In this document: positions 1 to 64,000 of the stretch, piece after piece
Numbering within the stretch: position 1 is the stretch's first letter
Layout of the letters: each line of letters opens with the position of its first letter
Assembly (NCBI RefSeq): GCF_005768555.2
Contig: NZ_VCHX02000083.1
Span: 1 to 64,000 of the forward strand
Source: Streptomyces sporangiiformans
GTDB lineage: Bacteria; Actinomycetota; Actinomycetes; Streptomycetales; Streptomycetaceae
DNA length: 64,000 nucleotides
Direction of reading: 5' to 3'
The notes under the pieces: model-generated
The model's database searches: none
Seen by the model: the letters and a program-made list of their open reading frames with translations, nothing else
Told to the model about the DNA's origin: nothing
Made by a program: the position numbers and the translations under genes

Positions 1-50
1 TGCCGTTCGTCGGAGCGGGAGTCCGAGAGAACGCGCCATCGCCGTACTGC

Positions 51-85
51 CCGGCGGCGGGGATCCACCGGATCCCCGCCGCCGG
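51..85. terminator. Perfect hairpin, probable terminator
   Basis: Two 16-base arms (51-66 and 70-85) are exact inverted copies around a 3-base loop. There is no T-tract, which is common for Streptomyces terminators. It probably ends a transcript entering from the left edge and isolates the XRE regulator at 260. I see no supportable gene in 1-259. Confidence 0.6.
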
Positions 86-259
86 TGCGGAGCTGGGTGC
101 GCCGACCGGAGACACACTCGCAGCCACCCGAACCGCCCCCGGGCCAACACTGCCAAGGAGTCGGCGCCGGAATCTGAAGCAACGGCATTGCCCCTAGGAT
201 GGCTAGCCGCAGTGCTTGCATGCGCGTGGAGAGTCGCGTTCACCGCAGGGAGAATGCCC

Positions 260-1165
260 ATGGGCGCCAAAGAGGCCGCACATACACCGTCCGACAGCGG
301 GGTCTTGGACGGCCAGTCGGCCGGCCCCATGGTGCCGCGCCTGGTGCTGGGCGCACGGCTGCGCATACTGCGGGAGGAACAGCAGGTCTCGCGTGAGGCC
401 GCGGGGCAGGTCATCCGCGCCTCCCGATCCAAGATCAGCCGACTGGAGGGCGGTCGCCACGGGTTCAAACTGCGCGACGTGGCCGACCTGCTCACTCTCT
501 ACGGGGTCACGGGCGAGGCCGAGCGCGCCACCTTGCTGACCTTGGCCGAACAGGCCAACACCCCCGCCTGGTGGCAGTACTACAACGACGTGGTGCCCGC
601 CTGGATGCAGACCTACCTCGGGGCCGAACAGGCAGCGAGTCTCATCCGCTGCTTCGAGGTCCAACGTGTTCCCGGCTTGCTGCAGATCCCCGACTATGCG
701 CGCGCCTCCATCCGGCTAGCCCACCCGGGCGCTTGTGCGGAGGAGATCGATCGGCGAGTCATGTTGCGGATGACACGCCAGCGGATCCTGCACCGCCGGC
801 CGGCGGCCCAGCTCTGGGCCGTGATCGACGAGGCGGCGCTTCGTCGCCCGGTGGGCGGCATCGGCACGATGCGCGCCCAGCTCAGGCACCTCATCGAGAT
901 CTGCCAACTCCCGCAGGTCACCGTCCAGATCGTGCCGTTCCTCGCCGGCGGCCACGCCGCGGAAGGCGGTCCGGTTACCATCCTGCGCCTGCCCGGCGGT
1001 CAGTTGCCCGACGTGGTCTACCTCGAACAGCTCGCCACTGCCCTCTATCCCGACAGGCCGACCGAGATCGAGTACTACTGGGACGTCATGAACCGCCTGG
1101 TGGTCGAGGCCGAATCACCGGACGAGACTGCGACGATCCTCCATCGCATCCTCCAGGAAACCTGA
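260..1165 (+). CDS. XRE-family helix-turn-helix regulator with DUF5753 domain
   Basis: A 301-residue cytoplasmic DNA-binding protein. An XRE helix-turn-helix lies at about residues 28-85 (LGARLRILREEQQ, then SRSKISRLEGGRHG), followed by a DUF5753 region of about 180 residues recognisable by EVQRVPGLLQIPDYARA and VIDEAALRRPVGG. The family is greatly expanded in Streptomyces and is usually paired with a small DUF397 protein. No DUF397 gene is present here, so this is an orphan member. The frame is open further upstream, but ATG 260 has AGGGAG seven bases before it, whereas ATG 254 directly abuts that site. It is convergent with the methyltransferase at 1203. The regulatory target is unknown. 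Confidence 0.85.
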   Translation: MGAKEAAHTPSDSGVLDGQSAGPMVPRLVLGARLRILREEQQVSREAAGQVIRASRSKISRLEGGRHGFKLRDVADLLTLYGVTGEAERATLLTLAEQANTPAWWQYYNDVVPAWMQTYLGAEQAASLIRCFEVQRVPGLLQIPDYARASIRLAHPGACAEEIDRRVMLRMTRQRILHRRPAAQLWAVIDEAALRRPVGGIGTMRAQLRHLIEICQLPQVTVQIVPFLAGGHAAEGGPVTILRLPGGQLPDVVYLEQLATALYPDRPTEIEYYWDVMNRLVVEAESPDETATILHRILQET

Positions 1166-1202
1166 TCCGAACCGCGGGCCGGCAGTCGGCAGCGGGCGGG
1201 CT

Positions 1203-2018
1203 TCAGCGCTTGAGGGCGACACCGCCGTACTGATGCACCTCCGCGGGCAGGCCCCAGGCGCCGGCGTCAGGACGCCAGCGTGAGCACGACGCCACGCCCG
1301 GTTCGAGCAGTTCCAGACCGTCGAAGTAGCCCGCGATCTGCTCAGGGCTGCGGAGGATGTACGGGATCGAGCCACCCTCGTTGTACTGCTGGATGGCCTG
1401 GACGTAGGACTCACTGGTGTTGGTGCTGTCGTATTGCACGAGGTAGCTGCCGGAGGGCAGAGCGTCCACCAGCTGCCGCACGATCGAGCGCGCCTCGTCG
1501 TAGTCCTCGATGTGGCCCAGGATGCCCATCAGCATGAGAGCGACAGGCTGGTCGAAGTCCAGCGTCTTCCCGGCTTCCCGCACGATGGTGCTCGGCTCGC
1601 GCAGGTCGGCATCGACATAGTTGGTGACACCTTCCGGCGTGCTGGTGAGCAGCGCGCGGGCATGTGCCAGCACCAACGGGTCGTTGTCGACATAGACGAT
1701 CCGGCATTCGGGGACCACCCGCTGAGCGATCTCGTGGGTGTTGTCCACATTGGGCAGCCCGGTGCCTATGTCCAGGAACTGCCGGATGCCCTCCTCGGCG
1801 GCCAGATGGCGAACGGCGCGGGCGAGGAAGTACCGGGCGGCGCGGGCTCCGGTCTCGATACCGGGGAAGATCTCGCGGAACGCGTCACCGGCCACACGGT
1901 CGACTTCGTAGTTGTCCTTCCCTCCCAGCCAGTAGTTCCAGATCCGAGCCGACTGCGGCACGGAGGTATCGATCTTGGAGAGCGTCTCCTGCTTGGAGTT
2001 CTCTGCCTCATCAGTCAT
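1203..2018 (-). CDS. SAM-dependent methyltransferase, DUF574 (Methyltransf_19) family
   Basis: A 271-residue protein with the family hallmark SARIWNYWLGGKDNYEVDR near residues 24-42 and a SAM-binding loop FLDIGTGLP near residue 80. The acidic turn VYVDNDPLVLAHARALL follows, as in Rossmann methyltransferases. This family is numerous in actinomycetes and its substrates are largely unknown. ATG 2018 has AGGAG six bases upstream. It stands alone: the TetR gene lies upstream on the same strand with a 186-bp gap, and the XRE gene converges from the left. Only the enzyme class can be assigned. Confidence 0.82.
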   Translation of the reverse strand: MTDEAENSKQETLSKIDTSVPQSARIWNYWLGGKDNYEVDRVAGDAFREIFPGIETGARAARYFLARAVRHLAAEEGIRQFLDIGTGLPNVDNTHEIAQRVVPECRIVYVDNDPLVLAHARALLTSTPEGVTNYVDADLREPSTIVREAGKTLDFDQPVALMLMGILGHIEDYDEARSIVRQLVDALPSGSYLVQYDSTNTSESYVQAIQQYNEGGSIPYILRSPEQIAGYFDGLELLEPGVASCSRWRPDAGAWGLPAEVHQYGGVALKR

Positions 2019-2204
2019 GGACGCTCCTGTGCATACGCGGTGAGAAACACGAAACCGTCGACCAATGGTCGTGGACGCCCACGTTATTCCCCCCGGCTCG
2101 ACTCATGTGAATTGTCGGCCCCAACCTGCCTTGTTCGGCTGCCCGTTGGCTTGTTTGCATCCTCCCAGATGCGGTGTAGCAGGAGGAGCTGACGCCCTGG
2201 TGGC

Positions 2205-2801
2205 CTACTTGAGGCGCCCATCCGTCTGGTCCGCCGTCGTGGCCCAGCCGATGAGGGCGCCGCGCAGTGCGGCCACCAGGCGGGTGGCGGCCTGTTCCTC
2301 CGTGCGTCCGCTCTTGATGAGGTCGAGGATGTCGCGGGGGTCGAACAGGGCGTTCCACAGGAACAGGGCCTCGTCGCCCAGGTCGCCGAGCCCGAGTTCC
2401 TCGGTGGTCTGCCGCAGTGGCTCGGCGAGTGCCTCGGCCTGCGGGGCGAGATAGCCGGTGCCCTCGCGCAGCCGCTCGAGGTATCCACGGTGCGAGCGCA
2501 TCTGCGCCATGGCCCCGCCGTGTTCGAGGACGAGCGACACCCAGTAGCGGGACACCGCCTCGAGCCTGGTCATGCCCCGGGTGGTCTGACGCTCGCTGAA
2601 CTCGCGCAGTTCGGAGCCCACTTGTGACCGGAAGGCATGCAGGATCTCCTCGACGGAGGAGAAGTGCCGGTATGCCGTCGCGGTGGACACCTCGGCGTGC
2701 TTGGCGATTTCGGACAGGCTGACCGGGGTCGGCGAGTTCTCGAACAGTCGCGCGGCGGCTTTGATGAGCTGCCTGCGGTTGCGCTCCGTGTCACTGCGCA
2801 T
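2205..2801 (-). CDS. TetR/AcrR-family transcriptional regulator
   Basis: A 198-residue one-component regulator. The N-terminal helix-turn-helix spans about residues 15-55 (SLSEIAKHAEVSTATAYRHFSS). The helical C-terminal half is the presumed ligand and dimer domain and gives no hint of ligand. ATG 2801 is preferred because GGGAGAG lies seven bases upstream; an in-frame ATG 21 bases earlier lacks a ribosome-binding site. The gene sits just downstream of a truncated aminotransferase on the same strand, so its original neighbour or target may have been lost in the rearrangement at about 3270. Confidence 0.85.
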   Translation of the reverse strand: MRSDTERNRRQLIKAAARLFENSPTPVSLSEIAKHAEVSTATAYRHFSSVEEILHAFRSQVGSELREFSERQTTRGMTRLEAVSRYWVSLVLEHGGAMAQMRSHRGYLERLREGTGYLAPQAEALAEPLRQTTEELGLGDLGDEALFLWNALFDPRDILDLIKSGRTEEQAATRLVAALRGALIGWATTADQTDGRLK

Positions 2802-2835
2802 GGGGCGGCTCTCCCGTTGCATGCGAATTCACCGT

Positions 2836-3270
2836 TCAGCTGAGGGCCGAGAGGCCGCGAGCCAGTCGGCGGACCCCCTCGGTGATGGATTGCGGGCTGG
2901 CAGCGTACGACAACCGCAGGTGACCCTCACCCCGGGCGCCGAACTCGCTCCCCGGCCGGACGGCGATGCCGTGCTCGCGCAGCGACGCGACGACCTGTAC
3001 CGAGGGGAGGTCGATGTCGTACGAGGGGAACACGTAGAAGGCTCCCTCGGGTTCCGCGAAGTGGATGCCCGGGACTTCGGCGAGGGCGTGCAGCATCAGG
3101 TCCCGGCGGCGGCCGTAGTCCTCCGCCATGGCGCGCACGTCCTCGTCGCATTCGCGCACCGCGGTGAGGGCGGCGCGCTGCACGGCGCTGTTCATCACGT
3201 TGTTGGCCGTGTTGTGGACCCGTGCGGCGGCCGCGATGACCTCCGCGGGGCCGGCGAGGTAGCTGTGACC
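2836..3270 (-). pseudogene. Class I/II aminotransferase, C-terminal remnant
   Basis: About 144 codons of a PLP-dependent aspartate aminotransferase-type protein. The readable part begins near 3264 with YLAGPAEVIAAAARVHNT and ends with the normal C-terminal features: EGAFYVFPSYD, a pocket segment RPGSEFGARGEGHLRLSYA, and a stop at 2836. The N-terminal two thirds, including the PLP-lysine region, are absent. The frame runs without a start into unrelated sequence at about 3265-3275, where a fragment of an oppositely oriented dehydrogenase begins. An internal GTG at 3198 could open a 120-codon frame, but it lacks the catalytic domain. I infer a deletion remnant and no function. Confidence 0.8.
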
Positions 3271-3272
3271 CC

Positions 3273-3443
3273 CATGTGGTGACGCTTCCTCACATCGGCT
3301 CGGCCACCGAGGCCACCCGGGCCGCCATGGTCGATCTCGCCGTCGACAACGTCATCGAGGTGCTCGCGGGCCGGCCGGCGACCACACCGCTGCCGGGCAG
3401 CGCGGGTCGGCCCGGCGCTTCAGCGAGTCGGCCCCGTCCTTGA
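3273..3443 (+). pseudogene. D-isomer 2-hydroxyacid dehydrogenase, C-terminal remnant
   Basis: An open frame from about 3273 to the TGA at 3441 encodes the last ~56 residues of a 2-hydroxyacid dehydrogenase. HVVTLPHIGSATEATRAAM carries the catalytic-histidine motif, and LAVDNVIEVLAGRPA continues to a normal C-terminus. The preceding ~270 residues (NAD-binding fold, catalytic Arg and Glu) are missing. It abuts the truncated aminotransferase, and both genes have lost their 5' ends at the same point, as expected if a deletion removed a divergent promoter region and both N-termini. An intact member of the family lies at 29861. Confidence 0.78.
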
Positions 3444-3578
3444 ACACCCCCCGCCCTCCCGGGGAACCACGCCGATGGAAGAAACCCGTGAACGTCGGCG
3501 CCGGCATCGGGGCCATCACGGTTCCCGGGTGGAACGCGAGGAGTCAATTCCCTCCGCTCGGGCCTATTCTGAGGAGGC

Positions 3579-5891
3579 ATGGGGGATACGGACACAGGTG
3601 CGTCCGGTGAAGTGCCGGATTCCGGCAGAGGTGCGTCCGGTGAAGTGCCCGATTCCGGGGGCTCGTTGGGGCCGTTCGTCGTCGCCGGGCAGCCGACGTT
3701 CCTGCGGGCCGCGCAGGTTGAGCTCCCCGAGGAGAACCCGGACCCCACCGTGCTGCCCTCGATCACTCTGCTGGAGCGGGCGGCGTCCCGCGGCAGCGAC
3801 CCGGAGGAGCTGCCGCTGCCGCCCGGGCAACTGCTCGCCGGCCAGTACCGGCTGATCCAGCCGCTCGGCTACGGCGGGATGGGCGAGGTCTACCTGGCAC
3901 TCGACACCAACGTCGACGACCGTGAGGTCGCCATCAAGATCCTCAACCCCGAGCAGGCGGCGGCCGCGGCGGGCGCACTGGCCCAGGAGCGGCGGGCCCT
4001 GGTCGAACTCACCCACGACGACATCATCCGCGTCTTCAACTACGGTCATCACCCCGAACTCGGCGACTTCCTCGTGCTCCAGTACGTGGACGGGCTCACT
4101 CTGGAGGAGGTGCGGGCCCGGGCGCAGCTCATCCCGCGCGAGTTCGGCGGTGGCCGCTTCCACGAGTTCGTGCTCGCGTACGGCGTGCGGATCCTGTCCG
4201 CGCTCGGGCACCTGCACGCCGACCGTCCCCGCAAGGTCTACGGCGACCTGAAGCCGGACAACGTCATGCACGACGGCACCGCGACGAAGATCATCGACGT
4301 GGGGAGCGTGCGCGCGGCCGAGCTGCCCGGTCTGACGACGGAGGGGTTCCGCGCCCCGACCGTGGGCCCGGACGGCGAGTCCACGGGCCAGGACGACCTG
4401 TTCAGCCTGGGCGAGACACTGCGGCGGCTGAGCGGGCTCGGCACCTCGCCGCAGGACCTGGCCGGACTCAGCGACCTCGGCACGCTGGGCGCCTCGGCGG
4501 TTCCGGCGGCCGAGAAGATGACCGCCCCCGCTCCCCATGGTCTCGGGCTCGTCTCGCTCGCCCGTGTGCTGCACCGCGCGACCCGGAGCGAGCGGACGGA
4601 GCGGTTCGCCGACGCACGCGAGATGGAGCAGCAACTGCGCGGGGTCTTCCGTGAGTTGAGGTCGCTGCGGACGGGCACGGAGACCTTCGAGCCGTCGCCG
4701 CTCTTCCTCCAGTCCGCGTACGCGCTCGACGGGGCGCTCGGATCCGCGCCGCCCCTCGCGCGCTGGGTCGCTCCGGTGCCCCCCTCTCCGTATGCGCCGC
4801 CGTCTCCCGCCGAGGTCGCGCAGCGACTGCCCGTACCGCGCCCCGACCCGTACGACGACCACCACGCCGAAGTCAGCCGACTGGCCGACGCCGCCCCGGA
4901 AGCGCTGCTGCAGCACACCGCGGACTGGCGTGCGTCCTCCGAGGTCCATCTGCTGCGCTGCCGGCTCCGGTTGAGATCACCGGCAGACGGTCCCGAGGCC
5001 GCCGAGCGCGAGCTGCGGGCCGCCGAGGAGTCGATCGGCCCCGACCGCGCCCCGTACGACTGGCGGCTGGACTGGCACCGCGGACTGCTCGCGCTAGCCC
5101 GGGACCAAGTGACCGCGGCCAGGGGGCACTTCGACCGGGTGTACGCGGCGATCCCCGGCGAGTACGCGCCGAAGCTGGCCCTCGGTTACTGCGCCGAGCG
5201 CCTCGAACGGTGGCACGAGGCGCTGACGTTCTACGAGGCAGTGCGGCTGCGCAACCCGTCGCTGGGCAGCGCCGCCTTCGGCGCCGTGCGGGCCCGCCTC
5301 GCGCTGGGCGACGAGACCGCGCGGGAAGAAGCCGTGCGAGAACTGGACGCGGTGCCGCAGCACTCGCGGCACCGAACCGCAGCCCGTACGGCGGCCGTAC
5401 GCATCGGCGTCGAGCATGTGCGGACCCCCGAACACGATGGTGAAGTGCTGGAGCGACTGCGCGAAGTGCTGCAACGCCTCGCTCTGCTCTTCCACGCGCA
5501 CGGCCTGACCGACGAGGAGGCCCGGGCTCGTATGACCGCCGAGGTATGGGAGGCCGTGCGGGACGCGCTGCTGCGCGGCGCCCTCGACGAGGAGGGGCTC
5601 GCCGCGCTGGCCGCGGGCGCCGACACACGGCTCGGCCTCCCGCCCGACGAGCCCGGCCTGCACAAGGACCTGTCCCGGCTCTACCGGGCCCTCGCCCACC
5701 AGGCCGCCCGCTCGGCCGCCCCCGAGGACGCGGCCGTCGCCGAGACCCTGCTGGACCTCGCCTACGAAGTCCGCCCGCTCGCCTTCCGACATCACAGGGA
5801 CAGACCATGGTTCGGGAAGAGAGCCGCCGACTGGCTCCGGACGATCGCCCACACGCCGTCGGGGAAGAGCCCCCGGACGGCCCGCGAGTGA
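3579..5891 (+). CDS. pknG: PknG-type serine/threonine protein kinase with TPR region, lacking the rubredoxin domain
   Basis: A 770-residue cytosolic kinase. The disordered N-terminus (1-85) contains a duplicated 11-residue unit. The kinase domain runs from about 86 to 340: P-loop LGYGGMGEVYLA (95-106), lysine in VAIKIL (120), catalytic Asp223 in YGDLKPDN, and DVG at 240-242 in place of DFG, as in PknG relatives. A helical TPR-like region fills about 430-740. Mycobacterial PknG has a CxxC-containing rubredoxin module before the kinase; no cysteine pairs occur here. ATG 3579 lies one base from GAGGAGG, so pairing probably uses the upstream GAGG. It overlaps the following membrane-protein gene, and the operon order kinase / membrane protein / binding lipoprotein parallels mycobacterial pknG-glnX-glnH. 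Confidence 0.85.
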   Translation: MGDTDTGASGEVPDSGRGASGEVPDSGGSLGPFVVAGQPTFLRAAQVELPEENPDPTVLPSITLLERAASRGSDPEELPLPPGQLLAGQYRLIQPLGYGGMGEVYLALDTNVDDREVAIKILNPEQAAAAAGALAQERRALVELTHDDIIRVFNYGHHPELGDFLVLQYVDGLTLEEVRARAQLIPREFGGGRFHEFVLAYGVRILSALGHLHADRPRKVYGDLKPDNVMHDGTATKIIDVGSVRAAELPGLTTEGFRAPTVGPDGESTGQDDLFSLGETLRRLSGLGTSPQDLAGLSDLGTLGASAVPAAEKMTAPAPHGLGLVSLARVLHRATRSERTERFADAREMEQQLRGVFRELRSLRTGTETFEPSPLFLQSAYALDGALGSAPPLARWVAPVPPSPYAPPSPAEVAQRLPVPRPDPYDDHHAEVSRLADAAPEALLQHTADWRASSEVHLLRCRLRLRSPADGPEAAERELRAAEESIGPDRAPYDWRLDWHRGLLALARDQVTAARGHFDRVYAAIPGEYAPKLALGYCAERLERWHEALTFYEAVRLRNPSLGSAAFGAVRARLALGDETAREEAVRELDAVPQHSRHRTAARTAAVRIGVEHVRTPEHDGEVLERLREVLQRLALLFHAHGLTDEEARARMTAEVWEAVRDALLRGALDEEGLAALAAGADTRLGLPPDEPGLHKDLSRLYRALAHQAARSAAPEDAAVAETLLDLAYEVRPLAFRHHRDRPWFGKRAADWLRTIAHTPSGKSPRTARE
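3597..3662 (+). repeat. Two 33-bp in-frame direct repeats in the kinase 5' end
   Basis: The unit starting GGTGCGTCCGGTGAAGTGCC occurs at 3597 and again at 3630 with only a few differences. It duplicates an 11-residue stretch (GASGEVPDSG) in the disordered N-terminus and keeps the reading frame. Confidence 0.85.
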
Positions 5892-7231
5892 ACCGGGGCT
5901 TATCGTCGCGGACCGCATGGCTCCGGCGCACCGGGCGCACCGGGCGTCCCGCCGAGGCCGGACAACGGACAGGGCCGGCCGCCACCGTGGAAACCGGGAC
6001 CCGGCGCGGCCCGGCGGAAGGCGCGGGTCCTGCGACGCGGGTCACGAGGACCGACTCCCCGCCGCCGTCGCGGCTCCGCCGCGGCGCCCGGGCCGCGCGC
6101 GCCGTCGCAGCCGAACTCGCCGACCGCGTCTGGCGCTACGCCTGGCCGTCGGCCACCGACCGCCGCAACCGCGCGTATCTGCGGGACCGGCTCGTCGCCC
6201 TGCCGCTGCTCGCCGTGGTGGCCTTCGGAGCCTTCGGGTGGGCGTACACGGGCGTGCGCGGCGACTCCGCATCCATACGAGACCGGGTGGCGCCCGCGCT
6301 CGTCGACCTCGCGGACGCCAAGGCCTCGCTGCTCATCGCGCAGAGCGAGGCCGAGAAGAGCCTCGACGAGGGGCGGGCGGGGGAGCTCAGCGGGCTCAGC
6401 GAGCGATACCGCACGCGGAGCGCGCGGGCGGCGCAGAGCCTGAACCAGGTCACGCGCAGCGGGGCGTTGACCGTCGCCGAGGAGCAGGAACTGCGCGTGG
6501 TGTCCGCACTGGTCGTGGACTACACCGGCTGGATCGCCAGGGCCCAGGGCCACGCGACCGCCCCGGTCCTGCGTGAGGCCGAACTGACGTACGCACGCAG
6601 CATGCTCTGCTCGGAGCCCCTCACGGCCGCGGACCGCGAGGACCGCTATCCGCCCTGCCCGCCCGGGACCGGCCCCGCCGCCACCTCGATCGTGGACCGG
6701 GTGACGGGACTGGAGCGGCAACTGCGCGATCGGTTCGCGGACCGGGCCGCCTGGGGCGCCGGCGTGATCGCCGCCGCGGTCGTCTCCGGGCTCGCCTTCG
6801 GGCTGCTCGCCGCCGGGCTGTGGCGGACCATTTCCTTCCTCCGTCGCCGCTTCCGGATCCGGCTCAGCGTCCCCCTCGCGGTCGCCGCCCTGCCGATGCT
6901 CGCCGTACCGCTCCTGACCGCCGACGCGCTGCTCGCCCAGCACGCGCAGGGCGAGGCCGTCCTGTTGGCGGAAGCGCTCGCCGAGCGGACCTCGCCGGAG
7001 ACCGAGACAGTCGCCGAGGAACGGCCCTTCGACGGCCCGGACCCGCAGGCCATCGGGGTCCTGGAGTCCCGCATCGACGACGGGCTGGCCGACGGGCGTC
7101 TCGCCTTCCTGGACGGCGTCGCCCCGTTCGTGCTCCCCGCGGGCCTGGTCGCCGCGGCCCTGGCCGGCGGCGCCCTGCACACATACCGCCGCGAGTACCT
7201 CGTGGTCCTCCGCCCGGGAGCCGCCCCATGA
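5807..7231 (+). CDS. GlnX-like four-helix membrane protein of the PknG operon
   Basis: A 474-residue membrane protein. A basic, proline-rich N-terminus of about 130 residues is followed by TM1 (LPLLAVVAFGAFGWAY), an extracytoplasmic domain of roughly 170 residues rich in helices, TM2 (GVIAAAVVSGLAFGLLAAG), TM3 (PLAVAALPMLAVPLLTA), a second external segment and TM4 (FVLPAGLVAAALAGGAL). Its position between a PknG kinase and a binding lipoprotein, with this topology, matches mycobacterial GlnX, thought to relay ligand binding to PknG. ATG 5807 has AGGGA six bases upstream but overlaps the kinase gene by 85 bp. GTG 5888, overlapping the kinase stop, is the alternative start. The function is inferred from context. 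Confidence 0.75.
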   Translation: MVREESRRLAPDDRPHAVGEEPPDGPRVNRGLSSRTAWLRRTGRTGRPAEAGQRTGPAATVETGTRRGPAEGAGPATRVTRTDSPPPSRLRRGARAARAVAAELADRVWRYAWPSATDRRNRAYLRDRLVALPLLAVVAFGAFGWAYTGVRGDSASIRDRVAPALVDLADAKASLLIAQSEAEKSLDEGRAGELSGLSERYRTRSARAAQSLNQVTRSGALTVAEEQELRVVSALVVDYTGWIARAQGHATAPVLREAELTYARSMLCSEPLTAADREDRYPPCPPGTGPAATSIVDRVTGLERQLRDRFADRAAWGAGVIAAAVVSGLAFGLLAAGLWRTISFLRRRFRIRLSVPLAVAALPMLAVPLLTADALLAQHAQGEAVLLAEALAERTSPETETVAEERPFDGPDPQAIGVLESRIDDGLADGRLAFLDGVAPFVLPAGLVAAALAGGALHTYRREYLVVLRPGAAP

Positions 7232-8535
7232 GCCCGAGGTGTCGCACGAACCGTCTGGTGAGCCGCGTGCTGCGCGCCTTCCTCGCGGTCTGCCTGCTCG
7301 CTCTCTTCCCCGGCTGCACGTCGGACACCCCCGATCCGCTCGTCGTCCTCGGCCCGTGGACCGGCAAGGAGGGCGAGGCCTTCGAAGCCGCCCTGAAGAA
7401 ACTGGACGACGGGACGGGGCGCACCTACACATACGAAGGCACCCGCTCGCTGCGCGAGACCCTCGTCTCGCAACTGGAGGCGGATGCCCCGCCGGACGTC
7501 GCGATCCTCAACAGCATCGGTGAACTCACCGAGTACGCCCGCCGCGGCAAGCTCAGGCCGCTCGACCCGAAGACCGCGGAGCGGGCCTACGAGCCGTGGG
7601 CGCCCACCCTGCTCGTGGACAGCAAGCGGCGCACGTACTGGGTGCCGCTGAAGGTCGATCTGAAGAGTCTGGTGTGGAGCAAGGAGGGCACGCCGAGCGA
7701 CGACCCCGAATGGTGTCTGGGGCTCGCCTCGCAGGCCACCTCGGGCTGGCCCGGCACGGACTGGATCGAGGACATCCTGCTCCACCAGGCGGGCCCCGAG
7801 CGGTACACCGAGTGGGCCACGGGCCGGCTCGACTGGCGTGACCCGGCCGTCGAGCGCGCCTGGACGACCTGGGCGCGGCTGCTCGGCGACCGCTCCCCGG
7901 CGTCGGTCGAGAAGTCCCTGACCACGTCGTACGAGGGCCTCCCCGGGACCGACGGGCAATCGCGCGGTCTGCTCGCCTCACCCGGTTTCGGCTGCACGCA
8001 CGAGCACCAGAGCGCCTTCATCCGGTACGTGTACGCGGGCGACGACGTTCGCGTGGAGCCCTCGGCCCGCTTCCTGGACGGGCTGCCCGAGTACCGGGAC
8101 GCCTACGAGGTCGCGGGGGACATGGCCGCCGTCTTCAGCGACGACCCGGCGGCCCAGGAACTGGTGGAGCGGCTGTCGAGCCCGGCCGGGCGGGAACGCT
8201 GGCGGGCGGAGGCGGACCCGCCCGTGCGGCCGCTGTTCCCGGACATGGCCGGGCTGCCGCCGACGGCGTCCGCGGACCCCATCGAGCAGGAGATCGACTC
8301 CCTGCTCACCTCGCGCGCCCGCACGTTGTGCTTCGACGCCTCCGACGCGATGCCGCCCGAGCTGCGCGACGTCTTCTATCGGGCGGTGCTGGAATTCTTC
8401 GGGGACCCCACGGCCGAACACCTCGACTCGCTGCTCCGGCAACTGGAGACCGTACGCGTCCAGGTGGGCGAGAACACCGGCGGCGACCCCTCGTTCCTGC
8501 CGCCGGAGGACATCTGCGAGAGCCGCGGCGGATGA
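7228..8535 (+). CDS. Extracellular solute-binding lipoprotein of the PknG operon
   Basis: A 435-residue secreted lipoprotein. The signal peptide RVLRAFLAVCLLALFPGC has a lipobox ending at Cys29. The mature part resembles family 1 (sugar-type) solute-binding proteins (VVLGPWTGKEGEAFEAALKKL near residue 40, then PPDVAILNSIGELTEYARRGKLRPL). No ABC permease or ATPase is nearby, so it probably acts as a sensor subunit for the upstream membrane protein and kinase, the role GlnH has in mycobacteria. GlnH itself is a smaller amino-acid-type (family 3) protein. ATG 7228 overlaps the upstream stop by four bases with GGGAG seven bases before it, implying translational coupling. The ligand is unknown. 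Confidence 0.8.
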   Translation: MSPRCRTNRLVSRVLRAFLAVCLLALFPGCTSDTPDPLVVLGPWTGKEGEAFEAALKKLDDGTGRTYTYEGTRSLRETLVSQLEADAPPDVAILNSIGELTEYARRGKLRPLDPKTAERAYEPWAPTLLVDSKRRTYWVPLKVDLKSLVWSKEGTPSDDPEWCLGLASQATSGWPGTDWIEDILLHQAGPERYTEWATGRLDWRDPAVERAWTTWARLLGDRSPASVEKSLTTSYEGLPGTDGQSRGLLASPGFGCTHEHQSAFIRYVYAGDDVRVEPSARFLDGLPEYRDAYEVAGDMAAVFSDDPAAQELVERLSSPAGRERWRAEADPPVRPLFPDMAGLPPTASADPIEQEIDSLLTSRARTLCFDASDAMPPELRDVFYRAVLEFFGDPTAEHLDSLLRQLETVRVQVGENTGGDPSFLPPEDICESRGG

Positions 8536-8605
8536 GCCCCGTACGCCCTGACGCGTCAAGGCGCCTGTCGTGGCAGCCCTCTTGCCGGTCGTGGCAGCCT
8601 CGTCG

Positions 8606-9490
8606 TCACGTGCGTGCGCCCACGGCGGCGGTCTCATAGCTGAAGAAGCCTCGTCCGGACTTTCTGCCCAGCAGCCCCGACTCGACCATGCGGCGCAACA
8701 GCGGCGGCGGGGCGTACAGCGGCTCCCGGTACTCCTCGTACAGCGCCTCTCCGATCGCCGCCACCGTGTCCAGACCGATGAGGTCGGCCAGGCGCAACGG
8801 CCCCATGGGGTGAGCGCAGCCGGCCGTCATCCCGGTGTCGATGTCCTCGGCCGTCGCCGTGCCGGAGCTGACCATCCGCACCGCCGCCAGCAGGTAGGGC
8901 ACCAGCAGGGAGTTCACCACGAAGCCCGCACGGTCCTGGGCCATGATCGTCTTCTTGCGCAGAACGTCGCCCGCGAAGGCACGCACACGAAGTTCCGTGG
9001 CCTTCGAGGTGTGCAGCGAGGATATGACCTCGACCAAAGGCATGGCGGGGACCGGGTTGAAGAAGTGCAGGCCGACCACCGCCTCCGGACGTCCGGTCAC
9101 GGCGGCGAGCCGCGCGATGGGGATCGAGGAGGTGTTGCTGGCCAGCACGGCGGCCGGATCGGTGACCACCTCGTCCAGCTGCCGGAACAGAGCCGTCTTG
9201 GCCTCCTCGTCCTCGACGGCGGCCTCGATGACCAGATCGGCCCCAGCCAGCCGGGAGAGGTCTCCGGTCACGGCGATGCCCGCCAGGGCATGCGCGCGCT
9301 CCTCATGAGTGAGGGCGCCGCGCTTCTCCGCCCTGAGCAGGGAGTCCGCGACACCGGCCAGTCCGGCGCGGGCCCGCTCCTCGGTCATGTCGCACAACAC
9401 GACGGACAGTCCGGCCCGGGCGCAGACCTCGGCGATGCCCCGGCCCATCTGCCCGGCGCCGACGATCCCCACATGCTTGATGGCTGCCAT
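8606..9490 (-). CDS. 3-hydroxyacyl-CoA (3-hydroxybutyryl-CoA) dehydrogenase
   Basis: A 294-residue NAD(P)-dependent enzyme oxidising a 3-hydroxyacyl-CoA or reducing acetoacetyl-CoA. The N-terminal Rossmann motif GIVGAGQMGRGIAEVCARAG starts near residue 7. The active-site segment ASNTSSIPIARLA, then VVGLHFFNPVPAMPLVEV, holds the catalytic histidine, and a C-terminal 3HCDH helical domain follows (DRAGFVVNSLLVPYL, GCAHPMGPLRLADLIGLD). Length fits the short bacterial type. ATG 9490 with GGAGGGA seven bases upstream is far better supported than the longer open frame. It is divergent from a CoA-transferase, suggesting shared control and an acyl-CoA pathway. Confidence 0.9.
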   Translation of the reverse strand: MAAIKHVGIVGAGQMGRGIAEVCARAGLSVVLCDMTEERARAGLAGVADSLLRAEKRGALTHEERAHALAGIAVTGDLSRLAGADLVIEAAVEDEEAKTALFRQLDEVVTDPAAVLASNTSSIPIARLAAVTGRPEAVVGLHFFNPVPAMPLVEVISSLHTSKATELRVRAFAGDVLRKKTIMAQDRAGFVVNSLLVPYLLAAVRMVSSGTATAEDIDTGMTAGCAHPMGPLRLADLIGLDTVAAIGEALYEEYREPLYAPPPLLRRMVESGLLGRKSGRGFFSYETAAVGART

Positions 9491-9705
9491 GTTTCCGTCC
9501 CTCCGGCGACCGTCCCACGACGCCGCCACGACCTGTGGTGCTCGGTGAGCGTAGCCATCCGACAGTCCGTCTGACCTGCTCGGACAGAACGTTTTCCGCG
9601 CACAAACATGCGTCATTTCGTCGTTGACCGGCCCTACTGCGGCGCGTCACGCTGATCGCGCCCGGGGCGGGCCCGGCAGGCCGCGACGATCACCAGGAGG
9701 CAGAT

Positions 9706-10941
9706 GTGGGCACCAAGGACGGCACCCCCGGCGGACGTACCGGTGCTGCCGGGGAAGTGGGCGGTCGCGGCGCGCTGGAGGGGTTGCGGATCGCGGACTT
9801 CTCCCGCGTCCTCGCCGGACCGTACGCCACCATGCTCCTCGCCGACCTCGGCGCCGACGTCGTGAAGGTCGAACGCCCCGGGACGGGCGACGAGACCCGC
9901 CAGTGGCGTCCGCCGGCCGACGAGAACGGTACGTCCACCTACTTCCTGAGCGTCAACCGGAACAAGCGCTCCGTCGCCCTGGATCTGGCGAGCGAGACGG
10001 GACGCGCACAGGCCCGGGAGCTCATCTCCGAGTCCGACGTACTCGTGGAGAACTTCCGGCCCGGCACGATGGAGCGGCTCGGGATGGGCTACGACGACCT
10101 GAAGGCCGCTCACCCCCACCTGGTCTACTGCTCCATCAGCGGCTTCGGGGCCGACGGCGGGGCCGCGATCCCCGGCTACGACCTCCTGGTCCAGGCCGTC
10201 GGCGGGCTGATGAGCGTGACGGGACAGCCCGACGGCGAGCCGGTGAAGGCAGGAGTGGCCCTCGTCGACGTGATCACCGGTCTGCACGCGTCGATGGGCA
10301 TCATGGCCGCCCTGCGGCACCGGGACGCGACCGGCCAGGGACAGCGCGTCGAGGTCAGCCTGCTGGGCTCGCTGCTGTCGGCCATGGTCAACCAGGCGTC
10401 CGGCTACGCCGTCGCGGGCGTCGTACCCGGACGCCTGGGCAACGCCCACCCCAGCATCGCCCCGTACGAGACCTTTCCCACCGCGGACCGCCCGCTTGCC
10501 CTCGCGGTGGGAAACGACGGGCAGTTCGCGTCGCTGGCCGCCGTCCTCGGCTGCCCGGGTCTCGCGGACGACGACCGGTTCCGCACCAACCCCGACCGGG
10601 TGGCCCACCGCGAGGAGCTGCGGAAGGTGCTGGGCGAACGGCTGCTCACGGCCGGCGCCGACCACTGGTCCGCCGCACTGCTTGCCGCCGGGGTGCCCGC
10701 AGGCCCGGTCAACACGCTTGACGAGGCCTTCGCCTTCGCCGAGCGACTCGGGTTGCCCGGCATCGTCACCATGCCCGCCCCGGCGGGCGGACCGGCGCCC
10801 GCGACGGTGTCCCGGCAGGTCGCCCACCCCATCGCGCTGAGCGCGTCACCCGCGCGGTACCACTCGGCGCCACCCGGCCTGGGCGAGCACACCGCGGAGA
10901 TCTTCGGCCGCCCGGTCCACGGCACCCCCGATTCAGCGTGA
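9706..10941 (+). CDS. CaiB/BaiF-family (class III) CoA-transferase
   Basis: A 411-residue enzyme moving CoA between carboxylic acids. The family N-terminus FSRVLAGPYATMLLADLGADVVKVERPGTGD lies around residues 35-65. The catalytic aspartate is in GYDLLVQAVGGLMSVTG, near residue 163. VALVDVITGLHASMG and the C-terminal GVPAGPVNTLDEAF are also typical. GTG 9706 follows AGGAGG by five bases; the first 20 residues are Gly-rich and possibly disordered. The neighbouring divergent 3-hydroxyacyl-CoA dehydrogenase suggests activation and oxidation of an organic acid as its CoA ester. The substrate cannot be told from sequence. Confidence 0.9.
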   Translation: MGTKDGTPGGRTGAAGEVGGRGALEGLRIADFSRVLAGPYATMLLADLGADVVKVERPGTGDETRQWRPPADENGTSTYFLSVNRNKRSVALDLASETGRAQARELISESDVLVENFRPGTMERLGMGYDDLKAAHPHLVYCSISGFGADGGAAIPGYDLLVQAVGGLMSVTGQPDGEPVKAGVALVDVITGLHASMGIMAALRHRDATGQGQRVEVSLLGSLLSAMVNQASGYAVAGVVPGRLGNAHPSIAPYETFPTADRPLALAVGNDGQFASLAAVLGCPGLADDDRFRTNPDRVAHREELRKVLGERLLTAGADHWSAALLAAGVPAGPVNTLDEAFAFAERLGLPGIVTMPAPAGGPAPATVSRQVAHPIALSASPARYHSAPPGLGEHTAEIFGRPVHGTPDSA

Positions 10942-11077
10942 CTTCCGTCTCGAAACGGTGCGGGGGCCGGGGGAGCACATCGGGAGGTGCGGCACATGGC
11001 GAACGTGGAGCCCGTACGTACCTACGAAAGCAACGGAGGCCGGCTGTAACCCCCCTGAGGCACGGCTGAGCCGGGCG

Positions 11078-11986
11078 TCACTCGACGACAGCCGTCGCGG
11101 CCGCCGCTTCCCGCAGGCGGCGGATCACACCGCGTACCGCGGGCGAGGTCTCGCCCTTGCGGTAGGCGCCGACCAGCCGGGTGGTCAGCCGTACGTCCGC
11201 CAGCGGACGGTAGGTGACCCCCGGTATCTGTACGCGGCGCAGGGAATCCGGCACCAGGGCCACGGCGAGACCGCCGCCCACCAGAGTGAGAGCGGCGATG
11301 AAGTCCCGTACCGGGGGAGCGCACTGCGGGCTGAAACCGCCCTGGTCCGCCACTTCGAGGATCTGGTCGCGGCAGCCGTACTCCTCGGCGAAGTGCGGGG
11401 CCACGAAACGCTCATGGCACAACTGCGCCGCCGGCACGGCCTCGTGCGCCGCCAGCGGCGCGCCGGCCGGCAGCGCCACGACGACCTCTTCCGTGAGCAG
11501 ACAGTCGGCTGTGATTCCCGGCGGGTACTCCGGCCTCCAGCGCAGAAAGCCGACGTCGATGTCTGAGGAGGCCAGCGCCTCGAGCTGGGCCGGTGTCTCC
11601 AACTCACGTACCTGCACCGTCAGTTGGGTGCCGGGAGCCGCGCAGCGGGTGAGGACGTCGGTGAGTACGCCGGAGAAGGCGGCCGAGGCCACATAGGCGA
11701 TCTCGGCGTGCCCCAGCTCCCCGCGGCCCGCCCGCCGGCCCACGGCCTCGGCACGGGCAACCTGCGCGAGAGTGCGCTGCGCCTCCTCGAGAAACAGCTG
11801 CCCGGCGCCGGTCAGCGCTGGGCGCGTGCGCCGTCCGCGGTCGATCAGTCGTACGCCCAGGTGCGATTCCAGGGCCCTGATCTGTGCGCTGAGCGCGGAC
11901 GGAGCCAGATGCAGACGGTCCGACGCCCTCGCGAAGTGCAGTTCTTCCGCGACGATGACGAACGATTCCAGCCAGCGCAGTTCCAC
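11078..11986 (-). CDS. LysR-family transcriptional regulator
   Basis: A 302-residue regulator. The winged helix-turn-helix lies at residues 1-60 (MELRWLESFVIVAEELHFARASDRLHLAPSALSAQIRALE) and the periplasmic-binding-like effector domain fills the rest. GTG 11986 has GGAGGA five bases upstream. It is the last leftward gene of the enolase/dioxygenase block, about 200 bp after the alcohol dehydrogenase, and it has its own LacI-type operator at 12011-12026. It is probably the effector-responsive regulator of the aromatic-type operon, itself placed under a LacI repressor. LysR regulators with BenM/CatR-like layout commonly sense aromatic intermediates; that link is inferred here. Confidence 0.88.
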   Translation of the reverse strand: MELRWLESFVIVAEELHFARASDRLHLAPSALSAQIRALESHLGVRLIDRGRRTRPALTGAGQLFLEEAQRTLAQVARAEAVGRRAGRGELGHAEIAYVASAAFSGVLTDVLTRCAAPGTQLTVQVRELETPAQLEALASSDIDVGFLRWRPEYPPGITADCLLTEEVVVALPAGAPLAAHEAVPAAQLCHERFVAPHFAEEYGCRDQILEVADQGGFSPQCAPPVRDFIAALTLVGGGLAVALVPDSLRRVQIPGVTYRPLADVRLTTRLVGAYRKGETSPAVRGVIRRLREAAAATAVVE

Positions 11987-12010
11987 CGGCTCCTCCGTCC
12001 TGCCAACCCT

Positions 12011-12026
12011 TTGCTGACGATAGCAC
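12011..12026. promoter_or_regulatory. LacI-type operator in front of lysR (13/16 to consensus)
   Basis: TTGCTGACGATAGCAC matches GTGCTAACGTTAGCAC, found five other times in the window, at 13 of 16 positions. It lies 25-40 bp upstream of the lysR start, where a bound repressor would block transcription. Confidence 0.55.
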
Positions 12027-12184
12027 CGGCCCTGGACACGGCCGATGTGGAAAAGGACACCCCGCGGCGACGTCAGGGCAGAACAGGATCGCCGCGGGGT
12101 GAGCCGCAGGCCGCGTCGGGAGTGCGGCCGTCACCGGCTCTCGGACCGGCACGCGCATCGGCACGCGCACCGGCCCGGAGGGCG

Positions 12185-13294
12185 TCAGGGGATGACGACG
12201 TAGTTGCTGAAGCCGCCGTCGTGGTCCGTGACGCGTCCCGAGATCGCTTCGTTGACCTTGGACAGCGGGAAGGGCTTGGTGATCAGGTAGGACAGGTCCA
12301 GGGCACCGGTGGCCACCATGTCGGCGATTTCCTGGCCCTGCGCGGTGGTGAACCAGTTGGAGCCGATCAGCTGGACCTGCTCGTCCATGAGCCACTTGAC
12401 GTCCACGGGCAGCCGGTCGCCCACACCGCCGACGTTGATCACCTTGCCGCCGCGGCGGACGCCCTGCATGGAGTCCAGCATCGTCTCCACCGGCGCCTTG
12501 GCACCCAGGGCGCTGATCACGAAGTCCACCCCCTCGCCGGCGGTGCGGGATTTCGCCCACTCACCCGAGGAGCCCTCGCCCAGCCGCATGACCTCGATCC
12601 GGTCCGGGTCCAGTTCCTTGACGCGCTTGAGGAGCTCCTCGTTGCGGCCGGTTCCGAGGACCTTGGAGACACCCGAGGCCAGCGCGAGCAGGGCGGAGGC
12701 GACACCGAGAGTGCCGGTGATCCCGTCGACCAGCGCGACCTGGCCGGGGCCGGCCGCTGCGTGTTTGAGGGCTCCGTAGGACGTGCCGATGTAGCCGAGC
12801 TTTCCGGCCTGCTCGAACGTCATGTTGTCCGGGATATTGACGATCGCGTGCTGCGGCGCGGTCATGTACTCCGCGAAGCCGCCGTAGGGGTAGAGATCGA
12901 AGATCCGCTGGCCGTCACGGGACGTGCTGAAGTAGCCGTTCAGGGTGAAGTAGCGGCACCGGGCGAGCTCGCCGCCGCGACACACCTGACAGCTGCCGCA
13001 CGACCGCAGAGGGCTCACATACACCCTGTCGCCGGGCTTGGTGTTGAGTACCGCTTCGCCGACCGCCTCGACCACGCCCGCGGGGTCCAGGCCGAAGATC
13101 GCGGGCAGCTTGGGCAGTGGCTGGTGCGGGTACCAGGTGGGCCAGTTGTTGATCACGTTGGCCATGTTCGGCACGATCCCGCACGCCTTGACCCGCACCA
13201 GCACGTCGGTCGGCCGCGGGGTGGGCACGTCGATCGTGTCCACCGACATCGGCTCACCCAGGGTGTGCAGTCGTGCAGCGAGCATTTTCGCCAT
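12185..13294 (-). CDS. Zinc-type alcohol dehydrogenase (MDR superfamily), atypical active site
   Basis: A 369-residue medium-chain dehydrogenase. The structural-zinc lobe is complete (Cys99, 102, 105, 113 in CGSCQVCRGGELARC). Cys38 of the catalytic site is present in KACGIVPN, but the usual GHE zinc motif is replaced by GLD at 68-70, so catalytic zinc may be absent or bound differently. The nucleotide fold contains GITGTLGVASALLALA and VINVGGVGD. ATG 13294 has GAGGAG eight bases upstream. It is the fourth gene of the leftward operon led by the enolase paralogue and probably handles an alcohol or semialdehyde of the ring-cleavage product. Confidence 0.82.
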   Translation of the reverse strand: MAKMLAARLHTLGEPMSVDTIDVPTPRPTDVLVRVKACGIVPNMANVINNWPTWYPHQPLPKLPAIFGLDPAGVVEAVGEAVLNTKPGDRVYVSPLRSCGSCQVCRGGELARCRYFTLNGYFSTSRDGQRIFDLYPYGGFAEYMTAPQHAIVNIPDNMTFEQAGKLGYIGTSYGALKHAAAGPGQVALVDGITGTLGVASALLALASGVSKVLGTGRNEELLKRVKELDPDRIEVMRLGEGSSGEWAKSRTAGEGVDFVISALGAKAPVETMLDSMQGVRRGGKVINVGGVGDRLPVDVKWLMDEQVQLIGSNWFTTAQGQEIADMVATGALDLSYLITKPFPLSKVNEAISGRVTDHDGGFSNYVVIP

Positions 13295-13423
13295 TGAAAT
13301 ACTCCTCGAAACTGCTCCGTCCCAGGCGATCGGGGACGGAGGTATTAATTAGGCGACCGAGGCAGCGGACCGGCGGCTCGGTAGTCATCTCCCAGGGCCT
13401 CGTGGGCCTTTCGGCGTCGAGCC

Positions 13424-13975
13424 CTACGACTTCGGGAAAGGATTCGGGTAATTGTCCTCGAGGTCGATGTCCAGCAGACCCATGATGCGGACGCCGGAGT
13501 TGTACCAGGCGATGGACAACGACAGTTCAACCATCTGCTTGTCCGAGAGGTGTTCGGCGGCGGCACGCCACGTCTCCTCGGAGACGTCGATCTTGAGCGT
13601 GGACTCCTTGGCCAGGCGCATCACCGCCTTCTCCGTCGCGTCGAACAGGTCGGACGACTCGAAGTCGGCCACCGCCGCGAGCTGTTCCTCGGTGAGCCCG
13701 GCCTTGAGGCCGTGCGACTGGTGGTGCGCGACCTCGTACGCGGACCGGGTCGCGTAACCCACGGTCAGGATGGCCAGTTCACGCAAGCGGGGGCTGAGGT
13801 CGGCGGCCCGCAGCGAGTTGGCGTAGCTCAGAAAGGCGTCCAGCTGCGTGGGCGCGTTGGTGAGGGCGAGGAAGATGTTCGCCGTCGGTACCTTGCGCTC
13901 GGTCTCCAGCCGGTCGTACAGGGGCTTCAGTGACTCGTCGGAGTCCTCGCGGCGAAGGTAGGGCACTCGTGCCAT
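13424..13975 (-). CDS. Carboxymuconolactone decarboxylase-family protein
   Basis: A 183-residue protein with one CMD/AhpD-like helical domain: LRELAILTVGYATRSAYEVAHH at about 67-88 carries the conserved Glu and His pair without the CxxC of peroxidase-type AhpD. A second family signature is MVELSLSIAWYNSGVRIMGLL. The longer open frame starts eight codons earlier, but ATG 13975 has AAGGAG six bases upstream. In the operon it follows an extradiol dioxygenase and precedes the alcohol dehydrogenase, so decarboxylation or isomerisation of a ring-cleavage intermediate is plausible. Many family members have no known reaction. Confidence 0.82.
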   Translation of the reverse strand: MARVPYLRREDSDESLKPLYDRLETERKVPTANIFLALTNAPTQLDAFLSYANSLRAADLSPRLRELAILTVGYATRSAYEVAHHQSHGLKAGLTEEQLAAVADFESSDLFDATEKAVMRLAKESTLKIDVSEETWRAAAEHLSDKQMVELSLSIAWYNSGVRIMGLLDIDLEDNYPNPFPKS

Positions 13976-14008
13976 GGCGTCTCCTTGGGGGACGGACAAT
14001 GCGAAGGG

Positions 14009-15013
14009 TCAGGGAATGGGCTGCTCGAGCAGGAACCGCTCGAGCGACATGGGCTTCGGCTGCTCGGCCGGCGGGATCTGCGGCACGCCGACGAAGGGCG
14101 ACGCCTCGAAGTACCACTTCTCCAGGGCCGGGAGGCCCCAGCGCGCGTTGGTGCTCAGCGATGCCGCGTCCCAGCGCACGGGTTCGACCTCGGTGTCGAT
14201 CGTCTGGTAGTGGCTGTTGAAGACCTCCACCCGGTGGCCGTCGGGGTCGCGGAGGTAGGCGAAGAGCATCCCGCCCGGACCATGACGACCCGGGCCCCGT
14301 TCCACGCCGTCGCCGTAGCCGAGGATGCCCGCCCAGTCGCAGGCGGTGAAGATGTCACGGCTCTCGGAGACGGTGTAGGCGAAGTGGTGCAGGGCGGGCC
14401 CGGTGTTCTCGATGATCGCGAGGTCGAGGCAGGTGCCCTTGCGGTACATGAACGCACCCAGCAGCTTGTCGCCGCGCTCCAGGTACTCCGAGTTGCGGAA
14501 GCCGAGCTCGCTGTAGAACGCGCACAGTTCGTAGGTGTCGGGCGCGAAGATCTGGTAGTGGTCCAGCCGTTGCGCGTGGGCACCTTTGTATTGCTCGAAG
14601 TTGATGTGCAGCCGCGGCCGGGTCTCCATGGTCGCGCACAGTTCGAGTGGCGTGCCGATGGGGTCGCTGACATGCAGGGTGCGGCCCTGGTACGGGAGGT
14701 CGACCCACTCGGCGGGCAGACCCCGCTCACGGAACCACTCGTACGCGATGTCGAGGTCCTCGTCGAAGAAGACGCGGAACCCGATCCTCTTGCTCCTGCC
14801 CGCGCCCTCCTCGTCCAGCTCCAGGACGAGGCTGTGGTGGCAGGCCTCGGCCAGGCCGCGGAGGTAGCAGGTGCGCTCGTCCTCATCGCTGACGACGAGC
14901 CCCAGCGCGTTCACGTAGAAGTTCTTGCTCTCGGCCAGGTCGGCCACGGTGAGACGCACATGGCTGGATCGGGTGATGTTGAAACTCGGGCGCAGATTTA
15001 CGGGAGGCAGCAT
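14009..15013 (-). CDS. Extradiol ring-cleavage dioxygenase, homoprotocatechuate 2,3-dioxygenase-like (VOC fold)
   Basis: A 334-residue type I extradiol dioxygenase that should insert O2 next to the two hydroxyls of a catechol. Two vicinal-oxygen-chelate modules are visible: SSHVRLTVADLAESKNFYVNALGL at 17-39, and HAQRLDHYQIFAPD at 146-159. The metal triad is complete: His152 in RLDHY, His210 in ALHHFAY and Glu263 in HRVEVF, matching His155/His214/Glu267 of the Brevibacterium homoprotocatechuate enzyme. ERGPGRHGPGGM is also shared with that enzyme. ATG 15013 has GGAG six bases upstream. It is second in the operon, 96 bp after the enolase paralogue. The ring substrate is probably a 4-substituted catechol. 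Confidence 0.88.
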   Translation of the reverse strand: MLPPVNLRPSFNITRSSHVRLTVADLAESKNFYVNALGLVVSDEDERTCYLRGLAEACHHSLVLELDEEGAGRSKRIGFRVFFDEDLDIAYEWFRERGLPAEWVDLPYQGRTLHVSDPIGTPLELCATMETRPRLHINFEQYKGAHAQRLDHYQIFAPDTYELCAFYSELGFRNSEYLERGDKLLGAFMYRKGTCLDLAIIENTGPALHHFAYTVSESRDIFTACDWAGILGYGDGVERGPGRHGPGGMLFAYLRDPDGHRVEVFNSHYQTIDTEVEPVRWDAASLSTNARWGLPALEKWYFEASPFVGVPQIPPAEQPKPMSLERFLLEQPIP

Positions 15014-15109
15014 GTCGGTCTCCGTGCTCCGATCGGCTCTGGATTTCGATGACTGTAATCCTGCGGGGCCGTTTTACGACGTGCGTCGTATCACGGTGCT
15101 GAGGTCGTA

Positions 15110-16420
15110 TTACGAGGCGTCCGTGGAGGCCTTGGGGCCGGCGAACGTGAATGCCGACCATCCACTGAATTCCGCGGAATTCCCCAGAGCCTCTTCGATG
15201 CGAAGAACCTCGTTCCACTTCGCCATGCGCTCGGAGCGGGTGAACGATCCCACCTTGAGCTGGCCGGCGTCCCAGCCGACGCTCAGGTGGGCGATGGTGA
15301 CGTCCTCGGACTCTCCGGAGCGGGCCGAGACGATCGTTGCGAAACCGGCTTCCTGCCCGGCCCGGAGGGCGGCCAGCGCCTCGGTGACCGTTCCGGCCTG
15401 GTTCGGTTTGATGAGCACGGCGTTGGCCGCTCCGTCGGCCGCCGCCGCCTGAACCCGCTTCGCGTTCGTCACCAGGAAGTCGTCGCCGATCACCTGACAA
15501 CGGTCTCCGTACCGCCGCGTGAACTCGATCATGCCCTCGGGATCGTCCTCGCCGAGGGGGTCCTCGATGGACAGGATCGGATAGGTCTCGATCCAGCGCC
15601 CGAGCATCTCGATCAGCGCACCCGTGTCCAGGGCGCTGTCGTCGAGGGCCAGCCGGTACTTCCCGGCGCTGCCGAACTGCGAGGCCGCGATGTCCAGGGA
15701 GATGCCGACCTGGGCCGAGGGCGCGAAGCCCGCGTTCTCGATGGCCAGGGTCAGTGTCTCCAGCGCCTCCTCGTTGGAGTCGAACGCCGGCCAGAAGCCC
15801 CCTTCGTCGGCCACGCCGCCGGTCTTGCCCGCCTTGCGCATCAGGCTGCCGGCGGCCCGGTAGATCTCCGCGGTCCAGTCCAGGGCCTCGGAGAAGCTGC
15901 CTGCCGCGGGGCAGACGACCATGAAGTCCTGCACGTCGACGCGGCGGTCGGCATGGGCCCCGCCGCCGAAGATCTGGATCTCCGGCAGGGGGATCCGCAC
16001 CGGTCGTCCGCCCGACAGATGAAGCCACAACGGCTTGTCGGCCGATGCCGCGGCGGCGTGCAGTACGGCCATGGAGGTCGCCACGATCGCGTTGCCGCCG
16101 AGACGGCTCCGGTCGCTGGTTCCGTCGAGGTTCACCAGCAGCTGGTCGATGAACTCCTGGTCGGCCGCGTCCTGCTCCTTGAGCGCGGGCGCGATCTCGG
16201 TGTTCACCGAGCTCACCGCGCGATGCACGTCGAGCCCGCCGAAGCGGCTGCCGCCGTCACGCAGGTCGAGCGCCTCGCCCTGACCGGTGGAGGCCCCGGC
16301 CGGTGCGATCGCCCGTCCGACGGCACCGTCCGCGAGGTGCGCCTCGACCTCTACGGTCGGCCGACCGCGTGAGTCCCACACTCTGCGGCCGTAGAGCTTG
16401 GCGATCCGCGCGTCTGTCAT
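15110..16420 (-). CDS. Enolase-family paralogue with altered active site
   Basis: A 436-residue, full-length enolase homologue. Kept residues: His156 (GGAHAD), Glu206 (ADEGG), metal ligands Asp243, Glu286 and Asp313, catalytic bases Lys338 (LIKPNQ) and Lys389 (GQLKVGS), and the phosphate pair Arg367-Ser368. Two residues near the C3-hydroxyl of 2-phosphoglycerate differ: the Glu168 equivalent (yeast numbering) is Asp165, and the His373 equivalent is Ala366 (VSARSGE for VSHRSGE). Abstraction of an alpha proton from a 2-phosphorylated acid should remain possible; the 3-substituent site is opened. It leads the dioxygenase operon under a LacI-type operator, so it is unlikely to be glycolytic. ATG 16420 lies downstream of AAAGG; the longer upstream frame has low-complexity repeats. 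Confidence 0.83.
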   Translation of the reverse strand: MTDARIAKLYGRRVWDSRGRPTVEVEAHLADGAVGRAIAPAGASTGQGEALDLRDGGSRFGGLDVHRAVSSVNTEIAPALKEQDAADQEFIDQLLVNLDGTSDRSRLGGNAIVATSMAVLHAAAASADKPLWLHLSGGRPVRIPLPEIQIFGGGAHADRRVDVQDFMVVCPAAGSFSEALDWTAEIYRAAGSLMRKAGKTGGVADEGGFWPAFDSNEEALETLTLAIENAGFAPSAQVGISLDIAASQFGSAGKYRLALDDSALDTGALIEMLGRWIETYPILSIEDPLGEDDPEGMIEFTRRYGDRCQVIGDDFLVTNAKRVQAAAADGAANAVLIKPNQAGTVTEALAALRAGQEAGFATIVSARSGESEDVTIAHLSVGWDAGQLKVGSFTRSERMAKWNEVLRIEEALGNSAEFSGWSAFTFAGPKASTDAS

Positions 16421-16541
16421 GTCGGTGCAACCTTTCGGAATCTGAACGATCACGGTGCTGTCCGTGGCCGGTGCCCACCGGCCTCCCCGACGGACTCGGC
16501 GGGCGGCGTGTGGCTTCCCGCGGGGCGCGTCCGCGCTCCGG

Positions 16542-16620
16542 GTGCGCAAGGTGCGCAAGGTGCGCAAGGTGCGCAGGGTGCTCGGGGTGCTCGGGGTGCT
16601 CGGGGTGCTGGGGTGCGCGG
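16542..16620. repeat. 9-bp tandem repeat in the enolase leader
   Basis: Nine near-perfect 9-bp units: GTGCGCAAG three times, GTGCGCAGG, GTGCTCGGG three times, then two degenerate 8-bp units. Two unit variants lie in blocks, suggesting two successive expansions. It lies 120-200 bp upstream of the enolase start inside the predicted leader. Confidence 0.85.
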
Positions 16621-16838
16621 AAGTCTCGGGTGCTCCTGGTCCTCAGGGCGCATCCCACGCCGGAGTGTCCGCTGACGGCTCGAGGTGACGGGGCCCGGGC
16701 CGCGACCGGGACCTCGTACGGCTCTGTGCGACGCGGGGCGACGCATGTACGTGTTACGGCTCGTCGCGTTGTGGCGTCGTCGCGGCGGTGGATACGAAGG
16801 GCAGTGGCGAGGGTTGCTCGGCTACCGCGACGCTTGCA

Positions 16839-16854
16839 GTGCTAACGATAGCGC
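16839..16854. promoter_or_regulatory. LacI-type operator over the enolase-operon start site (14/16)
   Basis: GTGCTAACGATAGCGC lies immediately downstream of the minus-strand -10 hexamer, so it covers the expected transcription start. It matches the window consensus at 14 of 16 positions. Centre-to-centre distance to the partner site at 16955 is 116 bp, about eleven helical turns. Confidence 0.72.
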
Positions 16855-16855
16855 A

Positions 16856-16885
16856 ATGGTGCGAAGGGTAAGGGCTCCGTGTCAA
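16856..16885 (-). promoter_or_regulatory. Sigma-70-type promoter of the enolase/dioxygenase operon
   Basis: Read on the minus strand, a perfect TTGACA (-35, 16880-16885) is followed by an 18-base spacer and CACCAT (-10, 16856-16861). It points leftward to the enolase gene, and LacI-type operators flank it. Confidence 0.62.
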
Positions 16886-16954
16886 GAGGCTGATGAAACC
16901 TCCCTTTGTCGCGATGGCCGGTTCGCTCTCAACCGTTGGCCGGGTCGCTCTCGG

Positions 16955-16970
16955 GTGCTATCGTTCGCAC
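16955..16970. promoter_or_regulatory. Upstream LacI-type operator of the enolase operon (14/16)
   Basis: GTGCTATCGTTCGCAC lies about 70-90 bp upstream of the -35 hexamer and matches the consensus at 14 of 16 positions. Its phasing with the site at 16839 is compatible with a repression loop. Confidence 0.65.
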
Positions 16971-17061
16971 ACTGCCATGGCCTCCGGCAGGGACTCCGGC
17001 GGATCCACGCACTTCCTGGACGGACGGACAGCACAGGAGGGCGTGGGTCCCCCGGGTTGAT

Positions 17062-18135
17062 TCAGGCGTTTCGGCCCTGAGCGGGGCCGTTGGCCTCGCG
17101 TTCGCCCAGAGGGGCGGGCGGCGGGGCTGTGGTCCCCCGGGGGATCAGGTGCGTGGGCAGGACGATGTGCCGGCCGCGGTCCGCCTCGGAGTCGCTGATG
17201 AGTTCCAGGGCCAGTTCGGCGGCGGCGCGGCCCATGTCCGAGGGGGACTGGGCCACGGTGGACAGGTCGAGCCACTCAGCCATCAGTTGGTCGTCGAAAC
17301 CGAGGACGGAGACCCGTTCGGGCACCTGGATCTGTACGGTGCGCAAGGTCGAGATGACGGAGGCGGCCAGTTCGTCCTGCTCGGCGAAGACCGCCGTGGG
17401 CGGTTCGCGCAGGCTCAGCAGGTTTCCCACCGCCTGCGTGGTGCCGCGCTTGTCGCGAGGCGGCGTGGCGACGACCAGGTCGTCGTCCAGCGGGATGCCC
17501 GCCTCGGTGAGCGCCTGCTGGTAGCCGAGAAGCCGCTCACGTGAACTGAAGCTGAAACCACGGACGTTGGCGGTGTGCGCGAAGGCGATCCGGCGGTGTC
17601 CGAGGTTGATCAGGTGGCGGGTGGCCCGGCGGGCGCCGACGACATCGTCGACGTAGACGCTGGGGCGGCCCTCGACATGCTGGCTGACGTAGATGACCGG
17701 CATGCCGAGGTTGTCCAGGCGCGTGGTCTCCTCGTCGGTGAGGTCGAAGCAGAACACCAGCAGCGCGTCGGCGTTGCGCCGGGCCGGGAGGCGCTCGAAG
17801 AACGAGGTGCGCTCAGCCAGGTCGGCGATCATGTAGACGTTCAGTTCCATGCCCGCCGCCCGCAGCAGCGGGGCCAGGCTGGACAGGGCGGCTCCCATGA
17901 ACCACGAGTCGAGTGTCGGCACGAGCACTGCCATGGTCCCGGTCCTGCCCGTGACAAGGCTTGCAGCCTGCCGCGACACGGCGAAGTTCAACTCCCGTGC
18001 GGCCTCCTCGACGCGGGCGCGAACCTCCGGTGAAACGGTGGACAGGCCGCGCAGGGTACGCGAGACGGTGGAAGTGGAGACCCCTGCCCGTTCGGCTACG
18101 TCAGCCATCGTGGGGTGCCGCTGAGCTGGTGGCAT
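17062..18135 (-). CDS. LacI-family repressor of the alpha-glucoside cluster
   Basis: A 357-residue repressor. The LacI helix-turn-helix and hinge lie at residues 10-60 (MADVAERAGVSTSTVSRTLRGLSTVSPEVRARVEEAARELNF), followed by a sugar-binding-protein-like effector domain (RTGTMAVLVPTLDSWFMG, LGHRRIAFAHTANVRG, VSVLGFDDQLMAEW). It is divergent from the binding-protein-dependent glucoside transporter at 18492, the usual arrangement for local control. A TACCTT hexamer ends six bases before ATG 18135 and there is no clear Shine-Dalgarno, so the mRNA may be leaderless. A different LacI at 25710 is the better candidate for the GTGCTAACGTTAGCAC sites. Confidence 0.88.
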   Translation of the reverse strand: MPPAQRHPTMADVAERAGVSTSTVSRTLRGLSTVSPEVRARVEEAARELNFAVSRQAASLVTGRTGTMAVLVPTLDSWFMGAALSSLAPLLRAAGMELNVYMIADLAERTSFFERLPARRNADALLVFCFDLTDEETTRLDNLGMPVIYVSQHVEGRPSVYVDDVVGARRATRHLINLGHRRIAFAHTANVRGFSFSSRERLLGYQQALTEAGIPLDDDLVVATPPRDKRGTTQAVGNLLSLREPPTAVFAEQDELAASVISTLRTVQIQVPERVSVLGFDDQLMAEWLDLSTVAQSPSDMGRAAAELALELISDSEADRGRHIVLPTHLIPRGTTAPPPAPLGEREANGPAQGRNA

Positions 18136-18152
18136 GAGCGGAAGGTAGCACA

Positions 18153-18170
18153 GACAACACGGCGCTTGCA
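18153..18170. promoter_or_regulatory. Candidate repressor site at the lacI start
   Basis: GACAAC and GCGCTTGCA, read in reverse, give TGCAAGCGCCGTGTTGTC. This resembles TGCAAGCGTTGTC at 18301-18313 with an extra spacer. It overlaps the presumed lacI promoter, so autoregulation is possible. The spacing difference keeps confidence low. Confidence 0.3.
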
Positions 18171-18272
18171 GTCCCTGATGACATCGCTGTCACGGCAGAC
18201 GTATGGTCGCAAAAAGCCTTATAAGACGCGCTCTTCTCCCTGCGCCGCACTGCATTACCGCGAAGTAACGCA

Positions 18273-18301
18273 TTGACTTCCGGAAAACGCACCCCTACTT
18301 T
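18273..18301 (+). promoter_or_regulatory. Promoter of the alpha-glucoside transport operon
   Basis: TTGACT (18273-18278), a 17-base spacer and TACTTT (18296-18301) fit the housekeeping consensus. It points into the binding-protein gene at 18492. Confidence 0.6.
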
Positions 18302-18314
18302 GCAAGCGTTGTCT
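18299..18314. promoter_or_regulatory. Candidate LacI operator over the transport promoter
   Basis: TTTGCAAGCGTTGTCT overlaps the -10 and start of the promoter at 18273-18301. It is an imperfect inverted element of the LacI size class with a central GCG. The adjacent LacI at 17062 is the presumed binder. Confidence 0.4.
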
Positions 18315-18491
18315 CAGCGGAGTCGAAGCAATCCTGTTCGAGTCGATCCTCAATGCTTTGACCTGTGGTGTTGATCTACAACGCGCAGTGGCAACGCGGT
18401 CTCACCAACAGGCCATCTCAGAGTCATCCCGGCAGCGACTCCCTCACAGGGGACCAGCCGTGACTTCGGTTCCGCACGACCAGGAGAGACA

Positions 18492-19790
<1,299 letters not shown>

Positions 19791-19801
19791 GGAGCGGGGC
19801 C

Positions 19802-20854
19802 ATGGCCGACACCAAGACCCCAGCCGGAAGGGCCGTTCACCCCGCCGTCGGCAGCAGTTCGGGGCCGTTGAACCGCCGACGCACGCGAAAGCAGGTCCGC
19901 GCGACCGCGGGCTCGGGCCGGATGGCGGCACTGCTGGTGTCCCCGACGCTGCTGGTGCTGACGATCGTCGTGCTCTACCCGACGCTCATGGCGTTGAACG
20001 AGTCGCTGTACGGGGCCAAGGGCCTGGACCCGAAGACCGGCTTCATCAGCGACACCGAACCGTTCGTCGGGCTGCGCAACTACGCCGACATCCTCGGCCA
20101 AGCGGGAGAACGGTTCTGGAACGCCTTCTGGAACACCACCTTCTTCACGGTCGTCACGGTCGCACTCGAGACGCTGATCGGCGTGGCGATGGCCCTGATC
20201 ATGCACAAGGCGTTCCGGGGCCGCGGCCTGGTCCGGGCCGGGATCCTGGTGCCCTGGGCGGTGCCCACGGCCATCTCCGGCCTGCTGTGGCGGTGGATCT
20301 TCAACAGCGACGGCATCGCCAACGCCCTCATCGGCCACCAGGTCCTGTGGACCACCGAGGGCTTCCACGCCAAGGTCGCGGTCATCGTCGCCGAGGTGTG
20401 GAAGACCGCTCCCTTCATCGGGCTGCTGGTTCTGGCCGGACTGCAGGTGATCCCGAAGGAGGTCTACGAGGCGGCCCGCATCGACGGAGCGAGCGCACCG
20501 CGCCAGTTCTGGCACATCACCCTGCCCCTGGTGAAGCCCGCGCTGCTGGTGGCGATGCTGTTCCGCTGCATGGACGCGCTGCGGATGTTCGATCTGCCCT
20601 ACATCCTCATCGGCGCGCAGAAGCACTCGGTGGAGACCCTGTCGATGCTCGCGCAACACGAGGCGTCCAACGTCCGCTTCGGCCCGGCCTCGGCTTACTC
20701 GGTGCTCCTCTTTCTCTACGTCTTCCTCATCGCGCTGACCTTCGTACGGCTGCTCGGCGCCGACCTGATCGGCGACGTCGGCGCGGACACACGTAAACGG
20801 AAGGGCAGGCGCCTGCGGATCCCGGCACCGCGCCGTAAGGAGGTGACGGCATGA
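19802..20854 (+). CDS. Sugar ABC transporter permease (MalF type)
   Basis: A 350-residue inner-membrane permease with six predicted helices after a basic N-terminus; helix 1 is MAALLVSPTLLVLTIVVLYPTLMAL. The cytoplasmic EAA loop that contacts the ATPase is YEAARIDGASAPRQFWHITLPLVKP, near residues 220-245. WNTTFFTVVTVALETLIGVAMAL is the family's helix 2-3 region. ATG 19802 has GAGGAG about seven bases upstream, and the gene overlaps the next permease by four bases. It forms the MalF-like half of the alpha-glucoside importer. Confidence 0.9.
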   Translation: MADTKTPAGRAVHPAVGSSSGPLNRRRTRKQVRATAGSGRMAALLVSPTLLVLTIVVLYPTLMALNESLYGAKGLDPKTGFISDTEPFVGLRNYADILGQAGERFWNAFWNTTFFTVVTVALETLIGVAMALIMHKAFRGRGLVRAGILVPWAVPTAISGLLWRWIFNSDGIANALIGHQVLWTTEGFHAKVAVIVAEVWKTAPFIGLLVLAGLQVIPKEVYEAARIDGASAPRQFWHITLPLVKPALLVAMLFRCMDALRMFDLPYILIGAQKHSVETLSMLAQHEASNVRFGPASAYSVLLFLYVFLIALTFVRLLGADLIGDVGADTRKRKGRRLRIPAPRRKEVTA

Positions 20855-21684
20855 CCCTCACAGAGAAGTGGCGAGGCGGCCTTCTGTACGCGGGTGTCTT
20901 CGCGGTGGTGGCCTACTGCCTGGCCCCGTTCTACTGGATGCTGGTCTCCAGCCTGCGCCGCACCTCGGACATCTTCGACACCTCGTTGCTGCCCTCTTCG
21001 GTGTCGTTCGAGAACTACCGTGCGGTGTTCGACCCGGCGCAGGGGTTCGGGCGCGCGCTGCTCAACAGCCTGATCGTGGCCGGCATCACCACCGTCCTGG
21101 CGCTGCTGCTGGCCACGTTCACCGCTTATGCCATGGCCCGGCTGGAGTTCCGGTTCAAGCGGCTGATCCTGACCCTCATCATCGCGACCTCGATGTTCCC
21201 GGTGGTGTCGATCGTGGTCCCGCTGCTGAAGCTCTTCACGGACATCTCCTGGATCAACACCTACCAGGCCATGATCGTGCCGAGCATGTCCTTCGCACTG
21301 CCGCTGGCGGTGTGGAACCTGACCACGTTCTTCCGGCAGATGCCGGACGAACTGGAGCACGCCGCCATGGTCGACGGCTGCACCCGCGGCCAGGCGTTCC
21401 GCAAGGTCATCATCCCTCTCGCGGCGCCGGGCATCTTCACCACGGCGATCATCACCTTCATCGCGGCCTGGAACGAGTTCCTCATCGCCCTGTCGATGAC
21501 CAACAAGCCCGCCATGCAGACCGCACCGGTCGCCATCTCGAAGTTCACCGGCGCCACGACGTACGAGACCCCGTTCGGCAGCCAGATGGCGGCGGGCGTC
21601 CTCGTCACGATCCCGCTGGTGGTCATGGTGCTGCTCTTCCAGCGCCGCATCGTCGCCGGGCTCACCGCCGGCGCGGCGAAGTAG
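20851..21684 (+). CDS. Sugar ABC transporter permease (MalG type)
   Basis: A 277-residue permease with six predicted helices. Helix 1 is YAGVFAVVAYCLAPFYWML, and the EAA loop is EHAAMVDGCTRGQAFRKVIIPLAAPG near residues 170-195. AAWNEFLIALSMTNKP near the C-terminus is characteristic of MalG-type partners. ATG 20851 overlaps the stop of the MalF-like gene by four bases, so the two subunits are translationally coupled. Together with the lipoprotein at 18492 it forms the importer. Confidence 0.9.
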   Translation: MTLTEKWRGGLLYAGVFAVVAYCLAPFYWMLVSSLRRTSDIFDTSLLPSSVSFENYRAVFDPAQGFGRALLNSLIVAGITTVLALLLATFTAYAMARLEFRFKRLILTLIIATSMFPVVSIVVPLLKLFTDISWINTYQAMIVPSMSFALPLAVWNLTTFFRQMPDELEHAAMVDGCTRGQAFRKVIIPLAAPGIFTTAIITFIAAWNEFLIALSMTNKPAMQTAPVAISKFTGATTYETPFGSQMAAGVLVTIPLVVMVLLFQRRIVAGLTAGAAK

Positions 21685-21739
21685 ACCCGGGCGCCCCGCC
21701 GCCCTCCTGCCCCCAACGTGCAAGGAGTACCGCACCCAC

Positions 21740-23383
21740 ATGTCCCCCACCGCAGCACCGTGGTGGCGCAGCGCCGTCATCTACCAGGTCTACATCCGCA
21801 GCTTCGCCGACGGCAACGGCGACGGCGTCGGTGACATCGCGGGCATCCGCTCCCGCCTGCCCTACCTCAAGTCGCTTGGGGTCGACGCCATTTGGATCAA
21901 CCCGTGGTACGAGTCGCCGATGGCGGACCACGGTTACGACGTCGCCGACTTCCGCGCCATCGACCCACTGTTCGGCTCCGTGGCCGAGGCCGAGCAGCTC
22001 ATCGAGGAAGCCCACCGGCACGGGCTCCGCGTCATCCCCGACATCGTGCCCAACCACACCTCCGACCAGCACGCCTGGTTTCAGGCGGCACTGGCCGGCG
22101 GCCCCGGCAGCCCGGAACGCGAACGCTATGTCTTCCGCCCCGGCCGCGGCGCCGACGGCGCCGAAGCTCCCAACGACTGGGTCTCCGCCTTCGGCGGACC
22201 CGCCTGGACCCGGCTGCCCGACGGTGAGTGGTACCTCCACCTGTTCGCCCCCGAGCAGCCGGACCTCAACTGGGAACACCCCGAGGTGCGCGCGGAGTTC
22301 GAGTCGATCCTGCGCTTCTGGTTCAGCCGTGGCGTGGACGGCTTCCGCATCGACGTCGCCCACGGACTGGTCAAGCACCCGCAGCTCCCCGACCTGCCGC
22401 CCCGCCGGGACCCGGACGGCGGGCAGCCGTGGCAGCACGTCGACCACCCGCATTGGGACCGCGACGAGGTCCACGACATCTTCCGAGCCTGGCGCAAGGT
22501 GGCCGACGAGTTCCCCGGCGACCGGTGCTTCGTCGCCGAAGCGTGGGCGGACACCCCCGAGCGGCTCGCCGCCTACGTCCGCCGGGACGGCCTGCACACC
22601 GCGTTCAACTTCGACTTCCTCATGTCCACCTGGGATCCCGAGGACCTGCGAACGGTCATCGACAACTCGCTCTCCATGCTCGGCGCGGTCGGCGCGCCGG
22701 CCACCTGGGTGCTGTCGAACCACGACGTCATGCGCCACACCAGCCGCTACGCCCGCAAGACCGTCAAGCGATGGGTGTCCAACGAGCGCTACCAGCCCGA
22801 AGGCCCCTTCGATGTAAAACTCGGCACCCGCCGCGCCCGCGCCGCAGCCCTGCTGATGCTCGCCCTCCCCGGCGGCGCTTACGTCTACCAGGGCGAGGAA
22901 CTCGGCCTGCCCGAAGTCGAGGACCTTCCCGAGTCGGTCCTCCAGGACCCCATCTGGGAACGCTCCGGCCACACCGACCGAGGCCGCGACGGCTGCCGCG
23001 TCCCCTTGCCTTGGGCCGGACAGACCGCACCCTTCGGCTTCAGCCCCACGGATAACTCTGCCGCACCCTGGCTGCCGCAGCCCGCGAACTGGAACGAACG
23101 CACTGTGGAGGCACAGTCCGGCGACCAGACGTCGATGCTGGAGCTGTACCGCACCGCCCTCCGTCTGCGCCGAGACAACCCCGCCCTCGGCGACGGCACC
23201 ATGACCTGGCTCGACGCCCCGGCAGGAGTCCTCGCCTTCCGCCGCGACCCCGGCTTCGTCTGCGTCGTCAACCTCTCAGGTGAGGCGTACCAGCTGCCCG
23301 AACACACCTCGATCCTGCTGGCCAGTGGCCCCATCGAAGACACTCTGCTGGCACCCGATCAGGCGGCCTGGCTCAAGGTGTAG
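21740..23383 (+). CDS. Alpha-glucosidase, glycoside hydrolase family 13
   Basis: A 547-residue intracellular GH13 enzyme hydrolysing alpha-glucosidic bonds of imported sugars. Conserved regions appear in order: YQVYIRSFADGNGDGVGDIAGI (15-36), GVDAIWINPWYESPMADHGYDV, DIVPNHTS, the nucleophile Asp about 203 in GFRIDVAH, acid/base Glu about 266 in FVAEAW, and the stabilising Asp about 328 in SNHDVMRH. Length and motifs match the AglA/oligo-1,6-glucosidase group. No signal peptide is seen. It lies 55 bp after the permeases and is followed by a strong hairpin. Confidence 0.9.
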   Translation: MSPTAAPWWRSAVIYQVYIRSFADGNGDGVGDIAGIRSRLPYLKSLGVDAIWINPWYESPMADHGYDVADFRAIDPLFGSVAEAEQLIEEAHRHGLRVIPDIVPNHTSDQHAWFQAALAGGPGSPERERYVFRPGRGADGAEAPNDWVSAFGGPAWTRLPDGEWYLHLFAPEQPDLNWEHPEVRAEFESILRFWFSRGVDGFRIDVAHGLVKHPQLPDLPPRRDPDGGQPWQHVDHPHWDRDEVHDIFRAWRKVADEFPGDRCFVAEAWADTPERLAAYVRRDGLHTAFNFDFLMSTWDPEDLRTVIDNSLSMLGAVGAPATWVLSNHDVMRHTSRYARKTVKRWVSNERYQPEGPFDVKLGTRRARAAALLMLALPGGAYVYQGEELGLPEVEDLPESVLQDPIWERSGHTDRGRDGCRVPLPWAGQTAPFGFSPTDNSAAPWLPQPANWNERTVEAQSGDQTSMLELYRTALRLRRDNPALGDGTMTWLDAPAGVLAFRRDPGFVCVVNLSGEAYQLPEHTSILLASGPIEDTLLAPDQAAWLKV

Positions 23384-23419
23384 CGGCTCGCACGAGACGT
23401 AACAGCCCTCCTCGAACCG

Positions 23420-23465
23420 CCAGGGTCTGTCCGGTGTCACTCCCCGCCGGCCGGACAGGCCCTGG
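23420..23465. terminator. Hairpin after the alpha-glucosidase gene
   Basis: A 15-bp stem with one G-U pair (arms 23420-23434 and 23451-23465) encloses a 16-base loop. It separates the GH13 gene from the debranching-type gene and argues against the GTG at 23434 as a start, since that codon lies at the stem-loop junction. Confidence 0.6.
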
Positions 23466-23520
23466 CCCGTCCTCGGCGAGTTCGACGAGCTCCGACATCA
23501 ACCCGAGAGGCACATCTCTT

Positions 23521-25671
23521 TTGGACAGCACCACCCAGTCCCAGACCTCCGGCGCCCCAGGTGCAGCGCCCCATCTTGTCGCGCGGAGCCTGCAGCCCTT
23601 CGTGCACGACGCCGTCATCTCGCTGTGCGCACCGAGCTTTGTCGTCTCACACCCGGACGGGCAGCTCGACGGTGGTGCGGACGGCTTCTACCACGGTGAC
23701 GTCAGGGCGCTGGCCCGGCTGACGGTGGCCGTCGAGGGTAGTGCCCTCGCGCCGCTCTCGGGCGGGCTGGAGGGTGCCGATCAGGCGGGCTTCCGGGCGG
23801 TCCTTCGGGGGCTGGGCGAGGTGACGGCGGATCCGGTGGTCGCCCTGTGCCGGCGGCGTACCGTCTTCTCCGGCCGTCTGGAGGAGCTCTTCGAGGTCAG
23901 TAACCACGGCACGCGGCACGTCCGTTTCCGGCTCACGGTGCGAGCGTCCACCGACCTCGCGCCGATGGAGCGGGTGAAGTCCGGCCACGTCCTGGACGAC
24001 GTACCGGCCGAAGCGGAGGAGGATGCGGGCGCGCTGGTCTGGTCTCGCGGCGGGTTCGCGGTTCGACTGCTCAGCACCCCGGCGCCGGATGAGCTGGACC
24101 CGGCAACCGGTCGGCTGTCGTACGAGATCGAACTGGCACCCGGCCAGTCGTGGAGCGCGCTACTGTCCGGCACGGCCGCGCACGACGACGGCGACCAGTT
24201 CCCAGCCGCGCCCGCGGACCGGGTGCCCTGGCGTACTCCCGTACTGCGCAGTGCGGACCGGCGGTTGGACCGGTGGCTGGCGCAGTCGGTCGCGGACCTG
24301 GACCGGCTGCGCCTGACGGACCCGCTCTCCGACGGCAACGCGGCAGCACGTGCCGACCAGTTCCTGGCCGCCGGCGCCCCCTGGTACCTGACTCTCTTCG
24401 GCCGCGACGCGATCTGGGCTGCCCGCATGCTGCTGCCGCTGGGCACGGACCTGGCCGCGGGCACCCTGCGCACGCTCGCCCGACGCCAGGGGAGGATCGC
24501 CGACCCGGCCACCGAGGAGCAACCGGGCAAGATGCTGCACGAAGTACGGCGCACCACCCACGAGTTCACCGGCACGGCGCTGGTCACCGATGTGGTCGTG
24601 CTGCCGCCGGTCTATTACGGAACAGTGGATGCCACCCCCCTGTGGATCACTCTGCTGCACGACGCATGGCGCTGGGGCCTGCACGCCGAGGAGGTCGAAC
24701 GACTGCTGCCGCACGCCGAGTCGGCGCTTTCATGGATGCGAGACCACGCCGAAACGGGCGGCGACGGCCTCCTCAGGTACATCGACCAGACCGGCCGGGG
24801 CCTGGCCAACCAGGGCTGGAAGGACTCCGACGACGCCATCCGCCACCGCGACGGCCGCCTCGCCGCCCCACCGATCGCGCTGTGTGAGGTGCAGGCGTAC
24901 GCCTACGAGGCGGCGCGGGGCGGGGCGGCACTGCTGCGGGCCTTCGGCCGCCCGGGAGCCGACGGGTGGGAGGAATGGGCCGAACGGCTGGCCGACCGCT
25001 TCCGGAAGCGGTTCTGGGTGGAGGACGCACGAGGCCCCTACCCGGCGGTCGCCCTGGATCGCGACGGGCGGCCGGTGGACTCGGTGACCTCCGGCTTCGG
25101 CCACCTCCTCGGCACGGGGTTGCTGAACCGTGAGGAGAGCGCCCTGCTGGCGGCCCGGCTCACCGCCTCGGACCTCGACTCAGGCCACGGGCTGCGCACC
25201 CTGAGCAGCGAGTCGGCCGGCTTCAACCCGTACGGTTACCACACCGGTTCGATCTGGCCCCACGACACGGCGATCGCCGTGCACGGCCTCGTCCGGGCCG
25301 GTTTCCCCCAGGCGGCGGCCCCGCTGGCGGCGGGCCTGCTCACCGCCTCCGCCGGCTTCGACGCCCGCCTGCCCGAACTGTTCGCGGGCCATGGCAGCAC
25401 AGTGGGCGCGCAGCCCGCGCCCTACCCCGCTTCCTGCCGGCCGCAGGCGTGGTCCGCGGCCGCGTCGGTCCTCGTGCTTCGATCCGCCCTCGGCCTCGAG
25501 GCGGACGTACCCGGCGGCACCGTCACGGTCGCCCCCACCTTCGCGCACGAGTACGGCCCGCTCGGGGTGACGGGACTCCAGGTCGCCGGACATCCCCTCG
25601 AGATCACGGTCGCCGCGGACGGCACCACGAGTGCGTTGGCGCCGGAAGGACTGACGGTGGTCAGGGGATGA
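23521..25671 (+). CDS. Glycogen-debranching-type (amylo-alpha-1,6-glucosidase) family protein
   Basis: A protein of about 716 residues. The N-terminal beta domain of bacterial debranching homologues is seen in DGFYHGDVRALARLTVAVEG, near residue 50. The catalytic (alpha/alpha)6 part contains YLTLFGRDAIWAARMLLPLG (residues ~290-310), KMLHEVRRTTHEF, NQGWKDSDDAI and GYHTGSIWPHDTAI. It should release glucose from alpha-1,6 branches or act on related oligosaccharides, complementing the GH13 enzyme. The frame is open from GTG 23434, but that codon lies in the terminator hairpin; TTG 23521 with GAGAGG ten bases upstream is preferred with modest certainty. It converges with lacI at 25710. Confidence 0.8.
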   Translation: MDSTTQSQTSGAPGAAPHLVARSLQPFVHDAVISLCAPSFVVSHPDGQLDGGADGFYHGDVRALARLTVAVEGSALAPLSGGLEGADQAGFRAVLRGLGEVTADPVVALCRRRTVFSGRLEELFEVSNHGTRHVRFRLTVRASTDLAPMERVKSGHVLDDVPAEAEEDAGALVWSRGGFAVRLLSTPAPDELDPATGRLSYEIELAPGQSWSALLSGTAAHDDGDQFPAAPADRVPWRTPVLRSADRRLDRWLAQSVADLDRLRLTDPLSDGNAAARADQFLAAGAPWYLTLFGRDAIWAARMLLPLGTDLAAGTLRTLARRQGRIADPATEEQPGKMLHEVRRTTHEFTGTALVTDVVVLPPVYYGTVDATPLWITLLHDAWRWGLHAEEVERLLPHAESALSWMRDHAETGGDGLLRYIDQTGRGLANQGWKDSDDAIRHRDGRLAAPPIALCEVQAYAYEAARGGAALLRAFGRPGADGWEEWAERLADRFRKRFWVEDARGPYPAVALDRDGRPVDSVTSGFGHLLGTGLLNREESALLAARLTASDLDSGHGLRTLSSESAGFNPYGYHTGSIWPHDTAIAVHGLVRAGFPQAAAPLAAGLLTASAGFDARLPELFAGHGSTVGAQPAPYPASCRPQAWSAAASVLVLRSALGLEADVPGGTVTVAPTFAHEYGPLGVTGLQVAGHPLEITVAADGTTSALAPEGLTVVRG

Positions 25672-25709
25672 CGCGATGTCTCGGCGCCCCCGGCGGGACG
25701 GCCCACCGC

Positions 25710-26729
25710 TCAGGCCTGACGGCCGCCGGGCGGTGCCGTGCTGCCGCGCACGACCAGCGATCCGGGGGAGACGGAGGTGTACGGCCCGTCGTTGCTTGGC
25801 TTCGTGGTGAGCCGGCGCATCAGCCACAGCGCGCACCCCGTGGCCATCTCCTCGATGGGCAGGCCGACCGTGGTGAGTCCGGGGCCCCACCAGGAGAATC
25901 CCGGCTCGTCTCCGAACCCGACCACGGACAGCTCCTCGGGCACCTTCACCCCCTGCTGGGACAGCTCCTCCAGGACGCCCAGGGTGAGCTGGATCGACCC
26001 GAGGACGAGCGCGGTGGGCGCCCGCGGATCCTCCAGGAGTCGGCGCACGGTCTCACGGCCGTGCGCGAGTGAGGCCGGCGGCCCCAGCTCCGCCCGTCCG
26101 GCGTCGTCGGGCAAGCCCCCCTCCTGCAGGGCGCTGCGGAAGCCCCGCAGTCGCTCCGCGCCCGTGGGCAGTTCGACGGGGCCGCCCACGTAGGCGATAC
26201 GGGTGTGTCCCTGCGCCACCAGGTGAGCTGTGGCCCGTCGCAGTGCCTCGTGGTCGTCCACGCCGAACCACTGGGATCCAAGTGAGGGGTGCCGGCGCAG
26301 CAGTTGCAGATGCGGCACCGCGCGCAGGAGCTTGACGGAGTCGCTGTGCGGGCGCGCCGTGGGCACGATGATGATGCCGGCCACGCGGTTCGCGGACAGC
26401 TCTCGCAGATGGCGGAGTTCCACCATCCTGTCGTCGTCGGTCTCCGAGAGCATGAGCTGGTAGCCCTGAGCCTCCATGTTCTTGGACAGCTCGTGCGCGA
26501 TGGCCGAGTAGAAGCTGTTGCGGATGTCCGGGATCACCAGCGCGACCACGTTGCTCGACGCTCCCCGCATCATCCGTGCCGCGCGGTTGGCGACGTACCC
26601 CATCTCGGCAGCGGCCTGGCGGACCCGGAACTTGGTCTCCTCGCTGATCCGGGAGTCGTCGGCGAGTGCCCGGCCGACCGTCGAGACGGAGATCCCGAGG
26701 CGTTCGGCGATGTCCCTGGTGGTGATCAC
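25710..26729 (-). CDS. LacI-family repressor, likely master of the GTGCTAACGTTAGCAC regulon
   Basis: A 339-residue repressor. The DNA-binding head is ITTRDIAERLGISVSTVGRALADDSRISEETKFRVRQAAAEMGY (2-45) with the minor-groove hinge NRAARMMRG. The effector domain follows (VALVIPDIRNSFYSAIAHELSKNM, GIIIVPTARP, HTRIAYVGGPVELPTGAERLRGF, LSVVGFGDEPGFSWW). GTG 26729 is chosen because upstream codons are low-complexity and GAGGGGG lies about nine bases before it. Two copies of the 16-bp operator lie in its upstream region, one of them a perfect palindrome, so it is probably autoregulated and binds the four further copies at 12.0, 16.8, 16.9 and 29.6 kb. The effector is unknown. Confidence 0.88.
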   Translation of the reverse strand: MITTRDIAERLGISVSTVGRALADDSRISEETKFRVRQAAAEMGYVANRAARMMRGASSNVVALVIPDIRNSFYSAIAHELSKNMEAQGYQLMLSETDDDRMVELRHLRELSANRVAGIIIVPTARPHSDSVKLLRAVPHLQLLRRHPSLGSQWFGVDDHEALRRATAHLVAQGHTRIAYVGGPVELPTGAERLRGFRSALQEGGLPDDAGRAELGPPASLAHGRETVRRLLEDPRAPTALVLGSIQLTLGVLEELSQQGVKVPEELSVVGFGDEPGFSWWGPGLTTVGLPIEEMATGCALWLMRRLTTKPSNDGPYTSVSPGSLVVRGSTAPPGGRQA

Positions 26730-26774
26730 GAAGTGGGCCCCCTCGAGTGGCTGATCCGGTCCGTTACCGTCCGT

Positions 26775-26790
26775 GTGCCAACGATAGCAT
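26775..26790. promoter_or_regulatory. LacI-type operator upstream of lacI (13/16)
   Basis: GTGCCAACGATAGCAT lies 46-61 bp upstream of the lacI GTG and matches the consensus at 13 of 16 positions. It is 70 bp from the perfect site at 26845. Confidence 0.6.
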
Positions 26791-26844
26791 TCGCGTCGCG
26801 CTCCGTGACGGGAAGGTGGGGGCGGAGGGCCGATCATCCTCCGC

Positions 26845-26860
26845 GTGCTAACGTTAGCAC
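26845..26860. promoter_or_regulatory. Perfect 16-bp palindromic LacI operator
   Basis: GTGCTAACGTTAGCAC is an exact inverted repeat with a central CG, the usual LacI-family operator shape. It lies between lacI (26729, leftward) and the FAH hydrolase (26913, rightward) and can control both. It is the reference for the other five sites. Confidence 0.8.
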
Positions 26861-26912
26861 TGCCTGGTTGAGCCGTGCAGCCGCCTGCGGCTGCCTGAGT
26901 GCGGAGGTGTCC

Positions 26913-27692
26913 GTGCGGATCGTCAGATATTCGATCGGCGGTGTATGTCACTACGGAGAACTCGAAGCCGGTGACGCGAGGATCGCGCGGTTCGAGGGTG
27001 ATCCCTTCACCGGGATACGCCCCACGGGCGATATCGACGAGGTGGGTGAGGTGCGGATTCTGCCGCCGCTGGAGCGGCCCAGGATCTTCGGGTTCGCCTA
27101 CAACTACGCGTCGCACATCGACGAGACCGACCGTGACGTTCCGGAAGTCCCTGTGGTCTTCATGAAGCCGAGCACGGCGATGGCCGGGCCGGGCGATGCC
27201 ATCGTCTATCCGGCCGACGGTGAACTCATCCATTTCGAAGGCGAGTTGGTCGTCGTCATCGGAAAGGAGGCCCGCCATGTGAAGCCCTCCGAAGCCCATG
27301 AATACATCCTCGGCTATACGTGCGGAAATGATGTCAGCGATCGCATCATCCAGCGCAAGGAAAGCAAATTCGGAGCGCTGCTGATCGGAAAAGGGCAGGA
27401 CACGTTCGCGCCCATGGGGCCGGTCATCGCCACGGACCTCGACTCGTCCCGGCTCTCGCTGACCACACGGGTGAACGGAACCGTCAAGCAGTCGGCGAGC
27501 ACCGCCGATCTACTGCTCGCCGTCCCCGGCATCGTCAGCTATCTCAGCCGCCATCTCACGCTTCTGCCGGGCGACGCGATCATGACGGGCACCCCTTCCG
27601 GCGTCGGGCCGATCCGCCCCGGGGACGAGGTCGAGGTCGAGATCGAGGGCATCGGCGTCCTGCGCAACCGCGTCGTGGCCGAGGGGCGCTGA
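26913..27692 (+). CDS. Fumarylacetoacetate hydrolase-family protein
   Basis: A 259-residue FAH-fold enzyme; relatives hydrolyse, decarboxylate or isomerise 2-oxo-ene-dioic acids from ring cleavage. Signatures are FGFAYNYASHIDE (~residues 58-70), VVFMKPSTAMAGPGDAI, the metal ligand Glu in HFEGELVVVIGKEA, YTCGNDVSDRIIQRKE and the C-terminal GDAIMTGTPSGVGPIRPGDEVEVEIEGIG. GTG 26913 has GGAGG five bases upstream. It lies next to a perfect LacI operator, and the same operator controls the extradiol dioxygenase block at 14 kb, so I infer it acts on a product of that dioxygenase, in the manner of HpaG. Confidence 0.87.
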   Translation: MRIVRYSIGGVCHYGELEAGDARIARFEGDPFTGIRPTGDIDEVGEVRILPPLERPRIFGFAYNYASHIDETDRDVPEVPVVFMKPSTAMAGPGDAIVYPADGELIHFEGELVVVIGKEARHVKPSEAHEYILGYTCGNDVSDRIIQRKESKFGALLIGKGQDTFAPMGPVIATDLDSSRLSLTTRVNGTVKQSASTADLLLAVPGIVSYLSRHLTLLPGDAIMTGTPSGVGPIRPGDEVEVEIEGIGVLRNRVVAEGR

Positions 27693-27724
27693 GCGCGCCA
27701 CCGAAGGCACACCACCGCAGACAC

Positions 27725-27767
27725 CACTGGCCTTGCCGAACCCATCAGCGGTCCGGCAAGGCCAGTG
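27725..27767. terminator. Hairpin after the FAH-family gene
   Basis: Exact 14-bp arms (27725-27738 and 27754-27767) enclose a 15-base loop, 33 bp after the FAH stop codon. Confidence 0.65.
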
Positions 27768-27808
27768 CTGTGCCACCGCTCGGCATCGCTCGGCACCGTT
27801 CGTGGCGC

Positions 27809-27846
27809 GAGCCGGCCCCGGCGGACGAGTCCGCCGGGGCCGGCTC
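27809..27846. terminator. Perfect hairpin after the MFS gene
   Basis: An 18-bp perfect stem (27809-27826 and 27829-27846) with a 2-base loop lies just beyond the 3' end of the leftward MFS gene. With the hairpin at 27725 it separates the two convergent transcripts. Confidence 0.65.
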
Positions 27847-27860
27847 GGCCTGCCGGTTCG

Positions 27861-29132
27861 CTAGTGGGCTGGGGCGTTGTTGAACTGCGAGGTGCGGACG
27901 AAGGCCAGGGCCACGACGCCCAGCAGCGGCAGGACCGTGACCTGCAGCAGCCCGGCCTGGTCCCAGCCGTAGGAGTCCACCAGGGCGGCGAAGAGCAGGC
28001 CCGAGAACGCTGCCGGCCCGTAGTAACTGGTGACGAACAGACCGGAGGCGCGTCCGATCTGTCCGGGACGGACGGCCCGCTGTATCGCGCTGTTGGTGTT
28101 GGGGTAGATGAAGCCCAGCCCGAAGGCGCCCATGAGGAAGGCGAGCAGGCACTGCACCCCCACTCCGGCGTGTGTCTCGTAGATGCACACGCTGATGGCG
28201 GAGACGGCCAGCAGGCTCAGGATCAGCAGGTTGCGCTGGTTGAAGCGGTCGCCCAGCCAGCCGCCGAACACGGCGGTCATGCCGCCGAAACCGAGGAAGC
28301 TCATGGCCAGTGCGGCCTGACCGGCGGTGTAGTGCAGCGAGGTGATGAGGTACGTCGGGTAGAGGCCGAGGAACCCGTAGATCGCCACACCGCTGATGAC
28401 CGCGTGGACGGCCAGCGCGACCGTGTTGCGGTTGTAGGCGGAAACCGGCATGTACTCGTAGGTCTTGGTCGAGACGACCTCGTCGACGGAGGTCTCGGTC
28501 AGGCCGGCTTTCACCAGGAACAGGGAGACGGCGGCGATCAGCAGCCCGGCTGTGCCGAACAGGTAGAAGGGCGAGTGCCAGGTGCCGTGCATGTTCATGA
28601 GCTGGACACCGATCAGCGGGGCGATGAACACGCCGACGGAGTAGCCCAGGCCGATGACGCCGAAGGCGAGGCCGCGCCGGTGGGCGAAGAAGGCGCCGAC
28701 CGCCGCGAAGATGGCGGCGGACTGCATGCCCTCCCCGAAGCCAGAGATGACCCGGTACGCCGTCATGTCGGCGAGGCCGGTCGCCAGCGGAGTGGCCATC
28801 GTGCCCAGGGAGTAGATCACGATGCTGACCAGCAGCACGGTCTTGCGGCGGAAGCGGTCCAGGAGGTAGCCCGCCGGGAGGCCCGCGATGGCCATGCCGA
28901 GGGTGAAGTTCGTCGCCAGCAGCCCGCCCTGCTCCAGGGAGAACCCGTACTCCTCGCGGATGTTCGGCAGGAGGGGAGGGAAAACCTGACGGTCCATCGC
29001 ATTGACCATGTAGGACAGAATCAGCAACAGGAAACCCACTCCGACCATGGGGCGGGAAAGGGAGGACCGGCTGCTTTCCGCCGTGTCCCGGGTGGGCACG
29101 GCGGGCGTCTCGACTTGCGCTGCGTGATTCAT
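27861..29132 (-). CDS. Major facilitator superfamily transporter
   Basis: A 423-residue, 12-helix transporter. Helix 1 is GFLLLILSYMVNAMDRQVFPPLLP; the MFS loop 2-3 motif is seen in GLPAGYLLDRFRRKT (~residues 82-96), and the second-half copy is FGGWLGDRFNQRN. The MDRQ in helix 1 and overall pattern resemble the anion:cation symporter and organic-acid transporters. ATG 29132 has GGGAG seven bases upstream; the longer frame is not supported. It is divergent from the 2-hydroxyacid dehydrogenase operon, so it probably imports the organic acid this regulon degrades. A candidate leftward promoter lies at 29405-29433. Confidence 0.87.
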   Translation of the reverse strand: MNHAAQVETPAVPTRDTAESSRSSLSRPMVGVGFLLLILSYMVNAMDRQVFPPLLPNIREEYGFSLEQGGLLATNFTLGMAIAGLPAGYLLDRFRRKTVLLVSIVIYSLGTMATPLATGLADMTAYRVISGFGEGMQSAAIFAAVGAFFAHRRGLAFGVIGLGYSVGVFIAPLIGVQLMNMHGTWHSPFYLFGTAGLLIAAVSLFLVKAGLTETSVDEVVSTKTYEYMPVSAYNRNTVALAVHAVISGVAIYGFLGLYPTYLITSLHYTAGQAALAMSFLGFGGMTAVFGGWLGDRFNQRNLLILSLLAVSAISVCIYETHAGVGVQCLLAFLMGAFGLGFIYPNTNSAIQRAVRPGQIGRASGLFVTSYYGPAAFSGLLFAALVDSYGWDQAGLLQVTVLPLLGVVALAFVRTSQFNNAPAH

Positions 29133-29537
29133 GGAACGGCTCCCAGAGGAAAGGGCCACGGCAGGGCGCGGCAGATCCAACGCCGTACGGGCGATGGAGA
29201 GAAACGGTGAGCTGAACACGGACTCGAGTCGGCGATCGCGATGATGTCGCCGAATGGCTGAGGGGCGATGGGCCGGTACGCGGCTGAACGCCGCGCGTGA
29301 ATTCCAGCCGTATTCGCCGTCGGGGGACGTCCGTGGCTGTGGCGTCTTCGACAGCCGGACCCTGTGCGGACACTTATCGGCCACACGGTCATGGGCTCGC
29401 AGAAACCATGGAGGGAAGTACGGGGCGCGTCAAGATGCGGGAACCGGATTTCTTCGGCAGTCCGCGTTCTCTTTGTGGTCGGATCCCTGCGGCGACCGCG
29501 ATGGTGGCGCAGGTGAGAGATGGTGGGCGTCCGGCTC

Positions 29538-29568
29538 TTGACGGGTCGAGAATCCCGAGTGCTATCGT
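29538..29568 (+). promoter_or_regulatory. Promoter of the 2-hydroxyacid dehydrogenase operon
   Basis: TTGACG (29538-29543), a 19-base spacer and TATCGT (29563-29568). The -10 lies inside the LacI-type operator. The spacer is one or two bases long for a strong promoter. Confidence 0.45.
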
Positions 29569-29574
29569 TAGCAC
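29559..29574. promoter_or_regulatory. LacI-type operator of the 2-hydroxyacid dehydrogenase operon (15/16)
   Basis: GTGCTATCGTTAGCAC matches the perfect site at 26845 in 15 of 16 bases. It overlaps the -10 of the rightward promoter, a classical repressor position. Confidence 0.75.
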
Positions 29575-29860
29575 ATCACGTGGCTGTGACAACTATTCCG
29601 ACGCTCCCGGCATCTTGTGATCGGTACCAGGGGCGTACTGTGGCGCTCTCCGTTCCGACCACGAGTCGACGAGGGCCAGGGACACCCGACGCAAGCCCAG
29701 CGACCCTCTCCACCCCACCCACGGCGGCCGACGGCCCCCACCGGGCACACCCGGTGGCCCGACGCGCCGTGTGGGTGATCAATCCTGCTGACCGGATGTG
29801 CCCCGGCGAGATGCCTGTACGTCCGCCGCGAGCCGCACGATTCTGCGAGGACGACCTGTT

Positions 29861-30868
29861 ATGAGACCACCGAGCACGGGCACCGTGCTGCTCACCGACT
29901 ACGCCTGGCCCGACGACACCGTCGAGCGATCGGTCATCGAGGAAGCGGGCCTCACCCTCGTGACCGGCCCCGCCGAGCCCGCCTCCGCCGAGGTCATCGA
30001 GGGCCTGGTCGCCGAGCACCGCCCCTCGGGGATCCTCACCTGCTGGGCGCCCGTCTCCGCCGCCGCGGTCGGGGCGTCGCCGGACCTGCGGATCGTGGCC
30101 AGGCTCGGTGTCGGACTCGACAACATCGCCGTGGACACCGCCACGGAGCGCGGCGTCTGGGTCACCAATGTGCCGGACTACTGCGTCGAGGAGGTCTCGG
30201 ACCACGCCGTGGGCATGGTGCTGGCCTGGACGCGCGGGCTGGCCGTGTGCGACCGGGAGGTCCGCGCGGGCCGCTGGGACCCCGCGGCGGCCCGACTGCG
30301 CCGACTGTCGACGCTGACCTGCGGCGTCGTCGGATACGGACGGATCGGGCGCGCCACGGTCCGCAAACTGGGCGCCTTCTGCTGCCGGATCCTGGCACAC
30401 GACCCGCACCCGCCCCAGGACGTTCCGGGGGTGGAGATGGTGGGACTGGAGGAGCTGCTGCGCCGCAGCGACGTGGTGATCCTCCATGTGCCGCTGACGC
30501 GGGACACGCACCATGTCATCGGCGCGGAGCAGTTGGCACTGATGCCGCCGGGCGGTCTGCTGGTCAATGTCAGCAGGGGAGGCCTGGTGGACACCGACGC
30601 GGTCGTCAAGGCGCTGGACAGCGGGCACCTGGGCGGAGCCGCCTTCGACGTACTGGAAACCGAACCGCACGTCCCCGCCGAACTGCTCGCCCAGCCGGGC
30701 GCCGTCCTCACCCCGCATGTGGCGTTCTCCTCCGACGCGTCGGTCACGGAGTTGCGTCGCCGCGCCGCCGAGGAGGTCGTCCGGGTGCTGAGGGGCGAGA
30801 CGCCGGCCCACGCTCGCAACAGCCCCCGCGGCGCCGATGCCGCTGGTGGGCCGGGGGACCGGCGATGA
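29861..30868 (+). CDS. D-isomer-specific 2-hydroxyacid dehydrogenase
   Basis: A 335-residue NAD(P)-dependent oxidoreductase interconverting a 2-oxo acid and a D-2-hydroxy acid. The dinucleotide motif is CGVVGYGRIGRATVRKLG, near 155-172. The catalytic Arg lies in VNVSRGGLVDTDAV, the Glu in DVLETEPHVPAE and the His in LTPHVAFSSDAS. VARLGVGLDNIAVDTATERGVWVTNVPDYC is the conserved N-terminal pattern of the glycerate/phosphoglycerate dehydrogenase group. ATG 29861 is preceded by GAGG. Its gene overlaps an APH-fold kinase by four bases, so the hydroxy acid may be phosphorylated next. Its promoter carries the LacI operator at 29559. Confidence 0.9.
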   Translation: MRPPSTGTVLLTDYAWPDDTVERSVIEEAGLTLVTGPAEPASAEVIEGLVAEHRPSGILTCWAPVSAAAVGASPDLRIVARLGVGLDNIAVDTATERGVWVTNVPDYCVEEVSDHAVGMVLAWTRGLAVCDREVRAGRWDPAAARLRRLSTLTCGVVGYGRIGRATVRKLGAFCCRILAHDPHPPQDVPGVEMVGLEELLRRSDVVILHVPLTRDTHHVIGAEQLALMPPGGLLVNVSRGGLVDTDAVVKALDSGHLGGAAFDVLETEPHVPAELLAQPGAVLTPHVAFSSDASVTELRRRAAEEVVRVLRGETPAHARNSPRGADAAGGPGDRR

Positions 30869-31938
30869 CCTCGAACTCCGTGCCCGTACCGGCTGCTGTG
30901 CCGACACCGGTCTCCGGGCCTGTCATGGTCTCCGCGTCCGCACCTGAGCCCGCGCTGACCGATTTCCTGCTGGCCAACAAGCTTGCCGCGCCGGACGAAG
31001 CCGCGCGCTGGACGCCGCTGGCCGGTGGCGTCTCCTCCGATCTGTGGCGGGTGGACCTGCCAGGGCGCTCCCTGTGCGTGAAGCGGGCGCTGGCCAAACT
31101 GCGGGTCGCCGCCGACTGGCAGGCGCCGGTGTCGCGCAACGCCTACGAGTGGGCGTGGATGCGGTTCGCGGCCGGACACCGACCGGACAGCGTCCCGGAA
31201 CTGCTGGCCCACGACGCCGCGGCCGGCCTCTTCGCGATGGCGTACCTGCCCCCCGAGCGGTACCCGGTGTGGAAGGCGCAACTGCTCGACGGAAAGGTGG
31301 AGGTGGAGACCGCGGCGGCCGTCGGAGAGGTGCTCGGCGGTCTGCACGCGGCCAGTGCCGGGGACACCGCACTCGCGGCGGAATTCGCCACCGACGACAA
31401 CTTCAACGCGCTGCGCATCGAGCCGTACCTGCTGGCCACCGCGGCCGCGCACCCCGGGCTGCGCGACGTTCTCCAAGACCTCGCCGACCGCACGGCCGCG
31501 ACGCACCTGGCCCTGGTGCACGGCGACGTCAGCCCCAAGAACATTCTTGTCGGGCCCGCTCAGCCGGTGCTGCTGGACGCCGAATGCGCGTGGTACGGAG
31601 ACCCGGCCTTCGACCTGGCCTTCTGCGTCAATCATCTGCTCCTCCAGAGCCTGGTCGTACGCGGGCGCCGCGCCGAACTCCTGGGGTGCGCCCGGGTGCT
31701 GGCCGAGGCGTACTTCCGGCGCGCCGACTGGGAGCCGAGGGCGGCGCTTCAGGCGCGCGCGGCGTCGCTGCTGCCGGCGCTGCTGCTCGCACGCGTGGAC
31801 GGCAAGTCGCCGGTGGAGTACCTCACCGACGACCGGCACAAGTTGTTCGTACGCACCGTGGCGTCGGCCCTGCTCCGTGCGTTCGCCCCCACCGTGGAGG
31901 ACGTACTGGACGCCTGGCGGACCGCTCTCAACAGCTGA
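30865..31938 (+). CDS. APH-fold kinase (phosphotransferase family)
   Basis: A 357-residue small-molecule kinase of the aminoglycoside phosphotransferase/choline kinase fold. After an Ala/Pro-rich tail, the nucleotide lobe holds TPLAGGVSSDLWRVDLPGRSLCVKRAL with the ATP-binding lysine near residue 73. The catalytic loop is LVHGDVSPKNILV near 225-237, and the metal-binding Asp lies in LLDAECAWYGDPAFDLAF. ATG 30865 overlaps the dehydrogenase stop by four bases, implying coupled synthesis. Being an operon partner of a 2-hydroxyacid dehydrogenase and co-regulated with an enolase paralogue, it may phosphorylate the 2-hydroxyl of a glycerate-like acid. That role is inference; the fold is secure. Confidence 0.82.
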   Translation: MTSNSVPVPAAVPTPVSGPVMVSASAPEPALTDFLLANKLAAPDEAARWTPLAGGVSSDLWRVDLPGRSLCVKRALAKLRVAADWQAPVSRNAYEWAWMRFAAGHRPDSVPELLAHDAAAGLFAMAYLPPERYPVWKAQLLDGKVEVETAAAVGEVLGGLHAASAGDTALAAEFATDDNFNALRIEPYLLATAAAHPGLRDVLQDLADRTAATHLALVHGDVSPKNILVGPAQPVLLDAECAWYGDPAFDLAFCVNHLLLQSLVVRGRRAELLGCARVLAEAYFRRADWEPRAALQARAASLLPALLLARVDGKSPVEYLTDDRHKLFVRTVASALLRAFAPTVEDVLDAWRTALNS

Positions 31939-31973
31939 GGATCCCGTCCGAACCCGACCGAGAGGAGCCGCAC

Positions 31974-32510
31974 ATGCGCAGAGTCGTCACCGGTCATGAC
32001 GAGAACGGAAGATCGGTCGTCGTCAGCGACGGCCCCGTTCCCCGCACCAGAGAGTTCACCAGTCTGCCCGGCTGGGTGTCCGCGGTGCCGTGGGCCACCG
32101 AACCCGGCGAACCGGTCAGCCGGACCGGGGAGGACCCCACACCGAAGATCACCAGTCTCCTCCCGGGCCCCGGCGGCACACGCTTCATCGTCCTCACCAT
32201 GCCGCCGGACACCGCCATGGCCGACCCGGCGTTCGACCCCGTGGCCTTCGACAGTGAGCAGCGAGCCGATTCGCCCGGTATCGCGGAGCTCATCGGGCCC
32301 GACGGCATGCACACCACGCCGACCGTCGACTACGGCATCGTGCTCCAGGGGGAGGTCGTCCTCGAACTCGACGACGGCCGGTGCACGCCGCTCTCGGCGG
32401 GAGACATCGTGATCCAGAACGGCACCCGGCACGCCTGGCGCAATCGCAGCGACCGTCCGGTCATCGCGGCCTTCGTACTGATCGGAGCCGAGGTCGGGAA
32501 CGACCGCTGA
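31974..32510 (+). CDS. Cupin-domain protein
   Basis: A 178-residue protein with a C-terminal cupin barrel. Motif 1 is seen in HTTPTVDYGIVLQGEVVLELDDG (~110-132), and motif 2 in LSAGDIVIQNGTRHAWRNRSDRPVIAAFV (~138-166). The first half precedes the barrel and contains ITSLLPGPGGTRFIVLTMPPD. Cupins of this size serve as small metalloenzymes or ligand-binding proteins. ATG 31974 has GAGGAG about seven bases upstream, 35 bp after the kinase, so it is third in the LacI-controlled operon. Its role may be isomerase, decarboxylase or sensor; sequence does not decide. Confidence 0.82.
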   Translation: MRRVVTGHDENGRSVVVSDGPVPRTREFTSLPGWVSAVPWATEPGEPVSRTGEDPTPKITSLLPGPGGTRFIVLTMPPDTAMADPAFDPVAFDSEQRADSPGIAELIGPDGMHTTPTVDYGIVLQGEVVLELDDGRCTPLSAGDIVIQNGTRHAWRNRSDRPVIAAFVLIGAEVGNDR

Positions 32511-32539
32511 CACGGCGGCTTCGTGCGGTTTCCTCCTTT

Positions 32540-34288
32540 TCAGTGGCCTCGCAGAACGTCGAGGGCCGTGAGAGCCACGTGCAGTTCGGTGCATTGTTCG
32601 CCGGATTCGAGGTCGCACTCGAGCAGACGCTCGATGGCTCGCAGGCGCTGGTAGACGGTCTCGCGGGACAGGCCGCCGCGGCGTGCGGCGATGGTCTTGT
32701 TGCCGGCCGCGTCCAGATAGTGGCGCAAGGTCGTCAAGAGATCGGTGCCGTGGCGTGCGTCGTGGTCGATGAGCCGGCCGAGTTGCCGTTCGGCGTAGTC
32801 CTGGATCCGGATGTCCTCGCGGAGCGCGTACAGGAGCCGGCGCAGGCCGATGTCGGACAGTTCGTGGAAGGACCTGCCCTCGGGGAGTTGCTGGCCGGGC
32901 AGGGTCGCCTCGGCCACGCGGGCCGCTTCGCGGAAGGAACGGGCCGCGTCGGAGAGGTCGGTGACCTCGGAGCCGACGCTCACGACGGCTCGCGGGTCAT
33001 GGTCCAGTGCGGTGCGACTCAGCCGTTCCACCGGGGGCCTCCACGGCATGGCGGGGCGTAGGGCGAGCAGGATGCCGAGGCGGCCGGGTGCCAGCGCGCC
33101 GACGAGCGCGGGAACCGCTGCCGTCCGAAGTTCCCGGGCCAGGAGCGTCTCCGGCTCCGCCGCGTCGTCTTCCGTTTCCGCGGGCAGCGTGACGAGGACG
33201 GCGAGGAAGCGGCTGTCCTCGGTGGGCAGGCCCAGCGCGGCGGCGCGGGCGCGGGCGTCCTCGGGGGAGCGGTGGCGCCGCTCGGCGAGGTCCCGCAACG
33301 CGCTTCGGTGTGCGCTGCGTTCCCACGGTGTGGGGTGGATGAGGCGGGCGATGGTCAGGGCCATCGCCGTTCTCTCCAGGACGGTGACGTCCTCGGGCCC
33401 GAAGGCCACGGGAGCCCCGAGATCCCGGACGTCCCCGCCGGCCGCGGAACCCGATGCACTGGGTGGGCCGAGAAGCATGGCCACGCGGCCCCACCGTTCG
33501 CCCTGGTATTCCACGGGTGCCACGAGCCAGCTCTCGGGGCCACGCACGTCCGTGTGATCGCAGGGCGGGGTCGCCCGGGAGCGCTGTTCCCAGCCGGTGA
33601 GGGCGTTCTCCACGGTGTTGCCGGAGGGCTCGCAGATCAGCGCCTGGTGCACCAGGTTCTCCAGTACGACCGTGTGCCCGCTCATCTCCGCCGCCGCCCG
33701 CACCACTTCCTCGGGCTCCGCGCCGCGCAGCGTCAGCGCGGTGAACGCCTCGTGGATCCGCTGGGTCCGGCGCATCGCGTCCGTCTGGTTGCCGAGGATG
33801 AGGGTGTGGACGACCTGGGTGACCTCCAGGAAGTTGACGTCCTTGGACAGGGTGACGAGCGGCAGCCCGCGGGTGCGGCAGGCTCGGACCAGCGCGTCGG
33901 GTGGGCGGTGGTAGCGCCGGACGAGTTCGATGACCAGGGCCGCCGCGCCGATGTCGGCGAGTTCGTCCACGTACCGGCGCACGCCCGTCGCGTCCTCGGG
34001 CAGGGGCATGCCCGTGGTCAGGACGAGTTCCCCGCCCTTGAGGAAGGAGGCGGGATCCGTCAGTTCGGTGATGTGGACCCAGCGGACCGGCCGGTCGAGG
34101 CGGCTTTCGCCGGTGACGACCCGTGGCTGTCCCGCGGCCAGCACGGGAAGGGCCAGGGCGTCGGCCACGGTGAGCGGTGGGCCTGCGAGGCCAATCCCGG
34201 TGGTCTCCCGCGCGTCCGCGTCCGCGTCCGCGTCCGTGTCGCTGTCAGCGGACGCGGAAACGGTCACGGCTCGGTGGTTCTCGGTCAC
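32540..34288 (-). CDS. PucR-family transcriptional regulator
   Basis: A 582-residue regulator in three parts. The N-terminal PucR sensory domain (~45-160) contains LALPVLAAGQPRVVTGESRLDRPVRWVHITELTDP and FLKGGELVLTTG. A middle GGDEF-like CdaR region follows (~300-450). The C-terminal HTH is LLTTLRHYLDAAGNKTIAARRGGLSRETVYQRLRAIERLL (~510-555). GTG 34288 has AAGGAGG about six bases upstream. A GCGTCC hexamer run near 34212-34236 encodes an Asp-Ala repeat. It is divergent from the aminotransferase / FAD-FeS oxidoreductase / semialdehyde dehydrogenase operon and probably activates it; PucR regulators commonly control amine and purine catabolism. Confidence 0.88.
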   Translation of the reverse strand: MTENHRAVTVSASADSDTDADADADARETTGIGLAGPPLTVADALALPVLAAGQPRVVTGESRLDRPVRWVHITELTDPASFLKGGELVLTTGMPLPEDATGVRRYVDELADIGAAALVIELVRRYHRPPDALVRACRTRGLPLVTLSKDVNFLEVTQVVHTLILGNQTDAMRRTQRIHEAFTALTLRGAEPEEVVRAAAEMSGHTVVLENLVHQALICEPSGNTVENALTGWEQRSRATPPCDHTDVRGPESWLVAPVEYQGERWGRVAMLLGPPSASGSAAGGDVRDLGAPVAFGPEDVTVLERTAMALTIARLIHPTPWERSAHRSALRDLAERRHRSPEDARARAAALGLPTEDSRFLAVLVTLPAETEDDAAEPETLLARELRTAAVPALVGALAPGRLGILLALRPAMPWRPPVERLSRTALDHDPRAVVSVGSEVTDLSDAARSFREAARVAEATLPGQQLPEGRSFHELSDIGLRRLLYALREDIRIQDYAERQLGRLIDHDARHGTDLLTTLRHYLDAAGNKTIAARRGGLSRETVYQRLRAIERLLECDLESGEQCTELHVALTALDVLRGH

Positions 34289-34420
34289 GGCTGCCCTCCT
34301 TGCGTGCCCGGACACTGTGACAAGGGTCGCTGACCTGCGCAAGAGCGGTCTTACGGCGGTTCCAGCGGCGCGGGATCACACGTCATCGCCCCGAGCGGTT
34401 GACACAACGTCCGAAGGCCG

Positions 34421-34435
34421 TGTCCTGGCTGGACA
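34421..34435. promoter_or_regulatory. Inverted repeat between pucR and the aminotransferase operon
   Basis: TGTCC and GGACA arms (34421-34425 and 34431-34435) lie about 17 bp after a TTGACA at 34399-34404. It is a candidate site for the PucR regulator. No good -10 is spaced from that hexamer, so promoter assignment is uncertain. Confidence 0.3.
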
Positions 34436-34544
34436 CATCATGCGGTGTCGCCGTGCGCGGCAGGGGAGATGCTCGGGAGGACGGAGCAGATCACGTACAC
34501 GCACACCACGTATACGAGGACCACTACAGCGCCGGGAGACGAAC

Positions 34545-35813
34545 ATGACCGCACTGTCGCCGCACCTTCGCCAGGCCACGCCCGTGGTGGCGGCCCGGGG
34601 CGAGGGCGTCCACCTGTACGGCGAGGACGGCCGCCGCTATCTCGACTTCACCGCCGGTATCGGCGTCACCAGCACCGGGCACTGTCACCCCAAGGTCGTG
34701 GCGGCGGCCCAGGAGCAGGTGGGCACGCTGGTGCACGGCCAGTACACGACCGTCATGCACCAGCCGCTGCGGCGCCTCGTCGAGAAGCTGGGCGAAGTGC
34801 TGCCGTCCGGACTGGACAGCCTGTTCTTCATGAACTCCGGCAGCGAGGCCGTGGAGGCTGCGTTGCGGCTGGCCCGCCAGGCCACGGGCCGCCCCAACGT
34901 GCTGGTCTGCCACGGCGGGTTCCACGGCCGCACGGTGGCCGCCGCCTCGATGACCACCTCCGGCACCCGTTTCCGGTCGGGCTTCTCCCCACTGATGAGC
35001 GGCGTGGTCGTCACCCCCTTCCCGTCGGCCTTCCGCTACGGCTGGGACGAGGACACCGCTACCCGCTTCGCCCTGAAGGAGCTCGACTACACGCTCCAGA
35101 CGATCTCCTCGCCCGACGACACGGCCGCGATCATCGTCGAGCCGGTGCTCGGTGAGGGCGGATACGTGCCCGCGAACCGCGCCTTCCTGGAAGGTCTGCG
35201 CGAGCGGGCGGACCGCCACGGCTTCCTGCTGATCCTCGACGAGGTGCAGACCGGCGTGGGCCGCACGGGCCGGTTCTGGGGCCACGACCACTTCGGCGTC
35301 ACCCCGGACATCCTCATCACCGCCAAGGGGCTGGCCAGCGGTTTCCCGCTCTCCGGGATCGCCGCGTCCGAGGAGCTGATGCGCAAGGCGTGGCCGGGAT
35401 CGCAGGGCGGTACGTACGGCGCCAACGCCGTGGCCTGCGCGGCGGCCGTCGCCACCCTCGACGTCGTACGCGACGAGAAGCTCGTCGAGAACGCCGACGC
35501 GATGGGCAAGCGGCTGCGTCACGGCCTGGAGGCGGTGGCCGACCGGACATCGGCCATCGGCGACGTGCGGGGCCTCGGGCTGATGCTGGCCAGCGAATTC
35601 GTCACCGAGGACGGCAGCCCCGACCCCGAGACCGCCGCCCGCGTGCAGCGAGCCGCCGTCGACGAGGGACTGCTCCTGCTGCTGTGCGGCGCCTGGAACC
35701 AGGTCGTACGCATGATCCCGGCACTCGTCATCGACGAGACGGCGGTGGACGAGGGCCTCCAGGCGTGGGCGACCGCGGTGGAGGCCGGCACATCGGGAGC
35801 GGCAGGGCGATGA
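34545..35813 (+). CDS. Class III aminotransferase, 4-aminobutyrate type
   Basis: A 422-residue PLP enzyme moving an omega-amino group to a 2-oxo acid. GSEAVEAALRLARQATGR (~100-117) is the cofactor-phosphate region. The PLP-binding core is LILDEVQTGVGRTGRFWGHDHFGVTPDILITAKGLASGFPLSG (~235-277), with the lysine in TAKGL. Sequence style matches GABA and acetylornithine aminotransferases. ATG 34545 follows GGGAG by about six bases. It overlaps the FAD-FeS oxidoreductase by four bases, and a succinate-semialdehyde dehydrogenase-type gene follows, so the operon probably takes a GABA-like amine to a dicarboxylic acid. It is divergent from pucR. Confidence 0.9.
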   Translation: MTALSPHLRQATPVVAARGEGVHLYGEDGRRYLDFTAGIGVTSTGHCHPKVVAAAQEQVGTLVHGQYTTVMHQPLRRLVEKLGEVLPSGLDSLFFMNSGSEAVEAALRLARQATGRPNVLVCHGGFHGRTVAAASMTTSGTRFRSGFSPLMSGVVVTPFPSAFRYGWDEDTATRFALKELDYTLQTISSPDDTAAIIVEPVLGEGGYVPANRAFLEGLRERADRHGFLLILDEVQTGVGRTGRFWGHDHFGVTPDILITAKGLASGFPLSGIAASEELMRKAWPGSQGGTYGANAVACAAAVATLDVVRDEKLVENADAMGKRLRHGLEAVADRTSAIGDVRGLGLMLASEFVTEDGSPDPETAARVQRAAVDEGLLLLLCGAWNQVVRMIPALVIDETAVDEGLQAWATAVEAGTSGAAGR

Positions 35814-38707
35814 CGGACACCACCACGGCCCTGGAGCCGCTGGTCGCGCGGCTCACCAGGACCGCTCCCGGCCTGCGGGTGGAGACCGGCCCGGGCTCCA
35901 CCGGTCCCTACGCCTACGACGCCTCCAACTACCGGGTCCCGCCGAGGGCCGTGGTGTTCCCCCGTACCGCCGACGACGTGAGCGCGGTGCTGCGGGCCTG
36001 CCGGGAGGCGGGCCTCCCCATCACCGCGCGTGGCGGCGGCACCAGCATGGCCGGCAACGCGGTCGGACCGGGTGTGGTCCTGGACTTCTCCCGGTACATG
36101 AACCGGATCCTGGACATCGACCCGGTGGCGCGCACCGCGCGTGTCGAGGCCGGGGTGATCCTGGACGCGCTGCGCGGCGCGACCGCCCTGCACGGGCTCA
36201 CCTTCGGCCCCGACCCCTCCTCGCACAGCCGCTGCACCCTCGGCGGCATGATCGGCAACGACGCCTGCGGAAACCGGTCGGTGCGGCACGGGCGTACCAG
36301 TACGCACATCGAGGCGCTGGAGATCGTGACGGCCGACGGCGTGCGAGCCGTCGCCGACGGCGAGGGCCTGCGCGCGGCCGACCCGAACGACACGGACGCG
36401 GTCCGGCGTGTCGCCCGCCTCAGAGCGGACGTCCGACGTCTGATCGACGCCAACCTGGCGCCGATCCGCACCGAGCTGGGCCGCGTTCCCCGTCAGGTCT
36501 CCGGCTACCAACTGCACCACCTGCTGCCCGAACACGGCTTCGACATGGCCCGCGCTCTGGTGGGCACCGAAGGCTCCTGTGCGGTCGTCACCGCCGCGAC
36601 GGTCCGCCTGGTGGCGACCGCACAGGCTTCCACGCTGCTGACGCTCGGCTACGACGACGTCGTCGACGCCGCCGAGGACGTCCCCGAGATCCTGCGCTGG
36701 AACCCCACCGCCGTGGAGGGGATGGACGAGGCCATCGTCGCCACGATGCGCGCCCGCCGCGGCCCGGACTCCGTGACCGGACTGCCCGAGGGGCGGGCCT
36801 GGCTGTACGTCGAACTCGACGGTGACGACCAGGCGGCGGTCGACGCCCGTGCCGCCGAACTGCTCGACGTGCTCAAGGCCCAGGGCCGGATGACCGGCGG
36901 ACGGGTCGTTCAGAGTCCTGCCCAGCGGCGTTCGCTGTGGCGGGTCCGCGAGGACGGGGCCGGGCTCGCCGCCCGTCTGGTGGACGGCGGGGAGTCGTGG
37001 CCGGGCTGGGAGGACGCGGCGGTCGCGCCCGAGAACCTGGCCGCCTACCTGCGGGACTTCCGCAAGCTGCTGTCCTCCCACGGCCTGACCGGGGTGCTGT
37101 ACGGCCACTTCGGTGCGGGCTGTGTCCATGTGCGCATCGACTTCGACCTCGCCACGGATGCCGGCCGGGCCGCGACCCGCCGCTTCCTCGGCGAGGCGGC
37201 CGCGCTCGTGGTCTCGCACGGCGGCTCTCTGTCGGGCGAGCACGGGGACGGGCGGGCTCGTGGTGAGCTGCTGGAGGTCATGTACAGCCACCGGATGATC
37301 CAGACGTTCGCCGCCTTCAAGGAGATCTTCGATCCCGAGGGGCTGCTCAACCCCGGCGTCATCGTGGCCCCGGCCCGACTCGACGCCGACCTCGCGCTGC
37401 ACACGCCCTCCGACGTGCTGCCCGTCGAGACCCTCTTCTCCTTCCCACACGACGAGGACGGCTTCGCGGGTGCGGTACGCCGCTGTGTCGGCGTCGGCCG
37501 CTGCCGCAGCGACGCGGGCGGCGTGATGTGTCCCAGCTACCGGGCCACCGGAGAGGAGAACGACTCGACCCGGGGCCGGGCCCGGCTGCTCCAGGAGATG
37601 GTGCGGGGCGACTTCGTCCAGGACGGCTGGCGCTCGACGGAGGTGCGCGACGCCCTCGACCTGTGCCTGTCCTGCAAGGCGTGCTCCAGCGACTGCCCGG
37701 TCGGCGTCGACATGGCCACGTACAAGGCGGAGTTCCTGCACCAGCACTACAAGGGCAGGATCCGGCCCCGCTCCCACTACTCGCTGGGCTGGCTGCCGCT
37801 GACCTCGGCCCTGGCCGGATTCGCCGCCCGCCCGATCAACGCGCTGCTGCGCGGACCGGTCGGCAAGCTGCTTGCCCGGCTCGGCGGCGTGACCACACAG
37901 CGCAGGATCCCGGCCTTCGCCTCCCGGCGCGCCCTGCGCAAGGTCCTGCGCGCCGCGAAGTCCGGTGAACAGGCGAAGGCCCTGCTCTTCGTCGACAGCT
38001 TCACCCGCGCCTTCCGCCCCGAGGTCGCGGGCGCCGCGAGCCGCGTGCTCGCCGACGCCGGCATCCCCTGCACGGCGGAGGACGGCCTGTGCTGCGGCCT
38101 GACCTGGGTGAGCACCGGCCAGCTGTCCACCGCGCGCCGCGTCATGGCCCGTACGGTCGCCCACCTGGACAACGGCGACGACCGGCCCATCATCGTGGCC
38201 GAACCCAGCTGCGCCGCCGCCCTCAAGCGTGACGTGCCCGAACTGCTCGGCACCGACGCCGCCCAGCGCGTCGCGGCCCGCGTCCACACCTTCACCGGCG
38301 CCCTGACCGACCTGGCCGCGCCGGACTGGACCCCGCCGGAGCTGCCGGACCAGGTCGTCCTGCAGACCCACTGCCACGAGTACGCCACCTTCAAGGGCCG
38401 CCACCCCCGCGACCTGCTCGGCCGCCTCGGCGTGGAGAAGGTCGACGAGGCGGAGGGCTGCTGCGGACTCGCCGGGAACTTCGGCTTCGAGGAGCAGCAC
38501 TACGACACCTCGATGGCCGTCGCCGACCTGGCTCTGAAGCCACGCCTCGACGGCATCGACCAGGACATGCCGACGGTCGTCGTGGCCGACGGTTTCAGCT
38601 GTGCCACCCAGATCGACCACCTCGCCGGTGACCGGGGCATCCGGGCCCTGCACCTCGCGGAGCTGCTGCTCGACCCCACCGCCGATCAACCAGGAGGAAC
38701 CCCATGA
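35810..38707 (+). CDS. FAD-binding and Fe-S-binding D-2-hydroxyacid dehydrogenase
   Basis: A 965-residue fusion of a flavin oxidoreductase and an electron-transfer module. The FAD-binding type 4 domain (~38-220) includes ITARGGGTSMAGNAVGPGVVLDFSRYMNRIL and GGMIGNDACGNRSVRHG. The FAD-oxidase C domain (~260-520) includes YGHFGAGCVHVRIDFDL and SLSGEHGDGRARGELL. The Fe-S part has CLSCKACSSDCPVG near 618-631, then two cysteine-rich CCG modules (LCCGLTWVSTG near 760, EGCCGLAGNFGFEEQHYD near 882). This is the layout of D-lactate, glycolate and D-2-hydroxyglutarate dehydrogenases. Four-base overlaps couple it to the aminotransferase and the aldehyde dehydrogenase. Its substrate may be a hydroxy acid formed by side-reduction of the semialdehyde. 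Confidence 0.88.
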   Translation: MTDTTTALEPLVARLTRTAPGLRVETGPGSTGPYAYDASNYRVPPRAVVFPRTADDVSAVLRACREAGLPITARGGGTSMAGNAVGPGVVLDFSRYMNRILDIDPVARTARVEAGVILDALRGATALHGLTFGPDPSSHSRCTLGGMIGNDACGNRSVRHGRTSTHIEALEIVTADGVRAVADGEGLRAADPNDTDAVRRVARLRADVRRLIDANLAPIRTELGRVPRQVSGYQLHHLLPEHGFDMARALVGTEGSCAVVTAATVRLVATAQASTLLTLGYDDVVDAAEDVPEILRWNPTAVEGMDEAIVATMRARRGPDSVTGLPEGRAWLYVELDGDDQAAVDARAAELLDVLKAQGRMTGGRVVQSPAQRRSLWRVREDGAGLAARLVDGGESWPGWEDAAVAPENLAAYLRDFRKLLSSHGLTGVLYGHFGAGCVHVRIDFDLATDAGRAATRRFLGEAAALVVSHGGSLSGEHGDGRARGELLEVMYSHRMIQTFAAFKEIFDPEGLLNPGVIVAPARLDADLALHTPSDVLPVETLFSFPHDEDGFAGAVRRCVGVGRCRSDAGGVMCPSYRATGEENDSTRGRARLLQEMVRGDFVQDGWRSTEVRDALDLCLSCKACSSDCPVGVDMATYKAEFLHQHYKGRIRPRSHYSLGWLPLTSALAGFAARPINALLRGPVGKLLARLGGVTTQRRIPAFASRRALRKVLRAAKSGEQAKALLFVDSFTRAFRPEVAGAASRVLADAGIPCTAEDGLCCGLTWVSTGQLSTARRVMARTVAHLDNGDDRPIIVAEPSCAAALKRDVPELLGTDAAQRVAARVHTFTGALTDLAAPDWTPPELPDQVVLQTHCHEYATFKGRHPRDLLGRLGVEKVDEAEGCCGLAGNFGFEEQHYDTSMAVADLALKPRLDGIDQDMPTVVVADGFSCATQIDHLAGDRGIRALHLAELLLDPTADQPGGTP

Positions 38708-40143
38708 CCGACACACCCACGCAGTTGTTCATCGGCGGGGCCTGGGCGGACGCCGCGGACGCCGCCACCATGCCCGTGGACGACCCCGCGACCGGTGAGA
38801 TCCTCTGCCATGTCGCCGACGCGGGCGCCAAGGACGCCCAGCGCGCCGAGGAGGCGGCCGTCCAGGCGCAGGAGGAGTGGGCCCGTACGGCGCCGCGGGT
38901 CCGTAGCGAGATCCTGCGCCGGGCGTACGAGATCATCGTCGAGCGCACCGATGAGCTGGCCCACCTGATGACGGCCGAGATGGGCAAGCCCCTGGCCGAG
39001 GCCAGGGGAGAGGTGGCGTACGCGGCCGAGTTCTTCCGCTGGTTCTCCGAGGAGGCCGTGCGTATCGAGGGCGGCAACGGTGTCCTGCCCGACGGCCGCA
39101 ACCGCATGCTGCTCTCCCGCCGCCCGGTCGGCCCCTGTCTGCTGATCACTCCGTGGAACTTCCCGCTGGCCATGGGCACCCGCAAGATCGGCCCGGCGAT
39201 CGCCGCCGGCTGCACGATGATCCTCAAGCCGGCCCCGCAGACCCCTCTGTCCAGCCTGGCTCTCGCCGCGATCCTCAAGGAGGCCGGGCTGCCGGACGGC
39301 GTGCTCAACGTCGTCACCACCTCCCGTGCGGGGGAGGTGTGCGAACCGCTCCTGCGCGGCGGGCGGATTCGCAAGCTCTCCTTCACCGGCTCCACCAACG
39401 TCGGACGCCTGCTGCTCGCCCAGAGCGCGGAGGCGGTCGTGCGGACCTCGATGGAGCTGGGCGGGAACGCGCCGTTCATCGTCTTCGAGGACGCCGACCT
39501 GGACAAGGCGGTCGACGGCGCGATGGTCGCCAAGATGCGCAACATGGGCGAGGCCTGCACCGCCGCCAACCGCTTCTTCGTCCACAGCTCCGTGGTGGAG
39601 GAGTTCGGGCGGCGCCTGGCCGAGCGCATGGGCGCGCTGGTCGTGGGCCCCGGCACCCGGAACGGCGTCGACGTCGGCCCGCTGATCGACAGGGTCGGAC
39701 GGGCCAAGGTCGAGGAACTGGTGGCCGACGCGGTGGAGCGCGGCGCCCGGGTGCTCGTAGGCGGCCGTACGCCCGAGGGGCCGGGTTGCTTCTACCCGCC
39801 GACCGTGCTCATGGACGTCGCCTCCGACAGCCGCCTGATGGACACGGAGATCTTCGGCCCGGTCGCGGCGATCCTCACCTTCGACGACGAGGACGAGGTG
39901 ATCCGCCGGGCCAACGACACCCCCTGGGGCCTCGTCGGCTACGTCTTCACCGAGGGCCTGGACCGCGCCCTGCGGGTCAGCGAGCGTCTGGAGGTCGGCA
40001 TGGTCGGCCTCAACACCGGCCTCGTCTCCAACCCGGCCGCCCCCTTCGGCGGCGTCAAGCAGTCCGGGCTGGGCCGCGAGGGCGGCCGGGTCGGGATCGA
40101 CGAGTTCCTTGAGTACCAGTACCTCGCGGTGCCCGTGCAATGA
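38704..40143 (+). CDS. NAD(P)-dependent succinate-semialdehyde dehydrogenase-type ALDH
   Basis: A 479-residue aldehyde dehydrogenase. The cofactor region contains ITPWNFPLAMGTRKIGPAIAAGCTMILKPAPQTPLS (~142-180). The general-base Glu is in SMELGGNAPFIVF near residue 251, and the catalytic Cys is in NMGEACTAANRFF near 285. The C-terminal tail is PFGGVKQSGLGREGGRVGIDEFLEYQYLAV. These motifs are those of the GabD group. ATG 38704 overlaps the upstream stop by four bases. With the class III aminotransferase it forms a GABA-shunt-like pair. A terminator hairpin follows. Confidence 0.9.
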   Translation: MTDTPTQLFIGGAWADAADAATMPVDDPATGEILCHVADAGAKDAQRAEEAAVQAQEEWARTAPRVRSEILRRAYEIIVERTDELAHLMTAEMGKPLAEARGEVAYAAEFFRWFSEEAVRIEGGNGVLPDGRNRMLLSRRPVGPCLLITPWNFPLAMGTRKIGPAIAAGCTMILKPAPQTPLSSLALAAILKEAGLPDGVLNVVTTSRAGEVCEPLLRGGRIRKLSFTGSTNVGRLLLAQSAEAVVRTSMELGGNAPFIVFEDADLDKAVDGAMVAKMRNMGEACTAANRFFVHSSVVEEFGRRLAERMGALVVGPGTRNGVDVGPLIDRVGRAKVEELVADAVERGARVLVGGRTPEGPGCFYPPTVLMDVASDSRLMDTEIFGPVAAILTFDDEDEVIRRANDTPWGLVGYVFTEGLDRALRVSERLEVGMVGLNTGLVSNPAAPFGGVKQSGLGREGGRVGIDEFLEYQYLAVPVQ

Positions 40144-40190
40144 CGGCGGTCCTGCCCTGACATACGCCGCATCGCGCACCGCGGGCCACC

Positions 40191-40227
40191 CCGTGCCCGG
40201 CCGCTCAGCCCTCCTGGCCGGGCACGG
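40191..40227. terminator. Hairpin after the semialdehyde dehydrogenase operon
   Basis: Exact 12-bp arms (40191-40202 and 40216-40227) around a 13-base loop, between two convergent transcripts; it may serve both. Confidence 0.65.
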
Positions 40228-40270
40228 GTCCAGGTCGGCCCCGCCGCGGGCCGGCCCGAAGCCCCCGCCC

Positions 40271-41020
40271 TCAGCGCAGGTGGCGCGCGGTGATCTCCGC
40301 CGCCGTCTCGGTCACGAGCTGCCCCAGCTCGGCGAGTCGGCCGGGCTCGAAGCGGGAGTCCGGCAGGGAGACGGCCACGGCGGCCAGCGGGACGCCGTCA
40401 CCGTCCAGGACGGATGCCGCGATGGCGCAGACCCCCTGGAGGTACTGGTTGTGGTTGACGGCGTAGCCACGCTCCCTGACCCGCTGGAGCTCCGTGCGCA
40501 GCTCCTTGGGGTCGGTGATGGTCTCCTCGCCGTACCCCTCGAACGTGCCCGTCGCGAACTCGTCGACCTCGGGATTCGGGAGATGCGCGAGGATCGCGTG
40601 CCCGGCAGCCGTGGCGTGCAGCGGTGAGGTGTCGCCGATGGTGTGGAAGGTCCGTACGGGGTGGTCGCAGTCGACGCGGTCGACGACGACCATGCTGTGC
40701 AGCGCGTCGGGCACCGAGAGATGGATGGTCTCGTTCACCGTGTCCCGGAGTCGGATCATGGGCTCGCGGGCGGCGGCGAACAGGCTGGATCCCTGGAGGG
40801 CGGCGGGTCGTACGGCGAGGATGCGGGCGCCTATCTCCCAGCGCGTGGTGTCCCTCCGGTTGGCCCGGAGCCAGCCCGCCTCCGCCAGGGTGACCAGGGT
40901 GCGCTGCACGGTCGACTTCGGCAGGCCGAAGAGCTTCGTCAGCTCACCCAGGGTCACGGGCTGATGCCGGGCGACCGCCTCCAGGATGCGCAGTGACCTG
41001 GTGACGCTCTTCATTTCCAT
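40271..41020 (-). CDS. IclR-family regulator, copy 1
   Basis: A 249-residue IclR protein. The winged helix-turn-helix is at 1-65 (MKSVTRSLRILEAVARHQPVTLGELTKLFGLPKSTVQRTLVTLAEAGWL), followed by the GAF-like effector domain (FHTIGDTSPLHATAAGHAILAHLP, VAVSLPDSRFEPG). Over the first ~146 residues it differs from the neighbouring IclR at 41353 at only about a dozen positions. The C-terminal ~100 residues have diverged far more, consistent with duplication followed by effector-domain change or gene conversion of the front half. A TAGAAT-type promoter with operator palindromes lies upstream. Confidence 0.88.
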   Translation of the reverse strand: MEMKSVTRSLRILEAVARHQPVTLGELTKLFGLPKSTVQRTLVTLAEAGWLRANRRDTTRWEIGARILAVRPAALQGSSLFAAAREPMIRLRDTVNETIHLSVPDALHSMVVVDRVDCDHPVRTFHTIGDTSPLHATAAGHAILAHLPNPEVDEFATGTFEGYGEETITDPKELRTELQRVRERGYAVNHNQYLQGVCAIAASVLDGDGVPLAAVAVSLPDSRFEPGRLAELGQLVTETAAEITARHLR

Positions 41021-41033
41021 CCGGGGCCCCCGT
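40614..41033. repeat. Duplicated segment, copy 1 (IclR 5' two thirds)
   Basis: Nearly the same DNA occurs at 41699-42118 at a constant offset of 1085 bp. Stretches of 80 bases or more are almost identical, including synonymous positions. It marks a tandem duplication of regulator and promoter. Confidence 0.8.
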
Positions 41034-41094
41034 CAGTCGCATGGCTTCGTCGTGCTCACCTCTTGACTCCCTTCCGGAGCCGTGGGCATGATTC

Positions 41095-41133
41095 GTGCCG
41101 GATTCTAGCACGGTGTTCCACAATATGGCATGG
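41095..41133. promoter_or_regulatory. IclR-type operator region, copy 1
   Basis: GTGCCGGATTCTAGCAC (41095-41111) and GTTCCACAATATGGCA (41115-41130) are two imperfect inverted repeats, nearly identical to 42181-42217. They overlap the leftward promoter of iclR copy 1 (-10 TAGAAT on the minus strand at 41102-41107). Confidence 0.6.
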
Positions 41134-41276
41134 AGAGGAGTGGATCCGATGACCTTCGCGGCGATGAACGGCGGGAGCGCCCTGACCCCGCCCCGCCGTG
41201 CCGCGCGGGGCGGCCGCCCTGGGCCCGGCACCTCCCCCGGCCGGGCCCGGGGCGACGGCTGCCCTGACATGCGGCA

Positions 41277-41316
41277 AGGGCCGGCCCGCACGCTCCGACG
41301 CGTGCAAGCCGGCCCT
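41277..41316. terminator. Hairpin after iclR copy 2
   Basis: AGGGCCGGC and GCCGGCCCT arms (41277-41285 and 41308-41316) with an inner GCACGC/GCGTGC stem lie about 37 bp beyond the stop of the leftward iclR at 41353. Confidence 0.6.
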
Positions 41317-41352
41317 CGCCGGTCCGGGGCCCTCCTGGGCCACCGCCTTCCG

Positions 41353-42105
41353 TTAGCCGCCCAGTAGGCGTCCGCTGATCTCCTCTGCCGCGCCGGCGAC
41401 GCGGTCGCCCCACTCGGACTCCCGGTCCGCGTCGTACCGGGAGTCGGGCATCGAGACCGCCACGGCGGCCAGCGGTGTCCCGCTCTCGTCGAGCACGGGG
41501 GCGGCGAGGGCGCAGACGCCCGGCCGGTAATGATTCCGGTTGATCGCGTAGCCGTCGGTGCGGATCCGGTCCAGCTCGGCGCGCAGTTCGTCGGGGTCGG
41601 CGGGGGTCGTGTCGCTGAAGCGCTCCAGGCCCTGGGCGATGAGTTCCTCGACGTCCCGCTTCGGAAGCTGGGCGAGGATCGCGCGCCCCACGGCGGTGGC
41701 GTGCAGCGGTGAGGTGTCGCCGATGCTGTGGAAGGTCCGTACGGGGTGGTCGCAGTCGACGCGGTCCACCACGACCATGCACTGCAGCGCGTCGGGCACC
41801 GACAGGTGGATGGTCTCGTTCACCGCGTCCCGGAGTCGGATCATGGGCTCGCGGGCGGCGGCGAACAGGCTGGATCCCTGGAGGGCGGCGGGTCGTACGG
41901 CCAGCACCCGGGCGCCGATCTCCCAGCGGGTGGTGTCCTTGCGGTTCGCGCGCAGCCAGCCCGCCTCCGCCAAGGTGACCAGGGTGCGCTGCACGGTCGA
42001 CTTCGGCAGGCCGAAGAGTTTCGTCAACTCCCCGACAGTGACCGGCTGATGCTGGGCGACCGCCTCCAGGATGCGCAGCGACCTGGTCACGCTCTTCATT
42101 TCCAT
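41353..42105 (-). CDS. IclR-family regulator, copy 2
   Basis: A 250-residue IclR protein and paralogue of the one at 40271. The helix-turn-helix is KSVTRSLRILEAVAQHQPVTVGELTKLFGLPKSTVQRTLVTLAEAGW; the effector domain includes FHSIGDTSPLHATAVGRAILAQLP and VAVSMPDSRYD. The frame stays open 50 codons further up, but ATG 42105 has AGGGGGA upstream and aligns with the start of copy 1. It is divergent from the long amine-catabolism operon at 42384, with an operator and overlapping promoters between them, so it is the likely direct regulator of that operon. The effector domains of the two copies differ, so they may answer different ligands at the same DNA site. Confidence 0.88.
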   Translation of the reverse strand: MEMKSVTRSLRILEAVAQHQPVTVGELTKLFGLPKSTVQRTLVTLAEAGWLRANRKDTTRWEIGARVLAVRPAALQGSSLFAAAREPMIRLRDAVNETIHLSVPDALQCMVVVDRVDCDHPVRTFHSIGDTSPLHATAVGRAILAQLPKRDVEELIAQGLERFSDTTPADPDELRAELDRIRTDGYAINRNHYRPGVCALAAPVLDESGTPLAAVAVSMPDSRYDADRESEWGDRVAGAAEEISGRLLGG

Positions 42106-42118
42106 CCGGTTTCCCCCT
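41699..42118. repeat. Duplicated segment, copy 2 (IclR 5' two thirds)
   Basis: Partner of 40614-41033. The duplication also covers the upstream control region (41063-41133 against 42151-42217, offset slightly changed by small indels). Confidence 0.8.
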
Positions 42119-42150
42119 GTTAATCCTCGGAATCTCTGATGGACACCCTC

Positions 42151-42179
42151 TTGACTCCCCATCGAGCCGCTGTCATTCT
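42151..42179 (+). promoter_or_regulatory. Promoter of the amine-catabolism operon
   Basis: TTGACT (42151-42156), a 17-base spacer and CATTCT (42174-42179). The operator palindromes begin two bases downstream, over the expected start site. Leader of about 200 nt before the GTG at 42384. Confidence 0.58.
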
Positions 42180-42180
42180 C

Positions 42181-42217
42181 GTGCCAGATTCTAGCACAGC
42201 GTTCCACAATGTGGCAC
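42181..42217. promoter_or_regulatory. IclR-type operator region, copy 2
   Basis: GTGCCAGATTCTAGCAC (42181-42197) and GTTCCACAATGTGGCAC (42201-42217). CCACAATGTGG inside the second is a perfect palindrome. Within the region lies a minus-strand promoter for iclR: GTGCCA -35 (42212-42217), 18-base spacer, TAGAAT -10 (42188-42193). Binding would affect both divergent promoters. Confidence 0.65.
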
Positions 42218-42383
42218 GGCTCAGCGGAAGAGACTCCGCAGAAGTGAGCCGGCACCGCGAGACACGGCGGCTGCGAGCCGAGAGCCCTGAGAGAGGGCCC
42301 GGCCCCCGTTCAAACCACCTTGAATCGACCAGCCTCACGTCGGGCGCCCAGCATGCGCCTCGGCGATACGAAAGGAAAGTCCT

Positions 42384-43523
42384 GTGTCAGCTGCCAGGAA
42401 GCGCGTCGCCGTCGTCGGCGTCGGAACAATGGGCAGCCAGGCCGCCTGGCGGCTGGCGGCCCGGGGTGCCGAGGTCGTCGGGTACGACCGGTTCGCCCCC
42501 GGCCACGACCGCAGTGCCGCCGGCGGTGAGACCCGGATCTTCCGCAGCGCGCACTTCGAGGACTCCCGCTACGTCCCGCTCCTCAAGCACGCCGACGCCC
42601 TGTGGGAGCAGCTGCAGCAGGAGGCCGGCCGTGAGCTGCGCCGCCTGACCGGATGTCTGCTGATGGGGCCGACCGGACACCACCAGATGGCCACCGTCCT
42701 GCAGTCCATCGCGGAGCACGACCTCGACCACGAGGTGCTCGATGCCGAGATTCTCGCGAAGCGCTTCCCGCAGTACCGCATCGAGGACGGCGACGCGGCC
42801 GTGCTCGACCGTCGCGCCGGCTTCATCCGCCCGGAGCTGACCATCCAGACCGCCGCTCGCCGCGCCGAGCAGCTGGGCGCCGTGATCCGCCGCTACAGCA
42901 CGGTCCGCGAGATCGTCCCCGTCGCGGGCGGCGTCGAGATCCGCACCGACTCCGGCAGCGAGCGCTTCGACACCGCCGTCGTCACCCCCGGCCCCTGGGT
43001 CAACGACCTGCTGCCCGACCTGCCGTGGGAGGTGGACGTCCGCCGCCTGGTCAGCGCCTGGTACGTGCCCACCACCCCCGAGGCCTGGTTCGGCGAGGAG
43101 CGCCCGGCGTTCATCCGGACCGCGCCCACCCACTGCTACGGCCTGCCCTCGCCGGACGGCATCTCCGTCAAGCTCGGCCTCTCCCGCGCCCTGCACCAGC
43201 CGGCGGGCGACCCGAACCAGCTGGACCGGACGGTGCGGCCCGAGGAGCTGGAGATCTTCTCCGAGCTGATCGGGCGTCACATGCCGGACCTGCACCCGGA
43301 CCCGACCCGTCTCTCCGTCTACATGGAGGGCTACACCGAGAGCAGCCGCCCCCTGGTCGGCCCCCTGCCCGGCGCCGAGAACGTGATCCTGCTCGCCGGT
43401 TTCTCCGGCCACGGCTTCAAGCTCTCGCCCGCCTTCGGCGACATCGCCGCCGACCTGGCGCTGGACGGCACCTCGCCCCAGCCCATCGACTTCATCTCCA
43501 CCGTCGGCCGTACGGAGGCATGA
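42384..43523 (+). CDS. Monomeric sarcosine oxidase/N-methyltryptophan oxidase-family flavoenzyme
   Basis: A 379-residue FAD enzyme oxidising a secondary or N-methyl amine. The N-terminal dinucleotide motif is VAVVGVGTMGSQAAWRLAARGAEVVGYDR, followed by the family segment GGETRIFRSAHFEDSRYVPLLKHADALW (~45-72). The C-terminus contains ILLAGFSGHGFKLSPAFGDIAADLAL. In bacterial monomeric sarcosine oxidase a cysteine in KTCMYT carries covalent FAD; the matching stretch here is RLSVYMEGYTESSRPLVG with Val, so flavin is probably not attached there. GTG 42384 lies after GAAAGGAAAG. It is the first gene of the IclR-controlled operon. Substrate unknown. Confidence 0.85.
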   Translation: MSAARKRVAVVGVGTMGSQAAWRLAARGAEVVGYDRFAPGHDRSAAGGETRIFRSAHFEDSRYVPLLKHADALWEQLQQEAGRELRRLTGCLLMGPTGHHQMATVLQSIAEHDLDHEVLDAEILAKRFPQYRIEDGDAAVLDRRAGFIRPELTIQTAARRAEQLGAVIRRYSTVREIVPVAGGVEIRTDSGSERFDTAVVTPGPWVNDLLPDLPWEVDVRRLVSAWYVPTTPEAWFGEERPAFIRTAPTHCYGLPSPDGISVKLGLSRALHQPAGDPNQLDRTVRPEELEIFSELIGRHMPDLHPDPTRLSVYMEGYTESSRPLVGPLPGAENVILLAGFSGHGFKLSPAFGDIAADLALDGTSPQPIDFISTVGRTEA

Positions 43524-43525
43524 CC

Positions 43526-44587
43526 ATGAACGACGCCACGCTCTCCGTCCGCGACCTGCACGCCGAGCCCGGCACCAAGGCCCGCGGCACCGTCCGGGCC
43601 GACCTCGGCACCCTCACCGCGGACATTCCGCTGACCCTGGTCAACGGCTCCCGCCCCGGCCCTCGGGTCGTCATCACCGCGGGCGTGCACGGCGGCGAAT
43701 TCACGCCCATCGACGCCGTCGCGCGCCTGGCGAGCCTGCTGGAACCCGGTGAGGTGCGCGGACAGGTGATCATCTGTCCGGTCGCCAACCCCAACGCCGT
43801 GTACCAGGGCCGGCTCAACGTCTCCCCGGCCGACGGTGTGAACATCAACCGTGTCTTCCCCGGCGACCCGGCCGGCGGCCCCACCGAGCGGCTGGCCGCC
43901 TGGCTCTTCACCCACCTCGTCGACGGCGCCGACGTCTACATCGACCTGCACTGTGGCGGCATCGACCAGGTCCTGCGGGACTTCGTCGGCTACCGCCTCA
44001 CCGGTGACCCGGACCTCGACAAGGCCACGGCCGAACTGGCGGGCTCCTTCGGCATCGAGGACGTCATCCTCGGACTGAAGGCAGACGGCGGCAACAGCCA
44101 CGCGGCCGCCGCCCGCCGGGGCATCTCAGCCGTACTCGTCGAGGTGGGCCAACTCGGGCAGCGTGACGGGGCAACGGCCCGCCGCCGCGTCGACGGCCTG
44201 TTCCGGGCGCTGCGCCACCTGGGCGTGCTGGACCCGGACGACTCCGCCCCGGCGCCGATCCGCGAGTGGGTCTGGTCCGCCGGTGCCACCGCCGAGGCCA
44301 CCGGCCTGTGGTACCCGGAGTTCTCCTTCGACGCCGACGTCATCGGCGAAGTGGCGGAGGGCGACGTCCTCGGCCGCATCATCGACCCGGCCGACGGCAC
44401 GGAGCACACGGTCCACGCACCGGCCGGCGGGCGGATCTTCTACGGCATGCACGGCCTCACCGTCGCCCCCGGCACCGAACTCGCCGCCCTCGCCGTCCCG
44501 TGGGACCCCGACACGGCCGCGCGCCCCGACACCCTCCGGACCCCCGGTACGGGTGCCGGATCCGACGAGGCGGGTCCCCGCACCTAG
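43526..44587 (+). CDS. Succinylglutamate desuccinylase/aspartoacylase-family deacylase, copy 1
   Basis: A 353-residue zinc amidohydrolase-type protein of the M14-related AstE/AspA family, which removes acyl groups from N-acylated amino acids and diamines. Zinc ligands are visible in AGVHGGEFTPIDAV (His and Glu, ~residues 52-58) and YIDLHCGGIDQ (His ~139). A beta-rich C-terminal region follows (GEVAEGDVLGRIIDPADGTEHTVHAPAGGRIFYG). ATG 43520 overlaps the upstream stop, but GGAGG is only one base away; ATG 43526, seven bases from it, is the better start. A second family member, at 50070, lies in the same operon. The family includes DoeB of ectoine breakdown; the substrate here is unknown. Confidence 0.85.
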   Translation: MNDATLSVRDLHAEPGTKARGTVRADLGTLTADIPLTLVNGSRPGPRVVITAGVHGGEFTPIDAVARLASLLEPGEVRGQVIICPVANPNAVYQGRLNVSPADGVNINRVFPGDPAGGPTERLAAWLFTHLVDGADVYIDLHCGGIDQVLRDFVGYRLTGDPDLDKATAELAGSFGIEDVILGLKADGGNSHAAAARRGISAVLVEVGQLGQRDGATARRRVDGLFRALRHLGVLDPDDSAPAPIREWVWSAGATAEATGLWYPEFSFDADVIGEVAEGDVLGRIIDPADGTEHTVHAPAGGRIFYGMHGLTVAPGTELAALAVPWDPDTAARPDTLRTPGTGAGSDEAGPRT

Positions 44588-44668
44588 ACCCCCTTCAAGC
44601 CCCCCTTCCCCTTTCCCCCTTCCCCAGCCGCTCCCCTTCTCGCGGCCGGCACCACCAGGAGGCACACC

Positions 44669-45775
44669 ATGAAAGATGCCCGAATAGACCGCAGACTGTT
44701 CCTGCGAGGAATAGGCGGGGTCACGGCGGGCGTCGCCGCCGCGACCACCCTCAGCGCCTGCGGCACCGGCACCAGCCGGTCCGGTTCCAGCAGCGCCAAG
44801 GCCGACGGCAAGACGGTGGTCGTCCGCGACAGCGGCGGTTCCTACGGCGCGGCCCTGCAGAAGGCGATCTACACGCCGTTCACGCAGGAGACCGGCATCC
44901 AGGTGAAGGTGCTCAACCTGGACGACGCTCCGCTGCTGGCGCAGATCAAGCAGGGCCGTCCGCAGTGCGACCTCATCAACAACTCGATGATGTCTCACAC
45001 CAAGTACGTCAAGCAGGACGCCCTGGAGACGCTGGACCCCGAGCGGGTCAAGAGCGTGAAGAGCGCGAAGATCCCCGAGGCCCAGATCACCGACCACGCC
45101 ATCGGGCACAGCTTCTACGGCCAGTGCATCGCGTACCGCACCGACGCCTTCGGCGGTAAGAAGCCGGAGTCGTGGGCGGACTTCTGGGACACCAAGGCGT
45201 TCAAGGGTGCCCGCGCGATGGTCCACCCGGACGGTGACCTGCCTGAGCTGGAGTTCGCGCTGCTCGCCGACGGTGTCCCGATGGACAAGCTGTACCCGCT
45301 GGATGTGGACCGCGCGTTCAAGGTGCTGACCCGGCTGCGCTCGAACATCAAGAAGTTCTGGGACAGCGGCCCGCTCCCCGGCGTGCTCCTCAGCCGCGAG
45401 GAGGTCACGATGTCCACCGTCTGGGACGGCCGGATCGCCGATCTGCAGAAGCAGGGCGTCCCGGTCGAGCGGCAGCTCAACGGCATGCGCCGCCAGTTCC
45501 AGGGCTATGCCATCGCCAAGGGCGCGGCCAACGTGGATGCCGCCTACCAGCTGATGGACTTCTCGCTGCGGGCGGAGAGCCAGGCCGCGCTGGCGAAGGC
45601 CTTCCCGTCGAACCCGGCTTCTCCGGTGGCTTACGCCAAGCTCTCCGAGGACGAGCGCAACGCTCTCGCGGGTGCGCCGAAGTACTACGACAAGGGTTTT
45701 GACGCGGATGTCGACTGGTGGCTGAAGAACGAAGCGGCTGTCACCAAGCGCTGGCTGGGGTGGGCTCGTGGCTGA
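44669..45775 (+). CDS. Polyamine-type ABC transporter substrate-binding lipoprotein (Tat signal)
   Basis: A 368-residue binding protein. The N-terminus DRRLFLRGIGG is a twin-arginine signal, and the lipobox TTLSAC gives a lipid-anchored mature protein at Cys31. The mature start TVVVRDSGGSYGAALQKAIYTPFTQETGIQVKVL and later DLINNSMMSH, YRTDAFGGKKPESWADFWD and AMVHPDGDLPELEFALLADG match PotD/spermidine-putrescine-type receptors. It overlaps the ATPase gene by eight bases. It defines the substrate of the operon, probably a cationic or N-acylated amine. Confidence 0.88.
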   Translation: MKDARIDRRLFLRGIGGVTAGVAAATTLSACGTGTSRSGSSSAKADGKTVVVRDSGGSYGAALQKAIYTPFTQETGIQVKVLNLDDAPLLAQIKQGRPQCDLINNSMMSHTKYVKQDALETLDPERVKSVKSAKIPEAQITDHAIGHSFYGQCIAYRTDAFGGKKPESWADFWDTKAFKGARAMVHPDGDLPELEFALLADGVPMDKLYPLDVDRAFKVLTRLRSNIKKFWDSGPLPGVLLSREEVTMSTVWDGRIADLQKQGVPVERQLNGMRRQFQGYAIAKGAANVDAAYQLMDFSLRAESQAALAKAFPSNPASPVAYAKLSEDERNALAGAPKYYDKGFDADVDWWLKNEAAVTKRWLGWARG

Positions 45776-46907
45776 GTTCGGTATCGCCGCACCGTCTGTC
45801 AAGGTGGCCGGCGGTAAGCCGGCCACCGCGACCGGCAAGTCGCTGTCGGTGGTGGCCCTGCGTAAGACGTACGGGGACGTCGTCGCCGTCGACGAGGCGT
45901 CCATGGAGATCGCGGCCGGGGAGTTCGTCACCTTCCTCGGCGCCTCGGGGTCGGGCAAGACCACGACGCTGATGATGATCGCCGGGTTCTGCGAACCCGA
46001 CTCCGGCACCATCACCGTCGGGGACCGTGACGTGACCCGGCTCGCGCCGCAGAAGCGGAACCTCGGTTTCGTCTTCCAGCAGTACCTGCTCTTCCCGCAC
46101 ATGACGGTCAGCGAGAACGTCGCCTTCCCGCTCACGCTGCGCGGAGTGCCCAAGGCCGAGATCCGCAAGCGGGTCGGGGAGACGCTGGAGATCGCCGGCC
46201 TGTCCGGGTTCGGCGGGCGCAAGCCGCGCGAGCTGTCCGGTGGTCAGCAGCAGCGTGTCGCCCTGTGCCGGGCGCTGGTCTACCGCCCGCCGGTCATCCT
46301 CATGGACGAGCCGCTGGGCGCGCTGGACAAGAAGCTGCGAGACCAGCTGCAGGTCGAGATCAAGTCCATCCAGCAGGAACTCGGCCTGACCGTCATCTAT
46401 GTGACGCATGATCAGGAAGAGGCGCTGGTCATGTCGGACCGCATCGCGGTGATGCGCAACGGCCTGATCGAGCAGTTCGACACCCCGCGGGAGCTTTTCG
46501 AGCGGCCGAGGACTCCCTTCGTCGCGGACTTCCTCGGCGCGGCCAACTTCCTGCCCGGCCGCGTGGAGAAGCACACCGACGAGCACACCCTGGTCCGCCT
46601 CGACAACTCCGGCGGCCTGCTGAAGGCACGGCGCCACCAGCTGGCATCCGGCACCGAGGTGAAGGTCGCCGTGCAGCCGGGCCGGCTGCGGGCCTGCGCC
46701 GACGACGACGGCTTCTGTACCGGCACGGTCGAGACCGCCACCTATGTGGGCACCCTGGTGCGCGCGGGGGTGCGGATCGACGGCAAGGAGGCGCCGCTGC
46801 TGCGCCTGGAAGTACCGGCCGGCCGCGGTCCCGTCGCCGGCGAGCGGGTCGGGATCACCGCCGACCCGGACGACGTCAACCTCTTCGCCGGCGAACAGGG
46901 AGGGTGA
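45768..46907 (+). CDS. ABC transporter ATP-binding protein (PotA type)
   Basis: A 379-residue ATPase. Walker A is FLGASGSGKTTTLMMIAGF (~56-74), the Q-loop is VFQQYLLFPHMTVSENV, the signature is LSGGQQQRVALCRAL (~156-170), and Walker B is VILMDEPLGALDKKL (~176-190) with the switch His in YVTHDQEEAL. The C-terminal TOBE domain begins around residue 290, as in polyamine and iron importers. GTG 45768 overlaps the binding-protein gene, so the transporter genes are coupled. It energises the permeases at 46911 and 47801. Confidence 0.92.
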   Translation: MAEFGIAAPSVKVAGGKPATATGKSLSVVALRKTYGDVVAVDEASMEIAAGEFVTFLGASGSGKTTTLMMIAGFCEPDSGTITVGDRDVTRLAPQKRNLGFVFQQYLLFPHMTVSENVAFPLTLRGVPKAEIRKRVGETLEIAGLSGFGGRKPRELSGGQQQRVALCRALVYRPPVILMDEPLGALDKKLRDQLQVEIKSIQQELGLTVIYVTHDQEEALVMSDRIAVMRNGLIEQFDTPRELFERPRTPFVADFLGAANFLPGRVEKHTDEHTLVRLDNSGGLLKARRHQLASGTEVKVAVQPGRLRACADDDGFCTGTVETATYVGTLVRAGVRIDGKEAPLLRLEVPAGRGPVAGERVGITADPDDVNLFAGEQGG

Positions 46908-46910
46908 GCC

Positions 46911-47804
46911 ATGGCCGCCCTCACCGCCACCGCCCCAGCCCGTCCGCGCAAGCTCCTGGCTTCGCGCAAGACCCGGGTCGGGATCCTCTACGCGCTGCCC
47001 GTCGTCGTCTACCTGCTGGTGCTGTTCGTCTACCCGATCTTCAGCACACTGCTCCTCAGCCTGAAGAACACCGACGGATCGCTCACCCTGCACTGGTACG
47101 CCGACGCGCTGACCGGGGTCAACCTCTCCGTCCTGATCACCACGCTGCGGATTTCCGCCGAAACGGCGCTGCTCAGCCTGGTGTTCGGGTTCCTCCTGGC
47201 GAACGCGATCTCCCGGCTCAAGCCCCTGTGGGCCGGACTGGCCATGCTGATCGTGGTCGTGCCGCACTTCATCAGCGCCCTGGTGCGCACCTACGGCTGG
47301 ATCATCATGCTCGGCGACAAGGGCCTGGTGAACGAGAGCCTGGCCGGCATGTCGGCACCGGGGGCGCCGTACCAGCTGCTCTACAACGAGTTGGGCGTGG
47401 TCATCGGCACCACCTCGATGATGCTCCCCTACACGGTGCTGCTGCTGTACGGCGTGATGCGCGGTGTGGACCGGCGGCTGCTGGCCGCCGCGGCCAGCAT
47501 GGGCGCGGGACGCGTGACGATCTTCCGCCGGGTCTACCTGCCGCTGGTCGCCCCCGGCCTTGCCAGTGCCGGACTGCTCAGCTTCATCCTCTCGCTGGGC
47601 TACTACATCACCCCCGCCCTGATGGGCGGACCCAACCAGACGATGATCGCCACCCTGATCAACCAGCAGGTGACGAAGGAGAGCCAGTGGAACGGGGCGG
47701 CCGCTCAGGGCGTCATCCTGCTGCTGCTGACCTTCGCCGGACTGCTGCTGGTCAAGCTCGTCACCTCGCTCGGCGCCAGCCGTAGGAAGAGGAGCGCATC
47801 ATGA
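46911..47804 (+). CDS. ABC transporter permease (PotB type)
   Basis: A 297-residue permease with six predicted helices. Helix 1 is ILYALPVVVYLLVLFVYPIFSTLLLSL; the middle segment is LVRTYGWIIMLGDKGLVNESLAGM; the EAA loop is AAASMGAGRVTIFRRVYLPLVAPGLASAGLL (~190-220). These features match PotB/type 2 polyamine permeases. ATG 46911 lies four bases after the ATPase stop, and the gene overlaps the next permease by four bases. Confidence 0.92.
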   Translation: MAALTATAPARPRKLLASRKTRVGILYALPVVVYLLVLFVYPIFSTLLLSLKNTDGSLTLHWYADALTGVNLSVLITTLRISAETALLSLVFGFLLANAISRLKPLWAGLAMLIVVVPHFISALVRTYGWIIMLGDKGLVNESLAGMSAPGAPYQLLYNELGVVIGTTSMMLPYTVLLLYGVMRGVDRRLLAAAASMGAGRVTIFRRVYLPLVAPGLASAGLLSFILSLGYYITPALMGGPNQTMIATLINQQVTKESQWNGAAAQGVILLLLTFAGLLLVKLVTSLGASRRKRSAS

Positions 47805-48667
47805 TGGAACTGCGCAGCACCCTCGTCGGACGGATCGTCCTGACAGCGGTCGCCACCGTGATCCTGCTGTTCCTGGCGCTGCCGATCGTCGTCATCCTCG
47901 TCACCTCCTTCAGCAACAACGCCTTCGCGCAGTTCCCGCCGGAAGTGTGGACGCTGAACTGGTACAAGGCACTGTTCGCCGACGGCAGCAAATGGCCGGC
48001 CGCGCTCTCCCTGAGCGCCCTGGTCGCCGCCCTGAGCACCGTGTTCTCCCTCATCATCGGGGTGACCGCGGCGACCGCCCTGACCCGCAGCGAACTCCCG
48101 CTGCGCTCGGCGGTCTACGCCCTGGTCCTCGGACCGCTGGTCATCCCGCAGATCGTCACCGCACTGGGCCTGTTCCTGCTCTTCGAACCCGCCGCGATGC
48201 TGGGCAGCCCCATCGCCATCGCCCTCGGGCACACCGTGCTGGCCTCGCCGATCGCGGTGCTGATCCTGATCGCGACGCTGCGCGGGATCGACGAGCGGCT
48301 GGAGGATGCCGCGGCGAGCATGGGAGCGGGCCGTCTGACGATCGCCCGGCGGATCACCTTCCCCCTCGCCGCGCCCGGGATGATCGCGGCGGCGATCTTC
48401 TCCTTCATCACCAGCTTCGACGAGTTCTACATCTCCCAGTTCCTGTCCTCGGTCGACACCGTCACCCTGCCGGTGCAGGTCTACAACTCCCTGACCTTCG
48501 AGATCGATCCCAGCGTGACCGCGGTCAGCGCGATCCTCATCGCCTTCGCGATCCTCGCCCTCGGCCTGGTGGCCCTGGTGCGCTGGCTCGGTTCCGGGCG
48601 GCAGGACTCCCTGCTGTCGGTCGAGAACACGGTAGGAGTCGCCGCTCCGGGAGGTGAGGCCGTATGA
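47801..48667 (+). CDS. ABC transporter permease (PotC type)
   Basis: A 288-residue permease with six predicted helices. Helix 1 is VLTAVATVILLFLALPIVVILVTSF; the EAA loop is DAAASMGAGRLTIARRITFPLAAPGMIAAAIFSF; FDEFYISQFLSSVDTVTLPVQVYNSLTFEIDP is typical of PotC partners. ATG 47801 overlaps the previous stop by four bases; the next codon is also ATG. The gene in turn overlaps the aminotransferase start by four bases, so uptake and metabolism are made from one coupled message. Confidence 0.92.
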   Translation: MMELRSTLVGRIVLTAVATVILLFLALPIVVILVTSFSNNAFAQFPPEVWTLNWYKALFADGSKWPAALSLSALVAALSTVFSLIIGVTAATALTRSELPLRSAVYALVLGPLVIPQIVTALGLFLLFEPAAMLGSPIAIALGHTVLASPIAVLILIATLRGIDERLEDAAASMGAGRLTIARRITFPLAAPGMIAAAIFSFITSFDEFYISQFLSSVDTVTLPVQVYNSLTFEIDPSVTAVSAILIAFAILALGLVALVRWLGSGRQDSLLSVENTVGVAAPGGEAV

Positions 48668-50046
48668 CCGCCGCCACCGCTCAGCTGACCGCCGCCACCG
48701 CTCAGCGGCACCTGCTGCTGCACATGACCGCCAACGGTTCGCTCGGCCCCGAGGGCGAGGACCTCCTCGTCGTCCGGCGTGGGGAGGGCCCGTACGTCGA
48801 GGACGCGGACGGCAGGCGCTACATCGACGGCCTGTCGGGGCTGTACTGCTGCCAGCTGGGTTACTCCTACGGCCCCGAGTTCGCCGAGGCGGCGGAGAAG
48901 CAGCTGCGCGAGCTGTGCTACAGCCCGCTGTGGCTCGGCTCCGCGCACCCGCCGGCGATCGAACTCGCCGAGCGGCTGTCCCGGATCGCCCCCGTCGACA
49001 TCGAGCACACCTTCTTCTCCGGCGGCGGCGCCGAAGCCGTCGAGACCGCCTGGAAGATCGCCCGCCGCTACCACACCCTGAACGGCGAACCCGGCCGCAC
49101 CAAGGCCATCGCCCGGCGCGGCGCCTACCACGGCCTGACCATCGGGGCCCTGTCCCTCACCGACGACCCCGGCCTGACGGACCCGTACGGCCCGCCGGCG
49201 ATCGACACCCGGTTCGTGTCGAACACCAGCCGCTTCGGCCTCGCACCGGAGTTCGCCGACGACACCGCCTTCACCGCGCACCTGCTGGCCGAGCTGGAGG
49301 CCGAGATCCTGGCCGAGGGCCCGGAGACGATCGCCATGCTGATCGCCGAGCCGGTGCAGAACCGGGGCGGCTGCATCACCCCGCCCAAGGGCTACTGGCA
49401 GGGGTTGCGGGCGCTGGCCGACCGGTACGGCTTCCTGCTCGTCGCCGACGAAGTGATCACCGCCTTCGGCCGCCTCGGCGAGTGGTTCGGCGGTGACCGG
49501 TACGGTGCCCGCCCGGACATGATCACCGTCGCCAAGGGCATCACCGCCGGATACGCCCCGATGGGCGCCACCCTGGTGAGCACCAAGGTCACCGAGGTCA
49601 TCAACCGGCCCGGCGCGGTCCTCAACCACGGCTACACCTTCGCCGGGCACCCGCTGAGCGCGGCCATCGCCCTGCGCAACCTGGAGATCATGGAGCGGGA
49701 CCGGATCCTGGACAACGTCCGCGGTCTCCAGGACGTCCTGGCGAAACGCATGGCGGCCCTCACGGACCTGCCGATCGTCGGCGACGTCCGCGGCAGCGGG
49801 TTCTTCTACTCCTGCGAACTCGTCGGCGACCTCGACGGCGGCGGCTTCAGCGACCGCGCCCGGGCCGATGTGATCGTCGACCTGATCCCGCGCCGGCTGC
49901 GTGAAGCCGGCCTGCTGGCCCGTGTCTACAACCGTTCCGCGCCGCTGGTCCAGATCGCGCCCCCGCTGATCAGCGACCGCGCTCTGCTCGACCGTATCGC
50001 CGCGATCGTCGCCGGCACCCTCGCCGAGGCGTCCGCCCGCATCTGA
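48664..50046 (+). CDS. Class III aminotransferase of the amine operon
   Basis: A 460-residue PLP-dependent omega-aminotransferase. FFSGGGAEAVETAWKIARRYH (~118-138) is the cofactor-phosphate region. The PLP site is LLVADEVITAFGRLGEWFGGDRYGARPDMITVAKGITAGYAPMG (~258-300), with the lysine in VAKGI. The style (YEDADGRRYIDGLSGLYCCQLG near the N-terminus) matches putrescine/beta-alanine:pyruvate aminotransferases. It follows the PotABCD-type importer with a four-base overlap and precedes a deacylase and an aldehyde dehydrogenase, the expected order for turning an imported amine into an acid. Confidence 0.9.
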   Translation: MTAATAQLTAATAQRHLLLHMTANGSLGPEGEDLLVVRRGEGPYVEDADGRRYIDGLSGLYCCQLGYSYGPEFAEAAEKQLRELCYSPLWLGSAHPPAIELAERLSRIAPVDIEHTFFSGGGAEAVETAWKIARRYHTLNGEPGRTKAIARRGAYHGLTIGALSLTDDPGLTDPYGPPAIDTRFVSNTSRFGLAPEFADDTAFTAHLLAELEAEILAEGPETIAMLIAEPVQNRGGCITPPKGYWQGLRALADRYGFLLVADEVITAFGRLGEWFGGDRYGARPDMITVAKGITAGYAPMGATLVSTKVTEVINRPGAVLNHGYTFAGHPLSAAIALRNLEIMERDRILDNVRGLQDVLAKRMAALTDLPIVGDVRGSGFFYSCELVGDLDGGGFSDRARADVIVDLIPRRLREAGLLARVYNRSAPLVQIAPPLISDRALLDRIAAIVAGTLAEASARI

Positions 50047-50069
50047 TCCACGTATTGGGAAGGAACCAC

Positions 50070-51023
50070 ATGTACTCCATCGGTCCGCTGACCGTCGCCC
50101 CCGGCGAGCGCGCCCAGGGCCTCATCCCGGTCGGCACCAGCACCTACGGCGTGGAGCTCGGCATTCCGCTGATCGTCGTCAACGGTGAGCAGGACGGCCC
50201 GGTCCTGTGTGTGGACGCGGGCGTACACGGCGACGAGTACGACGGCCAGGAGGCCGTCCGGCGCGTGCTCGCCGAGATCGACCCGGCCACCCTGCGCGGC
50301 ACCGTCGTCGGCATCCCCTGCCTGAACACCCCCGCCTTCGAGGCGGCCGCCCGCGCCAGCGGCATCGACCACCTCAACCTCAACCGCATCTTCCCCGGCG
50401 ACGCGGAGGGCTCGTACTCCCAGCGGCTGGCCGCCACCTTCGTCGAGCAGGTCGTGCCGGCCGTCGACGCCCTGGTCGACCTGCACACCGGCGGCGCCTA
50501 CGGCGAGATCGCCCCGCTGGTCATCCTGCAGGGCGGCTACGAGGACCTGGCCACCGATCTGGCGCTGGCGGCCGGTCACGAGCTGGTCTGGAAGGGCGGC
50601 AAGTGGGGCGGCACGGTCCGCCACCCCGCTCTCGCGGCGGGCAAGCCCGCCATCACCATCGAGGTCGGCGGCGGCACCTACCGCGAGGCCAATGTCGAGA
50701 CGCACATGAACTCGGTCCGCAACGTCCTGCGCAGCCTCGGCATGACCGACGGCGAGGCGGAGCTGCGGGACACCTACACCACCGTCTCCGGCACCTTCGC
50801 CCGCTCCGCCTCCGGCGGCTTCTTCGTCGCCCGCGCCGAGCCGGGCGAGAACTGCAAGGAAGGCGACCTGATCGCCACCATCACCGACCACTACGGCAAC
50901 ACGCTGGAAGAGGTCACCGCCCCGCAGGACGGCATCGTGCTCTGGGTCCGCCGGATCCGCACCGTCCGCCCCGGCGACGAGGTCGTCATCTTCGGCGAGC
51001 TCCTGGGGGAGATCCGACCATGA
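50070..51023 (+). CDS. Succinylglutamate desuccinylase/aspartoacylase-family deacylase, copy 2
   Basis: A 317-residue M14-related deacylase. Zinc ligands are in DAGVHGDEYDGQEAVRRVL (His and Glu, ~residues 51-54) and ALVDLHTGGAYGE (His ~139). LNRIFPGDAEGSYSQRLAATFV is the family's central pattern, and a C-terminal beta domain contains CKEGDLIATITDHYGNTLEEVTAPQDGIVLWV. It is clearly distinct in sequence from the deacylase at 43526. ATG 50070 has GGAAGGA just upstream, preferred over TTG 50055. It lies 23 bp after the aminotransferase and overlaps the aldehyde dehydrogenase by four bases. The two deacylases may act on different acyl groups or at different stages. Confidence 0.86.
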   Translation: MYSIGPLTVAPGERAQGLIPVGTSTYGVELGIPLIVVNGEQDGPVLCVDAGVHGDEYDGQEAVRRVLAEIDPATLRGTVVGIPCLNTPAFEAAARASGIDHLNLNRIFPGDAEGSYSQRLAATFVEQVVPAVDALVDLHTGGAYGEIAPLVILQGGYEDLATDLALAAGHELVWKGGKWGGTVRHPALAAGKPAITIEVGGGTYREANVETHMNSVRNVLRSLGMTDGEAELRDTYTTVSGTFARSASGGFFVARAEPGENCKEGDLIATITDHYGNTLEEVTAPQDGIVLWVRRIRTVRPGDEVVIFGELLGEIRP

Positions 51024-52480
51024 CCGGCGAACTGCAGCTGACCGAGCTGCTCATCGACGGCAAGCAGGTCCCCGCCGCCGACGGACGCTCCTTCACCGTC
51101 CTCGACCCGTCGAACGGCACGGCCATCGCCCAGGTGGCACTGGCCGGCGAGGCGGACGTGGACCAGGCGGTGGCTGCCGCACGCGCGGCCTTCACCTCTC
51201 CCGAATGGGCCGGGATGCGCGCCGCCGACCGGGGCCGCATCCTCTACCGGATCGCGGAGGCCATCCGCTACCAGGGCGAACGGCTGGCCCGCCTGGAGAG
51301 CCAGGACGTCGGCAAGCCACTGCGCCAGGCCAAGGCCGACGTCGAAGCCGCCGCCCGGTACTTCGAGTTCTACGCGGGCGTCGCCGACAAGCTCGGCGGC
51401 ACCACGGTCCCCCTCGGGCCCGGCCTCATCGACTACACCGTCCGCGAGCCGATCGGCGTCTCCGGCCAGATCATCCCCTTCAACTACCCCCTGCAGAACA
51501 CCGCGAGGGGTTCCGCCCCCGCGTTGGCGGCCGGCTGCACCGTGGTGCTCAAGCCGTCGCCGGAGGCGCCGCTCACCCCGCTGGAGATCGGCAAAATCGC
51601 CCTGGAGTGCGGCCTTCCGCCGGGCGTCCTGAACGTCGTCCCCGGTGACGGCGAGACCGGCGCGGCCCTCGCCGGCCACCCGGACATCAACCAGGTCACC
51701 TTCACCGGCTCGGTGCCCACCGGCATCAAGGTCGCCCAGGCCGCCGCCGCCAACGTGGTCCCCTCCGTCACGGAACTGGGGGGCAAGTCCCCGGTCGTCG
51801 TCTTCGCCGACGCCGACTTCGACCTGGCCCTCGGCGCCGTCGCCGCCTCCGCGTTCGGCAACGCCGGCCAGACCTGCTCGGCCGGCACCCGGCTGCTGCT
51901 CCAGCGCGGCGCCGAGGAGTTCCTCGACAAGCTCGCCGCCCACGCCGCCGCACTGCGCGTCGGCCCGGGTCTCACCGACCCGGACGTCGGCCCGCTGGTC
52001 GCCGCCAGGCAGCGCGACCGCGTGCTGGGCTACCTGGACCTGGCCCGCGAGGAGGGCGCCGTGGCACGGGCCGGTGGCCGTGCGCCGTCCGACCCGGCCC
52101 TGGCTGACGGCTACTACGTCGAGCCGACCGTGCTCACCGGCCTGACCAACGACGCCCGGTGCGCCCGCGAGGAGATCTTCGGCCCCGTCGTCACCGTCAT
52201 CGAGTTCGACGACGCCGACGAGGCCCTGGACATCGCCAACGACAGCCCGTACGGCCTCGCGTCCTACGTCTGGACCCGTGACATCGACAAGGCGATGCGG
52301 CTCGCCGAGGGCATCCGGGCCGGCCAGGTCTACGTCAACGCCACCGGCGTCGGCACCGGCGTCGAACTCCCCTTCGGCGGCTACAAGCACAGCGGCTGGG
52401 GCCGCGAGAAGGGCCTCGAAGGCCTGGCGAGCTACCTGCAGACGAAGAACGTCTGCATCGGGTTCGGGAACCGGTCATGA
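51020..52480 (+). CDS. NAD(P)-dependent aldehyde dehydrogenase of the amine operon
   Basis: A 486-residue aldehyde dehydrogenase. Cofactor site IIPFNYPLQNTARGSAPALAAGCTVVLKPSPEAPLTP (~153-190), general-base Glu in VTELGGKSPVVVF (~252), catalytic Cys in GNAGQTCSAGTRLLL (~286), and C-terminal ELPFGGYKHSGWGREKGLEGL. The sequence is of the betaine/gamma-aminobutyraldehyde type. ATG 51020 overlaps the deacylase stop by four bases. It should oxidise the aldehyde produced by the aminotransferase or by the flavin oxidases in this operon. Confidence 0.92.
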   Translation: MTGELQLTELLIDGKQVPAADGRSFTVLDPSNGTAIAQVALAGEADVDQAVAAARAAFTSPEWAGMRAADRGRILYRIAEAIRYQGERLARLESQDVGKPLRQAKADVEAAARYFEFYAGVADKLGGTTVPLGPGLIDYTVREPIGVSGQIIPFNYPLQNTARGSAPALAAGCTVVLKPSPEAPLTPLEIGKIALECGLPPGVLNVVPGDGETGAALAGHPDINQVTFTGSVPTGIKVAQAAAANVVPSVTELGGKSPVVVFADADFDLALGAVAASAFGNAGQTCSAGTRLLLQRGAEEFLDKLAAHAAALRVGPGLTDPDVGPLVAARQRDRVLGYLDLAREEGAVARAGGRAPSDPALADGYYVEPTVLTGLTNDARCAREEIFGPVVTVIEFDDADEALDIANDSPYGLASYVWTRDIDKAMRLAEGIRAGQVYVNATGVGTGVELPFGGYKHSGWGREKGLEGLASYLQTKNVCIGFGNRS

Positions 52481-53415
52481 GGTACCGCCCGCTCGGAGAG
52501 CGCGGTCCCACCGTCTCGGTGGTCGGGGTGGGCGGCAACAACTTCGGTGCCCGCCTCGACGAGGACGGAACGAAGGCCGTCGTCCACGCCGCCCTCGACG
52601 CCGGGATCACCCTCTTCGACACCGCCGACATGTACGGCGGGGTCGGGGAGAGCGCCACCGGGCGCGGTGACGGCGAACGGCTCCTCGGCGCCGCCCTCAA
52701 GGGGCGCCGCGACGAAGCCGTGCTGGCCACCAAGTTCGGCATGGAAATGGGCCGGGACGCGGACCTGTACGGTCCGCGCGGGGCACGTGCCTACCTCCGG
52801 TACGCGGTGGAGGCGTCACTGCGCCGACTCGGCACCGACCGGATCGATCTGTACCAGTACCACGAGCCGGACGGCGTGACTCCGCTGGAAGAGACCGTCA
52901 CCGCCCTGCGGGAGCTGGTGGACGAGGGCAAGATCCGGTACATCGGCTGCTCCAACCTCCCGGCCGAGGACCTCACCGACGCCTTCGTCTCCACCCAGGC
53001 CCGCTACCACCTGCTCGACCGCGGCGTGGAGCGGGACCTGATCCCGGCCTGCCTGCGCCACGGCGTCGGCCTCCTGCCGTACTACCCGCTGGCCAACGGC
53101 CTGCTCAGCGGAAAGTACCGCCGAGGCGAGGAGCCCCCGCCCGGCAGCCGGCTGTCCTGGCGGCAGGGCTGGCTCACCGACGCGGCCCTCGACAAGGCCG
53201 AGGCGCTCACCGCGTACGGCGCCGAACGAGGACTCACCCTCCTCCAGGTCGCCGTGGGCGCGCTGGCCGCGCTCCCCGCCGTCGGCTCCGTCATCTGCGG
53301 CGCCATGACCCCCGAACAGGTCACCGCCAACGCGGCGGCGGCCGACTGGATCCCCGACCCGGCCGACCTGGCCGCACTCGACGCGATCGTCACCCCCGGC
53401 GAACGCGTCGTCTGA
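52477..53415 (+). CDS. Aldo/keto reductase
   Basis: A 312-residue NADPH-dependent (beta/alpha)8 oxidoreductase. The catalytic tetrad is visible: Asp and Tyr in LFDTADMYGGVGES (~47-60), Lys in AVLATKFGMEMG (~86), and His in DLYQYHEPDGVTP (~127). IRYIGCSNLPAEDL is the family's barrel strand. ATG 52477 overlaps the aldehyde dehydrogenase stop by four bases. Within the operon it may reduce surplus aldehyde or a keto group of the substrate. The closest group appears to be the YajO/Tas-like reductases. Confidence 0.88.
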   Translation: MRYRPLGERGPTVSVVGVGGNNFGARLDEDGTKAVVHAALDAGITLFDTADMYGGVGESATGRGDGERLLGAALKGRRDEAVLATKFGMEMGRDADLYGPRGARAYLRYAVEASLRRLGTDRIDLYQYHEPDGVTPLEETVTALRELVDEGKIRYIGCSNLPAEDLTDAFVSTQARYHLLDRGVERDLIPACLRHGVGLLPYYPLANGLLSGKYRRGEEPPPGSRLSWRQGWLTDAALDKAEALTAYGAERGLTLLQVAVGALAALPAVGSVICGAMTPEQVTANAAAADWIPDPADLAALDAIVTPGERVV

Positions 53416-53471
53416 AGCCCCCACCCAACCCTTGGAAAACCCTGAAACCCGCGAGACTGAGGCTGAACATC

Positions 53472-54137
53472 ATGCGAGAGATCGTCACCTTCGACGCCTA
53501 TGCGACCCTGATCAACTTCGAGCTCGGCCCCACGACCCTGAAGGTCCTAGAGGATCGGCTGGACCTGGACAACCTGGATGTCGACGAGTTCCTCGACGAC
53601 TTCCGCGTCATGCGCTTCCAGGCCGTCCTGGAGGCGTACCGCCCGTACCACGAGATCCTGCACTCCAGCCTGCGCAACGCCATGCGCCTGCACGGCCTGG
53701 AGTACCGCGACTCCGACGGTGACGCCCTCGTCGAGGCCGTGCCCACCTTCGGTCCCTTCCCGGAGGTCCCGGACGCGCTGCGCGCCCTGAAGACCAAGTA
53801 CGAGATCGCGATCATCTCCAACACGGACGACAACCTGATCGCGCGGAACGTCGAGAACATCGGCGTCGAGTTCGACTACGTCATCACGGCCCAGCAGGCC
53901 GGCGCCTACAAGCCGGACCGCCAGACCTTCGAGTACGCCTTCAAGACCATGGGCGTCGAGCCGTCCCAGGTCATCCACACCGCCCAGGGCTGGGAGTACG
54001 ACCACATCCCGACCCGCGACCTCGGCCTGAAGCGCCGGGTGTGGATCAACCGCTACGGCCGCCTGGGCAGCTCCGACTACCAGCCGTACGACGAGCTGCC
54101 CGACCTGTCTGGCCTGCCGAAGCTGCTCGGCTGCTGA
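53472..54137 (+). CDS. HAD-superfamily hydrolase, haloacid dehalogenase type II-like
   Basis: A 221-residue HAD hydrolase. Motif I TFDAYATL supplies the nucleophilic Asp near residue 7. An alpha-helical cap follows. Motif II is IISNTDDN, motif III Lys is GAYKPDRQTFEYA, and motif IV is TAQGWEYDHIPTRDLGLKRRVWINR. DAYATL and the cap pattern are those of 2-haloacid dehalogenase-like proteins, though many hydrolyse other esters or phosphates. It lies 56 bp after the reductase and before a flavin amine oxidase. No halogenated substrate need be assumed. Confidence 0.85.
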   Translation: MREIVTFDAYATLINFELGPTTLKVLEDRLDLDNLDVDEFLDDFRVMRFQAVLEAYRPYHEILHSSLRNAMRLHGLEYRDSDGDALVEAVPTFGPFPEVPDALRALKTKYEIAIISNTDDNLIARNVENIGVEFDYVITAQQAGAYKPDRQTFEYAFKTMGVEPSQVIHTAQGWEYDHIPTRDLGLKRRVWINRYGRLGSSDYQPYDELPDLSGLPKLLGC

Positions 54138-54184
54138 CGACGGCGCAACGGCGAAACAGACCGAGAACACAGAGGACGCACGCC

Positions 54185-55468
54185 ATGAAGCAGATCCCCT
54201 ACTGGCTGGACACAGCCCCCGCCCTGCCCGACCGTTCCGGAAAGGACCTGCCCGACGAGGCGGACGTGGTGGTGATCGGCGGCGGTCTCACCGGCCTGTC
54301 CACCGCCTATCACGCCGCCCGTAAGGGCGCCCGGGTCGTCCTGGTCGAGAAGGACAAGGTGGGCTCGGGCGCCTCCGGGCGCAACGGCAGCATGTGCACC
54401 CAGGGCATCACCATCAGCCCCGCCGAGGCGCGCAAGCGCTTCGGGCAGGAGCGGGCTCGTGAGCTGTACGACGCCTTCCGCGAGGCGGTCGACGTCGTCG
54501 AGGAGCTCACGCGCACCGAGAACATCGACTGCGACTTCAACCGCTCCGGGCGCCTCGGCGCGGTCTGCAAGCCCGGGCACTTCGATGGCCTGCGGACCAA
54601 GCAGCGAGACCTGGCCGACAACTTCGGCCACGAGACGATCGTCCTGAGCAAGAGCGAACTGCGGGCCGAGCTCGGCACGGACTACTACCACGGTGCCCTG
54701 CTCGACCCGCTCAGCGCGGGCCTGCACGTGGGCAAGTTCGTCGGCGGCCTGGCAGGCGCCGCCGAACGTGCCGGCGCCGAGATCCACGAGCGCAACGCCG
54801 CCACCGGCCTCACCCGCCTCCCCGGCGGCGGCTTCCTGGTGGAGACCATGAACGGCACCATCCGTGCCAAGCAGGTCATGGCGGCGACGGACGCCTACAC
54901 CGACAAGTCGATGCCGTGGTTCCGCAAGCGGCTGATCAACGTCGGCAGCTTCATCATCGTCACCGAGCCGCTGGGGGAGGCACGCGCCAAGGAGCTCATC
55001 CCGAACGGCCGCCTGCTGGTCGCCCACAAGAATGTCGGCCACTACGTCCGCCTCACCCCCGACAACCGCCTCGCCTTCGGCGGCCGGGCCCGCTTCGCCC
55101 CCTCCAACCCGGCCTCCGACATCAAGAGCGGCGACATCCTCAAGCGGGAGATGACCGAGATCTTCCCGCAGCTGGCCGGGACACGGATCGACTACGTCTG
55201 GGGCGGCATGGTCGGCTTCTCCTGGGACCGTATCCCGCACGCGGGTGACGTCAACGGCCTGTACTACTCCATGGGTTACTGCGGTCACGGCGTCCAGATG
55301 GCCACGTACATGGGCCGCGCCGTGGCCGAGATGATGGACGGCAAGCCGGAGGCCAACCCCCTGCGCGGCTTCGGCTTCCCGAAGGTGCCCGTCCCCTTCT
55401 ACAACGGCACTCCCTGGTTCCTGCCGTTCGGCGGCGCCTACTACAAGGCCAAGGACCGGTTGCTCTGA
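54185..55468 (+). CDS. FAD-dependent amine oxidoreductase (DAO family, PuuB-like)
   Basis: A 427-residue flavoenzyme. FAD motif DVVVIGGGLTGLSTAYHAARKGARVVLVEKDKVGSGASGRNGS (~27-70); C-terminal FAD contact MVGFSWDRIPHAGDVNGLYYSMGYCGHGVQMATYMGRAVAEMM. The N-terminal YWLDTAPALP and overall layout resemble gamma-glutamylputrescine oxidase PuuB and related glycine oxidase-like enzymes. ATG 54185 has AGAGGA about eight bases upstream. It is the last gene of the operon, before a hairpin. PuuA (ligase) and PuuD (amidase) genes are absent; the two deacylases may instead release the acyl group. Confidence 0.87.
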   Translation: MKQIPYWLDTAPALPDRSGKDLPDEADVVVIGGGLTGLSTAYHAARKGARVVLVEKDKVGSGASGRNGSMCTQGITISPAEARKRFGQERARELYDAFREAVDVVEELTRTENIDCDFNRSGRLGAVCKPGHFDGLRTKQRDLADNFGHETIVLSKSELRAELGTDYYHGALLDPLSAGLHVGKFVGGLAGAAERAGAEIHERNAATGLTRLPGGGFLVETMNGTIRAKQVMAATDAYTDKSMPWFRKRLINVGSFIIVTEPLGEARAKELIPNGRLLVAHKNVGHYVRLTPDNRLAFGGRARFAPSNPASDIKSGDILKREMTEIFPQLAGTRIDYVWGGMVGFSWDRIPHAGDVNGLYYSMGYCGHGVQMATYMGRAVAEMMDGKPEANPLRGFGFPKVPVPFYNGTPWFLPFGGAYYKAKDRLL

Positions 55469-55494
55469 GCGCACCGATCCGTACCGGTGGTGCT

Positions 55495-55535
55495 GCCGGG
55501 GTCCTTCCAGCGAGTCGTCGCGGAAGGGCCCCGGC
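55495..55535. terminator. Hairpin after the amine operon
   Basis: Arms of 14 bases (55495-55508 and 55522-55535) pair with one G-U; loop of 13. It begins 27 bp after the last stop codon of the operon. Confidence 0.68.
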
Positions 55536-55719
55536 CGACGTGTTTGGGGCGGGGAGTTCCTTCTCGATGGTCAGGAAATGACCAGGTCGCCATCAGTGGC
55601 GGTTCCTGGGTGCGCTAGGATCCTTTACCAAGCACTTACGCTCTCTTGAGCGTTGGTTGGCTCAGTAATGCAGTAGAGGGCGGCGGTTCCGGGGTTGCCG
55701 TGGGGGAGGGAGACGCGAC

Positions 55720-55878
55720 ATGGAGCGAGTTGTCCATGCTGTCCGTCCGCCTGCTGCCCCAGCGGTCCCCCGCGGTTCCGATTCGTCCGTCGCGAGGGTG
55801 ACGCGTGTCGACAACGCCGCTCGTGACGGCGTTCCTGATACCGACAACACCGGCCTGAGCAGCCAGTATTCACGCTGA
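55720..55878 (+). CDS. Possible 52-residue small protein or leader peptide
   Basis: ATG 55720 follows GGAGGGAGACGCGAC, a strong ribosome-binding site at good distance, and runs to TGA at 55876. The peptide starts MERVVHAVRPPAAPAVPRG and has no membrane segment or known motif. Several codons end in T, unlike neighbouring genes, so coding potential is weak. It could be a leader peptide for the antiporter 336 bp downstream or chance. Confidence 0.25.
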   Translation: MERVVHAVRPPAAPAVPRGSDSSVARVTRVDNAARDGVPDTDNTGLSSQYSR

Positions 55879-56213
55879 TGCTGCTTCGCTCCGCGCAGTG
55901 GGGGGCAGCTTCGTACCTCGGGTACGGGACAGGCGCCCGGCGCATTCGCGGTTCGCTCACCGCCGCCCGACGGCAGTGACGCGACCCCACTCGCTTCCGC
56001 TTCCCGCCTGCGGCACCGGCGGCTGCCTGCCCGTGCTGCCCTCTGCAGGCAACCTTCGCCGACGCCCCAAGGGGCTTCGGTATCAAGGAAGTTGGCACTC
56101 GCTCCGCCGCACGCGTACGGCGCCGACGGCCCACCCGCCCTCGGCCTCACCCGTCGAACGCCCGCTCAGGCACAGACGCCGTCACCGAACTGATCAACGG
56201 AGGACAGACGCCC

Positions 56214-57536
56214 GTGCACCACACGACCGCAATGCTCATCGAACTCGGGACGATCATCCTCGCCCTGGGTTTGCTCGGGCGCTTCGCCGGACGGGTGGGC
56301 TTCTCACCCATACCCCTCTACCTGCTGGCCGGGCTCGCCTTCGGCCACGGCGGCATCCTGCCCCTGCAGGCCAGCGAGGAGTTCGTCGCCACCGGCGCCG
56401 AGATCGGCGTGATCCTCCTGCTGCTCCTGCTCGGCCTGGAGTACAGCGCCTCGGAACTCGTCACCACCCTGAGGACCCAATACCCCTCCGGCGCGGTCGA
56501 CTTCGTGCTCAACGCCGTGCCCGGCGCCGTCGCGGCCCTGCTCCTGGGCTGGGGACCGGTGGCCGCCGTCGCTCTGGCAGGCGTCACATGGATCTCCTCG
56601 TCCGGCGTGATCGCCAAGGTCCTGGGAGACCTCCGTCGCCTCGGCAACCGCGAGACCCCCGTCGTGCTCGGCGTGCTGGTCATCGAGGACCTGGCCATGG
56701 CCGTCTATCTGCCGATCCTCACCGCCCTGCTGGCCGGGGTGAGTCTGGCGGGTGGCGCCGTCACCCTGCTGATCTCCCTCGGTACCGTCGGCGCCGTCCT
56801 GTACGTCGCCCTGCGCCACGGCCGGCTGATCAGCCGCGCCGTCTCCTCCGACAGTGCGGAGATGCTCCTCCTGGTCGTCCTGGGGCTCACGCTCCTCGTC
56901 GCGGGCATCGCCCAGCAGCTCCAAGTCTCCGCGGCCGTCGGTGCGTTCCTGGTCGGCATCGCCTTGTCCGGCGAGGTCGCCGAAGGGGCGAGCACCCTCC
57001 TCACCCCGCTGCGGGACCTGTTCGCCGCGGTCTTCTTCGTCTTCTTCGGACTGAACACCGACCCCGCCAGCATTCCCCCGGTGTTGCTGCCCGCCCTCGT
57101 CCTGGCGTTCGTCACCGTCGGCACGAAGATCGCCACGGGATACTGGGCCGCCCGCCGTGCCGGTGTCTCCGTCAAGGGCCGCTGGCGGGCGGGCGGCACT
57201 TTGGTGGCGCGCGGCGAGTTCTCCATCGTCATCGCAGGGCTCGCTGTCGGTGTCGAGCCGCGCATCGGCCCGTTGGCCACCGCCTACGTCCTGATCCTGG
57301 TGATCCTCGGCCCGCTCACCGCCCGCTGGACCGAACCCGTTGCCCGCCGCATCACCCGGCGCAAGCCGAGTGCGGCCCTGGTCCAGCCAGGGCTCGAGAG
57401 TGGGGAGATGGGTCCAGGTGTCGGGTCGGACGATCCGTTTTCGCATAACCTCGCTCCCAGGTGTGCGAGCGGCGAGTCCCCAGTGGACGCCGGAGCGGAC
57501 CGGAACGGAATGGAACGGAGGGAAGCCTGGGCATGA
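56214..57536 (+). CDS. Cation:proton antiporter, CPA2 family
   Basis: A 440-residue membrane antiporter with about 12 helices over the first ~385 residues, starting IELGTIILALGLLGRFAGRVGFSPIPLYLLAGLAFG. LLLLLLGLEYSASEL is the early family motif; VVLGVLVIEDLAMAVYLPILTAL holds the acidic EDLA pair expected in the transport helix; FVFFGLNTDP and GTLVARGEFSIVIAGLAVG are also conserved. After the helices lies a hydrophilic tail of about 50 residues without a TrkA-type domain. GTG 56214 has GGAGG about nine bases upstream. Its stop overlaps the following small membrane-protein gene by four bases. It probably exchanges K+ or Na+ for protons; no KhtT-like regulatory subunit adjoins it. Confidence 0.87.
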   Translation: MHHTTAMLIELGTIILALGLLGRFAGRVGFSPIPLYLLAGLAFGHGGILPLQASEEFVATGAEIGVILLLLLLGLEYSASELVTTLRTQYPSGAVDFVLNAVPGAVAALLLGWGPVAAVALAGVTWISSSGVIAKVLGDLRRLGNRETPVVLGVLVIEDLAMAVYLPILTALLAGVSLAGGAVTLLISLGTVGAVLYVALRHGRLISRAVSSDSAEMLLLVVLGLTLLVAGIAQQLQVSAAVGAFLVGIALSGEVAEGASTLLTPLRDLFAAVFFVFFGLNTDPASIPPVLLPALVLAFVTVGTKIATGYWAARRAGVSVKGRWRAGGTLVARGEFSIVIAGLAVGVEPRIGPLATAYVLILVILGPLTARWTEPVARRITRRKPSAALVQPGLESGEMGPGVGSDDPFSHNLAPRCASGESPVDAGADRNGMERREAWA

Positions 57537-57976
57537 TCGAGTGGTTGCCTCTCAGCGCCGAGACAAGGCCCGTGCCCCAGCCCGTGGCCACCCCTCTCGT
57601 GTGGGCCGCGGCCTGCGGCGGCGCACTGCTGCTGGTGGCACTCCTCAACAGCCTCGCAGGCACGGGCCGGCCGGCGCTCGCTCTGGCGGTACTGTCCCTG
57701 CTGGCCGCCCTGTTGGGTACCTGCGCGCGCTTCGTCGCGGCTCCCGGTACGGCCGTCCTGTGCTGGCTCTTCCTCAACGGCTTCGCGATCCCGCCCGTGG
57801 GCACCCTCACCTGGGCCGGGCACCGTGACACCTTCTGGCTCGCCTGCCTGGTCACCGCCGCCCTCACGGGAACCACCCTCGCCCGCGTCGTGAACGCCCG
57901 TGCCGCCTACCGCCGGGTCAGCACGGGAGCCGGTACCGTGGGTCCGGATCGAGCCCGGAGTCCGGAGGAGTACTGA
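57533..57976 (+). CDS. Small membrane protein with three hydrophobic helices
   Basis: A 147-residue protein with helices WAAACGGALLLVALLNSLA, LALAVLSLLAALLGTCARFV plus AVLCWLFLNGFAIPP, and TFWLACLVTAALTGTTLARVV. WLFLNGFA and GTLTWAG recall the DUF4118-like membrane segments of actinomycete sensor proteins, but no kinase part follows. ATG 57533 overlaps the antiporter stop by four bases with GGAGGGAA upstream, so the two are coupled. Its last nine codons lie in the first unit of a 29-bp tandem repeat, which supplies the stop codon. Function unknown. Confidence 0.7.
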   Translation: MIEWLPLSAETRPVPQPVATPLVWAAACGGALLLVALLNSLAGTGRPALALAVLSLLAALLGTCARFVAAPGTAVLCWLFLNGFAIPPVGTLTWAGHRDTFWLACLVTAALTGTTLARVVNARAAYRRVSTGAGTVGPDRARSPEEY

Positions 57977-58061
57977 ACCGAGCCGGGAGCCCGGAGAAGT
58001 ACTGAACCGAGCCGAGAGCCCGGAGGAGTACTGAACCTAGTCGAGAGCCCGGAGGAGTACG
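57947..58061. repeat. Four tandem copies of a 29-bp repeat
   Basis: Units begin at 57947 (28 bp), 57975, 58004 and 58033. The shared core is GAGCCCGGAGGAGTACTGA with few changes. Unit 1 encodes the C-terminus and stop of the small membrane protein, so array growth would leave its reading frame end unchanged. Confidence 0.88.
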
Positions 58062-58094
58062 GAGCGGCACGTGCCCGGGCCGGGCGGCTCCGCC

Positions 58095-59165
58095 TCAGCG
58101 CAGATGCCGGTCGAAGAAGGCCGTCGTCGTGTCCATCGAGGCCGGCCACCGGGGCCCGAACGTGTGCCCTTCGCCGGCGTACTTCCGGAGCTCGACGTCC
58201 TTGCCCGCCGTCTCGAAGGCGGCGGCGGTCCGCTCCGACCAGGCGAGGGGGCATGTGTCGTCGGCGGTGCCGTGGTGGATCAGCAACGGCTCGGTCACCC
58301 GGTCGACGTAGGTGAGGGGCGAGACCTGCTCCCAGAACTCCGGATTCTCCTCGGGCGTGCCGTGCTTGGCGTCGATCTCGGCGGCTACCGGATCGCCGTT
58401 CCTGCGCTGGAAGTGGTCGATGTTCTCGGCCGGACGCGAACTCACCGGCGCGAAGACCACCGCGGCATCGACCAGGCCGGGTGCCACCACCAGCGTGTTG
58501 TACACGACGCCGCCGCCCATCGACCGTCCGAGCAGGCCGATCCGGTCATCGTCGATCTTGGGACGGTCGGCCGAGCGCAGTGCCAGTACCGCGCCGATGA
58601 CGTCCTCGGTGTAGCCGAGGCGCAGGTCGACGTCGTTGTCGGGGTCGTCGTCGGAGCCCGCGTGGTTGCGGTAGTCGGTGTGCAGGACCACATAGCCGTC
58701 GCGGGCCAGGAGGTCCTGTTCCCGGGCGAGCCCGCGACCGGTGGTGTAGACGGCGGGGTCGATGTATCCGTGCGCCAGCACCAGCGCAGGGAACGGCCCC
58801 TTGCCCTCCGGGACGTTCATGATTCCCGAGATCGTCAGCCCATTGGCCTCGTACGTGATCGCGTACCGGGTGTATGCCTCGGTCCGGGCGAGCACGGAGC
58901 CGAGCCGGAGGTCGGAGCCCTGGTGGTCGCGGGCGATCAGGCCCGGGATCGATACGGGGTCGGCCGGCGTGGGGGTCGGCGCAGCCGACGTCGAGGGCCG
59001 GTCGTGCGTCCCGCCGGGGTCCCTGTTCGCGGATAGGGTCGATGTCGCCGCGTCCGATGTCGCCGCGTCCGTGTACGGGGCACCGCGGCCGTCGTTCCCT
59101 GTGCAGCCGACCGCTGCCACCAGCACCAGCCCGGCGGCGACACAGACCGAGCCCCGCAACCGCAC
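58095..59165 (-). CDS. Lipoprotein alpha/beta-hydrolase (prolyl oligopeptidase-like)
   Basis: A 356-residue exported hydrolase. The signal RLRGSVCVAAGLVLVAAVGC ends in a lipobox (Cys20), followed by a Ser/Thr/Pro-rich linker to about residue 70. The catalytic domain contains ALVLAHGYIDPAVY (oxyanion region), nucleophile elbow GLLGRSMGGGVVYN (~Ser 210), acid in HHGTADDTCPL and His in YAGEGHTFGP. It resembles S9 peptidases and dienelactone-type hydrolases. GTG 59165 has GGAGGG nine bases upstream; the longer frame lacks a signal at its start. It stands alone between the repeat array and the DeoR gene. Confidence 0.85.
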   Translation of the reverse strand: MRLRGSVCVAAGLVLVAAVGCTGNDGRGAPYTDAATSDAATSTLSANRDPGGTHDRPSTSAAPTPTPADPVSIPGLIARDHQGSDLRLGSVLARTEAYTRYAITYEANGLTISGIMNVPEGKGPFPALVLAHGYIDPAVYTTGRGLAREQDLLARDGYVVLHTDYRNHAGSDDDPDNDVDLRLGYTEDVIGAVLALRSADRPKIDDDRIGLLGRSMGGGVVYNTLVVAPGLVDAAVVFAPVSSRPAENIDHFQRRNGDPVAAEIDAKHGTPEENPEFWEQVSPLTYVDRVTEPLLIHHGTADDTCPLAWSERTAAAFETAGKDVELRKYAGEGHTFGPRWPASMDTTTAFFDRHLR

Positions 59166-59238
59166 ACCGCCCAGTATCCCTCCGCGGCTTCGTCGCGACA
59201 GCTCCGGACGCGTCGCCGACCTGCCGGGAAGGCGCACG

Positions 59239-60018
59239 TCAGACGGCGACGACCGTGATCCCGGCTTCCTGGAACCGCCGCACCATGTCCTCACTCACGG
59301 CCACGTCAGTGACCAGCGTGTCCACCGCGTCGGTCGCACAGATCCGGGCGAACGCCCGCTGTCCGAGCTTGCTGGAGTCGGCGGCCACGAGCACACGCTC
59401 GGCGCGCTCGCACAGCAGTCGATTGATCGCGGCCTCCGCCTCGTCGTGGGCCGCCGTGCCGTGCGTGACATCGAAGGCGACCACACCGAGCACGGCCACG
59501 TCGAGAGTGATCTGGCTGAGCACGCCGTCGGCGAGCGGTCCGACGAGCTCGTACGACTGCGGGCGGGCGACTCCGCCGGTCAGCACGATCTTGAACTGAG
59601 GGCGCACGGCAAGCTCGTTGGCGATGTTGAGCGCGTTCGTGACGATGGTCAGCGCGGGTGAGCCGGTCGCGAGGTCGCTGCGTACGGCCAGCGCGCGCGC
59701 CACCTCCGTGGTGGTCGTGCCGCCGGTCAGGCCCACCGCCTCACCGGGCGCGACCAGGTCCGCGACGGCCTTCGCGATGCGCTGCTTCTCGGAGGCGTGG
59801 CGGGCCGTCTTGTAGCGCAAGGGCAGTTCGTACGAGACGCCGTGCACGACCGCGCCGCCCCGGGTGCGGACGAGCATCTGCTGCTCGGCGAGCTGATCGA
59901 AGTCACGGCGGATCGTCGCGGCCGACACGGTCAGCTCGGCCGCCGCCTCCTCGACGTCCAGCCGACCTCGCTCCACGAGCAGTTCCAGCAGCGCTTTCCA
60001 CCGGGCGTCGCGCGACAT
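59239..60018 (-). CDS. DeoR/GlpR-family repressor
   Basis: A 259-residue regulator. The DeoR helix-turn-helix is at 1-58 (RWKALLELLVERGRLDVEEAAAELTVSAATIRRDFDQLAEQ). The C-terminal sugar-phosphate-isomerase-like sensor includes VGLTGGTTTTEVARAL, VLTGGVARPQSYELVGPLA, and DSSKLGQRAFARICA. It is divergent from the SIS-domain and class II aldolase genes, with an inverted repeat over their promoter, so it is probably repressed or induced by the phosphorylated sugar those enzymes handle. Confidence 0.9.
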   Translation of the reverse strand: MSRDARWKALLELLVERGRLDVEEAAAELTVSAATIRRDFDQLAEQQMLVRTRGGAVVHGVSYELPLRYKTARHASEKQRIAKAVADLVAPGEAVGLTGGTTTTEVARALAVRSDLATGSPALTIVTNALNIANELAVRPQFKIVLTGGVARPQSYELVGPLADGVLSQITLDVAVLGVVAFDVTHGTAAHDEAEAAINRLLCERAERVLVAADSSKLGQRAFARICATDAVDTLVTDVAVSEDMVRRFQEAGITVVAV

Positions 60019-60079
60019 GCACGCTCTCCGTTCCTCGATCTCTCCGGGACCCTAGCGCACGCTGTTCCTGCCAGTGTGC

Positions 60080-60123
60080 TTGATTGTGCTCGAAAAGGCG
60101 CTATATCTTGCAAGAACAATCAG
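60080..60123 (+). promoter_or_regulatory. Promoter and DeoR-type inverted repeat of the SIS/aldolase operon
   Basis: TTGATT (60080-60085), a 16-base spacer and TATATC (60102-60107) form a candidate promoter. TTGATTGT (60080-60087) and ACAATCAG (60116-60123) are inverted arms flanking it, differing at one position, a likely binding pair for the divergent DeoR protein. Confidence 0.5.
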
Positions 60124-60146
60124 CGAGGCTGGGGAGAGCACGACCC

Positions 60147-61031
60147 ATGAGTCATGTCGAGGACGAGCTGAACAGTCAGCCGGAGTGCTGGACACGGGGC
60201 GCCGAGCAGGCCGCCGGGCACGCGGCCGAGCTTCCGGCGGCGGGGGAGCGGGTCGCGATGGTGGGTTGCGGTACGTCGTGGTTCATGGCACAGGCGGCCG
60301 CCGCGCTGCGCGAGGAGGCGGGCCAGGGGGAGACGGACGCCTTTGCCGCCTCCGAGTTCCCGTACGGGCGCACGTACGACCGTGTGGTGGCCCTGACCCG
60401 TTCCGGCACCACCACAGAGGTGCTCGACCTGCTCGACCGGCTGAAGGGACGTACCCGCACGGTAGCGATCACCGCGGATCCGCGAACTCCCGTGCTGGAG
60501 GCGGCGGACGACACCGTCGTACTCGACTTCGCCGACGAGCGCTCCGTGGTACAGACCCGGTTCGCCACCACCGCGCTCACGCTGCTGCGGGCCCACCTCG
60601 GCCTGCACGCCGACGCCGTCGTCACCGACGCCCGCACTGCCCTGTCGCTGCCGCTGCCCGAAGGGCTGGTCGACTGCACGCAGTTCACGTTCCTGGGCCG
60701 CGGCTGGAGCGTGGGTCTCGCCAACGAGGCCGGGCTCAAGATGCGCGAGGCCGCGCTGTCGTGGACCGAGGCCTATCCGGCGATGGAGTACCGGCACGGC
60801 CCCATCAGCATCACCTCCGCCGGAAGGGCGACGTGGATGCTCGGCGAAGCACCCGACGGGCTGGCCGAACAGGTCCGCGCCACTGGCGGGTTGTGGGTCG
60901 CGGGAGGCCTCGACCCGCTCGCCGAACTCGTCCGTGCCCAGCGACTCGCCGTGGCCGTAGCCGCGTCCCGCGGCCTCGACCCCGACCAGCCACGCCACCT
61001 CACCCGTTCGGTGATCCTCACCACGCCCTGA
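60147..61031 (+). CDS. SIS-domain sugar isomerase/deaminase-type protein
   Basis: A 294-residue cytosolic protein with two sugar-isomerase (SIS) domains of the GlmS C-terminal/AgaS type. Phosphosugar-site patterns: VAMVGCGTSWFMAQAAAALREEAG (~37-60), ALTRSGTTTEVLDLL (~92-106) and FTFLGRGWSVGLANEAGLKMREAALSWTEAYPAMEYRHGPISI (~190-232). AgaS-like relatives deaminate or isomerise amino-sugar phosphates. ATG 60147 follows GGGGAGAG. A class II aldolase follows after 11 bp, and the DeoR gene is divergent, so the pair probably breaks down a sugar phosphate to triose units. No kinase or transporter is present locally. Confidence 0.87.
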   Translation: MSHVEDELNSQPECWTRGAEQAAGHAAELPAAGERVAMVGCGTSWFMAQAAAALREEAGQGETDAFAASEFPYGRTYDRVVALTRSGTTTEVLDLLDRLKGRTRTVAITADPRTPVLEAADDTVVLDFADERSVVQTRFATTALTLLRAHLGLHADAVVTDARTALSLPLPEGLVDCTQFTFLGRGWSVGLANEAGLKMREAALSWTEAYPAMEYRHGPISITSAGRATWMLGEAPDGLAEQVRATGGLWVAGGLDPLAELVRAQRLAVAVAASRGLDPDQPRHLTRSVILTTP

Positions 61032-61042
61032 AAGGAGTGGCC

Positions 61043-61897
61043 GTGTCCCTCGCAGCCACCGGTGAGCTGGTCGCCCTGGCGGCCGGGACAGGCGACGCCG
61101 TCCCCGCCTTCAACGTCATCACGCTGGAACACGTCGAAGCCGTCATCACCGGCGCCGAATCCGCGGGTGCCCCCGTCATCCTCCAAGTCAGCGAGAACGC
61201 GGTGAAGTTCCGGTACGGCCGGCTCCTCCCGCTGGCCCGTGCCGCGACCGCGGCTGCCGAACAGGCTTCCGTCCCCGTCGCGTTGCATCTCGACCATGTG
61301 CAGAGCGACGACCTGTTGCGGCAGACACCCGACGCCGGATTCAGCTCCGTGATGTACGACGCGTCGCGGCTGCCGTACGCCGAGAACCTCGCCGCCACAC
61401 GGGCCGCCGCCGACTGGGCCCATGCCCAAGGCCTGTGGATCGAGGCCGAATTGGGGGAGGTCGGAGGCAAGAACGGCCGACCGCCGCTGGACGCCCACGC
61501 GCCCGCCGCCCGCACCGACCCCGCCGAGGCACGAGCCTTCGTCGCCGACTCCGGAGTGGACGCCCTCGCCGTGGCGATCGGCAGCGTGCACGCCATGACC
61601 ACGCGCACCGCCGCCCTGGACCACGACCTGCTGGGGCGCCTCACCGCCGCCCTCGATGTGCCGCTCGTGCTGCACGGCTCGTCCGGGCTCCCGGACGCCG
61701 AGCTGACGGCGGCCGTCACGGGCGGCATCACCAAGGTGAACGTCGGAACGGCCCTGAACCTCGCCATGACCAGCGCGATCAAGGAGTTCCTCACCGCCCA
61801 CCCCGAGGCGGTCGACTCCCGCAAGTACCTCACGGTGGCCCGTGAGGCGATGGCCGAGGCGGTGGCGCGGATCATCGGCGTGCTACGCGCCCGCTGA
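61043..61897 (+). CDS. Class II fructose/tagatose-bisphosphate aldolase-type enzyme
   Basis: A 284-residue zinc aldolase. N-terminus AVPAFNVITLEHVEAVITGAE; zinc ligands His and Asp in VALHLDHVQSDDLL (~79-86), His in AIGSVHAMTT (~180) and His in LVLHGSSGLPD (~214); the phosphate and monovalent cation region is GGITKVNVGTALNLAM. AELGEVGGKNG is the conserved Glu loop. It is short like GatY/KbaY tagatose-bisphosphate aldolases. GTG 61043 has AAAGGAG upstream, 11 bp after the SIS gene. The 3' end overlaps the convergent 94-residue gene by 15 bp. Confidence 0.9.
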   Translation: MSLAATGELVALAAGTGDAVPAFNVITLEHVEAVITGAESAGAPVILQVSENAVKFRYGRLLPLARAATAAAEQASVPVALHLDHVQSDDLLRQTPDAGFSSVMYDASRLPYAENLAATRAAADWAHAQGLWIEAELGEVGGKNGRPPLDAHAPAARTDPAEARAFVADSGVDALAVAIGSVHAMTTRTAALDHDLLGRLTAALDVPLVLHGSSGLPDAELTAAVTGGITKVNVGTALNLAMTSAIKEFLTAHPEAVDSRKYLTVAREAMAEAVARIIGVLRAR

Positions 61898-62167
61898 GGT
61901 GTCGACGAGCTTCTCGAAGAAGAACTCGTGCTTGAGGAACGACACGTCGTACTCGCCGCCCGGATACGGCGGAATCAACTGAGCCGCCTGGAACAGCCGC
62001 CAGCCGTCCCGCAAGGCGTCCACCCCCGACCTGTACGGCGGTTCGTCACTGTCCCCGGTCGTGGGTGACGTACGCCCCGTGCCGTCGTACACCGACCAGC
62101 CGACGACCTGCGAGTCCAGTGCCGACGTACTCAGGTAGAGCACCAGTACGTGCTGACGGGTCGTCAT
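61883..62167 (-). CDS. 94-residue conserved-looking protein coupled to PhyH dioxygenase
   Basis: A 94-residue acidic protein. The start VLVLYLSTSALDSQVVGWSVYDG looks like a beta-strand pair, and the C-terminal half (YRSGVDALRDGWRLFQAAQLIPPYPGGEYDVSFLKHEFFFEKL) reads like a small alpha/beta fold. I do not recognise a family. ATG 62167 overlaps the stop of the phytanoyl-CoA dioxygenase-type gene by four bases, so it is translationally coupled and probably a functional partner. Amino-acid composition and codon use look genuine. Confidence 0.68.
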   Translation of the reverse strand: MTTRQHVLVLYLSTSALDSQVVGWSVYDGTGRTSPTTGDSDEPPYRSGVDALRDGWRLFQAAQLIPPYPGGEYDVSFLKHEFFFEKLVDTSAGA

Positions 62168-62985
62168 GCCACTTCTCCCTGAGGACGGTTGGAGACACGG
62201 GTCACCCAGTGCTCGAGATCGAAGGACTCGTCGCCGGTCAGCGACCGCCACAGCAGGACGCGGTTGTAGAACTCCAGACGGCCGGTGGCGGGCTCGTACC
62301 ACGGGAAGGTCCTCAGGAGTTCCTTGGCCACCTGTGGGTCGCCGAGGTCCGAGGTGTCCCACAGCCGTCGCTGCCGGACGGTCGGATTGAAGCGGATCTT
62401 GAACATATAGCGCACCGTGTCGCTGTCGTTGCGCCGCCCGCCGTGCCAGAGGCCGTGGTGCAGAAACACCACGGTTCCGGCCGGGCAGACGAGCCGGGAC
62501 TGGCCGAGCAGGTTCTGGTAGCGGCCGGTGTCGGTCTCGTTCGTACGCCGCAGATGGCTCCCCGGCACGCTGAGGGTGCCGCCCATGTCCAGGGTCACGT
62601 CCTGTGGGTAGTACATGAGCTGGACGTCGAAGGCGTCGGCGCGGACGTCGATGATCGCGTCACCGTGCAGCGGCTGCGCCCGTCCCTCGTGGGGCTCGCG
62701 GATGTGCACGAAGTGGTGGTCGACGCGCGGGTCCGGACCGACGAGGCTGCGCAGCGCCCCGGCCACGGCCGGGATGCCGAGGAGCCGCCGGATGAAGGAG
62801 CCCTCGGGGTAGGCGTCCGGCACCGTGCTGCCGTAGGGCACGCCCGGGACGCCCCGCCCCAGGAACCCGATCGCCTCGGCGTTCATCTCCGCGGGGACCA
62901 CCGCGTCGAGACGCAACGAGCCGTGGGCCACGAAGTGGGCCATCCGCACCGAGCTCAGGAGAGGAGGGTGTTCGGAGTTCGTCAT
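62164..62985 (-). CDS. Phytanoyl-CoA dioxygenase (PhyH)-family Fe(II)/2-oxoglutarate oxygenase
   Basis: A 273-residue double-stranded beta-helix oxygenase. The iron-binding HxD is in QPLHGDAIIDV (~109-111), the distal His in VFLHHGLWHGGRRN (~180), and the 2-oxoglutarate Arg probably in RYMFKIRFNP. DMGGTLSVPGSHL is the family's central pattern. The gene is divergent from an AraC regulator with only 70 bp between the starts, and it overlaps a 94-residue gene downstream. It probably hydroxylates a small molecule; the PhyH family in actinomycetes includes many natural-product hydroxylases. No Shine-Dalgarno is evident at ATG 62985. Confidence 0.86.
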   Translation of the reverse strand: MTNSEHPPLLSSVRMAHFVAHGSLRLDAVVPAEMNAEAIGFLGRGVPGVPYGSTVPDAYPEGSFIRRLLGIPAVAGALRSLVGPDPRVDHHFVHIREPHEGRAQPLHGDAIIDVRADAFDVQLMYYPQDVTLDMGGTLSVPGSHLRRTNETDTGRYQNLLGQSRLVCPAGTVVFLHHGLWHGGRRNDSDTVRYMFKIRFNPTVRQRRLWDTSDLGDPQVAKELLRTFPWYEPATGRLEFYNRVLLWRSLTGDESFDLEHWVTRVSNRPQGEVA

Positions 62986-63020
62986 GGACCGAACCTATGG
63001 AGCCAGGCCGGTTCGGCGCG

Positions 63021-63049
63021 TTGGTCCCGTTCACCACCACTGGTATATT
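63021..63049 (+). promoter_or_regulatory. Promoter of the araC gene, probably leaderless
   Basis: TTGGTC (63021-63026), a 17-base spacer and TATATT (63044-63049). The start site expected 6-7 bases on coincides with the ATG at 63056, and there is no Shine-Dalgarno, so the mRNA should be leaderless. Confidence 0.6.
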
Positions 63050-63055
63050 TTCACC

Positions 63056-63850
63056 ATGCGGGACACGGAGATTCACCTCGGGGAGCCGCCCGTCGTCGCC
63101 AACGCGGGCGTCGGCGTGCACGGCGTCGCGAGCCGCACGGACGTCTTCCGCCTGCCGGAGCTGTGGCAGCTGCACCTCTACCAGTACGAGGCCGAGCTGA
63201 CCGTCGACGGCACGCCGCACACCATCCGCCCCGGCCGGATCAGCCTCGTACCGCCCGGCACGACGGTTCGCTACCGCTACCAGGGCCGCTCGGAGCACCT
63301 GTACGCGCACCTGCGCATCGCCCCCGTCGGGCCGCCGCGCACCGTGCCCGTGATGCAGGATGCCGGGCCCGAACTCCCCATGCTGACCGGGTTGTTGCTC
63401 CAGGCGGTCGCGTCCGCGCCCGGTGAGCCGGAGCGTACCCGGGCCGAGATCTGGACCGCTCTGTGGCGCATCGCCCATCTCGCCCCGGCCGCCGAACGAC
63501 CCGGCCCGCATCCGGCCGTCACCACCGCGGTCGCGTACATCGAGGCGAACCTTGCCGCCCCGCTCACCGTGCCCGCCGTGGCCCACGCCGCCGGTGTCTC
63601 GCACAACCACCTGACCCGGCTCTTCCACGCCACCACAGGCGGCACGGTCGTGGCGTACATCCGCCGCCGCAGACTCGACCGCGCCCACCACCTGCTGCGC
63701 GCCTCGACACTCTCCATCCCGGCGGTCGCCGCGTCGGTCGGCATCCCCGATCTGCAGGCCTTCAACAAGGCGTGCCGACGCGAACTGGGCGCGTCTCCAC
63801 GGGCCTTGCGCGGCGAGTCACACGGCGAGACGGCCCTCGGCACTCCCTGA
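63056..63850 (+). CDS. AraC-family transcriptional regulator
   Basis: A 264-residue regulator. The N-terminal cupin-like sensor is seen in LHLYQYEAELTVDGTPHTIRPGRISLVPPGTTVRYRYQG (~40-80). The C-terminal double helix-turn-helix (~165-250) contains PLTVPAVAHAAGVSHNHLTRLFHATTGGTVVAYIRRRRLDRAHHLLRASTLSIPAVAASVGIPDLQAFNKACRRELG. ATG 63056 is placed by the adjoining promoter and leaderless layout. It is divergent from the PhyH oxygenase gene and is likely its activator; the inducer is probably the oxygenase substrate or a related small molecule. Confidence 0.88.
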   Translation: MRDTEIHLGEPPVVANAGVGVHGVASRTDVFRLPELWQLHLYQYEAELTVDGTPHTIRPGRISLVPPGTTVRYRYQGRSEHLYAHLRIAPVGPPRTVPVMQDAGPELPMLTGLLLQAVASAPGEPERTRAEIWTALWRIAHLAPAAERPGPHPAVTTAVAYIEANLAAPLTVPAVAHAAGVSHNHLTRLFHATTGGTVVAYIRRRRLDRAHHLLRASTLSIPAVAASVGIPDLQAFNKACRRELGASPRALRGESHGETALGTP

Positions 63851-63871
63851 GTCCCCAAGCACTCCTTGCGT

Positions 63872-63890
63872 CCCTCGGGATTCTCGAGGG
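63872..63890. terminator. Hairpin between araC and the partial right-edge gene
   Basis: CCCTCG (63872-63877) and CGAGGG (63885-63890) form a short stem between convergent genes. The stem is only six bases, so support is modest. Confidence 0.4.
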
Positions 63891-63893
63891 CCT

Positions 63894-64000
63894 TCAGGAC
63901 TCCTTGACGGCCTTCAGGATCACGAACTTCGCGTCACTGGTGACCAGTTGGCTGTTGCCGAAGAGGCGGCGGAGCTTTACGTGATAGCCGAGGTGCCGGT
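63894..64000 (-). CDS. 3' end of a gene, possibly class I SAM-dependent methyltransferase (partial)
   Basis: The minus-strand frame ending in TGA at 63894-63896 encodes a C-terminus with [20 protein letters not shown], then VILKAVKES. The beta-strand ending [14 protein letters not shown] resembles the last strand of class I methyltransferases. Only about 34 codons are inside the window, so the family call is tentative; coding itself is likely because the frame is open to the edge and convergent with araC. Confidence 0.45.

Follow-up and report, generated by a model that had tools for sequence, protein, structure and literature searches.

To our knowledge, enolase (phosphopyruvate hydratase) is generally regarded as a one-reaction enzyme. 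CPEP synthase of bialaphos biosynthesis is an enolase paralogue that was given a new job, and in this the paralogue discussed here (ENO) would resemble it. None of the genes annotated in the window, the 64,000-nucleotide stretch of Streptomyces sporangiiformans DNA analysed in this study, was recognised as a phosphonate gene. With enolase itself ENO shares the whole fold, the base, the acid, the metal ligands and the phosphate contacts, whereas the class of enolases linked to the window's kinase has Asp for Glu168, Ala for the Gly before DEGG and Ala for His373. The serine-cycle segment composed of hydroxypyruvate reductase, glycerate 2-kinase, enolase and PEP carboxylase has the reaction order proposed below, and its four gene types are found together in a Rhizobium cluster; unlike it, the module has a kinase of another fold, the altered enolase class and adjoining ring-cleavage and FAH genes. 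The homoprotocatechuate (hpa) meta-cleavage pathway also pairs an HPCD-like dioxygenase with an HpaG-like FAH protein. However, the window dioxygenase has Leu and Phe for HPCD His200 and Trp192, an arm of dehydrogenase (DH), kinase (KIN) and ENO is added, and the operator-marked genes include no aldehyde dehydrogenase. The kinase has its closest predicted fold in 5-methylthioribose (MTR) kinase, and in both the metal-binding loop has a DxE sequence, although the gene contexts differ and its score is far below the cut-off of that family. Glycerate kinases fall into classes I, II (MOFRL) and III (PMC2063504), and resemble the window kinase in the proposed C2 phosphorylation of a three-carbon hydroxy acid. 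The window kinase matches none of the classes given there in Pfam, and would be an unrelated fourth one.

The open frames and Pfam assignments agree with a first-pass annotation that had read a 2-hydroxyacid dehydrogenase, an APH-fold kinase and a cupin from this locus (Table 1). The four-base overlap that it reported between the first two genes is also present, ATGA being common to the DH stop and the kinase start. DH scores 183.9 bits with PF02826 and 66.7 bits with PF00389, above the cut-off, and is thus a D-2-hydroxyacid dehydrogenase of the D-specific family by Pfam, with the Rossmann motif GYGRIG and the catalytic Arg, Glu and His motifs SRGG, LETEP and TPHV. Phosphoglycerate, glyoxylate and hydroxypyruvate reductases are its near relatives. 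Homologues of the cupin occur at 33 of 80 loci that contain the kinase.

Table 1. Features of the window, with coordinates in the 64,000-nucleotide stretch
Feature	Position	Strand	Remarks
3-hydroxyacyl-CoA dehydrogenase	8606-9490	-	possible downstream arm; Pfam
CaiB-type CoA-transferase	9706-10941	+	possible downstream arm; best NCBIfam match succinate-glutarate CoA-transferase, below cut-off
LysR regulator	11078-11986	-	possible regulon member; weaker operator-like site 24 bp before
Weaker operator-like site	12011-12026		2 mismatches; 24 bp before LysR gene
Zinc-type MDR dehydrogenase	12185-13294	-	profile matches
CMD/AhpD-like protein	13424-13975	-	Pfam
VOC extradiol-type dioxygenase	14009-15013	-	HPCD homologue; metal triad kept
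Enolase paralogue (ENO)	15110-16420	-	D165, A204, A366 against housekeeping Glu, Gly, His
Operator	16839-16854		1 mismatch; upstream of enolase-paralogue operon
Operator	16955-16970		1 mismatch; upstream of enolase-paralogue operon
LacI2, LacI-family regulator	25710-26729	-	homologues in 27/80 kinase loci
Operator	26775-26790		2 mismatches; 45 bp before LacI2
Operator GTGCTAACGTTAGCAC	26845-26860		52 bp before FAH gene
FAH-family protein	26913-27692	+	best PDB match HpaG/HpcE-type isomerase/decarboxylase (4-hydroxyphenylacetate degradation)
MFS transporter	27861-29132	-	best NCBIfam match aromatic acid/H+ symport family, below cut-off
LacI-type operator GTGCTATCGTTAGCAC	29559-29574		perfect palindromic match, between divergent MFS and DH genes
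D-2-hydroxyacid dehydrogenase (DH)	29861-30868	+	335 aa, open frame
Kinase (KIN)	30865-31938	+	357 aa, open frame; HGD.SPKN and LDAE motifs; APH superfamily
Small cupin	31974-32510	+	178 aa, open frame; Cupin_2 (Pfam)

The kinase belongs to the APH superfamily (PF01636, 61 bits against a cut-off of 23.2). The structures nearest to its predicted model are those of MTR kinase (Z 35-37, rmsd 2.2-2.5; 17-20% identity), followed by PsiK (Z 30.7) and APH(3')-Ia (Z 16.8). With TIGR01767, the NCBIfam family of MTR kinase, it scores 53.4 bits where 275 are required, and identity as an MTR kinase was rejected on this score. An aminoglycoside enzyme, which the first-pass annotation had named as one finding that would overturn its reading, is disfavoured, and a resistance gene was rejected on gene context and on a predicted fold nearer to MTR kinase than to APH(3') (Z about 17). 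Pfam searches at E up to 0.001 listed only APH, TCAD9 and EcKL, with no match to glycerate kinases of class I, II or III.

The pattern GTGCTAWCGWTAGCAC, allowing up to three mismatches, occurs at six sites in the window (12011, 16839, 16955, 26775, 26845 and 29559), against 0.25 expected and no more than two in any of 100 shuffles. With up to two mismatches there are seven sites in the 10.36 Mb assembly and none for the reversed pattern, the seventh lying on another contig before an FMN-reductase gene. The site at 29559, 426 bp from the MFS start and 286 bp upstream of the DH start, may serve either gene or both, and those at 16839 and 16955 stand 418 and 534 bp before the start of the enolase-paralogue operon, so that the sharing of a LacI operator by the two transcription units, claimed previously, is borne out. 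LacI2 is the probable regulator of the operator-marked genes and would bind these sites. We set aside the sugar ABC transporter and glycosidase block at 17062-25671, which has its own LacI1, as outside the pathway; the region from 16970 to 26775 contains none of the six operators. Across the 80 kinase loci, 59 sites with at most one mismatch were found (8 of them with no called gene start near by) and none with the reversed control, with operators recurring in loci of Burkholderia, Trinickia, Rhizobium, Variovorax, Ramlibacter, Duganella, Arthrobacter and Parafrankia. The operator is present at all 29 kinase loci with a VOC dioxygenase gene as opposed to 6 of the 51 without one, and since it is nearly absent from the latter, the whole family is not covered by one repressor.

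An enolase paralogue is encoded at 72 of the 80 kinase loci and a DH-like gene at 50. Among 295 genomes of the window's genus, the variant enolase occurs in 15, a close kinase in 16 and both in 15, all 15 genomes with a close paralogue thus carrying the kinase; these are raw counts that are not independent of shared ancestry, and the 16 omit four weaker matches out of 20 (G014, 60%; G070, 37%; G270, 38%; and G243, which is split). In G014, G070 and G270 a more distant enolase paralogue is situated beside the kinase. Genomes with altered enolase, kinase and dehydrogenase together, the search for which had been proposed as a check, are therefore found. Of the eight kinase loci lacking an enolase, five are in genomes with a close enolase elsewhere, and no close one was found at the locus or elsewhere in the genomes of L012, L046 and L061. 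The second protein alignment omits the L007 kinase, whose frame contains a stop. In Rhodococcus, DH and ENO overlap by 4 bases, as do ENO and KIN. The three-gene combination recurs in soil and root bacteria, and kinase and altered enolase also in some archaea, including three haloarchaeal plasmids; in Paracoccus, Roseibium and haloarchaea the pairs are located in sugar-acid-type clusters. Several loci with a subfamily I enolase and no VOC gene have a DH-like gene that is 35-42% identical and, judged by sequence, may be another dehydrogenase. Together, the shared operator, the co-occurrence in the genus and across phyla, and the Rhodococcus overlaps support DH, kinase and enolase paralogue as one conserved functional unit.

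ENO scores 478.6 bits with the enolase profile TIGR01060 (cut-off 300) and keeps K338, E206, D243, E286, D313, R367 and K389. We take K338 and E206 to correspond to the catalytic Lys345 and Glu211 of yeast enolase. The catalytic Lys and Glu and the three metal ligands are kept in every kinase-linked row shown in the alignment apart from L111, the branch of which is very long in the enolase tree. Glu168 and His373, which contact the leaving hydroxyl in enolase, are D165 and A366 in ENO, and this change is class-wide: 68 of the 72 kinase-linked enolases have both Asp168 and Ala373, none has Glu168 or His373, and the other four are truncated or depart from the pattern at a single position. A separate comparison of 77 rows represents 75 distinct sequences, the window copy and L069/L099 each being counted twice; in it, L013 is truncated at the His373 position, where L003, frameshifted by appearance, deviates. 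A further 13 housekeeping-type enolases, from genomes reached through the kinase loci, all have Glu/Gly/His; rows outside 380-520 aa were dropped from this comparison. Enolase variants K345A, E168Q and E211Q were reportedly described by Poyner et al. in 1996. In a tree from which six duplicates and seven copies from Streptomyces were omitted, one clade (100/100) holds the housekeeping enolases and the kinase-linked groups I and II fall outside it. The tree is unrooted and compatible with either one or two origins of Asp168/Ala373.

We propose that DH, kinase and variant enolase probably constitute a dedicated route, here under LacI2, from a three-carbon 2-oxo acid to PEP. The starting compound would be hydroxypyruvate or a 3-substituted pyruvate, X-CH2-CO-COO-, which DH would reduce to the D-2-hydroxy acid; the kinase would transfer phosphate onto the 2-hydroxyl, and the conserved lysine of ENO would remove the C2 proton of the resulting 2-phospho acid while the C3 group leaves, giving PEP. 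We infer all of these reactions and substrates, beside the genes, operators, co-occurrence, class-wide active-site changes and PEP carboxylase linkage that are observed. The order, in which reduction and C2 phosphorylation precede elimination to an enol phosphate, is that of the first-pass annotation and is still the most economical one, and PEP carboxylase favours PEP as the product. This enzyme was found in 15 of 120 Rhizobium genomes sampled, in all cases 1.05-1.11 kb from the kinase, and its occurrence only there argues for PEP as the end of the route. All 15 pass the PF00311 cut-off, and the motifs AHPTE and FHGRGG are present at four of five loci, the frame at L030 being partial. At L034 and L036, further catalytic motifs were read and an operator (1 mismatch) stands 14 bp before the PEP carboxylase gene. 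DH is located between PEP carboxylase and kinase at all five Rhizobium loci inspected. Two of the 17 Rhizobium genomes with the kinase have no PEP carboxylase, and the linkage was sought and seen in Rhizobium only.

Ring cleavage of an aromatic or aromatic-like acid by the VOC dioxygenase, followed by the FAH-type enzyme, would supply the 2-oxo acid in the window, with another fragment perhaps handled by the CoA-transferase and hydroxyacyl-CoA dehydrogenase. As a general account, the earlier view of dioxygenase, FAH hydrolase and MFS transporter as precursor suppliers was too narrow, as these genes are not always present and the pairs also occur in sugar-acid-type clusters. A sulfolactate-like leaving group was considered as a candidate. 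L-Glycerate is disfavoured as substrate, given the D-specific family of DH and the retained catalytic lysine. A trihydroxyphenylpropionate-type substrate (C9 giving a C5 diacid, hydroxypyruvate and CO2) was proposed by carbon count only and was placed outside the main claim. It could well be, though we hold this more tentatively than the route itself, that the kinase-linked enolases are a new class that works with a 2-hydroxyacid kinase of MTR-kinase fold and either expels a group other than water or uses a C3-substituted acid, producing PEP or an analogue.

For plain D-glycerate the housekeeping enolase would suffice, and the class-wide alteration therefore needs another reason. This bears on a serine-cycle-like explanation, possible but in our judgement doubtful, according to which DH acts as hydroxypyruvate reductase, the kinase represents a fourth glycerate 2-kinase class, one with the MTR-kinase fold, and ENO is an ordinary 2-phosphoglycerate enolase whose changes are tuning only. 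The relationship of DH to phosphoglycerate, glyoxylate and hydroxypyruvate reductases suits it, as does the Rhizobium set of DH, KIN, ENO and PEP carboxylase, equivalent to the half of the serine cycle that leads from hydroxypyruvate to oxaloacetate, and the L061 kinase, accompanied by FAH and a mandelate-racemase-type dehydratase, fits glycerate derived from a sugar acid. However, an ordinary enolase would poorly tolerate the alteration, throughout the class, of two residues that contact the leaving hydroxyl, and a normal enolase is also present in the paralogue genomes, where inspected. The same residues enter a second, unlikely alternative, in which KIN and ENO together convert larger 2,3-dihydroxy acids (R-CHOH-CHOH-COO-; sugar acids or products of ring cleavage) into a substituted PEP, by dehydration through a 2-phospho intermediate: the alignments suggest that Asp168 and Ala373 would make room at C3. 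Paracoccus and Roseibium KIN-ENO pairs beside FAH, SDRs and sugar ABC transporters, in stretches whose incomplete gene tables name no separate sugar-acid dehydratase, are in agreement with larger acids, and sugar-acid-type enzymes are abundant in the haloarchaeal clusters. Those clusters, however, have separate dehydratases, no enzyme specialised for a substituted enol phosphate could be recognised, and the Rhizobium PEP carboxylase favours PEP itself. Membership of the APH superfamily, with MTR kinase as nearest fold, would allow the kinase to act on an antibiotic or methylthioribose-like sugar and to have nothing but a regulator in common with an additional, redundant enolase. We regard this as very improbable, since kinase and variant enolase are linked repeatedly from Streptomyces to haloarchaea and the NCBIfam score excludes MTR kinase.

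The dedicated route from DH through kinase to altered enolase is apparently an undescribed one by which a fragment of a plant-type compound reaches the central metabolite PEP. Among the papers listed by searches of the open PMC library, judged by title and opening of the abstract, none deals with such a module, and we know of no described pathway that uses a C2-phosphorylated intermediate of this kind for entry into central metabolism. If the proposal is true, the breakdown of plant-type compounds by root and soil bacteria, and that of sugar acids by haloarchaea, would lead into central metabolism in this way, and the kinase, if so acting, would be a fourth, unrelated solution for phosphorylating a small hydroxy acid at C2. 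Most of the annotated plasmid records inspected label kinase-linked paralogues 'phosphopyruvate hydratase'. The wide distribution of a subclass that is altered on the leaving-group side, has a kinase to itself and, where clusters are of the dioxygenase type, comes with a conserved operator, suggests that labels of this kind are often incorrect and that metabolic maps lack a catabolic entry point into PEP. The operator marks partner genes from Streptomyces to Rhizobium and Burkholderia, and the substrate can thus be sought by derepression and growth screens.

The VOC dioxygenase is of the type I extradiol group by its 2-His-1-carboxylate triad, with both His conserved in 38 of 38 sequences and the Glu in 37 of 37 that could be scored. 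The Leu and Phe at the HPCD His200 and Trp192 positions are found in 38 of 38, and its score with TIGR02295 (homoprotocatechuate 2,3-dioxygenase) is 288.7 bits, below the cut-off of 321.4, placing it outside that family. The acyl-CoA dehydrogenase that accompanies the CoA-transferase in other clusters had no match in the window. The window also contains an aldehyde dehydrogenase gene (38704-40143), 6 kb away.

The dehydrogenase, kinase and small cupin genes lie in one stretch of the window, and the first two overlap by four bases, as the first-pass annotation had described; the shared sequence is ATGA. In the predicted D-2-hydroxyacid dehydrogenase, the family's Rossmann and Arg/Glu/His motifs are present, and the kinase carries the APH-superfamily motifs HGD..PKN and LDAE. 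The predicted structure of the kinase (mean pLDDT 88) is closest to 5-methylthioribose (MTR) kinase (Z 35–37 over 308–329 residues, 17–20% identity), followed by PsiK (Z 31) and the lanthionine-synthetase kinase LxmK (Z 24–25), with aminoglycoside 3'-phosphotransferases at Z of about 17. MTR kinase itself is ruled out by a score of 53 bits with the NCBIfam model, far below the cut-off of 275. Hence the protein is built like an MTR kinase but is not one, and none of the Pfam families for the three known classes of glycerate kinase is listed for it.

Features discussed in the text and their positions (window coordinates unless another contig or locus is named)
Feature	Position	Strand	Remark
Dehydrogenase, kinase and cupin genes	29861–32510	+	
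Operators, enolase operon			two, upstream
Operators, LacI2/FAH			two
Operator, MFS/dehydrogenase			one
Operator, LysR			one, weaker
Seventh operator	contig C199		directly before FMN_red gene, L152:9961–10521
VOC dioxygenase gene	14009–15013	-	
Leader repeats	16540–16610		gtgcgcaag, gtgctcggg
LacI1, sugar ABC transporter and glycosidase block	17062–25671		named by eye
Class-III aminotransferase gene	34545–35813		
Aldehyde dehydrogenase gene	38704–40143		
Sphingobium gabT and gabD	L113 22470–25207		
Enterobacter chuandaensis cluster	L111 10193–24100		plasmid pE20191216
Duplicate kinase–enolase copies	G253:C1, near 124617 and 11415221		near opposite ends of 11.5 Mb contig

A scan of species genomes with the kinase gave at least 554 related loci, the best 80 of which were analysed. 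An enolase paralogue is present in 72 of these and a gene like the dehydrogenase in 50, followed by cupin (33), zinc dehydrogenase (30), the VOC extradiol-type dioxygenase (29), the regulator LacI2 (27), and CMD protein and FAH (24 each). Five of the eight genomes with enolase-free kinase loci have a close paralogue elsewhere (64–86% identity); none was found in two metagenome bins (L046 and L061) or in the Streptomyces genome G294 (locus L012). The L012 locus retains LysR, ADH, kinase and cupin genes, the ADH and kinase adjoining, with only part of the dehydrogenase gene and no match to VOC or the enolase paralogue; it looks like a deletion within the cluster. Across 295 Streptomyces genomes, a close kinase (at least 76% identity) was found in 16 and a close enolase paralogue in 15, and all 15 of the latter also carry the kinase (Fisher p=3e-24, kinship ignored). 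One genome, G253, has two kinase–enolase copies with identical match scores, which are probably in a terminal inverted repeat. In Rhodococcus opacus PD630, four-base overlaps join the dehydrogenase, enolase and kinase genes.

The kinase and altered enolase occur together from Streptomyces to haloarchaeal plasmids, and the proposed linkage of dehydrogenase, kinase and enolase is supported by this co-occurrence and by the operator. The dioxygenase and FAH, also named as partners, hold that place in part: they accompany the kinase in the loci counted above, but kinase–enolase pairs also occur without VOC genes. Methylobacterium nodulans has such a pair, as do Paracoccus and Roseibium, where FAH, SDRs and sugar ABC transporters accompany it, and three haloarchaeal plasmids, where it lies amid mandelate-racemase-type dehydratases; the module therefore extends beyond the window's aromatic-type cluster. 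The dehydrogenase-like proteins of VOC-free loci are 58–73% identical to that of the window where the enolase is of subfamily II, and 35–42% where it is of subfamily I; by sequence, the latter may be a different dehydrogenase. The haloarchaeal plasmids (L112, L114 and L116) also carry a ketol-acid-reductoisomerase-like gene, several of the dehydratases and TCP-1 chaperonins beside the pair.

The LacI-type operator said to be common to the dehydrogenase–kinase genes and the enolase operon was confirmed, with sites upstream of both. This 16-base palindrome, GTGCTAWCGWTAGCAC, has six sites in the window at up to three mismatches (shuffle average 0.25). Seven sites at up to two mismatches were found in the whole 10.36 Mb assembly, six of them inside the window, and none with the reversed pattern. 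The FMN_red protein encoded behind the seventh site is 31–44% identical over 117–179 residues to products of Rhizobium, Variovorax, Ramlibacter and Duganella cluster genes, and the counterpart in cluster L032 is annotated FMN_red. In other Streptomyces clusters (L008) an FMN_red gene adjoins the enolase paralogue; the C199 protein has no match to these at E 1e-10, so that what recurs is the role and not one particular gene. The 80 kinase loci (1.42 Mb) contain 59 operator sites at up to one mismatch and none of the reversed control; the genera whose clusters have the operator include Burkholderia, Trinickia, Rhizobium, Variovorax, Ramlibacter, Duganella, Arthrobacter and Parafrankia. At least one operator (up to two mismatches) is present in 29 of 29 loci with VOC compared with 6 of 51 without, and thus the operator marks an old regulon of dioxygenase-type clusters. 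The regulon probably belongs to LacI2, which we infer to bind the operator. In the window, a LacI1, sugar transporter and glycosidase block separates the enolase operon from LacI2, a place taken by an FMN_red gene in other Streptomyces, and short direct repeats, seen by eye, lie in the long leader that separates the enolase gene from its operators.

Five cluster-bearing Rhizobium genomes each have one phosphoenolpyruvate (PEP) carboxylase gene, located immediately before the dehydrogenase gene in all five loci. Four have the catalytic motifs and the fifth (L030) is a partial frame, before which no operator was found. An operator with one mismatch lies 14 bp before the gene in L034 and L036; in L035 and L037 this position is taken by two-mismatch operators. 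Among 120 Rhizobium genomes, PEP carboxylase was found in 15 and the kinase in 17 (Fisher p=3e-17, kinship ignored); the two genomes with the kinase and no PEP carboxylase are G328 and G418. All 15 PEP carboxylase genes lie 1,049–1,109 bp from the kinase gene on the same contig, leaving room for the dehydrogenase. In this Rhizobium sample, PEP carboxylase occurs only beside the kinase, and this linkage is the best evidence suggesting PEP as the pathway product.

The assembly encodes two enolases, a housekeeping copy on contig C123 and the paralogue in the window. In yeast enolase, Lys345 takes the C2 proton and the leaving 3-hydroxyl is surrounded by Glu211, Glu168 and His373. In an alignment of 77 rows (75 distinct), Glu168 is replaced by Asp, and the Gly preceding the DEGG motif by Ala, in 55 of 55 subfamily I and 22 of 22 subfamily II members; His373 is replaced by Ala in 53 of 54 and 22 of 22. 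Asp168 and Ala373 are both present in 68 of the 72 enolase-bearing kinase loci, the other four being cut short or deviating at one site, and none of the 72 has Glu168 or His373. A second set of 35 rows, some repeating loci of the first, includes 21 Asp/Ala/Ala proteins (Haladaptatus and Halomarina among them), 13 of the housekeeping Glu/Gly/His type and one odd protein, from L111. The lysine base, Glu211, the three metal ligands, the phosphate-site Arg/Ser and Lys396 are conserved in every row except L111. The class-wide change thus sits on the leaving-group side, which suggests unchanged chemistry at C2 and something different at C3. In the L111 cluster, a distant kinase homologue (41%) faces the enolase-like protein, annotated hypothetical, which carries Asp168, with Lys replacing Glu211 and Gly replacing His373. 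Genes for an aminotransferase, a nucleotidyltransferase, iron-dependent redox enzymes and an M14 peptidase accompany them, and from its gene content the cluster looks biosynthetic.

The proposed order of reduction, phosphorylation and enol phosphate formation is supported, with substrate and activities predicted. A three-carbon 2-oxo acid would be reduced to the D-2-hydroxy acid and pass through its 2-phosphate to PEP, and we consider this, with somewhat better than even confidence, the most likely account. The two candidates for the 2-oxo acid, plain hydroxypyruvate and a substituted pyruvate, are almost equally likely. The gene set has a serine-cycle likeness that favours hydroxypyruvate, the Rhizobium gene order resembling the hydroxypyruvate-to-oxaloacetate half of that cycle, although the kinase is non-homologous and the enolase altered; the Asp168/Ala373 change throughout the kinase-linked enolases speaks for a substituted pyruvate.

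For the route as a whole, a fair guess is that the starting compound is an aromatic acid bearing a side chain. Homology of the VOC protein to homoprotocatechuate 2,3-dioxygenase is clear (E 2e-60), and the metal triad of that enzyme is conserved in it. In all 38 aligned regulon members, that of the window included, however, Leu replaces the catalytic second-shell His200 and Phe replaces Trp192, so that a different substrate or mechanism is probable. The FAH protein is closest to the HpaG/HpcE decarboxylase-isomerase. Genes for acyl-CoA dehydrogenase (of glutaryl-CoA type in the Sphingobium annotation), CoA-transferase and hydroxyacyl-CoA dehydrogenase recur near the Rhizobium, Burkholderia and Sphingobium clusters; the window has the latter two near its cluster and no match to the acyl-CoA dehydrogenase. 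Aminotransferase and aldehyde dehydrogenase genes also lie near the window cluster, as do gabT and gabD within 9 kb of that of Sphingobium, and these neighbours possibly represent a semialdehyde-using arm, or chance.
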